Shown here: positions 1-44,805 of the stretch, in pieces
Layout of the letters: each line of letters begins with the position of its first letter
Numbering within the stretch: position 1 is the first letter of the stretch
Virus record (IMG/VR): IMGVR_UViG_3300018063_000021
Location: 1-44,805 of that record
From: a virus
Strand: one strand, 5' to 3'
Length of the DNA stretch: 44,805 nucleotides
Program-made: the position numbers and the translations under genes
Notes under the pieces: generated by a model
Seen by the model: the letters and a program-made list of their open reading frames with translations, nothing else
Told to the model about the DNA's origin: nothing
The model's database searches: none

Positions 1-1
1 G

Positions 2-253
2 ATGGGACCCGCGTGGCCCGCTGAGGCGGTCGTCGCTGAGGAACCGTCGACCTGGATACAAGACGTGCAAGGGATCGTCTGGCTCAGCCGAGGCCAAGCC
101 GATCTCTGGCGCGTGGCGCGTGGGGCGATGGTGCCCGCGTGGCCGGCCGACGCCGTCGTCGTCGAGGAAGCCTCGACCTGGATTCAGGCCGTGCAGGGCG
201 TGCTGTGGCTCAGTCGAGGCCACACCGAGCTGTGGCACGCGGCGCTGGAGGCG
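2..253 (+). repeat. Two 126-bp diverged tandem repeats inside the tail-tip gene
   Basis: Positions 2-127 and 128-253 are each 126 bp (42 codons), in frame and clearly homologous: both begin ATGG, then CCCGCGTGGCC, and share a stretch encoding TWIQ-VQG and WLSRG. A third, weaker copy extends to about 382. The in-frame length means copy number could change by recombination without breaking the gene. Confidence 0.75.
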
Positions 254-484
254 CGGGTTCGGCGACCAGACGACACGGACGGACCGCTCGGCGATCAGCC
301 TGACACCTGGATTCAGCCCGTCGTTGGCACGGCGGCGGTCCATCACGCGATGCGCGACATGTGGCAGCGGGCCATGGAGGCGCAAGGGTATAGCTTGATC
401 GCAGCCGCGCCGATCTCCCCCGTTGTCGGGCACAACAACTTACAGCCCTACCTCGTGGTATATATGTGGCGGCGCACGAGTTGA
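2..484 (+). CDS. Tail-tip/collar-like protein, C-terminal part with 42-residue repeats (5' end outside window)
   Basis: The reading frame is open to the left edge, so the true start probably lies off the window; joined to the right end of the window it would continue the partial gene at 44723. Residues 1-42 and 43-84 are two diverged copies of one unit, sharing PAWPA-AVV, STWIQ-VQG, WLSRG and LW. A third, degenerate copy follows (TWIQPV, then DMWQRA). The last residues, HNNLQPYLVVYMWRRTS, match the C-terminal signature of phage collar-domain tail proteins. The repeats are not typical of that domain. Receptor binding is an inference from the C-terminus and from the tail genes at the other end of the window. 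Confidence 0.6.
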   Translation: MGPAWPAEAVVAEEPSTWIQDVQGIVWLSRGQADLWRVARGAMVPAWPADAVVVEEASTWIQAVQGVLWLSRGHTELWHAALEARVRRPDDTDGPLGDQPDTWIQPVVGTAAVHHAMRDMWQRAMEAQGYSLIAAAPISPVVGHNNLQPYLVVYMWRRTS

Positions 485-486
485 CG

Positions 487-747
487 ATGTTCGACCAAGA
501 GTTCTTGAAATACCTGGTGCAGCTCGGCGTCGGTGGCGCCATCGCCGGACTGATGTTCGCGTTCTACCGGAAAGACGTGCGCGCCTACACGGAGCTGTGG
601 AAAGCGCAGAGCGAAATTTTGATCGCAGTCGTGAAAGAGAACAGCGCAAACACCGCCACCAACACCGAAGTGCTCAAGTCGCTGCATCGACGCATAGATC
701 GGCTCGACGTGCTCCGCGTGCTGCCGGACGAGGACGTGAGCCCATGA
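487..747 (+). CDS. Holin-like small membrane protein
   Basis: An 86-residue protein with one hydrophobic segment near the N-terminus (about residues 8-27, QLGVGGAIAGLMFAF), followed by YRKD and a polar, helix-prone tail. This single-span layout with a charged C-terminus fits small T7 17.5-type holins and other phage lysis membrane proteins. I chose the ATG at 487, just after the stop of the preceding gene; a GTG at 466 in the same frame would add seven residues. It overlaps the next gene by ATGA. Its position between a tail-tip gene and a DUF5675 protein supports a lysis role, but no motif proves holin activity. Confidence 0.5.
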   Translation: MFDQEFLKYLVQLGVGGAIAGLMFAFYRKDVRAYTELWKAQSEILIAVVKENSANTATNTEVLKSLHRRIDRLDVLRVLPDEDVSP

Positions 748-1238
748 TTGCCGTGCGCGTGCAGCGCGAACCCTCGGAACGCGGATGGACGCCGGGCGCG
801 CTCTACATCAACGACTGTTTCGTCTGTTGGACACTCGAAGACATCGTGCGTGAGACGGCGCTCGGGCTCCGCACGGATCGCGTCGCCTGGGTGCAGAGCT
901 GGAAGGTGCCAGGCGCGACCGCGATCCCGGCCGGCCGCTACGACCTGGCGCTGGAATGGTCGCCCAAGTTCACGCGAATCCTCCCAGAGCTGAAGGGCGT
1001 GCCTGGCTTCAGCGAGATCAAGATCCACGCCGGCAATCGGGCCAAGGACACGGAAGGCTGCATCATCGTCGGGCGCACGCGCGGCATCGATCAGCTCTAC
1101 GATTCAGCGGCCATGCTCGACGACGTGCTGTTGCGCATGATGAACCCGATGATGGCCGAGCGGATGCGGATCGACATCCTGAACCCGCCGGAGTTACACT
1201 TCACGCACACGACTTTAGAAGGAGAGAGGTTCGCATGA
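744..1238 (+). CDS. DUF5675 family protein, lysis-associated
   Basis: A 164-residue protein matching the DUF5675 family: an early CWTLED motif, TAIPAGRYDL around residue 59, WSPKFTRILP around 72, and the signature IKIHAGN with DTEGCIIVG at about 92-110. Conserved His95, Asn98 and Cys106 resemble the HxxN/GC core of L,D-transpeptidase-like folds. DUF5675 genes recur in phage lysis modules, but their chemistry is not settled. Here the gene follows a holin-like gene (ATGA overlap) and no other lysozyme, amidase or endopeptidase is visible in the window, so it is the best candidate for the cell-wall-acting protein. That last step is inference. Confidence 0.7.
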   Translation: MIAVRVQREPSERGWTPGALYINDCFVCWTLEDIVRETALGLRTDRVAWVQSWKVPGATAIPAGRYDLALEWSPKFTRILPELKGVPGFSEIKIHAGNRAKDTEGCIIVGRTRGIDQLYDSAAMLDDVLLRMMNPMMAERMRIDILNPPELHFTHTTLEGERFA

Positions 1239-1645
1239 AAACGCTGATCGCTGTGGTGGTCATTATCAGCAGCGTCCCGATTGTCGCGGAGGCGCAGGTG
1301 CCGCCCGTGAAGAATCCGACGCAGCTCGCGTTCACGTCCGTGGATCATGCCGCCTCGACCGGCTACGAGATCGACATCGTGACGCCGACTGCGGCCGTGT
1401 TGCAAACGCTCACGATTGCGAAGGCGGCAACCACGGTCCTGAACGGCGAAGTGCTCGTCACGGTCAACGTGCAGCCGGTGACGTTTGGCACCTACACCTT
1501 TGTCGCGCGCACGCTAGTGAACACGTTGAAGAGCAGTAACTCGCTGCCGTCAGACTCGTGGGAGCGTGCGCCTGGGCAGCCGTCGAAGCCGCGCGTTGCC
1601 AGCCTGTTCCACGCTATTGGGCGCGCATTCGCCGCGCTCGTCTAA
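1235..1645 (+). CDS. Secreted protein with signal peptide and FN3-like beta domain
   Basis: A 136-residue product with a clear signal peptide (MKTLIAVVVIISSVPIVAEA, cleavage expected near AEA-Q). The mature part is beta-rich, with YEIDIV and TYTFVART stretches and a proline-rich end, which resembles one fibronectin type III domain. A strong ribosome binding site (AAGGAGAG) precedes the ATG, which overlaps the upstream stop by ATGA. Export during infection could relate to spanin-like function, superinfection control or virion decoration. No lipobox is visible, so it is not an obvious o-spanin. Confidence 0.55.
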   Translation: MKTLIAVVVIISSVPIVAEAQVPPVKNPTQLAFTSVDHAASTGYEIDIVTPTAAVLQTLTIAKAATTVLNGEVLVTVNVQPVTFGTYTFVARTLVNTLKSSNSLPSDSWERAPGQPSKPRVASLFHAIGRAFAALV

Positions 1646-1655
1646 GGAGGCCGTC

Positions 1656-1901
1656 ATGGGCTGGTCTGCTCTCGTCATGGCGTTAATTCAGAAGCTCCCT
1701 GACATCCTGTATCGCGTCGATCACCTGTTCACCGAGCCGCGTAAGGGCGGCGAGAAGCTCCCACTAGCGGAAGCGGATTTCCTGGCGCGCGAGTTGGACA
1801 TTGGCGTGACGTCGACTGAGGACATAATCGTGGCCCGGCGGGCGCTCATCAGTGCCGGCGTCGCCTACGCCAATGCCTTGGAGCAAAACCGCGCAAAGTG
1901 A
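1656..1901 (+). CDS. Hypothetical small protein, end of lysis-like cassette
   Basis: An 81-residue protein with a strong Shine-Dalgarno (AAGGAGG) seven bases before the ATG. The N-terminus is amphipathic and moderately hydrophobic (MGWSALVMALIQKLPDILYRV) but too broken by polar residues to call a membrane span. The C-terminal half is helical and alanine-rich (ARRALISAGVAYANALEQNRAK). I do not recognise a family. It is the last gene before a promoter-like element that overlaps its stop codon. Confidence 0.6.
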   Translation: MGWSALVMALIQKLPDILYRVDHLFTEPRKGGEKLPLAEADFLARELDIGVTSTEDIIVARRALISAGVAYANALEQNRAK

Positions 1902-1927
1902 CTTGTTACTCGAAAGTGTGCTAGGCT
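1898..1927 (+). promoter_or_regulatory. Sigma70-like promoter P1 with ACTTGTTA core
   Basis: GTGACT (1898-1903), an 18-base spacer and TAGGCT (1922-1927). The element shares ACTTGTTA and TAGGCT with the better promoter at 5843-5871. It starts on the stop codon of the previous gene and ends about 20 bases before the start at 1949, which has its own ribosome binding site (GGAGG). It probably drives the early block from 1949. Confidence 0.5.
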
Positions 1928-1948
1928 CGTCTCGGGGAGGAACCCGAG

Positions 1949-2296
1949 ATGAGCGTCGATACCAGCCAAGTGCCGCGCCGCGAAATCCCACGGGGCGCGG
2001 TCACTTCGTCCAACATCGCCAGCATCGGTTACAACGCGCCGACGCAGCAGCTCGCGGTCGAGTTCAAGAGCGGGGCGATCTTCCACTACGACGGCGTGCT
2101 GCTAGAAGTCGCGCAGCGATTCGACGAAGCCACGTCGAAGGGCCGGTTCTTCATCACCGACATCAAAGGCCGCTACCGCGCGGAGCGCATGACCGGCAAG
2201 TGCCCGGCGTGCGGTGATGTCGGCTGGGTCGCGCGCATGTGCGCCGACTGCGGCACGAAGACCTACGCGCGGCTCGACACGGAGCATGTCGAATGA
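1949..2296 (+). CDS. KTSC domain protein with C-terminal zinc ribbon
   Basis: A 115-residue protein. Residues 19-80 match the KTSC domain: TSSNIASIGYNAPTQQLAVE, then FKSGAIFHYDGV, and TSKGRFF followed by GRYR. KTSC is named after a lysyl-tRNA synthetase C-terminal context and is common as a short domain in phages, where RNA or nucleic acid contact is suspected. Four cysteines follow (C85, C88, C98, C101) as CPAC and CADC pairs, which should bind one zinc. The gene is first in the block after promoter P1, so early expression is likely. Confidence 0.8.
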   Translation: MSVDTSQVPRREIPRGAVTSSNIASIGYNAPTQQLAVEFKSGAIFHYDGVLLEVAQRFDEATSKGRFFITDIKGRYRAERMTGKCPACGDVGWVARMCADCGTKTYARLDTEHVE

Positions 2297-2496
2297 AGAC
2301 CCTCGAAGACGTGGTGCTCGCTCTCGCGCGACATGGGCGCGCTCGCTGCGGCGCTTGGTTCGGGAACTATCCGCTCGGTGTGCGTTATGCGTTACAAGAG
2401 TTGCTGCCGCTGGTCGATGTGACGCACGCGGGGAGTAGAACCAAGCAGACAATCACCGACGCGGTCGCCGCGTTCGATCAGAAATTGGCTGAATGA
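2293..2496 (+). CDS. Hypothetical small protein
   Basis: A 67-residue protein starting at the ATG that overlaps the previous stop (ATGA) and ending in an ATGA overlap with the next gene. It is mostly helical, with no cysteine pair, membrane segment or catalytic motif. The coupling on both sides supports it as a real gene; the function is unknown. Confidence 0.6.
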   Translation: MKTLEDVVLALARHGRARCGAWFGNYPLGVRYALQELLPLVDVTHAGSRTKQTITDAVAAFDQKLAE

Positions 2497-2789
2497 GGAA
2501 AACGACAGGCCCGCGTCGGCGGGGTGTGATGGGTCGCTGGTCGATCTTCCGCGATCAGGCGCACGGGAAGAACACGCGCGTGCAGGGCTACATCACGACG
2601 CAGGGCGGCACGGACTTCGAGCAGGCGCGGAAGGCGCTCGGCTCGATGTATCGTCTCCTGATGGGCCGCGACGCCATTGCGGTGAGCGACGCGGATACGA
2701 TTGAGTTCTTGGCGCGTGGGTTGCTGGAGACCCGGCGCTATTTACAACAATTGAAGCGAAGTGAGCGCCGAGAAGCGACGCTGAAATAA
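2493..2789 (+). CDS. Hypothetical basic protein
   Basis: A 98-residue protein with a basic N-terminus (MRKTTGPRRRGVMGR) and a helical C-terminus (ARGLLETRRYLQQLKRSERR). It overlaps the upstream gene by ATGA; a second possible start is the ATG at 2529. No family recognised. The DNA for its C-terminal LLETRRYLQ stretch is partly duplicated about 125 bp downstream, outside any intact gene. Confidence 0.6.
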   Translation: MRKTTGPRRRGVMGRWSIFRDQAHGKNTRVQGYITTQGGTDFEQARKALGSMYRLLMGRDAIAVSDADTIEFLARGLLETRRYLQQLKRSERREATLK

Positions 2790-2872
2790 AACAGCCGGCA
2801 CGCGGGAGAGAGTTCGCGTGCCGGCCGTGCACGCGCGGAAACGGCTTGCTGGAGACCTGGCGCTATTTGCAA
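2721..2872 (+). repeat. Duplicated 27-bp segment flanking a palindrome
   Basis: Positions 2721-2747 and 2846-2872 match at 25 of 27 bases. The first copy encodes LLETRRYLQ at the end of the preceding gene; the second, read in the equivalent frame, gives LLETWRYLQELLQ and a stop but has no start. Between them lies a perfect hairpin (2794-2825). This looks like the debris of a local duplication or a lost homing element. Confidence 0.7.
2794..2825 (+). terminator. Perfect 11-bp hairpin, possible terminator
   Basis: Arms GCCGGCACGCG (2794-2804) and CGCGTGCCGGC (2815-2825) are exact reverse complements around a 10-base loop. It follows the stop at 2789 after a short A-rich stretch. There is no T-run downstream, so it may instead be an RNA-stabilising or processing hairpin. 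Confidence 0.45.
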
Positions 2873-2926
2873 GAGCTGCTTCAATGAGGCCGCACGCGCG
2901 AGCGCATCCTATCAGAAAGGGATCTG

Positions 2927-3892
2927 ATGTCCAAGCGAACGAAGAAGCGCCCGGCGCGCCGGGCGAAGCCGTCGACGAAACCGGCGAAGAAGACGACGGC
3001 ACTCGCGCGTCGGCCGAAGGTGCTGACCGCTGAACTCGTGCCGGCGAACGGCGCAACAGATCGCGTTGTCAGCGTGGGGTTTCGGCTCGACACGTTCGGG
3101 CTCGTCGAGCTGAAGGCGACGAACGCCGAAGAGAAGGTGCTCGCGCGAGAGCCGCGCGCTGACGACGTGCTCATCAAGCCGACCGGGCAACCCTACATCC
3201 CGCATGCGGTCTATACGAAGTGGCTGAACGAAGCCTTCGGGCGCGGGAGCTGGCAGCTCGTCGCGGTCGGTCTACCGGCGCTCGCTGAGAAGAGCGTCGT
3301 GTGCCCCTACATTCTGTATGTGCACACGCGGCCCATCGCGATGGGGCACGGCGAGCAGGAATATTTCCCGACCAACCGCGATCAAACGTACGGCGATGCG
3401 CTCGAATCGACCTATGCAAGCGCGCTGCGCCGCTGCTGCAAGCATCTCGGCATCGGCATCGAACTCTGGGATCGCGCGTGGCTCTCGGCCTGGAAAAGTA
3501 AGAATGCCGTACAGGTGCGGGTTGAAGTCAGCCGCAAACAAGATGATGGGTCATGGAAGAAGACTGAGGCGGTGCAGTGGAGGCGGAAGCTCGATGAGCC
3601 GTTGAAGGGTGAACTCGGCACGCGGAATGCAACGCGCAAAGAGTCAAGCGTCGAGCACGCCGACATAGACAAGTCGATCTCGGAACCGAAGCGGGATCGC
3701 TTCTGGAAGATCGCTCGGCGCATGGGACGGAACGAGGCCGACATCAAACACTGGTTGAAGACGCATTACCAGATCGACCGCACGGATCAAATTACAAACC
3801 GGCACTACGACAAGATCGTCACAGTGCTCGAAAGGCCTGGCGACCTGCCGAACGGTCATGAGCCCGGCGAGGAAATCATGGGAGGCGTATGA
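2927..3892 (+). CDS. Rad52-superfamily single-strand annealing protein (putative)
   Basis: A 321-residue protein with a lysine/arginine-rich N-terminal tail (residues 1-30), then a core at about 85-200. The core contains YTKWLNEAFGRGSWQLVAVG, a beta stretch with PYILYVHTRP, and DALESTYASALRRCCKHLGI followed by GIELWD. This arrangement (a WLN-FG-W segment, then an ALR-L-GIG helix) is typical of Rad52/DdrA-like phage annealing proteins. The C-terminal third is charged and probably flexible. A PD-(D/E)XK exonuclease lies two genes downstream, the usual partner for two-component recombination. The exact subfamily cannot be fixed without profile search. Confidence 0.65.
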   Translation: MSKRTKKRPARRAKPSTKPAKKTTALARRPKVLTAELVPANGATDRVVSVGFRLDTFGLVELKATNAEEKVLAREPRADDVLIKPTGQPYIPHAVYTKWLNEAFGRGSWQLVAVGLPALAEKSVVCPYILYVHTRPIAMGHGEQEYFPTNRDQTYGDALESTYASALRRCCKHLGIGIELWDRAWLSAWKSKNAVQVRVEVSRKQDDGSWKKTEAVQWRRKLDEPLKGELGTRNATRKESSVEHADIDKSISEPKRDRFWKIARRMGRNEADIKHWLKTHYQIDRTDQITNRHYDKIVTVLERPGDLPNGHEPGEEIMGGV

Positions 3893-4167
3893 GCCTGGAA
3901 ACCTATCGTGATGAAGACTTTCGTCAGATGAAGAAAATGGAGAAGGCGATCATCGACGTGCTGCTGCCATTCAGCGGGCACATCGATCCGATCCTGGGGC
4001 TGCTCGCGCTCCTGCGCTGTGCGCGGGTGATGTTCCGCGCCGCGTCGCGAGACGCGCAGACGAAGCTCACACCGGTCATCGTGGCCTACTTGTTCGGGAA
4101 GTTGCGGCCGTCTTCGTCAGCTACATCGAAGATGCTCTGGACACCTGGCGACGACACGAAGCATTGA
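3889..4167 (+). CDS. Hypothetical protein between annealing protein and exonuclease
   Basis: A 92-residue protein overlapping the annealing-protein gene by ATGA. The middle is helical and rather hydrophobic (HIDPILGLLALLRCARVMF), yet with charged residues, so a packed helix is more likely than a membrane span. It has no known motif. Its place between the two recombination genes suggests an accessory role there, which is inference only. Confidence 0.6.
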   Translation: MSLETYRDEDFRQMKKMEKAIIDVLLPFSGHIDPILGLLALLRCARVMFRAASRDAQTKLTPVIVAYLFGKLRPSSSATSKMLWTPGDDTKH

Positions 4168-4168
4168 G

Positions 4169-4759
4169 ATGTTGACGATCCCCGCTTTTCGGTTCGACGC
4201 GGCGAACCATGATTACATCAACTTGGCGACAGGCGAGAGCTACCCGCACATCACGGGTATGCTCGAACAAACCGGCTGGGTCGATGATCGCTGGTATACC
4301 GAAGAGTCGAGCGAGCGCGGCACGGCCGTGCACCGGCTTACGGCTGACTACGATCTGAAGGCTCTCGACGTGGCGAGCTGCACGTCACGCTTCAGGGGCT
4401 ACCTGCTCGCGCACGTGCAAGCGGTGACGACGGTGCGACCGACGATGCTCGCCGTCGAGGAACCGCTCGTGCATCCGGTGCTGCTCTTCGGCGGGCGCCC
4501 GGATCGGGACTGCCTGGTCTACAAACTGCGCGCGACGTGGGAAGTCAAGACCGGCTCGCCCGAGCGGAGTCATCAGATCCAGACGGCACTGCAAGCGATT
4601 CTGCTCGCGGTCGAGTCGAAGATTCCTGCGGCGGCGATGGGACGATTCTGCTGCTACGTGAAGGACAAGGGGAAGTTCAAGGTGGTCGAGCACAAGGACC
4701 GGCGCGACTTCGATGAGGCGTATCGCGTCGTGCGCACGTGCACGGGGATCGTGGCATGA
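4169..4759 (+). CDS. PD-(D/E)XK family exonuclease (RecB/Cas4-like)
   Basis: A 196-residue protein with the ordered motifs of RecB-type nucleases: ERGTAVH (about 49-55, the early GxxxH helix), GGRPDRD (108-114, catalytic Asp after Pro), WEVKTG (124-129, the E-x-K pair) and HQIQTALQA (135-143, the QxxxY-like helix, here without the Tyr). It probably resects linear DNA for the annealing protein encoded upstream. The start lies one base after the previous stop. No iron-sulfur cysteine cluster is visible, unlike many Cas4 proteins. Confidence 0.75.
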   Translation: MLTIPAFRFDAANHDYINLATGESYPHITGMLEQTGWVDDRWYTEESSERGTAVHRLTADYDLKALDVASCTSRFRGYLLAHVQAVTTVRPTMLAVEEPLVHPVLLFGGRPDRDCLVYKLRATWEVKTGSPERSHQIQTALQAILLAVESKIPAAAMGRFCCYVKDKGKFKVVEHKDRRDFDEAYRVVRTCTGIVA

Positions 4760-5274
4760 GTGGTGAATGGATTCGCGGCAAGATGCTCGGCCGTGGGCCG
4801 CTCTGGAAGGACGTCACGCCGAAGAAGACACGCGCGACGAAACACCGGCAGGTCTCGGCCGTCGAGCGGGTGAATAAACAACTCGTCCGCGAAAGGGATG
4901 GCCGTTGTCGGTTCCCGCGTTGTGGCTGTTGGCCGGTGCAGGCGACCGTGAGCCATGATGTCCACAAAGGCATGGGCGGCGACCCGACAGGCGAGCGGTC
5001 ACTACCATCTGGCATGATCGTGCTCTGTCGCTGGCGACACCAAGATGCGCCAGTGAGTCGGCACGCCGGCACGATGCGCACGCGCTACCTGACCACGGAT
5101 CAGAATGACGGGCCAGTGTGTTTCGAGGTTGATCTCTGGGCGGTGTATCCAGGGCTCTACCCGGCGCGCGGTGTGTGGTTCGCGGCGGCATCCGAGAGCA
5201 ATATCGGCGTGCTGGAGCCGTTAACGTTCGAGCAGCAGCGGGTGCTGGGCGACCTGGCGGCGATGACACGATGA
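4756..5274 (+). CDS. HNH-like zinc-binding nuclease (putative)
   Basis: A 172-residue protein beginning at the ATG that overlaps the exonuclease stop. The centre reads RERDGRCRFPRCG, then SHDVHKGMGGDP and MIVLCRWRHQ: Cys51, Cys56, His67, His70, Cys91 and His95 match the spacing of an HNH fold with zinc ligands and a His catalytic strand. The last ligand pair is atypical (CRWRH instead of CxxCH). HNH proteins in this position may act in recombination or packaging, or be free-standing homing nucleases. Confidence 0.6.
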   Translation: MSGEWIRGKMLGRGPLWKDVTPKKTRATKHRQVSAVERVNKQLVRERDGRCRFPRCGCWPVQATVSHDVHKGMGGDPTGERSLPSGMIVLCRWRHQDAPVSRHAGTMRTRYLTTDQNDGPVCFEVDLWAVYPGLYPARGVWFAAASESNIGVLEPLTFEQQRVLGDLAAMTR

Positions 5275-5453
5275 CGCGAGGACAACAAGCGTTGACGAAG
5301 GCGAAGTCTGATCTTGAATGGGCCATCGGATTGTTGGATAAGTCAGCGACGCCAGAAGCGCTCGATGTGAACCGGCTCGTTGCCGACATCGCCGACGCCT
5401 TACGATTGCGTCTAGATGAGCGCGATGCGATGATCGGCCGTGGTGAAAGGTAG
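5271..5453 (+). CDS. Hypothetical small helical protein
   Basis: A 60-residue acidic helical protein (MTRGQQALTKAKSDLEWAIG...) starting at an ATGA overlap with the HNH-like gene. I recognise no family. Coupling and a conserved-looking codon pattern support it as real. Confidence 0.55.
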   Translation: MTRGQQALTKAKSDLEWAIGLLDKSATPEALDVNRLVADIADALRLRLDERDAMIGRGER

Positions 5454-5460
5454 GTGAGTA

Positions 5461-5601
5461 ATGGGACTCGGACGACTACTGAAGAAGGCCACGAAGTTCG
5501 CCGTCAAAGCGAGCGGAGCCGGGCTCGCCGCGAAGGCTGCAAGCAGTTCCGCCGGTATGGCGTCGAAACTCTACAGCGGCAAGAAAAAGAAGAAGCGGTG
5601 A
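5461..5601 (+). CDS. Very small basic protein ending in a lysine run
   Basis: A 46-residue protein, MGLGRLLKKATKFAVKASG..., ending GKKKKKR. A ribosome binding site-like AGGTAGG precedes the ATG. The composition (Gly/Ala/Lys with an amphipathic start) resembles small nucleic-acid- or membrane-active virion peptides. The stop overlaps a GTG (5598) that opens the next gene, whose end carries a KRKRK motif also seen in two genes beside the portal. Confidence 0.55.
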   Translation: MGLGRLLKKATKFAVKASGAGLAAKAASSSAGMASKLYSGKKKKKR

Positions 5602-5846
5602 AGTCAACAGGCTCGTGCGCCTTCGAGTCCTGCGGGGAAGTAGAACGCTGCGCGCTTCCTGGTGGCTGTGTGCAGCGGCGCTTCGGGCGCAGCGCTGGTG
5701 TAGTCGGCGGCGAGACGATTAAAGCCGGCGCTCGGGCACTCGCCGGCACGAAACCAGGGCGCACGAACCGAGATCCGAGGAAGATCAAGCGGAAGCGCAA
5801 AAACTTCACGATGGCCGGCGGCAACCCGCTCAAGCGGCGACGTTGA
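5598..5846 (+). CDS. Small basic protein with KRKRK and MAGG motif
   Basis: An 82-residue protein from a GTG start that overlaps the preceding stop (GTGA). The first half has five cysteines (CAFESC, C, C). The second half is very basic: RKIKRKRKNFTMAGGNPLKR. The motif KRKRK followed by M and GG recurs in the proteins at 18937 and 19239. The same frame is open further upstream to a GTG at 5454, but that segment is the shadow of the 46-residue gene. The promoter at 5843 overlaps its stop. Function unknown; nucleic acid or virion binding is a guess from charge. Confidence 0.5.
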   Translation: MKSTGSCAFESCGEVERCALPGGCVQRRFGRSAGVVGGETIKAGARALAGTKPGRTNRDPRKIKRKRKNFTMAGGNPLKRRR

Positions 5847-5871
5847 CTTGTTAGTTAGAAGTCTGTAGGCT
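5843..5871 (+). promoter_or_regulatory. Sigma70 promoter P2, TTGACT-N17-TAGGCT
   Basis: TTGACT (5843-5848), a 17-base spacer and TAGGCT (5866-5871) give near-ideal sigma70 geometry. The spacer begins TGTTAGTTAG, giving the shared ACTTGTTAGTTA core seen at 11292. It precedes a leader of about 150 bases and the gene at 6032. It is the best promoter in the window. Confidence 0.65.
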
Positions 5872-6007
5872 GAGAGAGTCGTCGGCCGGCCAAGGCAGTA
5901 ACCGCGTAGGGTGCCTGCATAGCTCGACAAGGTGAATCCTGGCTCGCGTGCAGCGGTAGTCAGGGGCCGGCTCGATGACGATAGCGTGGGGAGTTGCTAC
6001 CTCGCGC

Positions 6008-6027
6008 GTGCTGAGAAAGGGCAGCAC
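6008..6027 (+). promoter_or_regulatory. Leader hairpin presenting the ribosome binding site
   Basis: GTGCTG (6008-6013) and CAGCAC (6022-6027) form a 6-bp stem whose loop contains AAAGGG, the only good Shine-Dalgarno for the ATG at 6032. The linear distance from AAAGGG to ATG is long (10 bases), so folding may set the effective spacing or control access. Confidence 0.35.
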
Positions 6028-6031
6028 ACCA

Positions 6032-7045
6032 ATGGCGAAAACCGCACCGAAGACACCGCTTCCGCTCGACGCGGAAGTCGTCGCGTCTGAAACGCAAGAG
6101 CGCGAACTCATCACAACCGAAGCCGGCAAGTTCTCTGAGTTCATCAGAGGCTTCGTGCCGTTCATGCAGAAGGCCGGCGAGCTGGAGCGCAAGGCGAAGG
6201 AACGGCTCGACATCGCCCGACAGCTCAAAACCAAACCTCCGAAGACCGAAACTGACGACGTGAAGGTGCAGACCGAGCTGCGCGCGGGCAAGCTCGAACG
6301 GAAGGTCGTCGATGAGACGTGGGCGATCACAGGCGTGCTGAGCCGGCTGCACAAACAGACGGTCGCCGGGCGCGAGCGCGCTGGGGGCATGCTCGACGAA
6401 GCGACGGCGATCACGCAACAGCTTCATAACGACTGGACACGTGAGCAGCAGCGCGTTGCGCGTGAGGAAGAAGACCGGCGTCGTCGAGTCGCTGAAGAGC
6501 ACGCGCGGAAGGATCGCGAGAAGGAAGTCGCGCGCATCGAAGAAGAGGCGTTGCGCGTCGAGGCCGCGAGCCCGGACATCTCGGAGCGTGAAGAAGCGTT
6601 CGTGCACGGGCAGATCGCGCTCGGGCTCGGGCCGACTGACGCCGCGCGACGGGCCGGCTACAAGAACCCGGAGCTGCGCGCCGAGAAGCTGATGGTGATG
6701 CCGAAGATCATCGCGGCGCTCGACGCGAAGACGCAGGCCGCAGTGATATGGGAGCAGGCGGAAGCACGGCGCGCGATGCCGATTACCATGGACGTCGAGA
6801 AGGTGCGGCCGGCCGTGACGCGCGTCGGGAATACACACGACCGCTCGACCTGGTCGGCGGAAGTCTACGATGCTGAGGCGTTCATGGCGGCGCTGCTCGA
6901 CCCGCGCTTGCGCACGCAATACGGTATCCCGGCTGACATCGCGACGTTCCTTCAACCGAAGCTGAACGACTACGCGCGGTTCCTGCACGAGCTGCTCGAC
7001 AAGTGGCCCGGTGTGCGCTCGCAGAAATCAACGAACACTGTATGA
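6032..7045 (+). CDS. Coiled-coil protein with TerS-type helix-turn-helix
   Basis: A 337-residue protein. Residues 20-125 are helical and charged. Residues about 130-180 form a strong coiled coil (REEEDRRRRVAEEHARKDRE). Residues 185-230 (EREEAFVHGQIALGLGPTDA, ARRAGY, MPKIIAAL) match the DNA-binding helix-turn-helix of Terminase_2-type small terminase subunits (typically EA-V-YL-G-NATQAAIRAGY...P-I...L). The C-terminal 100 residues are unassigned. It is far from the true packaging genes, so it may be a DNA-binding protein built on a borrowed TerS motif, possibly for recombination or replication. I chose the ATG at 6032 over one at 5975 because of the AAAGGG site. Confidence 0.6.
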   Translation: MAKTAPKTPLPLDAEVVASETQERELITTEAGKFSEFIRGFVPFMQKAGELERKAKERLDIARQLKTKPPKTETDDVKVQTELRAGKLERKVVDETWAITGVLSRLHKQTVAGRERAGGMLDEATAITQQLHNDWTREQQRVAREEEDRRRRVAEEHARKDREKEVARIEEEALRVEAASPDISEREEAFVHGQIALGLGPTDAARRAGYKNPELRAEKLMVMPKIIAALDAKTQAAVIWEQAEARRAMPITMDVEKVRPAVTRVGNTHDRSTWSAEVYDAEAFMAALLDPRLRTQYGIPADIATFLQPKLNDYARFLHELLDKWPGVRSQKSTNTV

Positions 7046-7218
7046 AGAAGCATTCACAGCAACTGTCTCAGCGTAAAGGCGCCTGATCGTGCACAGGCTG
7101 ACACAGAAAATGAGCAAGGGGGTTGTTTCGACTAAGAAGTTGTGAGACATTTGAACTCTCGAAGCCGCGTTCGGGCCGGCAATGCAGCCGGACGGCGCGG
7201 GGGAAAAGGACAACCGAA
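7046..7218 (+). other. 173-base leader between coiled-coil gene and DUF932 gene
   Basis: I see no intact gene of normal size here. A 14-codon frame (7042-7086) starts in an ATGA overlap with the preceding stop but is too short to support alone. The region is less GC-rich than its neighbours and holds TTGTTT and AAGTTGTGAGAC near 7133-7148, which could belong to a weak promoter, but no clear -35/-10 pair can be set. Confidence 0.3.
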
Positions 7219-8319
7219 ATGAAATCAGGACGTTCGCTTCAGGAACTCGCCGCCGAACTCTCCCGCCAGTCGCAAACCCGGAAAGACTTCCTCGCACCGC
7301 AGGGCGCACTCAAAGCCGTCGTCGATGAGGGCACCGTCAAGATCGCCGGCTTTCCGAACGAAGATGCGCTCGACATCACGCCACACGCGCATGGACAACT
7401 CGCGACGCATCTCGGCATCCCGAAGGCGTATTACGACCGGATGCTCGAAACAAACGGCGACCTACTCACGCGCAACGTGAACGCCTGGGTCGACGCCGAC
7501 GCCGACAACAAGCGGATGGTGCGGGTGCTCGACGGCCGCGTGCGCGCGTTCCTGTCGCCGAAGTTCAGACCGCTTGACAACTTCGAGCTGGCGACGGCGG
7601 TGTTGCCGACGCTGCTCGATCACAAGGTTCAGATTCTCTCGGCGGAATTGACCGAGACCCGGATGTATATCAAGGGTATTCTGCCGGAGCTGAGCGACGA
7701 GCTACCGGCGGGTCTGAGCTACGGCGGGCACGAGCGCATCGGCGGCGACCGCGGAAACGTCGTGGCGGCGATCACGATCTCGAACTCAGACATCGGCGCT
7801 GGCACGCTGCGCGTCGAGCCCGGCGTCTTCACGACGCGCTGCACAAACCTGATGACGCTGGCACAGGCGGCGATGAAGAAGTATCACGCGGGCCGCGCGG
7901 GACAGGCCGACGATGAGAGTTGGATGGTCTTCGCGGACGAGACCCGGCGCGCGGATGACGCCGCGTTCTGGCTCAAAGTGCGCGACATCACGGTCGCCGC
8001 ATTCGACGAGGCGATGTTCCGCAAGGCCATCGAGAGCATCCGCAAGACGACTGAGGCTCCGATCACGGGCGAGCTGCCCAAGGTCATCGACCTGGCCGTG
8101 CAGCAGCTCGCGCTTCCGCCGGCACTCTCGGGCGGCATCCTGACGGCGCTCGCAGCCGGCGGCGACCTGACGCAATGGGGGCTCAGTTCGGCGATCACGC
8201 GCGTGGCGAACGACGCAAACGACTACGAGCTAGCGACCGAGTTGGAGCGCGCGGGCGGCAAGGTCATCGCGTTGCCTGAGCGGGACTGGTCGAAGATCGC
8301 GGCGGGCATCGCCGCGTAG
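7219..8319 (+). CDS. DUF932 family phage/plasmid-like protein
   Basis: A 366-residue protein matching the DUF932 (phage/plasmid-like TIGR03299) family. Seen features include an N-terminal helical part, then LATHLGIPKAYYDRML, LTRNVNAWVD, VRVLDGRVRAFLSPKFRPLD near residues 110-125, a beta-rich middle with ETRMYIKGI and ITISNSDIGAGTLRVEPGVF, and TTRCTNLMTL. The family is widespread on phages, plasmids and genomic islands; its biochemical role is unknown. I chose the ATG at 7219, preceded by AAAAGGA. The next gene, after a structured intergenic region, encodes a small protein that often accompanies such loci. Confidence 0.8.
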   Translation: MKSGRSLQELAAELSRQSQTRKDFLAPQGALKAVVDEGTVKIAGFPNEDALDITPHAHGQLATHLGIPKAYYDRMLETNGDLLTRNVNAWVDADADNKRMVRVLDGRVRAFLSPKFRPLDNFELATAVLPTLLDHKVQILSAELTETRMYIKGILPELSDELPAGLSYGGHERIGGDRGNVVAAITISNSDIGAGTLRVEPGVFTTRCTNLMTLAQAAMKKYHAGRAGQADDESWMVFADETRRADDAAFWLKVRDITVAAFDEAMFRKAIESIRKTTEAPITGELPKVIDLAVQQLALPPALSGGILTALAAGGDLTQWGLSSAITRVANDANDYELATELERAGGKVIALPERDWSKIAAGIAA

Positions 8320-8375
8320 CAGGCCGACCGTGAAGCGTCGCGGGGCATCCCTGCGACAGAGGCTCACGGCAGGCA

Positions 8376-8511
8376 GGGGGAGCGAGCGGCGTGCCAGTCC
8401 GGCGCTTCGCTCGACTCCCCCACTTACCCGACGCGCAACCGCGCGGGCACCAGAGAGGCGGCACAAGCGACCGCTGTAAGGGGAGTCGGGCCGGAGAGGC
8501 GCCGGCTCCCC
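8376..8511 (+). ncRNA. Attenuator-like structured RNA candidate with alternative pairings
   Basis: Four complementary segments lie in the 266-base gap after the DUF932 gene. Segments 1 (8376-8388) and 2 (8408-8421) form a 13-bp stem with one bulged A. Segments 3 (8480-8489) and 4 (8502-8511) form a 10-bp stem with one G-U pair. Segment 2 (8409-8420) is also complementary to segment 3 (8480-8491) over 12 pairs with one G-U. Thus 1:2 plus 3:4, or 2:3, can form but not both. No T-run follows segment 4, so a Rho-independent switch is not clear; translational control of the gene at 8586 or RNA processing is equally possible. Confidence 0.45.
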
Positions 8512-8585
8512 GTTTCCGTGTCGAGGGAGAGCAGTATGGGCAGACGGTAAGGCGCGTTGGTAAACCAGCGTCAGGAGCTGACATC

Positions 8586-8777
8586 ATGACCACACAGACA
8601 CAGACCGCCACGACGCTTGAGACGCTGGCCGACGATCAGATCACCACATTGCGCACCGAAGCCGGATCCGCTGGGGATCTCGCGCAAGTGGCGCTCTGCG
8701 ACCGCGCGCTGACCGGTGACACCGAGGCTCGCACCGAGTGCGTGCGTGTCATCCGTGACGCCGAGGCCCAGGAGTGA
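8586..8777 (+). CDS. Small conserved phage protein downstream of DUF932 gene
   Basis: A 63-residue acidic protein with TLETLADDQITTLRTEAGSA, then DLAQVALCDRAL and CVRVIRDAEA. I recognise the pattern (a Thr-rich start, LSDDQI-LR-EA-GD, then CVRVI) from small phage and plasmid proteins of unknown function. A good ribosome binding site (AGGAG) precedes the ATG. It sits just after the structured RNA region. Confidence 0.6.
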   Translation: MTTQTQTATTLETLADDQITTLRTEAGSAGDLAQVALCDRALTGDTEARTECVRVIRDAEAQE

Positions 8778-8953
8778 CCCGCACCCCCGCCCAACGCGCC
8801 GCCGCGAGCAGTATGGACATCACGACCATCGTCATCCGCCGGCAGACCGAGCTACGCTCGCGCCAGTGGGGCATTTACATCAACAACGTGCTCATCGAAG
8901 GCGGGTTCGTCACCAAGCGCGCGGCGCTGGCTGCGCTGCCGCAATGCCTCTGA
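8774..8953 (+). CDS. Hypothetical small protein
   Basis: A 59-residue protein from a GTG that overlaps the previous stop (GTGA). An in-frame ATG at 8813 would give 46 residues but has no ribosome binding site. The core WGIYINNVLIEGGFVTKRAA looks like a small beta hairpin followed by a helix. No family recognised. Confidence 0.5.
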   Translation: MTRTPAQRAAASSMDITTIVIRRQTELRSRQWGIYINNVLIEGGFVTKRAALAALPQCL

Positions 8954-9291
8954 AGGGAGCGTGTGTTTCCGTGACTTTCCACGTGGAAGCAAAACCGTGT
9001 GCGCGAGGCTGCGGTCGGCGGCGAGACCTGAAGTATACGGCCTATTGTCGAGCCTGCCGGAACGCTTATATGCGCGAGCATCGGCTACGGCACGCGCAGC
9101 TTTCTCCGGCTGATCGCCAGCGCGCAAATTGTCGATCTTACGCGAATGTCTACCAACGGCGCGGGCTGCTCGTGCCTCAACCGTGCGAAATCTGCGGCTC
9201 TACCGATGTCGAGAAACATCACGGCGATTACTCACAACCGTTAGTTGTTCGCTGGTTCTGTCGCGAGCATCACCTCGCGCTGCCAGCATAG
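8944..9291 (+). CDS. HNH-type zinc-binding protein
   Basis: A 115-residue product if it starts at the ATG at 8944 (10-base overlap); a GTG at 8971 is an alternative. The N-terminal half has a CxxxC and CxxC zinc knuckle (CARGC, CRAC). The C-terminal half has CEICGSTDVEKHHGDYSQPL and WFCREHH, a pattern found in many phage HNH-like proteins annotated as endonucleases (HHxDYxxPLxVxWLCxxHH). It lacks a clear Asn in the HNH triad position, so nuclease activity is uncertain. Confidence 0.6.
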   Translation: MPLKGACVSVTFHVEAKPCARGCGRRRDLKYTAYCRACRNAYMREHRLRHAQLSPADRQRANCRSYANVYQRRGLLVPQPCEICGSTDVEKHHGDYSQPLVVRWFCREHHLALPA

Positions 9292-9299
9292 GGGGAGAG

Positions 9300-9701
9300 A
9301 TGGAACATGAACAGACGACGCTGCCGCGCGACGAGTTCAGCGTCACGCTTCGCAGCATGAGCGACAACCCTGGGGCGGTGCGGGCATCGTCCCGGCTGGA
9401 CATCGCCGATTTCTACGGGCGCTCGGAAACCTGGACGATTGACACGTTCCGGGCGAACGGCATCGAGACGGCGCTCGTGCAGCGGATGAGCACGGGAGGG
9501 GCGCTCCGGCTCGTCCTGCCGCCACAGGTGATGGCGGCGCTCACCCGGCAGCATGACAGCCTCACCGGCAAGGTGCGCAGCCGTGGAGCCCGTCAGGCGG
9601 TCGCGACACGCATCGCTCGGGGCGACGTGCTCGGCAACCCCGAGGCGCTCAAGAAGGCACGCAAGACGCCGCGCAAGGCCCGGAGAAAAGGGAAGCGGTA
9701 G
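9300..9701 (+). CDS. Hypothetical protein with basic C-terminus
   Basis: A 133-residue protein; the first 80 residues look like a compact beta-rich domain (FSVTLRSM, ADFYGRSETWTIDTF, ALRLVLPPQV). The C-terminal 25 residues are strongly basic (KKARKTPRKARRKGKR), suggesting nucleic acid contact. Related sequences with an FYG-ETW-DTF pattern occur in phages and plasmids, as far as I can recall, without known function. GGGGGAGAG precedes the ATG. Confidence 0.55.
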   Translation: MEHEQTTLPRDEFSVTLRSMSDNPGAVRASSRLDIADFYGRSETWTIDTFRANGIETALVQRMSTGGALRLVLPPQVMAALTRQHDSLTGKVRSRGARQAVATRIARGDVLGNPEALKKARKTPRKARRKGKR

Positions 9702-9902
9702 ATGGCCGTGACGGTGTGCATGCGCTGTGTTCTGCGCGCGGCCGTGAACTTCGAGCCGTCGCCTGGGCCGTTCAATGAGACGCCCGAGGAACATCTCGCG
9801 CGGATGCATCCGAACAGAGACGCCAACCTACGCGAGTGCGCCGAGCTGGAAGGCAAACTCGCGCGGCGCATCGCGTTCGCTGAGAACGCGAAGAATAACT
9901 GA
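9702..9902 (+). CDS. Hypothetical small protein
   Basis: A 66-residue protein directly abutting the previous stop. It has CMRC near the N-terminus, an E-rich middle (NETPEEHLARMHP) and a His, which might form a small zinc site, although only one CxxC pair is visible. It ends before the terminator at 9953. Confidence 0.5.
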   Translation: MAVTVCMRCVLRAAVNFEPSPGPFNETPEEHLARMHPNRDANLRECAELEGKLARRIAFAENAKNN

Positions 9903-9952
9903 CCGCTACAGGTTGGGGTCTTGTGTGAAATGAGCGGAACGATCCATAAAAC

Positions 9953-9985
9953 ACAACCGACCGGAAAAGGGTTCCGGTCGGTTGT
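9953..9985 (+). terminator. Strong hairpin terminator
   Basis: A perfect 14-bp stem, ACAACCGACCGGAA (9953-9966) against TTCCGGTCGGTTGT (9972-9985), with a 5-base loop. It follows the stop at 9902 by 50 bases and is preceded by ATAAAA. The T content after the stem is low, but the 3' arm itself ends TTGTTG. This probably closes the operon from promoter P2. Confidence 0.7.
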
Positions 9986-10235
9986 TGCCGTTCGGTGTGC
10001 TGGCACCGAGACGGGATTGCGCCGCACCCGCAATTCTACCCGTCTTTCCTGTCAACTCACAAGTCAACCGGCACTCCATCGACTCGCGCCGATGCCGAAC
10101 GACGTTCGGAGCCCGCGCGAGAGGGCTGGCTCTGTCGCTCCGCTCCGTCGCCTGGCTGTCGAAGATGCTGGTGAAGTTGGACGCAACTGAGGGGGAGGGG
10201 GGTGCGTTTGAAAGAGCATGTAGACAGGGGGAATT
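9986..10235 (+). other. Non-coding gap between operons
   Basis: No gene can be supported between the terminator and the start at 10236. The stretch holds a perfect 6-bp palindrome (CCGAAC-GAC-GTTCGG near 10094-10108) and, on the minus strand at 10054-10067, TTGACTTGTGAGTT, a near copy of the promoter P2 core. No -10 box lies at a usable distance on the minus strand. A regulator binding site or origin-like region is possible. Confidence 0.3.
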
Positions 10236-10397
10236 ATGAAACACAACGAAGTCGCGGGCTACGTCTCGCATCTCTACGACGAGCGGCCCCGGCAACCACA
10301 GACAATGAGGAACCTCTGGTGGTGGGCGTGGGTCGCCGGGTTCTGTAGTGGCGTCACGGCGACCGTCATCGTCGTGGTCTTCTGGGTGCTGCCATGA
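10236..10397 (+). CDS. Small single-span membrane protein
   Basis: A 53-residue protein with a polar N-terminal half and one strong C-terminal hydrophobic segment (about residues 28-53: WWWAWVAGFCSG, then VVVFWVLP). AGGGGGAA precedes the ATG by about five bases. The stop overlaps the next start (ATGA). It may be a membrane-anchored accessory protein such as a superinfection or lysis modulator; nothing more can be said. Confidence 0.6.
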   Translation: MKHNEVAGYVSHLYDERPRQPQTMRNLWWWAWVAGFCSGVTATVIVVVFWVLP

Positions 10398-10957
10398 GCG
10401 ACCCCGCGCACTCCATCGACGACCGGCAGGTGAAGGCACTCGACGCGAAGGTCGATGCGGCGATTCAACTCGTGGCGCGTCTGCACGACGCACTGCTCGA
10501 TGTGAAGCGAGCCATCAGCCACGAGAACCCGGTGCGGGACGTGCTCGCGCTCTACGATGAACTCTGGATCAACCTCTACGCGCGCAACGCGAAACCGGTC
10601 GTGCATTACGAGTTCAATCGCGTCGTCGATCCGGCGCACGTGAAGCGACTCCTGAAAGTGTTTGATACCAACACCTTGAAACAGCGCGTGACGCGCTACT
10701 TTCTCGACCGCGATCTGTTCCTCGTAAAGAACGGGCACCCGTTCAATCTCTTCCTGTCTCGTTTGAACACCTATGGCGTGGTCAACGTGCCAAGTCCATC
10801 GCAAGCCGTCACGACCGCTGAGCGGGAGCGGGCGCTTCAGATGCGAAAAGCCTGGGGCGGGTGTGGGCACAAACCTCGCTGTGCGTCGTCCGGCGCGTGC
10901 GTCCTCGCGATAATCACAAAATGGCGAGCGCAGGAACAACAGGTCGAGGTCATATGA
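10394..10957 (+). CDS. Hypothetical protein, possible DNA-binding or replication accessory
   Basis: A 187-residue helical protein. After a helical N-terminus (residues 10-45) comes HYEFNRVVDPAHVKRLLKVF, then TRYFLDRDLFLVKNGHPFNL followed by FLSRLNTYG. The phrase 'long helix, then F-kNGH-F-lFls-lN' recalls the C-terminal part of phage replication or winged-helix-type proteins of unknown function. The end CGHKPRCASSGACV offers Cys/His ligands for a metal. I cannot assign a family with confidence. It overlaps both neighbours by ATGA. Confidence 0.5.
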   Translation: MSDPAHSIDDRQVKALDAKVDAAIQLVARLHDALLDVKRAISHENPVRDVLALYDELWINLYARNAKPVVHYEFNRVVDPAHVKRLLKVFDTNTLKQRVTRYFLDRDLFLVKNGHPFNLFLSRLNTYGVVNVPSPSQAVTTAERERALQMRKAWGGCGHKPRCASSGACVLAIITKWRAQEQQVEVI

Positions 10958-11274
10958 TCGTCCAGTGCCCGCGTTGCGTGATTAATAACCGCCCTGGGAC
11001 GACGACCTGGCACGCGACCGGGCGTTTCGGCGTCAATCGTTACGGCCGGCGTCGCGCATGGCTGGTCTGTGAGACATGCGGCTACCGATGGGCCTCTGCG
11101 TTGCCCGCCGCGCTGGCCGCTGCCGCTGACGATGACACGGAGCCCGAGCCCGAGCCCGACCCGTTACCAACCCTACGCCCGCCGCCTGGCGTCACCGGGT
11201 TACTCGGGTTCGCGGCTGTCGGGGATCTCGGCCGGGCGGTGGCCGCTGAGATCAAGAAGCGTCGAAAGACATAA
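10954..11274 (+). CDS. Zinc-ribbon protein
   Basis: A 106-residue protein with CPRC near the start and CETCGYRW about 30 residues later, forming a four-cysteine zinc ribbon over an intervening basic beta stretch (GVNRYGRRRAWLV). An acidic/proline linker (EPEPEPDPLP) separates it from a C-terminal helix ending AAEIKKRRKT. It is likely a small nucleic-acid-binding protein. Start set by ATGA overlap. Confidence 0.6.
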   Translation: MIVQCPRCVINNRPGTTTWHATGRFGVNRYGRRRAWLVCETCGYRWASALPAALAAAADDDTEPEPEPDPLPTLRPPPGVTGLLGFAAVGDLGRAVAAEIKKRRKT

Positions 11275-11291
11275 ATCTATCGTCATCACCC

Positions 11292-11307
11292 ACTTGTTAG
11301 TTAAAAT
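11292..11307 (+). promoter_or_regulatory. Promoter-like or operator element P3 with ACTTGTTAGTTA
   Basis: ACTTGTTAGTTA followed by TAAAAT (11302-11307), shortly before the start at 11322. The first 12 bases are the same as in P2 (5846-5857). The -10 overlaps the core rather than following it at the P2 spacing and no good -35 lies upstream, so this may be a shared operator rather than a promoter of the same type. Confidence 0.35.
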
Positions 11308-11321
11308 AGGACCGCGCTGCC

Positions 11322-12008
11322 ATGCTGTATATCGGGATCGACCCTGGCGCGTCTGGCGGGATCGCTGTCATCAGCGAGACCGGCTTCGCGCAAACATTCA
11401 AAATGCCGGAGACTGAAGCCGACGTGCTCGCGCTCTTGCGGAGCTACGCCATCGGCGATGAAGTCATCAGGGCCACGATTGAGCGCGTGCATACGGCTCC
11501 ACAAATGGGCGTCGTCAGCGCGTTCAAGTTCGGGCGCGGCGTTGGCGTGCTCCACATGGCGCTGATCGCCGCTGGCATTCCGTTCGATGAAGTGACGCCG
11601 CAGGCGTGGCAGAAGATGATGGGTTGTATCGCGCCGAAGCGCGTCGAGTTCGGGCAGAAGGACAAGAACATCACGAAGCGCCGGGCACAAGCGCTCTTCC
11701 CAAATCTCACCATCACGCACGCGGTCGCCGACGCGCTGCTGATTGCGGAGTTTAACCGGCGCACATCACGCGGGGTAGCGTTACCAGCGAGACCCGCACA
11801 GAAGGGATTATTCGATGGCAAAAGCGAAGGCACCGAAGAAGACCGCCGAAATCAAGAACGTGCGGACGAAGAAAGCGAAGAGCACCGCCGCGCCGAAGAA
11901 GAAGGTGAACGTGCCGAAGCGGCTCCGACAGAAGGCGCTCCCAGGCATGGAGGATCACGGCATCGCGGAGATCGAAAAAGCCGCACACGACTACGCCGAC
12001 GCGCGTGA
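11322..12008 (+). CDS. RuvC-like Holliday junction resolvase with out-of-frame C-terminal overlap
   Basis: Residues 1-150 match RuvC-fold phage resolvases: GIDPGASGGIAVI (Asp7), TIERV (Glu54), a helix with GRGVGVLHMAL, VTPQAWQKMM, then DKNITKRRAQALFP and THAVADALLIAEF (Asp137). These acidic residues are placed to bind catalytic magnesium. It would cut branched intermediates from recombination or clear DNA before packaging. The natural domain ends near residue 150, but the frame stays open to residue 228, so residues 165-228 overlap the next gene by 194 bases in another frame. The extension is very rich in Glu and Arg and looks like a shadow of that gene, so a stop may have been lost. Confidence 0.75.
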   Translation: MLYIGIDPGASGGIAVISETGFAQTFKMPETEADVLALLRSYAIGDEVIRATIERVHTAPQMGVVSAFKFGRGVGVLHMALIAAGIPFDEVTPQAWQKMMGCIAPKRVEFGQKDKNITKRRAQALFPNLTITHAVADALLIAEFNRRTSRGVALPARPAQKGLFDGKSEGTEEDRRNQERADEESEEHRRAEEEGERAEAAPTEGAPRHGGSRHRGDRKSRTRLRRRA

Positions 12009-12276
12009 TGCGCGGATGGCGCACGGAGAAGAAGAGGGACGCCGGCACACCAAGCTCGTCGCGGTGATGTCGAAGCACGGGAAGAAGACTTACGCGCACC
12101 GCACAGGTGACGAAGTCATCACAGTGAAGGTCGCCGCGAAAGATGCGACGGCGAAGGCCAAGGTGAAGATCGTGCCGGCGGACGACTACAAGCCGGAGAG
12201 CGATGCAAAGACGCGAAAGGTCGCAGACGAGCAGGATATCGATCTCGACGTTGGCGGCGAAGCCGGAGTTGAGTAA
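11815..12276 (+). CDS. Conserved phage hypothetical, lysine-rich start
   Basis: A 153-residue protein with a Lys/Ala-rich N-terminal tail (residues 1-38), then KALPGMEDHGIAEIEKAAHD and YADARDARMA, a helical segment, and a beta-rich C-terminus (DEVITVKVAAK, KAKVKIVPADD) ending acidic. Phage proteins with an LPGMe...IP-IEkaA-Y...RDeRM pattern are common near RuvC-like genes; their role is unknown. Its start has a good AAGGGA site inside the upstream resolvase gene, so I regard this frame as the real one across the overlap. Confidence 0.65.
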   Translation: MAKAKAPKKTAEIKNVRTKKAKSTAAPKKKVNVPKRLRQKALPGMEDHGIAEIEKAAHDYADARDARMAHGEEEGRRHTKLVAVMSKHGKKTYAHRTGDEVITVKVAAKDATAKAKVKIVPADDYKPESDAKTRKVADEQDIDLDVGGEAGVE

Positions 12277-12614
12277 TGGCGAACGTTCCGGTCGAGATCC
12301 GGCAGCTCGGGCCACGCCACGGCGGGCGCGGGTGCGGGTGTGATCCACGAGACAATCACACCTGCACTGCGCATGCTGCCCACATCGACGAGAGCGAGAC
12401 GGAGCTGTCAGGTGATGGCATCTACAGCTACGACAAACCGCCGTTTAGTCGCGACGACCAGGCGGCACAAGAACCGCTCGTCGTCGTGGTGAGCGGACCT
12501 GATCGCGACGGTGAGATCGGTATCCTCGCGTCCAATAGCTTCTATCTCTCACGCTTCGACGCGGAAGACCTGGCACACGAAATCCTGCGGCGGTTGGCGC
12601 AACGGAGGGGGTAA
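12276..12614 (+). CDS. Hypothetical protein
   Basis: A 112-residue protein starting in a TAATG overlap. It has CGCDPRDNHTC, with three cysteines and a His that could bind metal, and a C-terminal DREGEIG-like stretch (DRDGEIGILASNSFYLSRFD) followed by an amphipathic helix (EDLAHEILRRLAQRRG). No family recognised. Confidence 0.5.
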   Translation: MANVPVEIRQLGPRHGGRGCGCDPRDNHTCTAHAAHIDESETELSGDGIYSYDKPPFSRDDQAAQEPLVVVVSGPDRDGEIGILASNSFYLSRFDAEDLAHEILRRLAQRRG

Positions 12615-12617
12615 ATC

Positions 12618-13670
12618 ATGAGCGGACCTAAACTTGTTCATCCCTCCGGAGGGAGCCTACCGCTCTTTGACGAGCGCCCGATTCCGCTCGCTGGATGGCG
12701 GTTACTAGACAAGCGCGCCGAGCCGATTGGGCGACCAACGGAAGCAGAAACAACGTTCGCGTTAGAGTTCTCAGGCGCCGCGCACGAATCCTCTGGTTAT
12801 TGGGTGGGAGACATTCTGGCCTACACCGAGAGCCGCGCGGATTGGAATGAAAAGGCGTCGCAGATCACCAGCGTCACCGGGCTCGCGCGACACACGATTG
12901 AAAACCTGGCATCAATGGCCCGGAACGTCGACCAGGCGTCACGTGCACTGTCGCCGTCAGTGGCACATTCGAAGGTTGTGCAGAAGCTCACGCCGGCTGA
13001 TCAGCGAAAGTGGTTGAGGAAGGCGAACACTGAAGGATGGGGTAAACGTGAACTCGATATCGAACTAAAGCGGGCGCAGAAGCGTGGCGTCGTGTCCGGC
13101 ACCGCGGATCTCGAAGGGATGTTCCGCGTGTGGCTGATCGATTACCCGTGGCTCTACGGGGCCACGCAACCGAGCGCCACGAGCGCGCAGTCGCACTATC
13201 GCGGCATTCCCATCGAGCAGGGCGTCAAGATGGGCTCGTCGGTGAAGGCGCACACCACGAAGCACGCGGTCGCTTTCTTCTGGGTAACTGCGCCGCTGCT
13301 CTACTACGCGAGCGACGGGATTTCCCCAGACCCGTATCGGCTGATTACGGCCTGGGGATTCGAGCCGAAGACCGGCGGCGTGTGGGACAAGGTCTTGCAC
13401 AACTTCGGGAACTACTTGAGCATCCGGCACGAGCATCTCATTATCGCGACACGAGGGAGCTGCACGCCGGATCGCCCGACGCCGATGTTCGACTCCGTCT
13501 TCAGCGAGCGCAAGAGTGACGTGCACAGTGAGAAGCCGGCGCTCGTGCACACGATGATCGAGCGGCTCTACGACGGGCCGCGCGTCGAGCTGTTTGCCCG
13601 GCAACATCGAAAGGGCTGGACCTGTTGGGGCGATCAAGTGGGAGAAGCCGCCGAGAAGAAGGTCGGATGA
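12618..13670 (+). CDS. MT-A70-like DNA N6-adenine methyltransferase with N-terminal accessory domain
   Basis: A 350-residue protein with two parts. Residues 25-155 form a helical domain found beside phage regulators: GWRLLD, FSGAAHESSGYWVGD, TGLARHTIENL and LTPADQRKWLRKANTEGW. Residues 168-345 resemble the MT-A70 methyltransferase: VWLIDYPW (172-178) at the catalytic DPPW position, AVAFFWVTAPLL, a WGFEP strand, ATRGSC, FSERKSDVHSEKPALV and ELFARQHRKGWTCWGDQ. The catalytic motif is DYPW instead of DPPW. The Pro-Trp pair and first Asp are kept, so activity is plausible. It probably modifies phage DNA to resist host restriction. Confidence 0.8.
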   Translation: MSGPKLVHPSGGSLPLFDERPIPLAGWRLLDKRAEPIGRPTEAETTFALEFSGAAHESSGYWVGDILAYTESRADWNEKASQITSVTGLARHTIENLASMARNVDQASRALSPSVAHSKVVQKLTPADQRKWLRKANTEGWGKRELDIELKRAQKRGVVSGTADLEGMFRVWLIDYPWLYGATQPSATSAQSHYRGIPIEQGVKMGSSVKAHTTKHAVAFFWVTAPLLYYASDGISPDPYRLITAWGFEPKTGGVWDKVLHNFGNYLSIRHEHLIIATRGSCTPDRPTPMFDSVFSERKSDVHSEKPALVHTMIERLYDGPRVELFARQHRKGWTCWGDQVGEAAEKKVG

Positions 13671-13885
13671 AGCCGGAGAACCTGAAGTGCCCGACGTGCG
13701 GCGGGCCGATGGTATCGCGCATCTCAAAGACGACGGATCGTTTCGGCCAATCGTCAGGGCGGCGGTTCTGGGGATGCGCCGGGTTTCCTGATTGTCGAGG
13801 CACGCGCGATGCCGATGGGTTGTCGCGCGAGGAACGGCGCGGAGAACAACACAACAGCGAAAGAGGGAACGACGATGAAGGGTAA
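13667..13885 (+). CDS. Topoisomerase-type zinc finger protein
   Basis: A 72-residue protein whose first 45 residues match the C4 zinc finger found at the end of type IA topoisomerases: CPTCGGPMVSRISK, then RRFWGCAGFPDCRGTR. The rest is charged and probably disordered. As a stand-alone finger it should bind single-stranded DNA or assist a host enzyme. It overlaps the methyltransferase by ATGA. Confidence 0.7.
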   Translation: MKPENLKCPTCGGPMVSRISKTTDRFGQSSGRRFWGCAGFPDCRGTRDADGLSREERRGEQHNSERGNDDEG

Positions 13886-14066
13886 AACACGCATCACGAT
13901 CAATCGCGAGACGTTGAAAGCGCTGCTCGAAGAGCACATCTCGCGCAGCATGCTCGGTGACTACCACCTGCTTGAGTGGACCGTGCATCGCAACAGCAGC
14001 GTCGAGCTAGTCATCACACCGAAGTCAGAAGCGGTTTTACCGCTCGACGCCGAACCCGGCGTGTAG
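13875..14066 (+). CDS. Hypothetical small protein
   Basis: A 63-residue protein (MKGKTRITINRETLKALLEE...) overlapping the previous gene by 11 bases, with an AGAGGG site upstream. It looks like an alpha-beta fold with strands TRITIN, LLEWTVH and SVELVIT. No family recognised. Confidence 0.5.
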   Translation: MKGKTRITINRETLKALLEEHISRSMLGDYHLLEWTVHRNSSVELVITPKSEAVLPLDAEPGV

Positions 14067-14068
14067 TT

Positions 14069-14395
14069 ATGGCACGATCAGAGCGAGACGTGCCGGTGAT
14101 GCGCTCGCGCTCTTCCAGGTCAGACGTCACGTCGAAGAAGACACTCGGCAAGCTACAAGAGGAACTAGGCGAGCTGGTCGCCATCGTGGGCCGGTGCCAG
14201 ATTCACGGCACTGAGCCGGAGACCGGCGAGCCGAATCACCTGACGCTCGAAAAGGAAATCGCGGACGTGCAAGCGGTGATGCAGATCGTCAGCAAGATGT
14301 TCGGGCTGAACGAGGGAGCCATACGTCGGCGCCGGCTACAGAAAGTCGAGCACTTGACACGCTGGCACGAGCTTCTTCAAGGGATGAAGTCATGA
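14069..14395 (+). CDS. MazG-like nucleotide pyrophosphohydrolase (putative)
   Basis: A 108-residue protein. Residues 27-85 carry KLQEELGELVAIVGRC, a linker, then LEKEIADVQAVMQIV: the E-x2-E and E-x2-D signature of all-alpha NTP pyrophosphatases (MazG-like). Such enzymes hydrolyse nucleoside triphosphates and can lower alarmone or dUTP levels during infection. The N-terminus is basic and probably flexible. Confidence 0.65.
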   Translation: MARSERDVPVMRSRSSRSDVTSKKTLGKLQEELGELVAIVGRCQIHGTEPETGEPNHLTLEKEIADVQAVMQIVSKMFGLNEGAIRRRRLQKVEHLTRWHELLQGMKS

Positions 14396-14428
14396 AACAA
14401 ACTGCCTAAAATACGGGGGTGCGGACGA

Positions 14429-14635
14429 GTGAAGACACCACACACGATGACGGCACGCGGGCGCTTGGTGCGTGTGACGCTCAAGAGCGGCGAGACGTTC
14501 GAAGCTCGTTTCCTTGAGCGCACACGGAGTAAGGTGCTGGTCTTCGCAAGCGGGCGGCGCGTGCCGGCGGGCGACGTGAAGAGCTTCAGCGACCGCCGAA
14601 TCTTACAGCCGGTGAGCGCGCATCGGAGGGTGTGA
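14429..14635 (+). CDS. Small beta-barrel-like protein
   Basis: A 68-residue protein from a GTG at 14429 (GGGGG upstream); an ATG at 14447 is an alternative. GRLVRVTLKSGETFEARFLE, then SKVLVFASGRRVPAGDVKSF suggests a small Sm/SH3-like barrel, in which strands alternate with charged turns. Function unknown. About 30 bases before it hold CCTAAAATAC, a weak -10-like box. Confidence 0.45.
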   Translation: MKTPHTMTARGRLVRVTLKSGETFEARFLERTRSKVLVFASGRRVPAGDVKSFSDRRILQPVSAHRRV

Positions 14636-14637
14636 TG

Positions 14638-14853
14638 ATGGTGAACGGGCGCGTGCTCGGCTTGGCGTGGCCGTGGCTCGGCCTGGAATGGCGCTGTAGC
14701 GAGTGCGGGCACAAGGCTGATAACAACAACGAGCTGCTCACGCACATCTGGACGACGCACGCGAAGCAGGCGATTACCGAGAACCCGACGCTTGTCGAGG
14801 CGCTCTGGCGGATGGCGGCACGGCAGCATCTCGACAGATTGGCGCGCAAATGA
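14638..14853 (+). CDS. C2H2-like zinc finger protein
   Basis: A 71-residue protein with CSECGHKADNNNELLTHIWT then TH: a Cys-x2-Cys ... His-x4-His pattern of a C2H2-type finger. Three start codons lie in tandem (GTG 14632, ATG 14635, ATG 14638); the ATG at 14638 has the best distance from GGAGG (7 bases). The N-terminus is hydrophobic (VLGLAWPWLGLEW) but too short to call a membrane anchor. Confidence 0.55.
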   Translation: MVNGRVLGLAWPWLGLEWRCSECGHKADNNNELLTHIWTTHAKQAITENPTLVEALWRMAARQHLDRLARK

Positions 14854-15059
14854 AAACAGCCGGCGGGTTCAGGTATGCGATGCAGGTGGAAATCGGCGGC
14901 GGGCGCTGGAGCACACGACTCTCGGCCGACGACTTCGAGCTGGTCAGTAAATGCTTCAACGATTACACGAACGCGGTTGGGAACACGAGTACGGTGCGGC
15001 TGATCGATCAGGCGACTGATGACGTATTCCGTCAAGTGATTCCAATCCAACGATGGTAA
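14850..15059 (+). CDS. Hypothetical small protein
   Basis: A 69-residue protein overlapping the preceding stop (ATGA). Predicted strands at RYAMQVEIGG and STVRLIDQ with a helix at DDFELVSKCFNDY; it probably folds as a compact alpha-beta domain. No family recognised. Confidence 0.5.
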   Translation: MKTAGGFRYAMQVEIGGGRWSTRLSADDFELVSKCFNDYTNAVGNTSTVRLIDQATDDVFRQVIPIQRW

Positions 15060-15062
15060 ACA

Positions 15063-15290
15063 ATGGAGTTCCACATTAACACCCGTGTTCGCTACAAGCC
15101 GAAGGCCAGCGTGTACGGCTACGAGCATTTGGTTGAGTCCGATGGTCGCGTGCCGGCCATCGTCATCGGTCACTCGCTCAAGCGGGTTCGCATTGAGTTC
15201 AACGGGCGGCGGATGACGGCGAAAGGGACGAGCCAAACATCCGTACTGGCCGAGAACCTCATCGTCGACAGCGCGCCATCACCCAGATGA
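15063..15290 (+). CDS. Hypothetical small beta-rich protein
   Basis: A 75-residue protein with alternating strands (TRVRYKPKAS, RVPAIVIGHSLKRVRIEFNG, TSVLAENLIV), likely a small barrel. No motif. It is coupled to the next gene by ATGA at 15287. Confidence 0.5.
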   Translation: MEFHINTRVRYKPKASVYGYEHLVESDGRVPAIVIGHSLKRVRIEFNGRRMTAKGTSQTSVLAENLIVDSAPSPR

Positions 15291-15496
15291 CCGGGCCGAC
15301 CACGACCGCGCCGAAACCCGCTGCGCCGGTCTCGTGGTGGATCGGGAGTCCGCGCGTTGGCTTCTTCACTGAGGCCGAGCGCCGCCATCCGGGCAGCAAC
15401 ATGACGAAGGCCCCAACCAGCTTCATGGGTGCGTGGTCCGGCCGGAAGACCAAGTCACTGATCTGCCTACCTGATCGTCACCGGGGGCTGCGATGA
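15287..15496 (+). CDS. Hypothetical small protein before packaging genes
   Basis: A 69-residue protein rich in Pro, Thr and Arg, with WWIGSPRVGFF and a basic end. No family recognised. The 41 bases after it carry GTAGGCTCGT (15521-15530), also found in P1, but without a -35 at a normal distance. Confidence 0.45.
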   Translation: MTGPTTTAPKPAAPVSWWIGSPRVGFFTEAERRHPGSNMTKAPTSFMGAWSGRKTKSLICLPDRHRGLR

Positions 15497-15537
15497 CTGG
15501 CGCGACTTCCTAGTCACATGGTAGGCTCGTCGGTATC

Positions 15538-16491
15538 GTGGCCCGGAAGCGTACAGCGACCTTGTCAGACCCCGAAGAGGGGTTCTGCCTGGAATACCTC
15601 AGCAACGGGCTCAACGCCACGCGGGCCTACAAAGCCGTGCATCCGCGAGCCAAAACCTCTACGGCGACGACCGAAGGGCATAAAACCCTTAGGAAACCTC
15701 ACGTAGCCGCATTCCTCGCCACAGAGCAGGCCGCGCGCAAAGTCCGGCTTCAGATGGACGGCGACGAAGCGCTCGAAGGGCTCACCCGGCACGCCCGTGG
15801 CGATCCGCGCCGGCTGTTCAAGGGTAACCGGCTGCTGCCGATGGACGAATGGCCGGACGATGCCGCCGATTGTGTGAAGGCGCTGAAACCAGGACCGTTC
15901 GGCACGGCCAAGAAACGCGCCAAACCTCTGGTCCCATCCCGCCGGCGGGATGCCAAGCCCCTGAAGCCCACGACGAGACTAGTGGATGCGGACAGCCCGC
16001 TGACCCCACCGCAAGAGGCGTTCGTCCTGCACTACCTGAGTAACGGGTGGAACGGCACGCGGGCCTATCTCGCGTCGCATCCCAGGTGTACCTACGAGAG
16101 CGCAGCGACCGGGGCCTACGAGTCTCTGAGGAACGCCAAGATCCGGGCGCGGCTTCAGAGGGAGCTGTCCACCAATTTCAAGGCGCTCCAGATGAACGCC
16201 GACGAGAGTCTGGCGCGGCTGTCCATCGTGGGCCGGGCGGACATCCTGGACGCGTACGACGACGCGGGGAAGATGCGCCCGCTCAGGGAGTGGCCGGCGA
16301 ACCTCCGGCTGGCGCTCAAGTCGGTGAAGCGGAACGCCTTCGGGGACTACGATATCGTCTTCGACGACCGGGTGCATGCGGTCGAGCTGATGGCCATCAA
16401 CGGGGGCAAGCTCTCGCGCTCGCTGAACGTGCGGCATGGCGTCGCGGCACTGGCGAAGATCATCGACGGGGACGAGGGCGAGGACGCATGA
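15538..16491 (+). CDS. terS: Small terminase subunit with two tandem Terminase_2-type domains
   Basis: A 317-residue protein made of two homologous halves. Copy 1 (about 9-123): DPEEGFCLEYLSNGLNATRA, a helix, KPHVAAFL, then DEALEGLTRHARGDPRRLF, MDEWPDD, CVKALKPGPFG. Copy 2 (about 154-294): TPPQEAFVLHYLSNGWNGTR, a helix, AKIRARLQ, then DESLARLSIVGRADILDAY, LREWPAN, LALKSVKRNAFGDYDIVF. Each carries the helix-turn-helix that binds phage DNA for packaging. A basic linker (KKRAKPLVPSRRR) joins them. Normal family members carry one copy in 140-190 residues. The start is a GTG with no good Shine-Dalgarno. TerL follows 203 bases later. Confidence 0.8.
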   Translation: MARKRTATLSDPEEGFCLEYLSNGLNATRAYKAVHPRAKTSTATTEGHKTLRKPHVAAFLATEQAARKVRLQMDGDEALEGLTRHARGDPRRLFKGNRLLPMDEWPDDAADCVKALKPGPFGTAKKRAKPLVPSRRRDAKPLKPTTRLVDADSPLTPPQEAFVLHYLSNGWNGTRAYLASHPRCTYESAATGAYESLRNAKIRARLQRELSTNFKALQMNADESLARLSIVGRADILDAYDDAGKMRPLREWPANLRLALKSVKRNAFGDYDIVFDDRVHAVELMAINGGKLSRSLNVRHGVAALAKIIDGDEGEDA

Positions 16492-16694
16492 AGACGTGGT
16501 CGGCCATCGAGGATATCCACGGGCGCGTCAAGAGCGTCCACATCGTCCCCGTGAAGGATCTCCGACGACACAATCAACGCGGCCGTGGGTGCTGGTGTCA
16601 GCCGCGCGTGGATGGGCTGCCGAACGGGTGGGTGCTCGTGGTGCATAACGCGGTCGACGGACGGGATCTCATCGAACAGCACGGCGTCAACTAA
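16488..16694 (+). CDS. Conserved small protein between terminase subunits
   Basis: A 68-residue protein with KSVHIVPVKDLRRHNQRGRG, CWCQPRVD and VLVVHNAVDGRDLIEQHG. The pattern hViPi-DLr-H...C-C-Pr....vvHns-DGRe resembles a small conserved protein found in many podoviruses next to terminase genes. Its function is not known to me. ATGA overlap upstream; the stop abuts the TerL start. Confidence 0.6.
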   Translation: MKTWSAIEDIHGRVKSVHIVPVKDLRRHNQRGRGCWCQPRVDGLPNGWVLVVHNAVDGRDLIEQHGVN

Positions 16695-18194
16695 ATGGGC
16701 ATCGAGTCCGCGCACAAGAAGATCACGCGCTGGCGCGAGCATCCCGAGGCGATGGTCCGGGAGGAGTTCGGCGTCGAGCCGGACACCTTCCAACTTGAGG
16801 GGCTCCGCGCGTTCGCCAAGCCGTCCGTGAATCGGATCGCGCTGAAAGCCTGCAAGGGTCCCGGCAAGACCGCCTTCGAGGCGTGGTGCATCCTCAACTT
16901 CCTCGCCACGCGCAAGTATCCGAAGATCGGCGCCACCTCGATCACGGGGGACAACCTCAACACGAACCTCTGGCCCGAGATCGCGAAGTGGATGCACAAG
17001 TCGCGATTCTTCACCGACACGTTTCTCTGGACGCAGACGCGCGTGGTGTACCGGGAGGAGCCGGAGAACTGGTTCGCCGTGGCGCGGACGTGGCCACGGA
17101 AAGCTGACGCGCAACAGCAGGCGGACGCGCTCGCCGGCCTGCACGCCGACCATGTGATGTTCGTGCTGGACGAGAGCGGGGGCATCCCGCAAGCGGTCAT
17201 GGTGGCGGCCGAAGCCATCCTGGCCAACGAGGGCGTCGAGGCCAAGATTATTCAAGGCGGCAACCCCACACACGTCACCGGGCCGCTCTATCGCGCCTAC
17301 ACGCAGGATCGTCATCTTTGGTACGTCATCACGATCACGGGCGACCCGGACGACCCGCGCCGCTCGAAGCGGATCTCCCTGACGTGGGCGAAGGAGCAGA
17401 TCGAACAATACGGTCGCGACAACCCGTGGGTGAAGGTGAACGTGCTCGGCGAGTTCCCGCCCGCGAGCATTAACGCGCTCTTAGGCGTCGAAGAGGTCGA
17501 GCTGGCGATGCGCCGCCATCTGCGACCGGATGCGTGGGAGTGGTCGCAGAAGCGCCTGGGCGTGGACGTGGCGCGGTTCGGGGACGACCGGACGGTCATC
17601 TTCCCGCGGCAAGGGCTCGCGGCCTTCATGCCCGTGGTGATGCGCGTCCAGCGGACGACGGCGATCGCGACCCGCGTCGCCCGCGCCATGTCGAAGTGGG
17701 ACGCGGAGCTGATCCTCATCGATGACTCCGGCCATTGGGGGCACGGCGTCGTGGATAGTCTGATCACGGCCGGCTACCCGGTGATACCGGTGCTCGCGGA
17801 AGACACCGCGCTTGACCGGCAATACAAAAACCGGCGCGCCGAGATGTGGCTGGAGATGGCGAAGGCGATCAGCACGGGCATGGCGCTCCCGCACCTGCCG
17901 GAGCTGATTCGTGAGTTGACCGTCCCGACCTACACCTTCATCGGCGGGAAGTTCGTCCTGGAACCGAAGGACCAGATCAAGACGCGCCTTGGCCAGTCGC
18001 CGGACCTCGCCGATGCGCTCGCGCTCACGTTCGCCATGCCCGATCAGCCGGGCCAGATGATGGAGCGGTTCCGGCGGCGACACACCGCGCTTCACGATGG
18101 CAACCCGTTCGCGGTCAGCCCGGCCGACGTGTTTCCGGACATGGGCGCCACGACAGCCGAGGCCGACTTTGATCCCTACAAGGTGAAGATTTGA
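16695..18194 (+). CDS. terL: Large terminase subunit (ATPase/nuclease)
   Basis: A 499-residue packaging motor. ATPase motifs: Walker A KGPGKT (about 54-59) and Walker B VMFVLDES (154-161). The RNase H-like nuclease domain has RLGVDVARFGDDRTV (Asp291), ELILIDDSGHWGHGVVDSL (Asp343-344) and SPDLADALALTFA (Asp440), the usual three acidic sites. It translocates phage DNA into the prohead and cuts it, acting with the tandem TerS encoded upstream. The full-length motif set indicates an active enzyme. Confidence 0.95.
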   Translation: MGIESAHKKITRWREHPEAMVREEFGVEPDTFQLEGLRAFAKPSVNRIALKACKGPGKTAFEAWCILNFLATRKYPKIGATSITGDNLNTNLWPEIAKWMHKSRFFTDTFLWTQTRVVYREEPENWFAVARTWPRKADAQQQADALAGLHADHVMFVLDESGGIPQAVMVAAEAILANEGVEAKIIQGGNPTHVTGPLYRAYTQDRHLWYVITITGDPDDPRRSKRISLTWAKEQIEQYGRDNPWVKVNVLGEFPPASINALLGVEEVELAMRRHLRPDAWEWSQKRLGVDVARFGDDRTVIFPRQGLAAFMPVVMRVQRTTAIATRVARAMSKWDAELILIDDSGHWGHGVVDSLITAGYPVIPVLAEDTALDRQYKNRRAEMWLEMAKAISTGMALPHLPELIRELTVPTYTFIGGKFVLEPKDQIKTRLGQSPDLADALALTFAMPDQPGQMMERFRRRHTALHDGNPFAVSPADVFPDMGATTAEADFDPYKVKI

Positions 18195-18436
18195 TGATCT
18201 ACGACGCTGCGCGCACGGCGCGGATTCTCGCGGTGATCAGCACGCAGATCGTCACGCTGCCCGGCAAGGGCACGGGGACCATTGTGACGAGTGCGGACGG
18301 GATCACGCGCTACCTCGCGACGGCGCAGGGGATGCGACGGCTCGACGAAAAACCACCAGGCAAGCGCGCACGGAAGGCGTGGAAAGCCGCGCGCCGTGTC
18401 AACCTGCACCAGAAGTTAACCGATGAGAAGGAGTGA
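18194..18436 (+). CDS. Hypothetical small basic protein
   Basis: An 80-residue protein whose ATG uses the last base of the TerL stop. It has a short beta stretch (QIVTLPGKGTGTIVT) and a basic C-terminus (KPPGKRARKAWKAARRVN). No family recognised. It leads into a short coupled frame before the acetyltransferase gene. Confidence 0.55.
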   Translation: MIYDAARTARILAVISTQIVTLPGKGTGTIVTSADGITRYLATAQGMRRLDEKPPGKRARKAWKAARRVNLHQKLTDEKE

Positions 18437-18441
18437 CGACA

Positions 18442-18486
18442 ATGGATACAAGGGATGGAACTATCTACGAGAAACCGACACGATGA
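18442..18486 (+). CDS. Possible 14-codon leader peptide coupled to GNAT gene
   Basis: MDTRDGTIYEKPTR with AAGGAG about nine bases before its ATG. Its stop overlaps the start of the acetyltransferase (ATGA at 18483). The acetyltransferase has no ribosome binding site of its own, so translation of this short frame may deliver ribosomes to it. Too short to prove by sequence alone. Confidence 0.35.
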   Translation: MDTRDGTIYEKPTR

Positions 18487-18932
18487 TCAGACTCGCGATG
18501 GAGGACGACCTCGACCGGCTCGTCGAACTGACGCGACACTTCCTCGCCAGCAGTGTCTACGGCGCGTTGTTCCCGTTCAACCCCGTGGCGGTCGAGGGCC
18601 TCATCCTGACGGTGCTCCACGTCGGCGCGATCTTCGTCGCGGAGGTCGACGGGCGTGTCGAGGGGATGCTCGCCGTGGCGGTGTTGAGGCACCAGGTTTC
18701 TGGTGAGTTGATTGCTGAAGAGATCGCGTGGTGGGTTGAGCCGGGCCACCGGCACAGGACGCTCGGCCCCCGCCTGTTGGGGTGTCTGGAAGATTGGGCA
18801 GTGCGACAACGGGCAATTATGGTAAAAATGGTGTCGCCAACCGGGGACACCGACCTGGAGGCGTTCTATCGGCGCCTGGGGTACGTGGCGGTGGAGACCG
18901 CGTTCGTGAAGCGCCTGCACAAAGTGAGCTGA
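18483..18932 (+). CDS. GNAT family N-acetyltransferase
   Basis: A 149-residue protein with the GNAT fold: MIRLAMEDDLDRLVELTRHF at the N-terminus, then IFVAEVDGRVEGMLAV (strands 2-4), EEIAWWVEPGHRHRTLGPRL (acetyl-CoA loop, a variant of the Q/RxxGxG/A pattern) and FYRRLGYVAVE (the end strand). Comparable acetyltransferases lie between terminase and portal or core genes in other podoviruses; the target is unknown. I chose the ATG at 18483; the same frame is open to 18423 but that part overlaps the leader peptide. Confidence 0.8.
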   Translation: MIRLAMEDDLDRLVELTRHFLASSVYGALFPFNPVAVEGLILTVLHVGAIFVAEVDGRVEGMLAVAVLRHQVSGELIAEEIAWWVEPGHRHRTLGPRLLGCLEDWAVRQRAIMVKMVSPTGDTDLEAFYRRLGYVAVETAFVKRLHKVS

Positions 18933-18936
18933 GCTG

Positions 18937-19236
18937 ATGGCCGGATTCACGGGACTCGCACGGTCGAGCATCGGGATCGGAAAGAAGGTCGCCGGCGTCG
19001 CCCGCCGCATGACCGCGAAGGCTGGCGGCGCCACGGTAGACGCGGCACAAGCGGTCGCCGGCGTCACCACGCCGAAGCCCGTCGGCGGCGTCGTCGGTGG
19101 GGTGGCGAGTGCGCTGCTGCCGTTTGGGAAACGCAAGCGCAAGCCACGGATGGTCGGCGGTGCCGCAGCCGGTCTGCCCGCAGGTGTACAGACCATGAGT
19201 AGTAAGGTCGGCCCGGCGTCCGTAGTGGGCGGGTAG
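18937..19236 (+). CDS. Gly/Ala-rich small virion-type protein with KRKRK motif
   Basis: A 99-residue protein with a basic amphipathic N-terminus, Gly/Ala/Val-rich middle (PVGGVVGGVASALLPF) and GKRKRKPRMVGGAAAG near residue 65. The motif KRKRK then M and GG is shared with the genes ending at 5846 and 19559. Between terminase and portal, podoviruses often encode small tail-assembly or virion proteins of this composition (T7 6.7/7.3-like). That role is inferred from position. Confidence 0.5.
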   Translation: MAGFTGLARSSIGIGKKVAGVARRMTAKAGGATVDAAQAVAGVTTPKPVGGVVGGVASALLPFGKRKRKPRMVGGAAAGLPAGVQTMSSKVGPASVVGG

Positions 19237-19264
19237 CGATGGCTGCCTTCACGGCACTCGGCAT
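19235..19264 (+). repeat. 30-bp direct repeat, copy 1 (gene start module)
   Basis: Identical over 30 bases to 31368-31397. The repeat covers the last four bases before the start codon and the first codons of the gene at 19239, giving the peptide MAAFTALGIG in both genes. Confidence 0.9.
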
Positions 19265-19559
19265 CGGCGCCGCGGTTGGTGCTGGCGTGGCGCTGGCGCG
19301 TCGGCGGGCCGCGAAGAAAAAGGCGGAGAAGGCCGCGGCGGAGGCCGCGCAGCAGACACCGGTCGCGGAGGGTCCGGGCGTGCCGACGCCGCCCGATGCC
19401 GCGCGGGCCGCGAGCGAGTCCCGGCGAGCCGCGGACCTCGCCGTGACGAAGCGGAAGCGGAAAGCGATGGGGGGCGGGCTCCGGAACCTGAGCACACAGG
19501 CGCGGCCCGGGACGGGTGGGCAAGCGGTGCTTCGGCAGACCTCGCTGGTGGGATACTAG
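19239..19559 (+). CDS. Small virion-type protein before portal (T7 gp7.3-like position)
   Basis: A 106-residue protein. It begins MAAFTALGIGAAVGAGVALA, a hydrophobic Gly/Ala stretch shared at the start with the core protein at 31372. The middle is a charged helix, and the C-terminal part reads AVTKRKRKAMGGG, then VLRQTSLVGY. A C-terminus of 'R-TLLG' type after a basic KRKR patch is common in small proteins encoded just before the portal in podoviruses, which take part in tail or core assembly. The assignment is by pattern and position only. Confidence 0.55.
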   Translation: MAAFTALGIGAAVGAGVALARRRAAKKKAEKAAAEAAQQTPVAEGPGVPTPPDAARAASESRRAADLAVTKRKRKAMGGGLRNLSTQARPGTGGQAVLRQTSLVGY

Positions 19560-19560
19560 G

Positions 19561-21318
19561 ATGGCGTCCACGTTTTACGCCGCCGCCGGCGACAAATATC
19601 AGACGACGAAGCGCGAGCGGTATCAGGCGCTCCAGACGCGGCTGTGGTCGGATCGCGCGTCGTTCGATTCCCACTGGCGCGAGTTGGGAGACTTTCTCTT
19701 GCCGCGTCGCACGCGCTTCTGGCCTGGCGACCGGAACCGTGGCGACAAGCGGAACCAGAACATCATCGACTCCACCGGGCGGTTCGCGGCTCGGACGCTC
19801 GCCTCGGGCCTGCACGCGGGCTTGACGTCGCCGGCGCGGCCGTGGATGAAGCTCACGACGCCCGACCCGGATCTGGCCACGGCGAAACCCGTGCAAGTGT
19901 GGCTGGAAGAAGTGCGGAAACGGATGATGGTGATCTTCGCGGACACCAACCTCTACAACATGCTGCCGATTGTCTACGGCGACATGGGGGTCTTCGGCAC
20001 GGCCGCGATGGGCATCCTCCCCGACGCGAAGGACCTCTTCCGCGCCTACACCTATCCGATTGGGAGCTACGCGCTCGCGCTCGATGCGCGTGGCCTCGCG
20101 ACCACCTTCATCCGCAAATATGAGTTGACGTGCCGGCAGATTGTCGAGGAGTTCGGCGTGCGCCGAGGCTACCGGGACATCGATTGGACGACGATCAGCT
20201 CGGCGGTCAAGAACGCCTGGGACCGGAGCAACTACGAAGCCGCGTTCGAGTTGTGCTGGCTGGTCATGCCGAACGAAGAAGTGGACCCGCGCCGATTGGA
20301 AGCGAAGTATCTCCCGTGGACGAGCTGCCACTTCGAGCTGGGGTCCGACGAGCTGGTGCGCGCGGAGCGCAAGTTCCTCCGGGAGTCCGGCTTCAAGAGT
20401 TTCCCGATCATGGCGCCGCGCTGGGACATCACGGCCGATGATGCCTACGGGACGGACTGCCCGGGAATGACCGCGCTCGGGGACGTGAAGCAGCTTCAGA
20501 TCATGCAACGGCGCAAGGGGCAGGCGATTGCGAAGATGGTGGACCCGCCGCTGGTCGGCTCGCCCGAACTGCGCTCGCAGAAGACGAGCCTGTTGCCGGC
20601 GGATGTGACCTACGTGCGGGACCCAGCGAACGGGCTCCGTGCGATCCACGAAGTCACGCTGAACATCGAGCATCTCGCCCGGGACCTCGGCGACACGCAG
20701 TATCGGATTCAGCGCGCGTTTTACGAAGACCTGTTCCTCATGCTGGCGCGTTCGGATGACCGCCTGGGGGCGGACCGGCCCACGGCGCGCGAGATCGAGG
20801 AGCGCCACGAGGAGAAGCTCATCGCGCTCGGACCGGTGCTCGAACGCACCAACGACGAGCTGCTCGATCCACTCGTGGACCGTGTCTTCGAGCTGATGGT
20901 GGACGCCGGGCTCATCCCCGAGGCGCCCGAGGATCTGAGCGGGGTGAACCTGAAGGTGGAATACATCTCCATCCTGCAACAAGCGCAGAAACTCGTCTCG
21001 GTCTCCGGGCAGGACCGCTTCGTCCAGTCGATCGGTTCCATGGTGGAGGTCTTCCCCGAGGTTCGCCACAAGATCAACGCGTACCGGATCGTGGACACCT
21101 ACCAAGACATGCTCGGCGTGGACCCCGAGTTGGTGCGATCCGATGACGAAGCCGACGAGCTGGCCGGCGCGGAGGCCCAGCAAGCCCAGCAAGCGCAAGC
21201 GGCGGCGAACGCCATGGCGATGGCCAAGGCGGCCAAAGATGCCTCGCAGGCGCCCGTGGGCCGTGATAGCGTGCTCGACCGCGTCGCGCAAGGCGCCGCC
21301 GCTGGAGCGGGCGCATGA
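19561..21318 (+). CDS. Portal (head-tail connector) protein
   Basis: A 585-residue protein of the podovirus head-tail connector family. Landmarks: an early WRELGDFLLPRRTRFWPGDR, STGRFAARTLASGLHAGLTS followed by PARPWMKL, YGDMGVFGTAAMGI, then WDITADDAYGTDCPGMTALG, a KGQAIAKMVDPPL segment, ITYV-like strands and a long helical C-terminus ending in a Gln/Ala-rich tail (AQQAQQAQAAANAMAMAKAA). It forms the dodecameric channel for DNA entry and exit. I placed the start at 19561 rather than an upstream in-frame ATG, because it lies one base after the previous stop and matches family length. Confidence 0.92.
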   Translation: MASTFYAAAGDKYQTTKRERYQALQTRLWSDRASFDSHWRELGDFLLPRRTRFWPGDRNRGDKRNQNIIDSTGRFAARTLASGLHAGLTSPARPWMKLTTPDPDLATAKPVQVWLEEVRKRMMVIFADTNLYNMLPIVYGDMGVFGTAAMGILPDAKDLFRAYTYPIGSYALALDARGLATTFIRKYELTCRQIVEEFGVRRGYRDIDWTTISSAVKNAWDRSNYEAAFELCWLVMPNEEVDPRRLEAKYLPWTSCHFELGSDELVRAERKFLRESGFKSFPIMAPRWDITADDAYGTDCPGMTALGDVKQLQIMQRRKGQAIAKMVDPPLVGSPELRSQKTSLLPADVTYVRDPANGLRAIHEVTLNIEHLARDLGDTQYRIQRAFYEDLFLMLARSDDRLGADRPTAREIEERHEEKLIALGPVLERTNDELLDPLVDRVFELMVDAGLIPEAPEDLSGVNLKVEYISILQQAQKLVSVSGQDRFVQSIGSMVEVFPEVRHKINAYRIVDTYQDMLGVDPELVRSDDEADELAGAEAQQAQQAQAAANAMAMAKAAKDASQAPVGRDSVLDRVAQGAAAGAGA

Positions 21319-21698
21319 GAGACCGTGAGCCCCTCGTCAAGAACGCGGCCGACCGCAAACAGGTCGCCTTCGCGCGCCGCAAAGAACAGCAGCGCGAGGA
21401 CGAGTTCCTCGCTGTGGTCCGGGCGGTCATGAATCAGGCGGATGGGCGGCGGTTGATGTGGGAGATCCTCGGGCGGGCCGGCCTGGACGACACCGTGTTC
21501 GATCACTCAGGCTCGATCATGTATTTCCGGGAAGGGCGCCGGAACTTCGGGCTCGAACTGAAGGCCGCGCTCCTCCGCGCCGACGAGGATCTCTTCGAGT
21601 TGATGGAACACGACATGCGGGCCAAGCAACGGGCTGAGGCCGCCGAGATCGCCGCGATGCACACCGCGCGCGCCGACACAGGAGACGACACACCATGA
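21315..21698 (+). CDS. Bbp19-like head module protein
   Basis: A 127-residue helical protein: FLAVVRAVMNQADGRRLMWE, ILGRAGLDDTVFDHSGSIMY, FREGRRNFGLELKAALL. The pattern GR-lmW-iL--agl-dtvF......Y-eGrRn-GleLk fits the Bbp19 family of BPP-1-like phages. It sits in the same place there, between portal and scaffold genes, and its role in head assembly is not defined. ATGA overlaps on both sides. Confidence 0.75.
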   Translation: MRDREPLVKNAADRKQVAFARRKEQQREDEFLAVVRAVMNQADGRRLMWEILGRAGLDDTVFDHSGSIMYFREGRRNFGLELKAALLRADEDLFELMEHDMRAKQRAEAAEIAAMHTARADTGDDTP

Positions 21699-22417
21699 CG
21701 ACAGCCGCAGCCGGGGCACAGGCGCCCGCCGACGCTACCGCCGCCGCTTCCACACCCAATCGCTCAGGGTCGCCAGCAGGGGACACGGCGCAGACCGCCG
21801 GTGCCACGCAGACACCCGAGCAGAAGGCAGCGGCCGATGCCGCTGCCAAAGAGGTCGCCGACAAAGCGACCGCCGCCGCCACGGCCACGGCCGCCGCCGC
21901 AGCGGGCGGGACGAAAGCGCCCGCCACGTATGCGCTGACGGTTCCGACGGAGGCGACGGAGTTCATCACGACCGAGGACCTCACCTATCTGGAGACGCTG
22001 GCCCGTGAGAACGACTGGACGAACGACGAAGCGCAGGCCGAACTGGCCAGCGAGGCGACACGCCTCGGCGCGCGGGTCGCCGCCCAGTCGGCGAAGTGGG
22101 CCGCGACAACGAAGGCGGACGCGGAGTATGGCGGGGATCACCTGGCGAGCACGCAGACGCTCGCCAAAGCCGCTATCGCGCGCGTGCGTCCTGAGGGTCA
22201 TCCGCGTCGTGACGGGTTTCTCGCCTTCATGAACCGAGGCGGGGCTGGCAATCACATCGAGGTCGTGTCGTTCTTGGCCGACCTCGGCAAACTGATGGGG
22301 GAAGACGCACCGGGACGCACGGGATCGAGTGCCAGCGCGAGCGGCGGGACCGACACCGCCTCGAAGTTCTACGACCATGCCACCTCGCGGGCACTCGACA
22401 AAGCCGCCACGCCCTAG
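21695..22417 (+). CDS. Scaffolding/head assembly protein candidate
   Basis: A 240-residue protein. Residues 1-75 are low-complexity Ala/Thr/Pro with helical runs (AAADAAAKEVADKATAAATA). Residues 85-200 are a helical domain with WTNDEAQAELASEATRLG and ADAEYGGDHLASTQTLAKAA, then FMNRGGAGNHIEVVSFLADL and GKLMGED. An Ala-rich start plus a domain with AD-e-GG...l--a--a...fln--G-gnhp-vv-fl---G is typical of podovirus scaffold or head-assembly proteins encoded just before the capsid gene. It would be lost or cut during maturation. No protease motif is clear. Confidence 0.65.
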   Translation: MTTAAAGAQAPADATAAASTPNRSGSPAGDTAQTAGATQTPEQKAAADAAAKEVADKATAAATATAAAAAGGTKAPATYALTVPTEATEFITTEDLTYLETLARENDWTNDEAQAELASEATRLGARVAAQSAKWAATTKADAEYGGDHLASTQTLAKAAIARVRPEGHPRRDGFLAFMNRGGAGNHIEVVSFLADLGKLMGEDAPGRTGSSASASGGTDTASKFYDHATSRALDKAATP

Positions 22418-22445
22418 CGCGTAGACCCCAACTGGAGACGGATCC

Positions 22446-23591
22446 ATGTTTCGATTGTTGCTGGTCATCCTCGCCGCGCTGATGGCGTTCGGCGAGCCGG
22501 TGAGCGCGGCCTCGCTCGTCCACACGGGCTCGGGGCTGGGCTCCGGCGCTCTGGCGGAGTTCTTCAGTAACCCGGTGAACACGCTGGTGGTGTTCGGCGT
22601 GGTCTTGGGCACCGGCGCGCTGACCCTGAACGATTGGGCCAAGCGCCTCGACCCGAACGGCAAAGTGCCGGACATCGTCGAACTGTTGAGCCAGTCGAAC
22701 GAGTTGCTCGACGACATGCTCTGGCGCGAAGGGAACCTACCCACCGGGCACCGCACGACGGTGCGGTCGGGCCTCCCCTCCGTGTTCTGGCGCATGCTCA
22801 ACCAGGGCGTCGCGCCGTCCAAGTCCACGACCGTGCAGATCGACGAGCAGACCGGGATGCTCGAAGCGTGGTCGGAAGTGGACAAGGATCTCGCGATGCT
22901 CAACGGGAACATCTCCGCGTTCCGCTTGTCGGAAGCGAAGGCGTTCCTCGAAGCCATGAATCAGGAAATGGCCTCGACCCTGATCTACGGCAACGGCGGG
23001 CTCGCCCCTGAGGAGTTCACCGGCCTCGCGCCGCGCTTCTCGGATTCCACCGCCAGCAACGGCGACAACATCATCAAAGCGGATGGGGTCGGCTCGGACA
23101 ATACGAGCATCTGGCTCGTCGCCTGGGGGGAGGACACCTGCCACGGGATTTTCCCGAAGGGCTCGAAGGCCGGGCTCGTCCACGACGACTACGGGGAAGA
23201 GACGGTCGAAGTCACCGCCGGCGTCGCGGGCGCGCGGATGCGCGCGTTGCGCGAGCGGTATCAGTGGAAGGCCGGGCTGGTCGTGAAGGATTGGCGCTAC
23301 ATCGTGCGAATCGCCAACATCGACACGAGCAACCTGACCGGTGCCACACCGACCGACCTGATCGATCACATGGAACAGGCGGACGAGCTGATCCCCAACG
23401 CGCTCGGCAAGCGGGTGTTCTACGTCAACCGGCGCGTCAGCCGCTACCTGCGGAAGCAGGCGCGAGCCGATGTCTCGGCCGGCGGCGGGTTGACCTACGA
23501 GAACTTCGCGGGCAAGAGGGTGCTCATGTTCGGCAACGTGCCCATCCGGCGCGTCGATGCCATCCTGAACACCGAGGCGACGATCCCCTAG
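22446..23591 (+). CDS. Major capsid protein (Bbp17-like) with N-terminal signal-peptide-like leader
   Basis: A 381-residue protein. From residue 60 it matches BPP-1-type HK97-fold capsid proteins: TLNDWAKRLDP, then VELLSQSNELLDDMLWREGN, LPTGHRTTVRSGLPSVFWRM, LNQGVAPSKSTTVQ, and later WLVAWGEDTCHGIFPKGSKA, WKAGLVVKDWRYIVRIANID and a C-terminal FGNVPIRRVD. The first 58 residues are unusual: MFRLLLVILAALMAFGEPVS looks like a signal peptide with an AXA-like site, followed by a Gly-rich stretch and VNTLVVFGVVLG. GGAGAC lies ten bases before the ATG, and no later start has a better site. The leader may be a cleaved delta-type domain or a membrane-targeting sequence. Confidence 0.9.
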   Translation: MFRLLLVILAALMAFGEPVSAASLVHTGSGLGSGALAEFFSNPVNTLVVFGVVLGTGALTLNDWAKRLDPNGKVPDIVELLSQSNELLDDMLWREGNLPTGHRTTVRSGLPSVFWRMLNQGVAPSKSTTVQIDEQTGMLEAWSEVDKDLAMLNGNISAFRLSEAKAFLEAMNQEMASTLIYGNGGLAPEEFTGLAPRFSDSTASNGDNIIKADGVGSDNTSIWLVAWGEDTCHGIFPKGSKAGLVHDDYGEETVEVTAGVAGARMRALRERYQWKAGLVVKDWRYIVRIANIDTSNLTGATPTDLIDHMEQADELIPNALGKRVFYVNRRVSRYLRKQARADVSAGGGLTYENFAGKRVLMFGNVPIRRVDAILNTEATIP

Positions 23592-23651
23592 CGGTCGGAT
23601 GCACCATCAGAGCAGATCGCCCAATTCCGGGCGTTGCAAAGGAGTGGACCC

Positions 23652-24095
23652 ATGTTTCTTGACGCTCTGTTGCTGGTCTCCGACGCACAGGCTTTTACGG
23701 CCGTCGCGGTGTCCACCAACTCGATTGACCTCGGTAACGTCACGCCCAAGCGTGACATCGGCGTCGGTGAGCCGATGGGCTTCGGTATCAATGTGGATGT
23801 CGCCGCCTCGGCAACGACCGTCCTGGTCGAGCTGATTCAGGCGACGGATGGCGCGCTGACGGCGGGGATCGTCGTCGTGTCGCAGCGGACCTTCCTCGCG
23901 GCGGACCTCCCGCTCGGGGCGTTGCATTTCATGCCCTGGCCCCCGACGCCGGCGCTGGCCGGGCCGTTGCGGTTCATCGGCATCCGTGTGACGCCGGTGG
24001 GCGGCGCCGCGACGGTCACGCTCACGGCGTGGTTGACCGCACAGTCGCTCTTCTCCGTGGCATCACGGAACTACGCGAAGGGCTACGCGGTCTAG
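23652..24095 (+). CDS. Bbp16-like capsid cement protein
   Basis: A 147-residue beta-rich protein: MFLDALLLVSDAQAFTAVAV, then STNSIDLGN, KRDIGVGEPMGFGINVDVAA, later LPLGALHFMPWPP, RFIGIRVTPVGGAATVTLTA. This matches the Bbp16 family, which forms a jelly-roll cement layer on BPP-1-type capsids. The start is the ATG at 23652, eight bases after AAAGGAG; an in-frame TTG at 23634 is rejected. A hairpin follows its stop. Confidence 0.85.
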   Translation: MFLDALLLVSDAQAFTAVAVSTNSIDLGNVTPKRDIGVGEPMGFGINVDVAASATTVLVELIQATDGALTAGIVVVSQRTFLAADLPLGALHFMPWPPTPALAGPLRFIGIRVTPVGGAATVTLTAWLTAQSLFSVASRNYAKGYAV

Positions 24096-24115
24096 GCACA
24101 CGCGCACACCCGGAC

Positions 24116-24147
24116 GGCGCTGGCTCCCCGTACGGAGGGCCAGCGCC
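24116..24147 (+). terminator. Hairpin after cement protein gene
   Basis: GGCGCTGGC (24116-24124) pairs perfectly with GCCAGCGCC (24139-24147); the loop also allows TCC-GGA pairing. No T-run follows. It may be a partial terminator or an mRNA 3' stabiliser that keeps head-gene mRNA abundant. Confidence 0.5.
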
Positions 24148-24167
24148 GCCTTCACAAGGAGACGACG

Positions 24168-24623
24168 ATGGGATCAACGACACGGAAAGGGACGAAGCCC
24201 GCCGCACCCGCGCGGAGCGTGCCGGCCAATCCTCCGACCGGGCAGGTGGCGCGGCGCGTGGCGCCCGAGCCCGCGAACGCCGCGATGACGGTCGGGAGTC
24301 GCGCGCTCGCGCGGGCACAAGCGCTCGAAGGGGTGGCGGCGCGCACAGGCGCCAAGGTGCGGGCAACGAAGGTCGGCTATTACCTGCACACGCGCCGACG
24401 GGTCGGCGACGTGTTCCGGTTGGCCAAAGCGTCAGATTGGTCGGCCCACTGGATGGAGCGCGTGGGGGCGGACGTGCCCGAGAGCCTAACGCTGCCGAAC
24501 GAGGCGCTCCGGCAGGAGCACGACGACATCCTGAAAATGAAGACGCAACCGGGAATGCAGGTCGGCCCGGACAACGTCGGGGACGTGGCCACCGGCACCC
24601 GCAACCCCATCGGCGACGACTAA
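24168..24623 (+). CDS. Hypothetical structural-region protein
   Basis: A 151-residue protein. Residues 1-60 are Pro/Ala-rich and basic. Residues 60-110 hold KVRATKVGYYLHTRRRVGDV, FRLA, then a short WSAHWMERV segment. The phrase 'K-Gyy-h-RR-GDvF-l......SWMe-v' is common in short proteins that follow phage cement genes, probably a head- or tail-completion or decoration factor. AAGGAG lies just upstream of the ATG. Confidence 0.5.
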   Translation: MGSTTRKGTKPAAPARSVPANPPTGQVARRVAPEPANAAMTVGSRALARAQALEGVAARTGAKVRATKVGYYLHTRRRVGDVFRLAKASDWSAHWMERVGADVPESLTLPNEALRQEHDDILKMKTQPGMQVGPDNVGDVATGTRNPIGDD

Positions 24624-24657
24624 GCCGCGCGTCCGGAGAGACGAGGAGACCGAGACC

Positions 24658-24981
24658 ATGCGACGACAGCTCTATCACCGCAAAACCGACTACGAGACGG
24701 TGGCGGCCAGCCAAACCGATCAAGTGCTGGGGGCGACCGGGGCTCCGGGCGATGTGCTGGTCCGCCTGGTGATCACCGTGGCCACGGCCCTCACAGCCGC
24801 GGTGAGCATCAAGGATGGCGCCGGCGGCGCGGCGATTCCGATTCTGCCCAACTCACCAGGCGGCGGCGTGGGCGTCTACGTGGTGGACCTGGAGATCGCC
24901 GGCGTGACGGCCGCGAGTGGTGGCTGGCGCGTGACGACAGGCGCGGGCTCGACCGTGGTCGCCTCGGGGCACTTCTCGTAA
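24658..24981 (+). CDS. Hypothetical beta-rich structural protein
   Basis: A 107-residue protein dominated by beta strands (VLVRLVITVATALTAAVSIK, VGVYVVDLEIAGV, GWRVTTGAGSTVV), suggesting one beta-sandwich domain such as a small virion decoration or tail protein. GGAG precedes the ATG. No family recognised. Confidence 0.5.
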   Translation: MRRQLYHRKTDYETVAASQTDQVLGATGAPGDVLVRLVITVATALTAAVSIKDGAGGAAIPILPNSPGGGVGVYVVDLEIAGVTAASGGWRVTTGAGSTVVASGHFS

Positions 24982-25011
24982 GCCCTGCTGGGGTGAGGGG
25001 CTGAGGGGCTG

Positions 25012-28000
25012 ATGGCCAAGACGCAGATCCTCGACTACTACATTCACGTCCGCGACAAGACCTACGCGGAACAGCTCACTGCGTTTCTGCGCGCTGGGGA
25101 TACCGACGCGTGGCCCAACGGCGTCGGGGGTCTGCTCTTCGTGCCGCGCGCCGATGGCCCCGACACCGTGAACTTCCCGATCGTCGGGGTCAAAGGGGAA
25201 TGGTGCATCCGTCGCGCACCCTACACCGCAGGCCCACCCGAAGGCGGCGCGGCGGTCGAGTTCGCGATCAATGACGGCGCGTATCCGCCAGCCTACCCCC
25301 TGGTGGAGGTGGGCGAGGCGATCCCCGCGACGGGCGCGGGCTATCTCAGCTCGCCCTGGTTCACCAACTCGAACGACTTCCCGCGCAACGCGGCGACGTT
25401 CACGCGGTCCACGGGCTGGTGGCTCTTTGGCTCGAGCACGAAGTTCTATTGGGCGGGGCACGTGGTCTACGACCCGCCGGCGGCCGGGGCCGGCACGGAG
25501 GGCAGTGAGCCCACCGAGCCGGCGCCGATTCGGCCGCGCCGCTGGATCGACGGCATCGAAACGCCGGAAAGCGGGGAGGGGGCCACCGACACCCTCAACG
25601 ATTTCTCCCGCGTCGCCTCCCGCTCGGTGGAGGGGTTCGGCGTCGCGTGGCGCGACAACAGCGCCACGGTGCAAGTCCGCACGCACACGCTCTCCCCCGA
25701 TGCCGATCGGCATTGGGATCGGGTCTACCTGCGCGCGGTGCTCGCGTTCCCGGACGCCGCGGTGTCGATCTATCGCAGCACGGGGTCCGTGGTGGCGGGG
25801 TCCGGGCTGTTGATTGAAGTCACCGCGACCGGACAATTCGCCTTCTTCCGCGTCAATAGCAGCGCGAACAAAACCTTGCTCACTACGGCCGGCCAACTTG
25901 TACTCGACACCTGGGCGCGCCTCGACATCATCCACAGTGCGGTGGGCAACGTGTTCACGATGGATGTCTATCTCAAGGGCGTCCTGCTCGTGGCCGGTCT
26001 CACGGCGCCGGATCCGGGCTTGGTGCGCACCGTGACGCTCGGCCGGGCTTCGATTACGGGCATTTCCGCCTCGTCGGTGCGACTCGATGTTGACGACTGG
26101 ATCGGGGGGCTCCCCCCGTACGTGCTCGACCCGCTCCTCATCGCCTGGAACGCCGGCACGGGCTACGTGGGCGGGGAGATCGTCCGCTGGACGAATGGCG
26201 GGACCTACAAAGCGCGCGAGGCCTCGACGAATCTCCCGCCGGTGACGAACCCGACGAAGTGGATGCGCCTCTCGCATGCGACCGATTGGCTCAACGGGAG
26301 CCACGTCGCGCTCATTCGACCCACGGCGTTCAACGCCTCGCATAGTGGCTGGACCGGAGACGTCCGCCACCTCACGCAACGCGCCGCCCAGTCCACGACC
26401 CTCGGGCTGACGAGCACGACGGCCCTGGCGATGGTCTCGGTGGATACCGACGCGGTGGCGCAACTCGACAATTACCCGGGTGCGATCGGGTGGGTCGGGT
26501 TCAACGTCGCGGGTTTCATCTCTGCCGGGGGCGCCCCGGACGGGAAGCTCGGCTACAAGGTGGGCGCGGCGGCGGCCGTGTTGACGACGGTCGTCCAGGC
26601 CGCGGGCATGGAATGGCGCAACGTCCTCTACGTCGATCCCGCGCCGAACGGTGACATCGCACAGCCGTACAAGAACCTCGCGATCGAGCTGCGCCACGAA
26701 AAGGCGAACGACGCGACCGCGGCCGTCGCGGCGATTCTGCACGGGTGTGTTGAGCTGGTCGGTGTCTTCGGCGCGGAAGATGTCGTGCCGGCAGTCCCGC
26801 CCGTGGTCCCGTCGGCGCCGCCGCCGCCCACGTTCCGGGGCTACCACACGGCGCCCTATCCGCGGTCGCCCTGGGGGGCCGGGCAACTCCCGTTTGGGCC
26901 GGTCGTCATCAAAGGTGGCACGTATGCCGGCAACAACCTCGGCCAGGATCTCATCTTCGCCGCGGCGCCGATCTGGATCTGGATCCGTCCGCTCACCAGT
27001 GACACCGGCGGCGTCAAGTGGTGGTCGTCGATGCTCGCGGCGCACATCAGCATGGATCAGAGCGTGAACATCTCGGGCCTGATGGATGCGACGCAGGACT
27101 TCGCCTTCGTCCAGGGCAGTCCGTCGGCCGATCAACAGATGCAGTTCCTCGTGCGGATCGCATCGGTCCATGGGCAGGTGAACGCGACCGGGGTCACCTA
27201 CCAGTACATCGCCTTCTGCGATCCCGCCGCGCGGTTCTCGCGGGCGGGTGTGTTTGCTCTGGGACAGAACCAAGGGCCGCAGACCGTCCCGCTCGACGCG
27301 GCGGCGTTCACGCCGGAGCTGGTGTTTCTGTTCAAGGAAGACCTCGGCACGACGACGACCGACACGCTCATCCTCAAAGGACCGGGGCACGCGACCGATG
27401 CGGTGTCGCTCATGACGACGGGCACGCCGGTGACCAACGCGCTCGACATCGGCGCGGGATCGCTCGTCGCGCGGGCCGGGCTCCTCACCGCGCAGTTCGC
27501 GGACTATCCCTACGTCGCCTTCCGGCGCGCCGACGGCAATAACGCCGTCGGCCAGGCGGGGGTGATGGCCATGGGCTCCTACGTGGGCGATGGGGCCGCC
27601 TCGCGCACCATCTCGCTCGCGCCGGCGAGCGGGTTGCGGCCGATGTGGGCCGTCGTGCAACCCCACAATGCCATCGCCATTCAGCGCGATCCCTCGCACA
27701 CCACGGTCAACAGCTCGACGCTGGCCGGCACGAACCAAACCACGGGGATCACCGCGGGTAGCATCGACGGGTTCACGGTCGGCATCACCCTCAACGCGAC
27801 CGGGGTCACCTACACATATTTTGTGTTCCCAGGGAGCGCGACGGCGGGCAACGGGGGCTGGAGTATCAACGCCGAGAGCGTGCCCGTCGGGTCGGACTCC
27901 TCAAGGCCGGCCGACTGGGGCGAACCGGTGGAGCAAGACGCCGTCGTGACGCCCGTCGTCCTCGTCGATGAACCCGACCTCGATCAGGCGTCCGTCCTGT

Positions 28001-28680
28001 CGAACACGTCCACGAACATCGGGGGGCTCCTCGGGGGGCAGGTCTGCGAAGTCTACACGCGCAAGCTCGTGAACATCGCCCTGTCGCGGATCGGGATCTC
28101 GCGCGTCGTGGCCAACGTGGCCACCGAGCTGAGCGAGGAAGCCGCGACGGCCCGGCGGCACATCAAAGAGGACATCAACGCGGTCCTCCGCGATTTCCCC
28201 TGGCCCTTCGCGACCGCCTACGCCAACCTCGTGCTCGTGGGGGGCACGGCCGCCGTGCCGGTCAACAACGACTGGCAATACAGCTACCGCGCGCCGAACG
28301 CCATGATGTTCGCGCGCCGGATCGCCACGGTCGAGGCCGGCCGGGCGCATCACCCCACCCCGATCCCCTTCCGCGACGGGCTCGACGCGACCGGCCCGGT
28401 CATCTTTACGAACGAGGTCGCGACGGCGACGGTCCCGCTCGTGCTGGAATACACCGTGCGGGTGAGTTGCCCGGCGTTCTTCGGTAACGCGCTCTTCCGC
28501 GATGCGCTCGCCTGGCGGTTCGCGGCGTCCCTGGCGGCGGCGCTGTCACGCGACAAGGACCGAGCGCAATTCTGTCTGGCGATGTATGGGAACGTGCTGA
28601 AGGATGCCGAGGTCGCGGACATGAACGAGCAGCAGCAGGAGCCTGAAGGCGAGGCCGATTGGATCACGGGGCGCGACTGA
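25012..28680 (+). CDS. Adhesin-like protein fused to a tail adaptor (tail tubular protein A)
   Basis: A continuous 1222-residue frame. Residues about 193-366 look like a LamG/concanavalin-type sandwich (ATGQFAFFRVNSSANKTLL, LDTWARLDIIHSAVGN). Residues 376-421 match a small carbohydrate-binding module (AWNAGTGYVGGEIVRW, TYKAREAS, KWMRLS). After a proline linker (about 597-610), residues 629-943 contain three related beta-rich units, two ending in TGVTY-Y--F. From residue 1013 (EVYTRKLVNIALSRIGISRV) to the end it matches the podovirus tail adaptor, T7 gp11-like: helices with EEAATARRHIKEDINAVLRD, then FPWPFATAYANL. Adaptors are normally about 200 residues, so here a receptor-binding array may be built into the adaptor ring. 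The next gene is the nozzle protein, as expected. Confidence 0.75.
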   Translation: MAKTQILDYYIHVRDKTYAEQLTAFLRAGDTDAWPNGVGGLLFVPRADGPDTVNFPIVGVKGEWCIRRAPYTAGPPEGGAAVEFAINDGAYPPAYPLVEVGEAIPATGAGYLSSPWFTNSNDFPRNAATFTRSTGWWLFGSSTKFYWAGHVVYDPPAAGAGTEGSEPTEPAPIRPRRWIDGIETPESGEGATDTLNDFSRVASRSVEGFGVAWRDNSATVQVRTHTLSPDADRHWDRVYLRAVLAFPDAAVSIYRSTGSVVAGSGLLIEVTATGQFAFFRVNSSANKTLLTTAGQLVLDTWARLDIIHSAVGNVFTMDVYLKGVLLVAGLTAPDPGLVRTVTLGRASITGISASSVRLDVDDWIGGLPPYVLDPLLIAWNAGTGYVGGEIVRWTNGGTYKAREASTNLPPVTNPTKWMRLSHATDWLNGSHVALIRPTAFNASHSGWTGDVRHLTQRAAQSTTLGLTSTTALAMVSVDTDAVAQLDNYPGAIGWVGFNVAGFISAGGAPDGKLGYKVGAAAAVLTTVVQAAGMEWRNVLYVDPAPNGDIAQPYKNLAIELRHEKANDATAAVAAILHGCVELVGVFGAEDVVPAVPPVVPSAPPPPTFRGYHTAPYPRSPWGAGQLPFGPVVIKGGTYAGNNLGQDLIFAAAPIWIWIRPLTSDTGGVKWWSSMLAAHISMDQSVNISGLMDATQDFAFVQGSPSADQQMQFLVRIASVHGQVNATGVTYQYIAFCDPAARFSRAGVFALGQNQGPQTVPLDAAAFTPELVFLFKEDLGTTTTDTLILKGPGHATDAVSLMTTGTPVTNALDIGAGSLVARAGLLTAQFADYPYVAFRRADGNNAVGQAGVMAMGSYVGDGAASRTISLAPASGLRPMWAVVQPHNAIAIQRDPSHTTVNSSTLAGTNQTTGITAGSIDGFTVGITLNATGVTYTYFVFPGSATAGNGGWSINAESVPVGSDSSRPADWGEPVEQDAVVTPVVLVDEPDLDQASVLSNTSTNIGGLLGGQVCEVYTRKLVNIALSRIGISRVVANVATELSEEAATARRHIKEDINAVLRDFPWPFATAYANLVLVGGTAAVPVNNDWQYSYRAPNAMMFARRIATVEAGRAHHPTPIPFRDGLDATGPVIFTNEVATATVPLVLEYTVRVSCPAFFGNALFRDALAWRFAASLAAALSRDKDRAQFCLAMYGNVLKDAEVADMNEQQQEPEGEADWITGRD

Positions 28681-28808
28681 TGGCGATGTGGCGCACACAC
28701 TTCAATCTTCTGCGGCGGATGGACACGCTGCTCACGCGCCTCACCTACGGGTGTGTCTGTGCTGCGGGTCTAGCCCTTGGGCTCTGGCTCGGCGCGTGGA
28801 TCTGGTAG
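28680..28808 (+). CDS. Very small membrane protein between tail tube genes
   Basis: A 42-residue protein, MAMWRTHFNLLRRMDTLLTR, then a hydrophobic end GCVCAAGLALGLWLGAWIW. Its ATG shares the last base of the upstream stop (TGATG) and its own stop abuts the next start, so it is fully coupled. A single-span membrane peptide in the tail operon may assist DNA entry or exclude competing phages; unproven. Confidence 0.5.
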   Translation: MAMWRTHFNLLRRMDTLLTRLTYGCVCAAGLALGLWLGAWIW

Positions 28809-31043
28809 ATGGCCGAGAGCGTGATGCAACGGAGCTTCGCCGGTGGCGAGCTGGCGCCGGCGTTCCATGCGCGCGCGGACACCGCGCGCTACCTCTCGGC
28901 CCTCAAGACGTGCAAGAACTTCGTCGTGCGCCGGGAAGGGGGCGTCGAGAATCGGGCGGGCTTTCGGTTCATCCGCGCCTGTAAAACCACCGCGGCCACG
29001 GTCATGCTGATGCCGTTCCATCTGCCGGACGGCAATGGCATGCTCATCGAGGTCGGCGTCGGGTACTTTCGCTTCTACCTGACCGGGGCGCTCGTCACCG
29101 TGACGGGGCTGTCGGCCTGGTCGGCCGTCGTCAACTACGTGCCGGGCGACCTCGTCGTGCAAGGCGGCGTGAACTACTACTGCCACACCGCGAACCTGAA
29201 TCAAGTGCCGCCCAACACGGGCTTCTGGTATGCGATGCCCGCCGGCGGGATCTATGAGATTCCCCACCCCTACGGGGGCAACGGCCTGTTCGACTACAAC
29301 CAGTCGGGCGCGGTGCTCACGCTGACGAGCGCGTTCGAGCCGTCACACGATCTCATCTTCTCGTCCACGACGCGGTGGGTCGTGCGACCCGTGACGACGA
29401 CGCCGGCGATCGCGGCGCCGTCGGGCCTCGGGGGCGTCGCCGGCGCCGCGGGGACCCTCACCTACCGCTACAAGGTCACCGCGGCGGCCGTCGAGACGTA
29501 TGAGGAGTCGAACGCCTCCACCACCGCCACCGTGGCGGCGTGCGCGGAGCCGACGCCGACGGCGCCGAACGTACTCACGTGGACCCCGGTGTCCGGCGCC
29601 GCCGAGTATTACGTCTACTGCGACCGCTACGACAACGGCACGTTCGGGTTCACCGGCACGGCGTCGGCCGCCAGCTTCAACGACACCGGGTTCGTGCCGG
29701 ACTTCAACGTCACGCCGCCGATCCCGCGCGTCTTGTTCACGACCACCAACAACTTTCCGCGCCACTCCGCCTTCCATCAGCAACGTCGGCTGTTTGCGAA
29801 CACGGTCACGGAGCCGGACGCGATCTACGGCTCGCGTGTGGGGTTCCCGTCGAACTTCGGGATCGCCTCGCCGTTGCAGGACGATGACGCGATCACGTTT
29901 CGCATCGCGGGCAACCTGTTTCACCCCGTCCGCCATCTGCTGAGTCTGAAGCAGCTCATCGTGTTCACCGGCGGCGGCGGCTGGTCGGTCGGCCAACCCG
30001 GCGAACCGTTGACACCGTCGAACCTGCCGGCGGATCAACAGCTCTACGCCGGTGCCGCCGACGTGAAGCCGGTGGTCGTCGGCAACAGCGTGATCTACGT
30101 GCAGGCGCGCCAAAGCATCATCCGCGATGCGCAGTTCTCGCAAGGGGTCGAGGGGCTGGCCGGCCGGGATCTCACGGTCTACGCCGCGCACCTGTTCGAG
30201 AACCTCACCATCCGGAAGATCGCCTATCAGGAGAACCCGCACTCCATTGTCTGGTGCGTGCGCGCGGACGGCGTCCTGCTCGGGCTGACCTACCTCCGCG
30301 AACAAGAGGTCTGGGGCTGGCATCGGCACACCACGATCCAGCAGACGCTCACGGCGCAGACGAGCGGGATCATCGAGGACGTGGTGGTCGTGCCCGAAGG
30401 GACCGAGGACGTGGTGTACCTCCTCGTCGCCCGGACCATCGGCGGCGCGACCGTGCGCTACATCGAGCGGCTCGCCAAGCGCGACGCGCGCCCGGCGTTC
30501 TTTGCGACGGACAGCTTCTTCGTGGACTCCGGGCTCACCTACGCCGGCGTGCCCGTGACGACGGTCAGCGGGCTCAGTCATCTGGACGGCCAAGTGGTCG
30601 CGGTCGTAGCGGATGGCGCGGTCGTGTTCGATGGCAACCCGGCGACGCCGGGCGCGTCGGCGTTTGTGGTCACGACCGGCGCGATCACGCTCGCGGTGGC
30701 CGCCAGCTTGATTCATGTGGGGCTGCCGATCCGGTATCCCGACGTGGAACTGCTCGACATGGACGCGGCGGGCTCCGACATCCGGGACCGGAAGAAGCGG
30801 GTCGGCAGTGTGTCGGTGCTCGTGGACCGGTCTAGCCGGTCCTTTTCGGCGGGCGAAGACGAGACGCATCTGCGACAATACACACTCGCGCCGTGGGACA
30901 CGACCGAGCGCGATCACACCGGGCAACTGGAGCTGAGCCTGACCTCCAGCGCGACGAAGCGTGGGCGCGTGCTCATCCGGCAGACCGACCCGTTGCCGTT
31001 AACGATCCTTGGGGTGATTCCGAATGTCGACGTGGGAGGGTGA
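28809..31043 (+). CDS. Tail nozzle protein (tail tubular protein B-like)
   Basis: A 744-residue protein. The N-terminus has the nozzle hallmark: SFAGGELAPAFHARADTARY, LSALKTCKNFVVRREGGVEN, RAGFRFI. Residues about 102-143 form an inserted carbohydrate-binding-like module (WSAVVNYVPGDLVVQGGVNY, FWYAM). Residues about 200-300 look like FN3-type repeats (GTLTYRYKVTAA, ASTTATVAA, AEYYVYCDRYDN). The rest includes FHQQRRLFANTVTEPDAIYG, SRVGFPSNFG and later YVQARQSIIRDAQFSQGVEG, WGWHRHTT, typical of the propeller-like body. It would form the distal tail tube, here with glycan-binding decorations. Confidence 0.85.
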   Translation: MAESVMQRSFAGGELAPAFHARADTARYLSALKTCKNFVVRREGGVENRAGFRFIRACKTTAATVMLMPFHLPDGNGMLIEVGVGYFRFYLTGALVTVTGLSAWSAVVNYVPGDLVVQGGVNYYCHTANLNQVPPNTGFWYAMPAGGIYEIPHPYGGNGLFDYNQSGAVLTLTSAFEPSHDLIFSSTTRWVVRPVTTTPAIAAPSGLGGVAGAAGTLTYRYKVTAAAVETYEESNASTTATVAACAEPTPTAPNVLTWTPVSGAAEYYVYCDRYDNGTFGFTGTASAASFNDTGFVPDFNVTPPIPRVLFTTTNNFPRHSAFHQQRRLFANTVTEPDAIYGSRVGFPSNFGIASPLQDDDAITFRIAGNLFHPVRHLLSLKQLIVFTGGGGWSVGQPGEPLTPSNLPADQQLYAGAADVKPVVVGNSVIYVQARQSIIRDAQFSQGVEGLAGRDLTVYAAHLFENLTIRKIAYQENPHSIVWCVRADGVLLGLTYLREQEVWGWHRHTTIQQTLTAQTSGIIEDVVVVPEGTEDVVYLLVARTIGGATVRYIERLAKRDARPAFFATDSFFVDSGLTYAGVPVTTVSGLSHLDGQVVAVVADGAVVFDGNPATPGASAFVVTTGAITLAVAASLIHVGLPIRYPDVELLDMDAAGSDIRDRKKRVGSVSVLVDRSSRSFSAGEDETHLRQYTLAPWDTTERDHTGQLELSLTSSATKRGRVLIRQTDPLPLTILGVIPNVDVGG

Positions 31044-31044
31044 G

Positions 31045-31368
31045 ATGGACCACAAGCTCGTGTCGATGAAGATCGACCCGAAGGAACGCGAGAAGCGCTA
31101 CACGGACACGGTGGCGGTCGATGCGCCGATCTACCAGTGGGGGCTCGGATTGAACCTGGACAACGAGGCGCTCGACAAGCTCGGGATCGCGTTGCCGAAG
31201 GTCGGCACCACGCTGATGCTCGTGGCGAAGGTGGCGGTGACCAGCGTGTCCGCGCACGAGAGCGACTCCGACACGACCCGGTCGGTGAGCCTGCAGATCA
31301 CTGACATGGCCTTGGAGACGGAAGCGGCCGAATCCTCCCTCGCGGACAAACTCTACGCGGCGACGTAA
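31045..31368 (+). CDS. Capsid-staple-like small virion protein
   Basis: A 107-residue protein: MDHKLVSMKIDPKEREKRYT, then APIYQWGLGLNLDNEALDKL, GIALPKVGTTLMLVAKVAVT, SVSAHESD, and SVSLQITDM. The order 'YpyGL-l-L--E-L-KLG---P-vG-t-----A-VtsVs--e......v-LQItdm' matches the small virion proteins annotated as capsid staples. I chose the ATG at 31045 (after GGGAGGG); an ATG at 31024 would overlap the nozzle gene and add seven residues. Confidence 0.65.
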   Translation: MDHKLVSMKIDPKEREKRYTDTVAVDAPIYQWGLGLNLDNEALDKLGIALPKVGTTLMLVAKVAVTSVSAHESDSDTTRSVSLQITDMALETEAAESSLADKLYAAT

Positions 31369-31397
31369 GCGATGGCTGCCTTCACGGCACTCGGCAT
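31368..31397 (+). repeat. 30-bp direct repeat, copy 2 (gene start module)
   Basis: Identical to 19235-19264. It covers the bases just before the start and the first codons of the core protein gene at 31372, so both genes begin MAAFTALGIG. Confidence 0.9.
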
Positions 31398-31947
31398 TGG
31401 GCTCCTGATCGCGGGCACGGCGACCAAAGTCGTCGGGGCCGTGCGCGCCGGGCGTGCCGCGAAGCGCGCCGGCCTCGCCGCGCAAGAAGCCGCCGAGTCA
31501 CAGGCGCAACTCTCGGACTACAACGCGGCCGTGGCGGAGCTGCAGGCGAAGGATGCCGAGGCCCGTGGCCGTGACGAGGAAGGCCGCTTTCGTCAGCGCG
31601 TGGACGGGATGATTGGCACGCAACGCGCCGGCATCGCGGCCGGGAACATCGACGTGAACTTCGGCTCAGCGGTCGACGTGCAGGCCGACGCGGCGTTCCT
31701 CGGCGAGTTGGACGCGCTGCAGATCCGGACGAACGCGGCGCGCGAAGCCTGGGGCTACAAAGTCGAGGCGGAGGACGCCCGGCAGCGGGCGGTCATTACG
31801 CGCAAAGAAGGCGTCCAGGCGGCAGCGGCGGGTCGTGAGGCGCAAGTCGCGGCGCGGTTTGGCGCTGTCGGGTCCATCATCGAGGGCGCGTCCGCCGTCG
31901 AGTCCAGGTATGGTTTCGGGCGAGGCACGAAGAGCGCGGCGGCCTGA
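31372..31947 (+). CDS. Internal core protein, T7 gp14-like ejection protein
   Basis: A 191-residue protein with a hydrophobic N-terminus (MAAFTALGIGLLIAGTATKV), a long Ala-rich helix, then GRFRQRVDGMIGTQRAGIAA, GNIDVNFGSAVDVQADAAFL, GELDALQIRTNAAREAWGYK. The segment 'QRA-iAAgNIDVn-GSavdVqad-a-LGElDaltIR-NAareAwGY' is the hallmark of podovirus internal virion proteins of gp14 type, which are ejected to form a channel across the outer membrane. Its start module is shared with the gene at 19239. Confidence 0.75.
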   Translation: MAAFTALGIGLLIAGTATKVVGAVRAGRAAKRAGLAAQEAAESQAQLSDYNAAVAELQAKDAEARGRDEEGRFRQRVDGMIGTQRAGIAAGNIDVNFGSAVDVQADAAFLGELDALQIRTNAAREAWGYKVEAEDARQRAVITRKEGVQAAAAGREAQVAARFGAVGSIIEGASAVESRYGFGRGTKSAAA

Positions 31948-33731
31948 TGCCCATCGTCCCCCGCTACGGCGAACGGCAGGTTGGACTCGCGGCGCTGCCC
32001 GGCGCGCGAAAGACGGCCGGGGAAACAGAGGCCTCCACGGGCGTCGGCGTCGAGCGTGCGAAGCAGCAGACCGGGCTCGCCATCGCCGAGTTCGGCGGGC
32101 AGATTGCGCGGATCGGGGCGGAGAACGTCGCGCGCATCGTCCACGAAGAACGCCAGCGGGCGGACGAGGTCTTCGGGCTCAACCTGGAGAATCAGCTCGA
32201 CGCCTGGGAGAATCCGCGCCTCTACGACCCGCAGACGGGCGCCCTCGCGCAGAAGGGCGAGGCCGCCAACGTCCTGCCCGAGCAAGTCAACGGCGAGTTC
32301 AAGAAGCTGACAGGCGATCTCGCTGGCACAGCGTCGAACGACCGCCAGCGGGCCATCGCCGCCAAGTTGTTCGCGAACCGGGCCGCACGGCTGGATATCA
32401 CGCTGCGGCGCCATGTCTTCACGGAGATGCAAACCTACGAGGCCGACGAAGTGAAGGCCTACGTGGCCAACCGGACCAACGCCGCCGTCGCCAACGCGAT
32501 GGACCCGGCGCGTGTCGGGGAAGAGCTGACGAAGGCCATCGAGAAGGTCCGCACGCACGGGCCACGCGCCGGGCTCAGCCCCGAGGCCGTCGAGGCCCAA
32601 GTGCGCGCCGTGAAGACCGAGACGCACGTCGGTGTGATCTACAACCTGCTCGCGCAGCAGCAGCCGAAGGCCGCCACGGTCTACTTCGAGGCGGCCACCG
32701 ATCAAATCGATGGCGACAAACTGGACGATGTCAGGACGGCGCTCACGGAGGGGACCGAGACGGTCGAGGCGCAGAAGATCGCGGACAGGATTCTGCGCGA
32801 GGGTGGGACGCTCACCGAGCAGCGGGCGAAGGCGGCGGCCTACGAAGGCGAGTTACGCGACAAGGTCGAACGGCGGCTCGAACACGACCGCACGATCGCC
32901 GATCGGGAACAGGACGAGGCGACGAAGGAGTCGATGCGCGTCGGCTACGACATCATCGACAAGACCGGCGACCCGACGAAGATCCCGCCGGCACAGTGGG
33001 CGGGGTTCGAGGGCTCGACCCGCTCGGCCATGTGGAGCTACGCCACGCAGCGCGCCGCCGGCAAACCGATCAAGACCGACTGGGCGGTCTACAACCGGCT
33101 GATGCGACAGGCGGCGGATGATCCGGACGGGTTCGCGTCCAGCAAGACCAACCTCATGGCGTACCGGCATCTGCTCGACGATGTCGAGTTCAAGCAGCTC
33201 AATGGGGTGCAGCTCTCGATCGCGAGCGGGAACCGGGACGCCGCGGAGAAGGACCTCGCGCTCTTCCGCACGAAGACGGACATTCTCGACGGCACGCTCG
33301 GGCTCTACGGGATCGACCCGAAGGCGAAGCCGGGCACGCCAGACGGCAACGCCGTCGCGCACGTGCAACGGCAACTTGACCTCGCGATTGAAGCGGCACA
33401 GGCGCCCGACGTCGCCGGGAAACGCAAGAAGCTAACGGGGAATGAAATTCAAGAAAAGCTTGATTTCATTCTCGGCCAGAGTGAAACGGTGCCTGGGTCC
33501 TTCAAGGCGATCTACCGGCCGTTTACCTACGACTGGAGCGATCAGACCAAGCGCGTCGTGGACTTCACGATTGCCGACGTACCGCCGGGGATGCGTCCAC
33601 AGATTGAAGAGGCGCTCCGCCGCGCCGGCACGCCCGTGAACGACAAGACGGTCTTGGACCTCTACATCTCGCACGACCTGCGGATCCGGCGTCTGGGTCC
33701 GTCCATCGGGCCGCGGCCGGCGGGACGCTGA
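31947..33731 (+). CDS. Internal virion/ejection protein (gp15-like)
   Basis: A 594-residue, largely helical, charged protein starting at TGATG after the gp14-like gene. It begins MPIVPRYGERQVGLAALPGA, as do many podovirus core proteins ('P-y-g-rqV--a-lPga'). Long helices with heptads follow (about residues 60-330). The middle has QDEATKESMRVGYDIIDKTG, the C-terminal part has EIQEKLDFILGQSETVPGSF. Function is inferred from position and form: second component of the ejection core, perhaps periplasmic. Confidence 0.65.
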   Translation: MPIVPRYGERQVGLAALPGARKTAGETEASTGVGVERAKQQTGLAIAEFGGQIARIGAENVARIVHEERQRADEVFGLNLENQLDAWENPRLYDPQTGALAQKGEAANVLPEQVNGEFKKLTGDLAGTASNDRQRAIAAKLFANRAARLDITLRRHVFTEMQTYEADEVKAYVANRTNAAVANAMDPARVGEELTKAIEKVRTHGPRAGLSPEAVEAQVRAVKTETHVGVIYNLLAQQQPKAATVYFEAATDQIDGDKLDDVRTALTEGTETVEAQKIADRILREGGTLTEQRAKAAAYEGELRDKVERRLEHDRTIADREQDEATKESMRVGYDIIDKTGDPTKIPPAQWAGFEGSTRSAMWSYATQRAAGKPIKTDWAVYNRLMRQAADDPDGFASSKTNLMAYRHLLDDVEFKQLNGVQLSIASGNRDAAEKDLALFRTKTDILDGTLGLYGIDPKAKPGTPDGNAVAHVQRQLDLAIEAAQAPDVAGKRKKLTGNEIQEKLDFILGQSETVPGSFKAIYRPFTYDWSDQTKRVVDFTIADVPPGMRPQIEEALRRAGTPVNDKTVLDLYISHDLRIRRLGPSIGPRPAGR

Positions 33732-36700
33732 TGTCGCCGCTCAATCAATTCGACGACGAGCTGCAACGGCTCGACGACGATCAGGCGCCGTCGGCGGACC
33801 CCAACCCGTTCTACCAGACGATCCTCGATCAGCGGTCCGCGCGGGAGAGCACACTGCGCCGGTCGATGCGGACGGCGACCGACACGACGCCTGAGCGCGC
33901 CGCGGAGGTCCGTCGGCTGTCCGACCAGCTCCGCGTGCCGGCGCCGATCATCGATCGGGACTTTGAGCGGTATCAGAAGCAGGGCGCCGTCGAGGGGCGG
34001 CCCTATGCGGCGATGCAAGATGAGACGCCGGCGCTCGCGCAGTGGACCGCGAAGCCAGAGAACGCGGCCCTCGCGCAGGATGACCTCGAACAGTTAGGGC
34101 TCCTGGAGTGGCTCGTCACGGCGCCACAACGGGCCTTCGCGCAGTCGGCCGCGCACATGCGGATGGCCGAACTTCGCACGAAAAGCCTCTTTCGGGATCT
34201 GACCCGCGAGGAGCTGGACGCCCTCAATTCGGAGAAGTTCCTCACCGAGTCCGGCGCGCGGCTGGGCGCCGGCGATTCCTGGTTCCGGGGGGCGGTCACG
34301 AGTGGATCCGCGCTCCTGGCCAACGTGCTCTTCGGCGCACAGCGCGCGGGCGCCAAAGGCGTCCTGGGAGCCGTGACGGGCGCCTTTATCGGCGGCGCCG
34401 GCGGGGCTGTGGTCGGCGGGGTGGGGGCCATTCCTGGGGCCGCGGCCGGCGCGAAGTTCGGGCTCTCGGTCGGCTTGGGCGTGGGGGCCGCCCAGTTCGG
34501 GTTCGAGTTGGAGGCCGGGCTCGCCTATGACGAGTTCCAGACCAACCCGGATTTCACCGACGATCTCGGTCGGCCGCTTGATCAGAACGTGGCGAAGGTG
34601 GCCGCGCTGGCCGCTGGCGGGTTGAACGCCGGGCTCGAAGTGGTGGGCTTGGGGATCCTCGCGAAGAGCATCCCCGGCCTCAACCAACTGAAGGGGGCGA
34701 TGGCACGGACCGCGATCGCGACGGCGCTCAAGTCTCCCACCGTGCGCGCGGCGCTCCGCGATGCCTTGGGGAGCTACGGCGGTGTCGTGACGAAGGAAAC
34801 AGCGGTCGAGGTCGCCCAGCGAGCGATTACGATTCTGTCTGGTGAGTTGGGCAAGGCGGTGTCCGGGCAACCGCTGCCGATGCGGACCCCGGACGACGTG
34901 ATGGCCGACCTGGGGCGCGAGGCGGTAGGCGCCGCTCAGGGCTTCGCGTTCGTCGGCCTACCCGGCCCTACCCTCAGCCTCGCGCACGATGTCCAGCGGG
35001 CACGCCAAGCCCAGCACAATGCCACCTGGTTCACGGCCCTCGGGGAAGGGGTGAGCCAGTCAAAGACCGTCACGCGGATGCCGGCAGCGGCGCAAGAGTT
35101 GCTGGAGCAGGCGACCAAAGACGGGCCGATTGGCACGCTCTATGCCCCACTGGATACCTGGACGACGTACTGGCAGGAGAAGGGGATCGACCCGGCCGAG
35201 ATGGCCGCCACGGTCACCGGGGACCGTGCGGCGCTGGCCACGGCCAGGGAGACGGGCGTCGACCTCGCCATCCCCACGGCCCGCTACGCGGTCACGCTGG
35301 CGGGGACCGAGCACAACGGCTTCTTCGGCGGGGAGTTGCGCTTGGGGCCGGAGGAGATGAACGCGCGGGAGGCGACCGCGTTCATCGAGGAGCAGCGCAC
35401 GAAGCAGGAAGCCGAGGCGGGCTTGCCAGCGGCCGAACCGTCCAGCCGAGAGCAGGTCCGGCGGGCGGTGTCCGCGCAGCTCGTCACGGGCGGGCAATTC
35501 ACGGCGGCGACCGCTGAGCCGATCTCGCAACTCCTAGCGGCTGGCATCGGCACGCTGGCCGAAGAGGCCGGGCTCGATCCCGCGGCGCTGTATAGCCGAT
35601 ACGGGTTGACGGTCGCGCGGCCTACCGCCGCCGAGGCGGCACGTGTCACGCCGGGCGCACCGAGCGAGCCGAGCGGGGGGGCCGCGCCGCCCGCCGCACC
35701 CGCGGCGCCCGTCCCGCCGGCGGGATCGGACCTCGTGGTGCCGGGCGAGACGGCCGAGGCGATCCCGGGGTTGGCGGAGCTGGAAGCCGAGCTGGGCGGC
35801 GCGACGCTCGAACCGCGGGGAGAGGAGACGTTCACCGCGAACGTCAGCGAGACGGGCCTGGGGTCCGAGGAAGAGAACCGTCGCCTCGCGGCCATGACGG
35901 CCGCCGGCCAAACCTTTGTCGTCTACGACCGCGCCGGTCGTCGTCGAGTGATTCCGACGGGCGGCGCCGTGGACTACCACGCGCAGAACGGCGAGACCTT
36001 CGGCGTGGAGAGTCGGACCGGGTTCGAGATCCACGAGCACCGGGGCGGCAAAGTGCCTGGCTTGACGGCGCCGGCGGCCGAAGCGCAGACTGGAGTCGCC
36101 GATGCCGAACCCGAGGGTGACCGTCTTGACCTCCGTGCGACAGGGGATGACCCCGCGGTTGGCCTTTTTGAGAGCCGGCCGAGCGTCGCTGAAAATGAGG
36201 TGGCCCGACTCGTCCGTCGGCGCACCGGCGAGTCCGATACAGCCCTCGCCTCCCGCCGCCGCCGCTACGTCGTCGAGGCCCACGCCGTCCGCCGCACGCA
36301 GCACTACGGGGCGCTCTTCGCGCACGTCGCGCACCACGCCGCGCAACTCCAGCCAGACGTAGACCGCGCACTCTTGCAACGCGAGTTCGCGATCCGGATT
36401 GACCTCTGGGAAGAGGCCGCGAGCACCTACACCGAGAGCGGCCACGATCCGCTCGATCTCTTGAAGGCCATCGCCGACCGTGGCGGGCTCAACACAGCCG
36501 ACCCGTCGTTCCCTGGTGAAGTGGCGCTCCTGATGGAGGGGCAGACCTTCGGGCGCGTGCGCGGGGTGAAGGGCGTCTTCCAGAAGGACAGCCGGCAGAC
36601 GCTCGACCTGTTGGCCACGTCACTCCGGCAAGACGATCGCTACGCCTGGATCACGACGCCGGACGTGCTCACCGAGGCGATCGACGACGCGATCCGGCAC

Positions 36701-39700
36701 CCGGCGCTCTACACGGAAGGCGTCTATCCCGGGTCCGATCAACTCGCCGTCATGGGCATGGACCCGACAACCGAATGGTGGGCCGATTCCTGGTTGGGTC
36801 CCGTCGAAGGCGAGGAGATCAGCTTCGATGTGTCTACCTTCGAGCAAGGGCTGTTCGATCTGTTCGGGGAGCCCGCGCCGGCGCCGGCGGCCCAGCCCAC
36901 ATTGGAGGAGCTGAAGGCCCGTAACGCCGAGCGCCGTGCTCAAGTCGAACAGGAGATCGTCGAGGCGGGCGCGACGCCGGCCGGCGTGCGGCTGATCGCG
37001 CCCTCCGGGCGGGCACTCGTTGTCCATCCGAGCACACAGGAGGCCGGGCGCTGGCAGCTCACGGCCTTCACCGACGAGGGCACGCCCTCCGGGCATGATC
37101 TCTACGACAGCTTCGCCGAGGCGTATCGGAGCGCGCGAGGCCTCTACGGCACGCAGACCTACGGGCCACCCTTCGGCGGCAGTGAGTTTGTCCCGATCAC
37201 GCAGGGCGCGACAGCCGCGCCGGCACTCGATGCGTTCTACCCGGTCGTCTCGGACGTGGTGGACGGGCTCGTCGTGCGGGCCGAGGTGCCGAACACCGAC
37301 TCCATCAGCGCGTCGCTCTCCACCTACCGCGTCCTGCCGGGCATCCGGGCGGTCCCGTTCGGTCCGACCCCCCCGCCCACCTTCATCAATCCCCAGACGC
37401 AACAGCGCACCGAGGCGCTCCGCGATGCCATCGCGGCCTCGGGCGAGGTCAACCCGCTGATCGTCGTGATCGAGCCCGGCAACCCGGACCCGGACTACTA
37501 CTACATCCTCGAAGGGAGCCATCGGTTCGATGCGCTCCTGATGCTCGGCAAGACCGCCTTCCCGGCACTCGTCGTGATCGACGAAGACAGCCTCCCGGCC
37601 GAGGATGTGCTCGACACCGGGGAAGTGCAGCCGCGACTCCCCGCCGCCGGCGCCGTGCGCGATCAGGAGGTCGCGACGCCGGCCATCGAGGCGCCGTTCG
37701 CGTTGACGGCCACCGAGGACCGGGCGACGAAGGGGACGCAAACGGAACTGTTTCAGCCGGTCTACCACGGCTCGCCCTACATCTTCGAGAAGTTCTCGCT
37801 GCATAGCATCGGCAATGGGGAAGGGCACCAAGCGTTCGGCTACGGCCTCTACTTCGCCAGTCTGCGGGACGTGGCCGAGGGCTACCGGGAGCGCTTGGCC
37901 GGCAAAGGCCTGGACAAGCGACTGGTGATCGACGGCGTCAGCGTGATCGGGGAGGAGGACAGTGTCTACGGCACGCTCAACCACACCACGACTGAGGGCG
38001 GGCAACTCGGACGTGGGCTCCTGGAGCTGTTCGCGCGCGCGCACTTCAAACGGCCGGGGAAGGCGAGCATCGCCGCGCTCCGGGACGAACTGACGCGCTC
38101 CATCGCCAACTACGAGGTCGTGTTCGCAGAGGGGCGCACCTTTAGCGGCGACCTCAATCGGGACCTGTTTCATTTCGCCGCGGCCCGCGCCGCGCTCGCC
38201 GCCCTGGAGAAGTGGGGCGACCGGATGGAGATCCTCCCGGCGGAGAAGCCGGGGCGCACCTACAAGGTGGAGATTCCCGACGACGCGCACTTCCTCGATT
38301 GGGACAAGCCGATCGCTGAGCAGCCGTCGATTGTGAAGACCGCGCTGGTGCAGCTCGGCTTCACCATCGACGCCGCACTCACCATCCCGGATTGGGCGCA
38401 CGCGGAGCAACTCTTCGGTGTCGGCGGCTCCGGCCTGCAAGCCATGCTGATCGCGGAGCGGATGGCGGCCAACATCGAGACGCGGGAGATCCTGAACGCC
38501 GGCCGGTACTACGTCGAGACGCGCAACGCGGAGGCGTGGGCGGAGTGGTATCGGGAGCACAGCGCGCTCCTCGATCGGAAGCTCCAGTCCGCGCAAGCCT
38601 TCGTGTGGCGTGGCGAGGACATCTACCGCGAATTGCATCGGCGGGCGGCCACGGTCGGCGGGCGCCCACCCAGCGGCGGCTGGTCACTCAATCAGGAGTT
38701 TGCCAAAGTGGCCTCGGCACAGCTTGCCGCCCACGGCGTCGCGGGGCTCCGGTATTTCGATGGTCTGTCCCGCTCGGTGCAGGAGGGCACGGCCAACTAC
38801 GTCGTCTTCGACGACCGACTGATCGAGGTCGTGGAGTTCTATCAGGACAGCCCACGGCTGACGGCCATCCATCAGCTCACGGCGGAGAACCTCGCCTCGG
38901 CCGAGGCGCTCGGCGCGCTCGCCGTGCCGTCCATTGCCGTGCAGCCGGAAGGGAGCGGCGCCCTCCACGGCTTCGGCGAGATCACCCTGTTGGGCGGGCG
39001 GGATCTGGCGGACCCGGCGCAGCATCCCGTCTTCGACGCGGACGCCTGGAGCATGACGTTCCCGGCGCCCGAGTATCGCAAGGCCAAGATGAAGCCCACG
39101 CAGGCGCTCGTCAACACGTTCCGCAGGGACAGCGTGGCCTACGAGGAAGATGGCAAACTCAGTGAAGTGTGGGACCACGCGGTGAGCCGGCCGAGGCCGG
39201 AGGAGTCCATTCAGATCCTCCGGCGCTCGCTGATGGCGAAGGCGGTGTTCCTGCGGGAGCAGGGCGTCACGCCGGCGCCGCCCGTGCTGGTGCCTAAGGA
39301 GCTAGAGGCGGGGTGGGTGACCGCGCCGAGTTTCCAAGCGTTCTTGGCCGCCTCGGGTGGCGCTGAGCAGCTCGGGCGCTACGGCGTCGCGGACACGGCC
39401 TATCGGCAGCAGCTCACGGCCGCGGTGCGGGCGGCGCTCGTCGAGCACACGGCGGCGATCACGGCAGACGCGGAGGCGGCGACGCGCGAGTTGATTGCCT
39501 CCTTGGAGGACGAATGGTTCAACACAGACGGCGACGGCCTCTTCGCCTTCGGGCGCACGCCGCGCGTCCTCCGGAGTCTGGACGCCATCGGCAAGGTCCG
39601 GATGGATGTGGGGGCGACGCAAGCGGCGCTCGACGCGCAGATGGTCGGGCGGACGCCAGCGTTTCAGGCGTGGGTCGATCGCCAGATTCTCGGGCTCCAT

Positions 39701-42700
39701 CCGGCGCCGGAGATTACGCTCCGCCGACGCAAGGTGCCCTATACGTTGGAGAACATCGTCGAGCGCATGACGGCCACGGTGTCCATCAACGCGCAGCAGC
39801 AGCACATGACCTTCGGCGAGGGCAAGGCCCGGGCCGCGGCGGCGCGACGCTTCAGCTCCGTCGAACACATGCGGAATGTCGCGGCTTACGCCATCAAGCC
39901 GGAAAGCGAGGTCAACGAGGCACGCGCGCGCGCGCAGCAACTCCTCGCGGACTGGCGCGGCGAAGTGCTCGGTTCCTACACCGAGACGGACTGGCGCGGG
40001 CAGATCGATACCTGGCACGGACTTGATGCGTCGATGCGGGCGGTCGCCCGGTGGGCGAAGTCGATGCGGGACACGCCGGAGACGCGGATGCGGAAGGCGC
40101 TCTCGGCGGAGGGGTTCTCGCACGTGCCGGCGTCGGTCGTGGCGCAAGGCGTCGAAGCCGCCCGGGCGTTCATGGACGCCCCGGTGCCGTACTTCGAGAG
40201 CAAACCCCAACGGGCCGTGCAGCTCACGGAGTTTGCGGGCGCGGTCGTGCCAGCCACTGCCACGCCGGCGACGCGCGCCATCCTGGCGAAAGCCGGGCTG
40301 TCGGTCATGGACTACGACCCCGGCAACACGGCGAGCCGGGATGCCGCCATCAACGCGCTCCGGACCGATCTCGCCGCCACGCGGCCGGAGATCCTCTTCC
40401 AGCCGACGCTCGGCGGGAAGCGCGGCTCGATTGTGATCGGGCCGAACCGGACCATCACCATCAACCTCTTCGAGAAGGCCGACCTCTCCACCGTCCTGCA
40501 CGAGACCGGGCACTTCTTCTTAGAGGTCTTTGGGGACGTGGTAGACGGGCTCGGCCTGAAGGACCCGGCACAACTCACCCCCTCACAGCGGCGGATGCTT
40601 GGAGACTACGGTGCGATCTTGCAACTCTTCGGCGTGGAGAACCGGCGGGAGATCGGGCGTGCGCAACACGAACAGTGGGCGCGCTTGTTCGAGGTGTATC
40701 TCGCCGAAGGTCGCGCCCCGAGCGAGGCGCTCCGGTCCGCGTTCGGGCGGTTTCGTGCGTGGTTCCTGGGGATCTACCGCGCGTTGCGGAACATGGACGC
40801 GACGCTCACGCCAGAGGTGCGGGCCATCTTTGACCGGATGCTCGCCAGCGAGCAGGCCATCACGGAGGCGGAGGCGCGCGGGCGCATGGAGCCGCTGTTC
40901 CTGACGGCCGAGGCGGCCGGCATGACCCCGGCGCGGTTTGGCCTCTACCGGTCCACGATTGAGGCCGCGTCGCGCACGGCGCGGGAAGAGTTGGACGGGA
41001 AACTCCTGGCCGAGATTCGCCGGGAACAAGAGGGCCAGTGGCGGGCCGAGCGTGACGAGGTGCGTGCGGAAGTCGCGAGCACCGTGCAGCAGCAGCCCGT
41101 CTACAAGGCGCTGGCCGCCATGCGCGCCGGCAAGAATCCTGACGGCACGCCGCTCGTGGAGGGGCTGATCACGCCGCCCTTGAAGCTCTCCAGGCGGCTG
41201 ATCGTGGACCGGTTCGGGATCGACCGGCTCCGCGCGCTCCCGAAGCCCTATGTCTACAGTGCCGAGGGCGGCCTCGATCCGGAGACGGTGGCGCAGCGAT
41301 TCGGGTTCGGCAGTGGCGACGAGCTGTTGACGGCGATCACCGAGGCGCCGGCGATGGGGCAGGCGATCGACCGGGAGACGGATCGACTCATGATCGACCG
41401 TCACGGCTCGCTGTTGCTCGACGGCTCTGTGACGGAGGCCGCGCAGGCCGCCACGGCGAACGCAGACCGGGCGCTGGTCATCCGCACAGAGCTGCGGGCG
41501 CTTGGGCAGCTCCGGCGGAGCGTGGCGCCGTTCGAGGACGCGGTGCGGGCGGAAGGCGCCGAGAAGCTCCGCGACGCGGGCAAGGAGCGCGCGTACGAGC
41601 GGCGGTGGCTGGAGGCCGAGACGCGGCTCCGGATCGCCATCGCGGAGGGGCGCAAGCAAGTTGAGATCGATGCCTTGCGTGGGGAGTTGGCCAACCTCAA
41701 GGGGAAGGCGCGCAGTGGTGGGGCGACGCTCCGCGGCGCGCTCCCGCCGGCGGACGCCATCCGGCAGATTGGCGAGGCGCGTATCGCCGCGACGCGCTAC
41801 CGTGACCTGAAGCCGGCCGTGTTCTGGTCGGCCGCCCGGCGGGCCTCACAGGCGGCGACCGAGGCCGCTGCGCGGCAAGACTTCGACGCGGCGATTCAGG
41901 CCAAGACGCAGGAGTTGCTCCACCTCGCCCTCTACCGGGAGGCTGAGACCACGCTGGCCGAGATCGAGTCGCGCATCACGCAGGCGCGGGATCTCAACCG
42001 CCCGGCCACGCAGGCGCGCCTCGGCCTCGCGGGCGGCACGTTCCTCGATCAGATCCTCGGTATCCTGGACCGCTACGACTTCGCGCGTGTGTCCGGGCCG
42101 GCGCTGGAGCGGCGCGCGCAGATCACGAAGTGGGTCGCGGCGATGGAAGGGGAGGGGCTCCCGGTCGATCTGCCGGACGAAGTCCTGAACGACGCCAGAC
42201 GCATCAATTATCAGGACGTGACGGTGGCCGAACTGATCGGCATCACGGACGGCATCGCGCAGATTCTCCATCTCGCGCGGCTGGCCAGCCGCCTCCTCAA
42301 GGGCGACCAGAAGGCGGAACTGGACGCCGCCGCCACGGAGATGGCCACGTCGATCCGCGCGCAGGGCAGACGTCGGCGCGAGCCGCGGCGCGATCGCCCG
42401 CCTGGGGAAGAACGGCGGCGCGCTGTCGAGGACTGGTTCGCCGGGCACCGGAAGCTCGCGTCCCTCGTGCGGGTCTTGGACGGGTTCCAGGATGGCGGAC
42501 CCGTGTGGGACGCGTTCCTGCGTCCACTTAATGACGCCGGGGCACGGGAAGCCGAGATGAACGCCGAGGCCACGGCGCGGTTCGCCGCGCTCATCGAGCG
42601 CGCGTATCCGGGGCGGTCGAAGCGGTTGCTCTACGAGCGCCAGCATGTCCCGGCGGTCGGCCGGAGTCTGTCGCAGATGGAGCGCCTGATGGTGGCGCTC

Positions 42701-44410
42701 AATTGGGGGAACGATGGGAACCGGGATCGGATTCAGCGTGGCGAGGGGTGGAGTACGGAACAGGTGCAGAGCATCCTGGACACGCTGACGCCGGCGGACG
42801 CGGACTTCGTGCAGGGCGTCTTCGATCTCCTGGACTCCTATTGGCCGGCGATCAAAGCGAAGCAGGAGCGCGTCTACGGGCTGGCGCCGGCGCGTGTGGA
42901 GGCGGCCACCTTCCGGCTCGGCACGCGCGAGATGACGGGCGGCTACTTCCCATTGAAGTATGACGACCGCTTGAGCGCCACGGCCATCAGCAAGCTCGAC
43001 CTCGATGCGGCGAATCTCGCGCGGTACGCGGCCTACGCGCACGCGACGACGAAGCGGAACCATACGCAGGCCCGCGTAGCGACGCTGAAGGAGAAGGTGC
43101 GCCTGGACTTCGGGCCGATGTTCGAGCACGTTGATCAGGTGATTCACGACCTCACGCATCATGAGGCGCTGCTCGACATCGGGCGCCTGATCGGCCACAA
43201 AGCCGTGCAGGACGCGATTCTGGAGACGCAGGGCGACCTCGTGTATAAGCAGATCCGGAACACCATCCGCGACGTGGCCTTCGGGGACGTGCCGGCGCGT
43301 GGCGGTGTCGAGCGGTTCATCAATCACATTCGCGCCGGCGCGACGATTGCCGGCCTCGGCTGGAACCTCACCACGGCCATGCTTCAGCCGATTGGCCTGA
43401 CGAACAGTGCCGTGCGGATTGGGCCGAGGTGGGTCCTGCGCGGGCTCGCGCGCTGGTTCCGGCATCCGACCACGATGATCGAGACGGTGGACTGGATCAT
43501 GGAGCAGAGCGCGTTCATGCGCTCGCGTGGCCGCACACAGCAGCGGGAGATCGCCGAGATCCGCCGGCGGATCGGGGTCGATACCGGGGTGATTACCGGG
43601 TGGGTCGAAGCCTCCATCCGTGGCGCGTCCGGTGGCACCGTGTCGGCGCAAGGCGTCGCGGACTCCTACTTCTGGATGATCCAAGCGATGCAACGCATGG
43701 CCGACGTGCCGACGTGGCTCGGGGCCTACGAGAAGGCCATGGCGGACCCGCGCAATCTGGACGCGAACGGCCTGCACGATGAGGCGAGGGCCGTCGCGCT
43801 CGCCGATCAAGCGGTCCTCGATTCACAGGGCGGGGGCCAGATGAAGGATCTGTCGGAAGTGCAACGCGGCGGGCCGATGATGCGGCTCTGGACGAACTTC
43901 TACTCGTTCTTCAACGTGCTCTACAACCAAGCGGCGGAGAGCACGCAGCGGACGCGGTTCACCGAGCCGGCCGATGTCGGACGGTTGGCCTCGGACTACC
44001 TGATGCTCTTCATCGTGCCGGCGGTCATCAGCTACATGGTGCGCGCCGCGCTCCGGCCTGGGGAGGAGGACGACGAAGACGCGCTCGCGTGGCGGCTGGC
44101 GCTGGAAGTCGCGTCCTACATGAGCGGCACGATGATCGGCCTCCGGGAGATCAGCGCGACGTTGCAGGGGTATTACGGCTACGACGGGCCGGCCGGCGCG
44201 CGATTCTTCGCCGCGTTGTCCCGCCTCGGGCAACAAGCGCGGCAGGGGGAACCGGACGCGGCGTTCCGACGCGCCGCCGTCGATGTCGGGGGCACGGTGC
44301 TCCATCTCCCGGCCGGCCAGATCAACAAGACCCTGGACGGCATCATGGCGCTCGACGAAGGGAAGACGCAGAACCCGGCGGCCGTGGTGCTCGGTGGGCC
44401 GAGGCGCTGA
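33731..44410 (+). CDS. Giant polyvalent internal virion protein (ParB-like, ADP-ribosyltransferase-like and HETGH metalloprotease-like domains)
   Basis: A 3559-residue continuous frame, 24% of the window, coupled by TGATG. Residues 1-180 are helical. About 190-265 is a Gly/Ala-rich hydrophobic segment (GAFIGGAGGAVVGGVGAIPG). A Pro/Ala/Glu-rich linker lies near 640-800. Residues about 1195-1290 look ParB-like (YYILEGSHRFDALLMLGKTA). About 1340-1700 resembles polyvalent-protein ADP-ribosyltransferases (VYHGSPYIFEKF, GYGLYFASLRDVAEGY, then ANYVVFDD). Residues 2250-2270 hold HETGHFFLEVFG, a zincin-type metal site at 2257-2261. The last 900 residues are helical, with a membrane-like segment at 3423-3441 (YLMLFIVPAVISYMVRAAL). 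I see no transglycosylase domain. Large polyvalent proteins are thought to be injected with DNA to disarm the host. Confidence 0.8.
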   Translation: MSPLNQFDDELQRLDDDQAPSADPNPFYQTILDQRSARESTLRRSMRTATDTTPERAAEVRRLSDQLRVPAPIIDRDFERYQKQGAVEGRPYAAMQDETPALAQWTAKPENAALAQDDLEQLGLLEWLVTAPQRAFAQSAAHMRMAELRTKSLFRDLTREELDALNSEKFLTESGARLGAGDSWFRGAVTSGSALLANVLFGAQRAGAKGVLGAVTGAFIGGAGGAVVGGVGAIPGAAAGAKFGLSVGLGVGAAQFGFELEAGLAYDEFQTNPDFTDDLGRPLDQNVAKVAALAAGGLNAGLEVVGLGILAKSIPGLNQLKGAMARTAIATALKSPTVRAALRDALGSYGGVVTKETAVEVAQRAITILSGELGKAVSGQPLPMRTPDDVMADLGREAVGAAQGFAFVGLPGPTLSLAHDVQRARQAQHNATWFTALGEGVSQSKTVTRMPAAAQELLEQATKDGPIGTLYAPLDTWTTYWQEKGIDPAEMAATVTGDRAALATARETGVDLAIPTARYAVTLAGTEHNGFFGGELRLGPEEMNAREATAFIEEQRTKQEAEAGLPAAEPSSREQVRRAVSAQLVTGGQFTAATAEPISQLLAAGIGTLAEEAGLDPAALYSRYGLTVARPTAAEAARVTPGAPSEPSGGAAPPAAPAAPVPPAGSDLVVPGETAEAIPGLAELEAELGGATLEPRGEETFTANVSETGLGSEEENRRLAAMTAAGQTFVVYDRAGRRRVIPTGGAVDYHAQNGETFGVESRTGFEIHEHRGGKVPGLTAPAAEAQTGVADAEPEGDRLDLRATGDDPAVGLFESRPSVAENEVARLVRRRTGESDTALASRRRRYVVEAHAVRRTQHYGALFAHVAHHAAQLQPDVDRALLQREFAIRIDLWEEAASTYTESGHDPLDLLKAIADRGGLNTADPSFPGEVALLMEGQTFGRVRGVKGVFQKDSRQTLDLLATSLRQDDRYAWITTPDVLTEAIDDAIRHPALYTEGVYPGSDQLAVMGMDPTTEWWADSWLGPVEGEEISFDVSTFEQGLFDLFGEPAPAPAAQPTLEELKARNAERRAQVEQEIVEAGATPAGVRLIAPSGRALVVHPSTQEAGRWQLTAFTDEGTPSGHDLYDSFAEAYRSARGLYGTQTYGPPFGGSEFVPITQGATAAPALDAFYPVVSDVVDGLVVRAEVPNTDSISASLSTYRVLPGIRAVPFGPTPPPTFINPQTQQRTEALRDAIAASGEVNPLIVVIEPGNPDPDYYYILEGSHRFDALLMLGKTAFPALVVIDEDSLPAEDVLDTGEVQPRLPAAGAVRDQEVATPAIEAPFALTATEDRATKGTQTELFQPVYHGSPYIFEKFSLHSIGNGEGHQAFGYGLYFASLRDVAEGYRERLAGKGLDKRLVIDGVSVIGEEDSVYGTLNHTTTEGGQLGRGLLELFARAHFKRPGKASIAALRDELTRSIANYEVVFAEGRTFSGDLNRDLFHFAAARAALAALEKWGDRMEILPAEKPGRTYKVEIPDDAHFLDWDKPIAEQPSIVKTALVQLGFTIDAALTIPDWAHAEQLFGVGGSGLQAMLIAERMAANIETREILNAGRYYVETRNAEAWAEWYREHSALLDRKLQSAQAFVWRGEDIYRELHRRAATVGGRPPSGGWSLNQEFAKVASAQLAAHGVAGLRYFDGLSRSVQEGTANYVVFDDRLIEVVEFYQDSPRLTAIHQLTAENLASAEALGALAVPSIAVQPEGSGALHGFGEITLLGGRDLADPAQHPVFDADAWSMTFPAPEYRKAKMKPTQALVNTFRRDSVAYEEDGKLSEVWDHAVSRPRPEESIQILRRSLMAKAVFLREQGVTPAPPVLVPKELEAGWVTAPSFQAFLAASGGAEQLGRYGVADTAYRQQLTAAVRAALVEHTAAITADAEAATRELIASLEDEWFNTDGDGLFAFGRTPRVLRSLDAIGKVRMDVGATQAALDAQMVGRTPAFQAWVDRQILGLHPAPEITLRRRKVPYTLENIVERMTATVSINAQQQHMTFGEGKARAAAARRFSSVEHMRNVAAYAIKPESEVNEARARAQQLLADWRGEVLGSYTETDWRGQIDTWHGLDASMRAVARWAKSMRDTPETRMRKALSAEGFSHVPASVVAQGVEAARAFMDAPVPYFESKPQRAVQLTEFAGAVVPATATPATRAILAKAGLSVMDYDPGNTASRDAAINALRTDLAATRPEILFQPTLGGKRGSIVIGPNRTITINLFEKADLSTVLHETGHFFLEVFGDVVDGLGLKDPAQLTPSQRRMLGDYGAILQLFGVENRREIGRAQHEQWARLFEVYLAEGRAPSEALRSAFGRFRAWFLGIYRALRNMDATLTPEVRAIFDRMLASEQAITEAEARGRMEPLFLTAEAAGMTPARFGLYRSTIEAASRTAREELDGKLLAEIRREQEGQWRAERDEVRAEVASTVQQQPVYKALAAMRAGKNPDGTPLVEGLITPPLKLSRRLIVDRFGIDRLRALPKPYVYSAEGGLDPETVAQRFGFGSGDELLTAITEAPAMGQAIDRETDRLMIDRHGSLLLDGSVTEAAQAATANADRALVIRTELRALGQLRRSVAPFEDAVRAEGAEKLRDAGKERAYERRWLEAETRLRIAIAEGRKQVEIDALRGELANLKGKARSGGATLRGALPPADAIRQIGEARIAATRYRDLKPAVFWSAARRASQAATEAAARQDFDAAIQAKTQELLHLALYREAETTLAEIESRITQARDLNRPATQARLGLAGGTFLDQILGILDRYDFARVSGPALERRAQITKWVAAMEGEGLPVDLPDEVLNDARRINYQDVTVAELIGITDGIAQILHLARLASRLLKGDQKAELDAAATEMATSIRAQGRRRREPRRDRPPGEERRRAVEDWFAGHRKLASLVRVLDGFQDGGPVWDAFLRPLNDAGAREAEMNAEATARFAALIERAYPGRSKRLLYERQHVPAVGRSLSQMERLMVALNWGNDGNRDRIQRGEGWSTEQVQSILDTLTPADADFVQGVFDLLDSYWPAIKAKQERVYGLAPARVEAATFRLGTREMTGGYFPLKYDDRLSATAISKLDLDAANLARYAAYAHATTKRNHTQARVATLKEKVRLDFGPMFEHVDQVIHDLTHHEALLDIGRLIGHKAVQDAILETQGDLVYKQIRNTIRDVAFGDVPARGGVERFINHIRAGATIAGLGWNLTTAMLQPIGLTNSAVRIGPRWVLRGLARWFRHPTTMIETVDWIMEQSAFMRSRGRTQQREIAEIRRRIGVDTGVITGWVEASIRGASGGTVSAQGVADSYFWMIQAMQRMADVPTWLGAYEKAMADPRNLDANGLHDEARAVALADQAVLDSQGGGQMKDLSEVQRGGPMMRLWTNFYSFFNVLYNQAAESTQRTRFTEPADVGRLASDYLMLFIVPAVISYMVRAALRPGEEDDEDALAWRLALEVASYMSGTMIGLREISATLQGYYGYDGPAGARFFAALSRLGQQARQGEPDAAFRRAAVDVGGTVLHLPAGQINKTLDGIMALDEGKTQNPAAVVLGGPRR

Positions 44411-44709
44411 TGGCACGCGACAAAGCCCGACAGCGACCACGGCGCGTCGTCGAACCGTTGCGGCGGCAAGACAATCGCGAAGCGGCGGCGCGCGCGGATG
44501 AGCACACCTGGCCGGTGGGCTCGATCTTTCTCTCCACGGTGCCGACCAACCCGGCCGTGCTCTTAGGGTTCGGGACGTGGGTCGCCTTCGCCCAAGGGCG
44601 CGTGCTTGTCGGCATCGACCCCACGCAAGTAGAATTTGACACCGTGCTTGAGACGGGCGGCGCAAAGACGCACGTCCTGACGGTGGCCGAAACCCCCTGC
44701 GCTTGTTAA
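44410..44709 (+). CDS. Collar-domain tail protein, short N-terminal part
   Basis: A 99-residue protein coupled by TGATG to the giant gene. After a basic N-terminus, residues 34-93 match the phage collar/tail-fibre tip: WPVGSIFLSTVPTNPAVLLG, FGTWVAFAQGRVLVGID, FDTVLETGGAKTHVLTVAE. In relatives this continues with MP-HtH and ends HNNLQPY--VYMW-RT. Here it stops at TPCAC, and the matching C-terminus appears in the gene ending at 484. So the domain looks split, either by a frame change near the CCCCC run at 44690-44694 or by insertion of other sequence. Confidence 0.65.
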   Translation: MARDKARQRPRRVVEPLRRQDNREAAARADEHTWPVGSIFLSTVPTNPAVLLGFGTWVAFAQGRVLVGIDPTQVEFDTVLETGGAKTHVLTVAETPCAC

Positions 44710-44722
44710 AGGAGATGGCGTG

Positions 44723-44805
44723 ATGACGAGACGAGAGATGATCGATAGCATGCACGCGGCCCTGCTCGCGTCGTATCCGCGGGGGGCCTTCGTGCTCAGT
44801 CGCCA
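44723..44805 (+). CDS. Start of tail-tip gene, runs off window
   Basis: AAAGGAG (44708-44714) lies eight bases before an ATG. The visible peptide is MTRREMIDSMHAALLASYPR, then GAFVLSR. If the window is circular, the frame continues without a stop into the gene at 2..484, giving about 188 residues. The alternative GTG at 44720 would add one residue. Partial, so no function by itself. Confidence 0.5.
   Translation, partial: MTRREMIDSMHAALLASYPRGAFVLSR

What the first reader, a model, noticed from the sequence alone, without database searches (positions are those of the whole stretch)
33731..44410. 3559-residue injected multi-effector protein
One gene uses 24% of the window. Between ends that look like podovirus core proteins it carries ParB-like, ADP-ribosyltransferase-like and HETGH metalloprotease-like domains, plus long unassigned helical regions. 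It follows the gp14- and gp15-like genes directly, in the position of T7 gp16. The simplest reading is an ejected core protein that brings enzymes for modifying host proteins, cutting DNA and degrading a defence or repair factor at the moment of entry. The 800-residue stretches on either side of the protease may hide new domains.
Basis: partly seen in the sequence, partly recalled or inferred. Interest (0 to 1): 0.65.

Follow-up and report, generated by a model that had tools for sequence, protein, structure and literature searches.

The report
Phage polyvalent ejection protein with cargo
This giant phage gene encodes a known type of virion-linked "polyvalent" protein: a conserved scaffold with a built-in protease that carries swappable enzymes into the bacterium, and its modules are separated by a short, strongly conserved sequence that looks like a cutting or recognition site and was not mentioned in the papers available here.

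Summary
The 3559-codon ORF at 33731-44410 is real and intact. It is a polyvalent protein (Iyer et al. 2017) of the Bordetella phage BPP-1 Bbp10 / PHROG_9880 family. It sits directly after nozzle, gp14-like and gp15-like genes.

Comparison with about 95 phage relatives and 80 genome-contig relatives separates a constant scaffold from swappable cargo. The scaffold is aa 1-640 plus aa 2225-3559.

The HETGH metalloprotease is not cargo. It starts the conserved C-terminal core and was intact in every relative examined, including 21 found without using that motif. Self-processing is therefore likelier than attack on a host factor.

One observation not found in the literature read: cargo borders carry a hydrophobic-x-Gln motif, often LFQ. 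It precedes the protease in 72/81 viral and 65/67 independent genome relatives (random windows about 21 and 17). Other residues tested in place of Gln are not enriched, and LFQ uses 20 of 24 possible codon combinations. I infer a processing or recognition site. Cleavage, ejection and enzyme activity were not tested.

The parts
33731..44410 (+). Whole polyvalent-protein gene, 3559 aa, 385.9 kDa
33857..34135 (+). LPD22 (aa 43-135), part of the constant N-terminal scaffold
   Evidence: Pfam PF18834 E=5e-17; also in most relatives scanned
34352..34483 (+). Gly-rich hydrophobic hairpin (aa 208-251), possible membrane-inserting segment
   Evidence: hydropathy; inference
34961..35641 (+). Constant block N2 (aa 411-637)
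   Evidence: found in 71 of ~96 relatives in single-sequence search, 83 of 95 with profile
35648..36850 (+). Unassigned region X (aa 640-1040), variable, shared with ~9 close relatives only
   Evidence: no Pfam match
36860..37600 (+). ParB/sulfiredoxin-like cassette (aa ~1044-1290), GSHR at aa 1262-1265 (37514-37525); insertion in a linker, unique to this phage among 95 relatives
   Evidence: PHROG_1033 E=2e-4; alignment to L004 and L025 shows a clean insertion
37748..37756 (+). Border motif 1: LFQ (aa 1340-1342) before the ART
37757..38830 (+). ADP-ribosyltransferase of ART-PolyVal / Tox-ART-HYD2 type (aa 1343-1700): H1346, Y1374, D1694/D1695; long insertion between the motifs
   Evidence: PF18760 E=3e-4 on slice, 21.8 bits; residues conserved in relatives; coordinates
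38837..38845 (+). Border motif 2: FYQ (aa 1703-1705) before PBECR5; Gln invariant in 8/8
38855..39310 (+). PBECR5 predicted RNase (aa 1709-1860); invariant H1714, S1734, T1752
   Evidence: PF18814 E=2e-17, 64 bits; alignment A3; model pLDDT 80
39311..40393 (+). Partner region Y (aa 1861-2221), co-occurs with PBECR5 in the same relatives
   Evidence: no Pfam match
40394..40402 (+). Border motif 3: LFQ (aa 2222-2224) between cargo and protease/core
40418..40930 (+). Zincin-like metallopeptidase (aa 2230-2400): HETGH 2257-2261 (40499-40513), third ligand E2314 (40670-40672)
   Evidence: 67/67 invariant; 16/16; Bbp10 homologue published as zincin
40931..44407 (+). Constant all-helical C-terminal core (aa 2401-3559), PHROG_9880
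   Evidence: AF2 model of aa 2226-3425 pLDDT 85.8, pTM 0.69; no PDB fold match E<=1e-3
31372..31947 (+). gp14-like internal virion protein, 191 aa
   Evidence: phrog_418 E=9e-25
31947..33731 (+). gp15-like protein, 594 aa; matches the two ends of 'endolysin' PHROGs, no lysozyme domain found by Pfam
28809..31043 (+). Tail nozzle (T7 gp12 position), homologous to Carin-1 nozzle 8ck1

Best explanation
The gene encodes a phage-type polyvalent ejection protein. A constant scaffold (N-terminal LPD22/N2 block plus a C-terminal metallopeptidase/helical core) is packaged with the gp14/gp15-like core proteins and leaves the virion ahead of or with the DNA. Enzyme modules are carried as cargo between the two scaffold parts: a ParB/Srx-like domain, an ADP-ribosyltransferase and a PBECR5 RNase module. 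The metallopeptidase is part of the scaffold and most likely processes the polypeptide itself. Borders marked by hydrophobic-x-Gln (LFQ at 1340, FYQ at 1703, LFQ at 2222) are its best candidate recognition sites; they would release pieces of about 142, 40, 56 and 148 kDa, and the freed enzymes would act on host protein, RNA and DNA or nucleotides early in infection. Shown here: architecture, conservation, scaffold/cargo distinction, motif enrichment. Inferred: virion location, ejection, cleavage, enzyme activities and targets.
For: Gene order and virion gene families, the same in relatives including BPP-1 and Carin-1. Constant blocks in 64-96 of ~96 relatives versus 9-15 for cargo blocks; cargo length 14-2338 aa while the protease-to-end length is 1235 +/- 97. 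Relative L004, 62% identical in the core, lacks ART and PBECR5. Other relatives carry PBECR1, GNAT or different ARTs there. Protease residues H, E, H, E invariant 67/67 and kept in 21/21 relatives found without the HE pattern. Motif: [LFYM]xQ 72/81 vs 20.7 +/- 3.8, replicated 65/67 vs 16.9 +/- 3.6 in genome contigs. PBECR5-Y module has an invariant Gln just before it and an invariant LFQ at its end, 8/8, although the next domain differs. LFQ written with 20 of 24 codon combinations. Published: polyvalent proteins are predicted to be injected and MPTases to process them (PMC5512222).
Against: No virion proteomics for this protein or its relatives could be read. Pro follows Gln at two of the three window sites, which argues against a cut exactly after Gln; zincins usually favour a hydrophobic residue after the cut, so the cut could lie within or near the motif or the motif may only be bound. 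N4 vRNAP, another polyvalent protein with an MPTase, is packaged unprocessed (PMC5512222). The ParB match is weak. The PDB fold search found no zincin match for the core model.
Confidence: 0.72

Rival explanations
1. The metallopeptidase is itself an effector that cuts a host defence or repair protein on entry.
For: Iyer et al. allow that some polyvalent MPTases target host proteins.
Against: It is in the constant core, not in the swappable part, and intact in all relatives across many host phyla, unlike cargo that is gained and lost.
Confidence: 0.15
2. The hydrophobic-x-Gln motif is not a cleavage site but a docking strand, flexible-linker feature or recombination hinge between modules.
For: Pro after Gln at two window sites; the motif travels with the tail of each cargo family; modules are exchanged at these points.
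Against: 20 of 24 codon combinations argue against a DNA-level hinge; strict preference for Gln over E, D, N, K, R, S, A is more than a generic linker needs.
Confidence: 0.4
3. A lysin or cell-wall enzyme, as several database entries name the relatives (lysin, lysis protein, crystallin motif).
For: Annotation only.
Against: No peptidoglycan hydrolase domain found by Pfam in the protein; the lysozyme annotation in relatives belongs to the preceding gp15-like gene.
Confidence: 0.04
4. A purely structural ejection-channel protein whose cargo domains are decayed passengers.
For: Relatives with almost no cargo exist (14 aa between blocks), so the scaffold works alone; ART score below the curated cut-off.
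Against: ART H-Y-D and PBECR5 H and S/T are conserved across diverged relatives.
Confidence: 0.1

Closest known systems
Bordetella phage BPP-1 Bbp10 (2052 aa; PHROG_9880)
   Same: LPD22, N2 block, HExxH protease and C-terminal core (34.6% identity over aa 2228-3555); same gene order
   Different: Cargo is a single PBECR1 RNase of ~100 aa instead of ParB, ART and PBECR5
Cobetia phage Carin-1 gp32 (2854 aa)
   Same: Closest isolated-phage match; shares N block, PBECR5+Y and core; follows nozzle, gp34, gp33 lysozyme
   Different: No ParB or ART found; has LFQ and other cargo after Y
Polyvalent proteins of phages (Iyer et al. 2017, PMC5512222)
   Same: Several unrelated enzyme domains in one virion-linked polypeptide with LPD and MPTase domains
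   Different: That paper's main text does not contain LFQ or Bordetella in the term search; the border motif and the scaffold/cargo split of this family are not described in the parts read
T7 gp16 (internal core / ejection protein)
   Same: Gene position after gp14- and gp15-like genes; large helical protein
   Different: No sequence or PDB fold match found; no N-terminal lytic transglycosylase domain found
CLCA_X zincin family (PMC3650047)
   Same: Bbp10 residues 700-1000, homologous to the protease region here, were a seed of that family
   Different: That work concerns the protease domain only

Membership tests
Phage polyvalent proteins | Two or more domains with disparate activities in one polypeptide | tested here: met
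   PBECR5 over cut-off, ART and ParB weaker, metallopeptidase
Phage polyvalent proteins | Contains a named large-polyvalent-protein domain | tested here: met
   LPD22 62 bits, cut-off 28.6
Phage polyvalent proteins | Encoded among virion structural genes | tested here: met
Phage polyvalent proteins | Packaged and injected | not testable with these tools
   needs virion proteomics and translocation assay
PHROG_9880 / Bbp10 scaffold family | Both ends match the family profile | tested here: met
   aa 5-634 E=4e-42; aa 2647-3550 within a 1214-bit whole-protein match
Zincin metallopeptidase (polyvalent MPTase / CLCA_X) | HExxH plus downstream Glu ligand, conserved | tested here: met
   H2257 E2258 H2261 E2314 67/67
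Zincin metallopeptidase (polyvalent MPTase / CLCA_X) | Zincin fold | tested here: inconclusive
   Model has strands then HExxH helix and Glu helix but no PDB match; no Pfam hit in the region
ART-PolyVal (PF18760) | Score over curated cut-off | tested here: not met
   21.8 vs 31.2 bits; profile split by a ~220-aa insertion
ART-PolyVal (PF18760) | H-Y-D active-site motifs | tested here: met
PBECR5 (PF18814) | Score over curated cut-off and conserved His and Ser/Thr | tested here: met
   64.4 bits vs 25; 8/8
ParB/sulfiredoxin superfamily | Profile match with active-site Arg (GxHR) | tested here: inconclusive
   GSHR present; PHROG E=2e-4, Pfam E=0.06 below cut-off
T7 gp16 homologue | Sequence or fold homology to gp16 | tested here: inconclusive
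   none found, but methods are weak for long helical proteins
T7 gp16 homologue | N-terminal lytic transglycosylase | tested here: not met
   no such Pfam domain

The most novel reading that the evidence does not exclude
Members of this phage protein family are polyproteins: the scaffold's metallopeptidase cuts at hydrophobic-x-Gln (LFQ-like) sites that flank interchangeable cargo modules, so any module ending in the motif can be loaded, ejected and freed in the host. The motif is a signature for finding module borders and unknown effectors.
Probability: 0.4. Interest if true: 0.7.

Novelty: new member of a known kind. Interest (0 to 1): 0.48.

Why it matters
Polyvalent proteins were predicted to be cut into working pieces by their own metallopeptidases; P1 DdrB is known to be processed, but the sites were not given in the paper read. 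A short border motif present in about 93% of 148 dereplicated relatives gives a concrete, cheap test. If right, it explains how phages can swap early-acting enzymes freely, and it gives a way to cut out unknown modules from giant phage proteins for assay.

Tried and rejected
DNA-level search for near relatives among isolated phages: no match. Sequence search of solved structures with the whole protein and the protease alignment: only chance-level or weak sulfiredoxin matches. PDB fold search of the PBECR5+Y and core models: nothing at E<=1e-3, so neither a known fold for Y nor T7 gp16 likeness is shown. A first motif count was contaminated by a Gln inside the protease's own strand and was redone with the window ending at the RG. 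The VFQ at aa 949 was rejected as a border because relatives have VFR there. A ParB family in relatives was rejected: their apparent ParB match is only the linker DVLxTGExQPRLPG. Phage tblastn with the ParB cassette: no match. Papers sought but not held: BPP-1 genome/virion paper, Bcep22 paper, Carin-1 cryo-EM paper, phiRIO-1 internal virion protein paper.

Full report
Observation. The reading frame 33731-44410 is a single intact ORF of 3559 codons in a 44,805-bp virus record. Upstream lie terminase, portal, major head protein, a protein with a gp11-like C-terminus, a nozzle (homologous to the solved Carin-1 nozzle 8ck1), a gp14-like internal virion protein and a gp15-like protein.

What the protein contains. 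Pfam gives LPD22 (aa 43-135), a partial ART-PolyVal match (aa 1343-1387) and PBECR5 (aa 1709-1849). PHROGs gives phrog_9880 at both ends (aa 5-634 and 2647-3550) and ParB-like families around aa 1222-1286. HETGH is at aa 2257-2261. PBECR5, the best-supported enzyme, was not in the finding.

Relatives. tblastn found the C-terminal half in 42 phage records, among them Bordetella BPP-1 (Bbp10), Cobetia Carin-1 gp32, Caulobacter SR18, Xanthomonas CP2 and Pseudomonas AF. Gene order is the same: tail nozzle, small internal proteins, lysozyme-type protein, giant protein, then usually a tail spike or fibre. A profile of the protease region found at least 567 relatives in IMG/VR (80 kept) and 89 in GTDB genomes (80 kept).

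Scaffold versus cargo. In about 96 proteins, blocks N1, N2, protease, C1 and C2 were found in 64, 71, 96, 95 and 95, whereas region X, ART, PBECR5 and Y were found in 9, 15, 11 and 11; the 12 'ParB' matches are linker only except for the window. The distance from the protease to the C-terminus is 1235 +/- 97 aa, while the cargo between N2 and the protease ranges from 14 to 2338 aa. Relative L004, about 62% identical in the core, lacks the ART and PBECR5 modules. Other relatives carry PBECR1 (BPP-1), ART (SR18, DC33, ctEw122, ctQRb9) or GNAT plus PBECR5 (Ab9). The ParB/sulfiredoxin cassette here is a clean insertion of about 245 aa into a linker that is continuous in L004 and L025. PBECR5 and the following region Y occur in the same relatives.

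Active sites. Protease H2257, E2258, H2261 and E2314 are invariant in 67 aligned relatives. Among relatives retrieved without the HE pattern, 19 of 19 viral and 2 of 2 genomic ones keep HExxH. The ART H and D motifs are kept and Y in all but one of those aligned. PBECR5 H1714, S1734 and T1752 are invariant in eight.

Border motif. Each of the last cargo modules in the window is bounded by hydrophobic-x-Gln: LFQ before the ART (1340), FYQ before PBECR5 (1703), LFQ before the protease (2222). In 81 dereplicated viral relatives, [LFYM]xQ occurs within 30 aa before the protease's first strand in 72, against 20.7 +/- 3.8 in random windows of the same proteins. Strict LFQ occurs in 25 against 0.8 +/- 0.9. 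Replacing Gln by E, D, N, K, R, S or A in the pattern gives no enrichment. An independent set of 67 genome-contig relatives gives 65 against 16.9 +/- 3.6; there strict LFQ is rarer (3 of 67), so the general form is hydrophobic-x-Gln. Across 120 LFQ/FFQ/LYQ sites the upstream and downstream sequences fall into many unrelated clusters; the downstream ones are led by the protease (40), an FYSxL domain (14) and the ART (11), though one cluster of 7 is inside N2 rather than at a border. The 81 LFQ sites use 20 of 24 possible codon combinations, so selection is on protein, not DNA. In the PBECR5-Y alignment a Gln just before the module and the closing LFQ are invariant in 8/8, although the next domain differs. 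No statement of such a motif was found in the papers I could read; the term LFQ is absent from PMC5512222. The library is incomplete, so I cannot claim it is unpublished.

Mechanism. I infer: packaging with the core, ejection, self-processing by the resident metallopeptidase with the border motifs as recognition sites, and release of the ART, RNase and ParB-like activities. Self-processing by such MPTases was already proposed, and phage P1 DdrB is processed before packaging, while N4 vRNAP is not (PMC5512222). Against a cut exactly after Gln: Pro follows at two of three window sites. The motif could instead be a docking strand.

Structure. AlphaFold2 with relatives gives a confident all-helical core (aa 2226-3425, pLDDT 85.8, pTM 0.69) and a moderate PBECR5-Y model (pLDDT 79.7). 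Neither has a PDB match at E<=1e-3. T7 gp16 homology therefore rests on gene position only; that internal virion proteins of many podoviruses are homologous and can host cytoplasm-destined domains is from memory of Hardies et al. 2016, which was not held.

Verdict. A new, cargo-rich member of a known kind; the ordinary part is well supported, and the border motif is the part worth testing.

Noticed in passing
25012-28680 (+): A 1222-aa protein whose last ~200 aa match the T7 gp11-like tail protein family (phrog_394, aa 1019-1221); the first ~1000 aa look like a lectin/fibre-type extension with a weak CBM_5_12 match. Relatives appear to have a short gp11-like gene, so this may be a fusion of adaptor and receptor-binding parts.
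   Followed up: partly
15538-16491 (+): Terminase small subunit family protein with two matched stretches; the N-terminal domain seems duplicated in tandem. A second, weaker TerS-like match lies at 5975-7042.
   Followed up: no
31947-33731 (+): The gp15-like protein matches the two ends of 'endolysin' PHROGs but skips the middle, where relatives probably carry the lysozyme domain; no virion peptidoglycan hydrolase was found in this phage with the domains scanned.
   Followed up: partly
18423-18932 (+): A stand-alone GNAT acetyltransferase gene between terminase large subunit and portal.
   Followed up: no
39311-40393 (+): Region Y, without any Pfam match, co-occurs with PBECR5 in all relatives that have it; it may be a partner, inhibitor or targeting part of the RNase.
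   Followed up: partly
aa 1289-1315 (about 37595-37675): Linker DVLxTGExQPRLPG is strongly conserved in about a dozen close relatives although it has no domain match.
   Followed up: no
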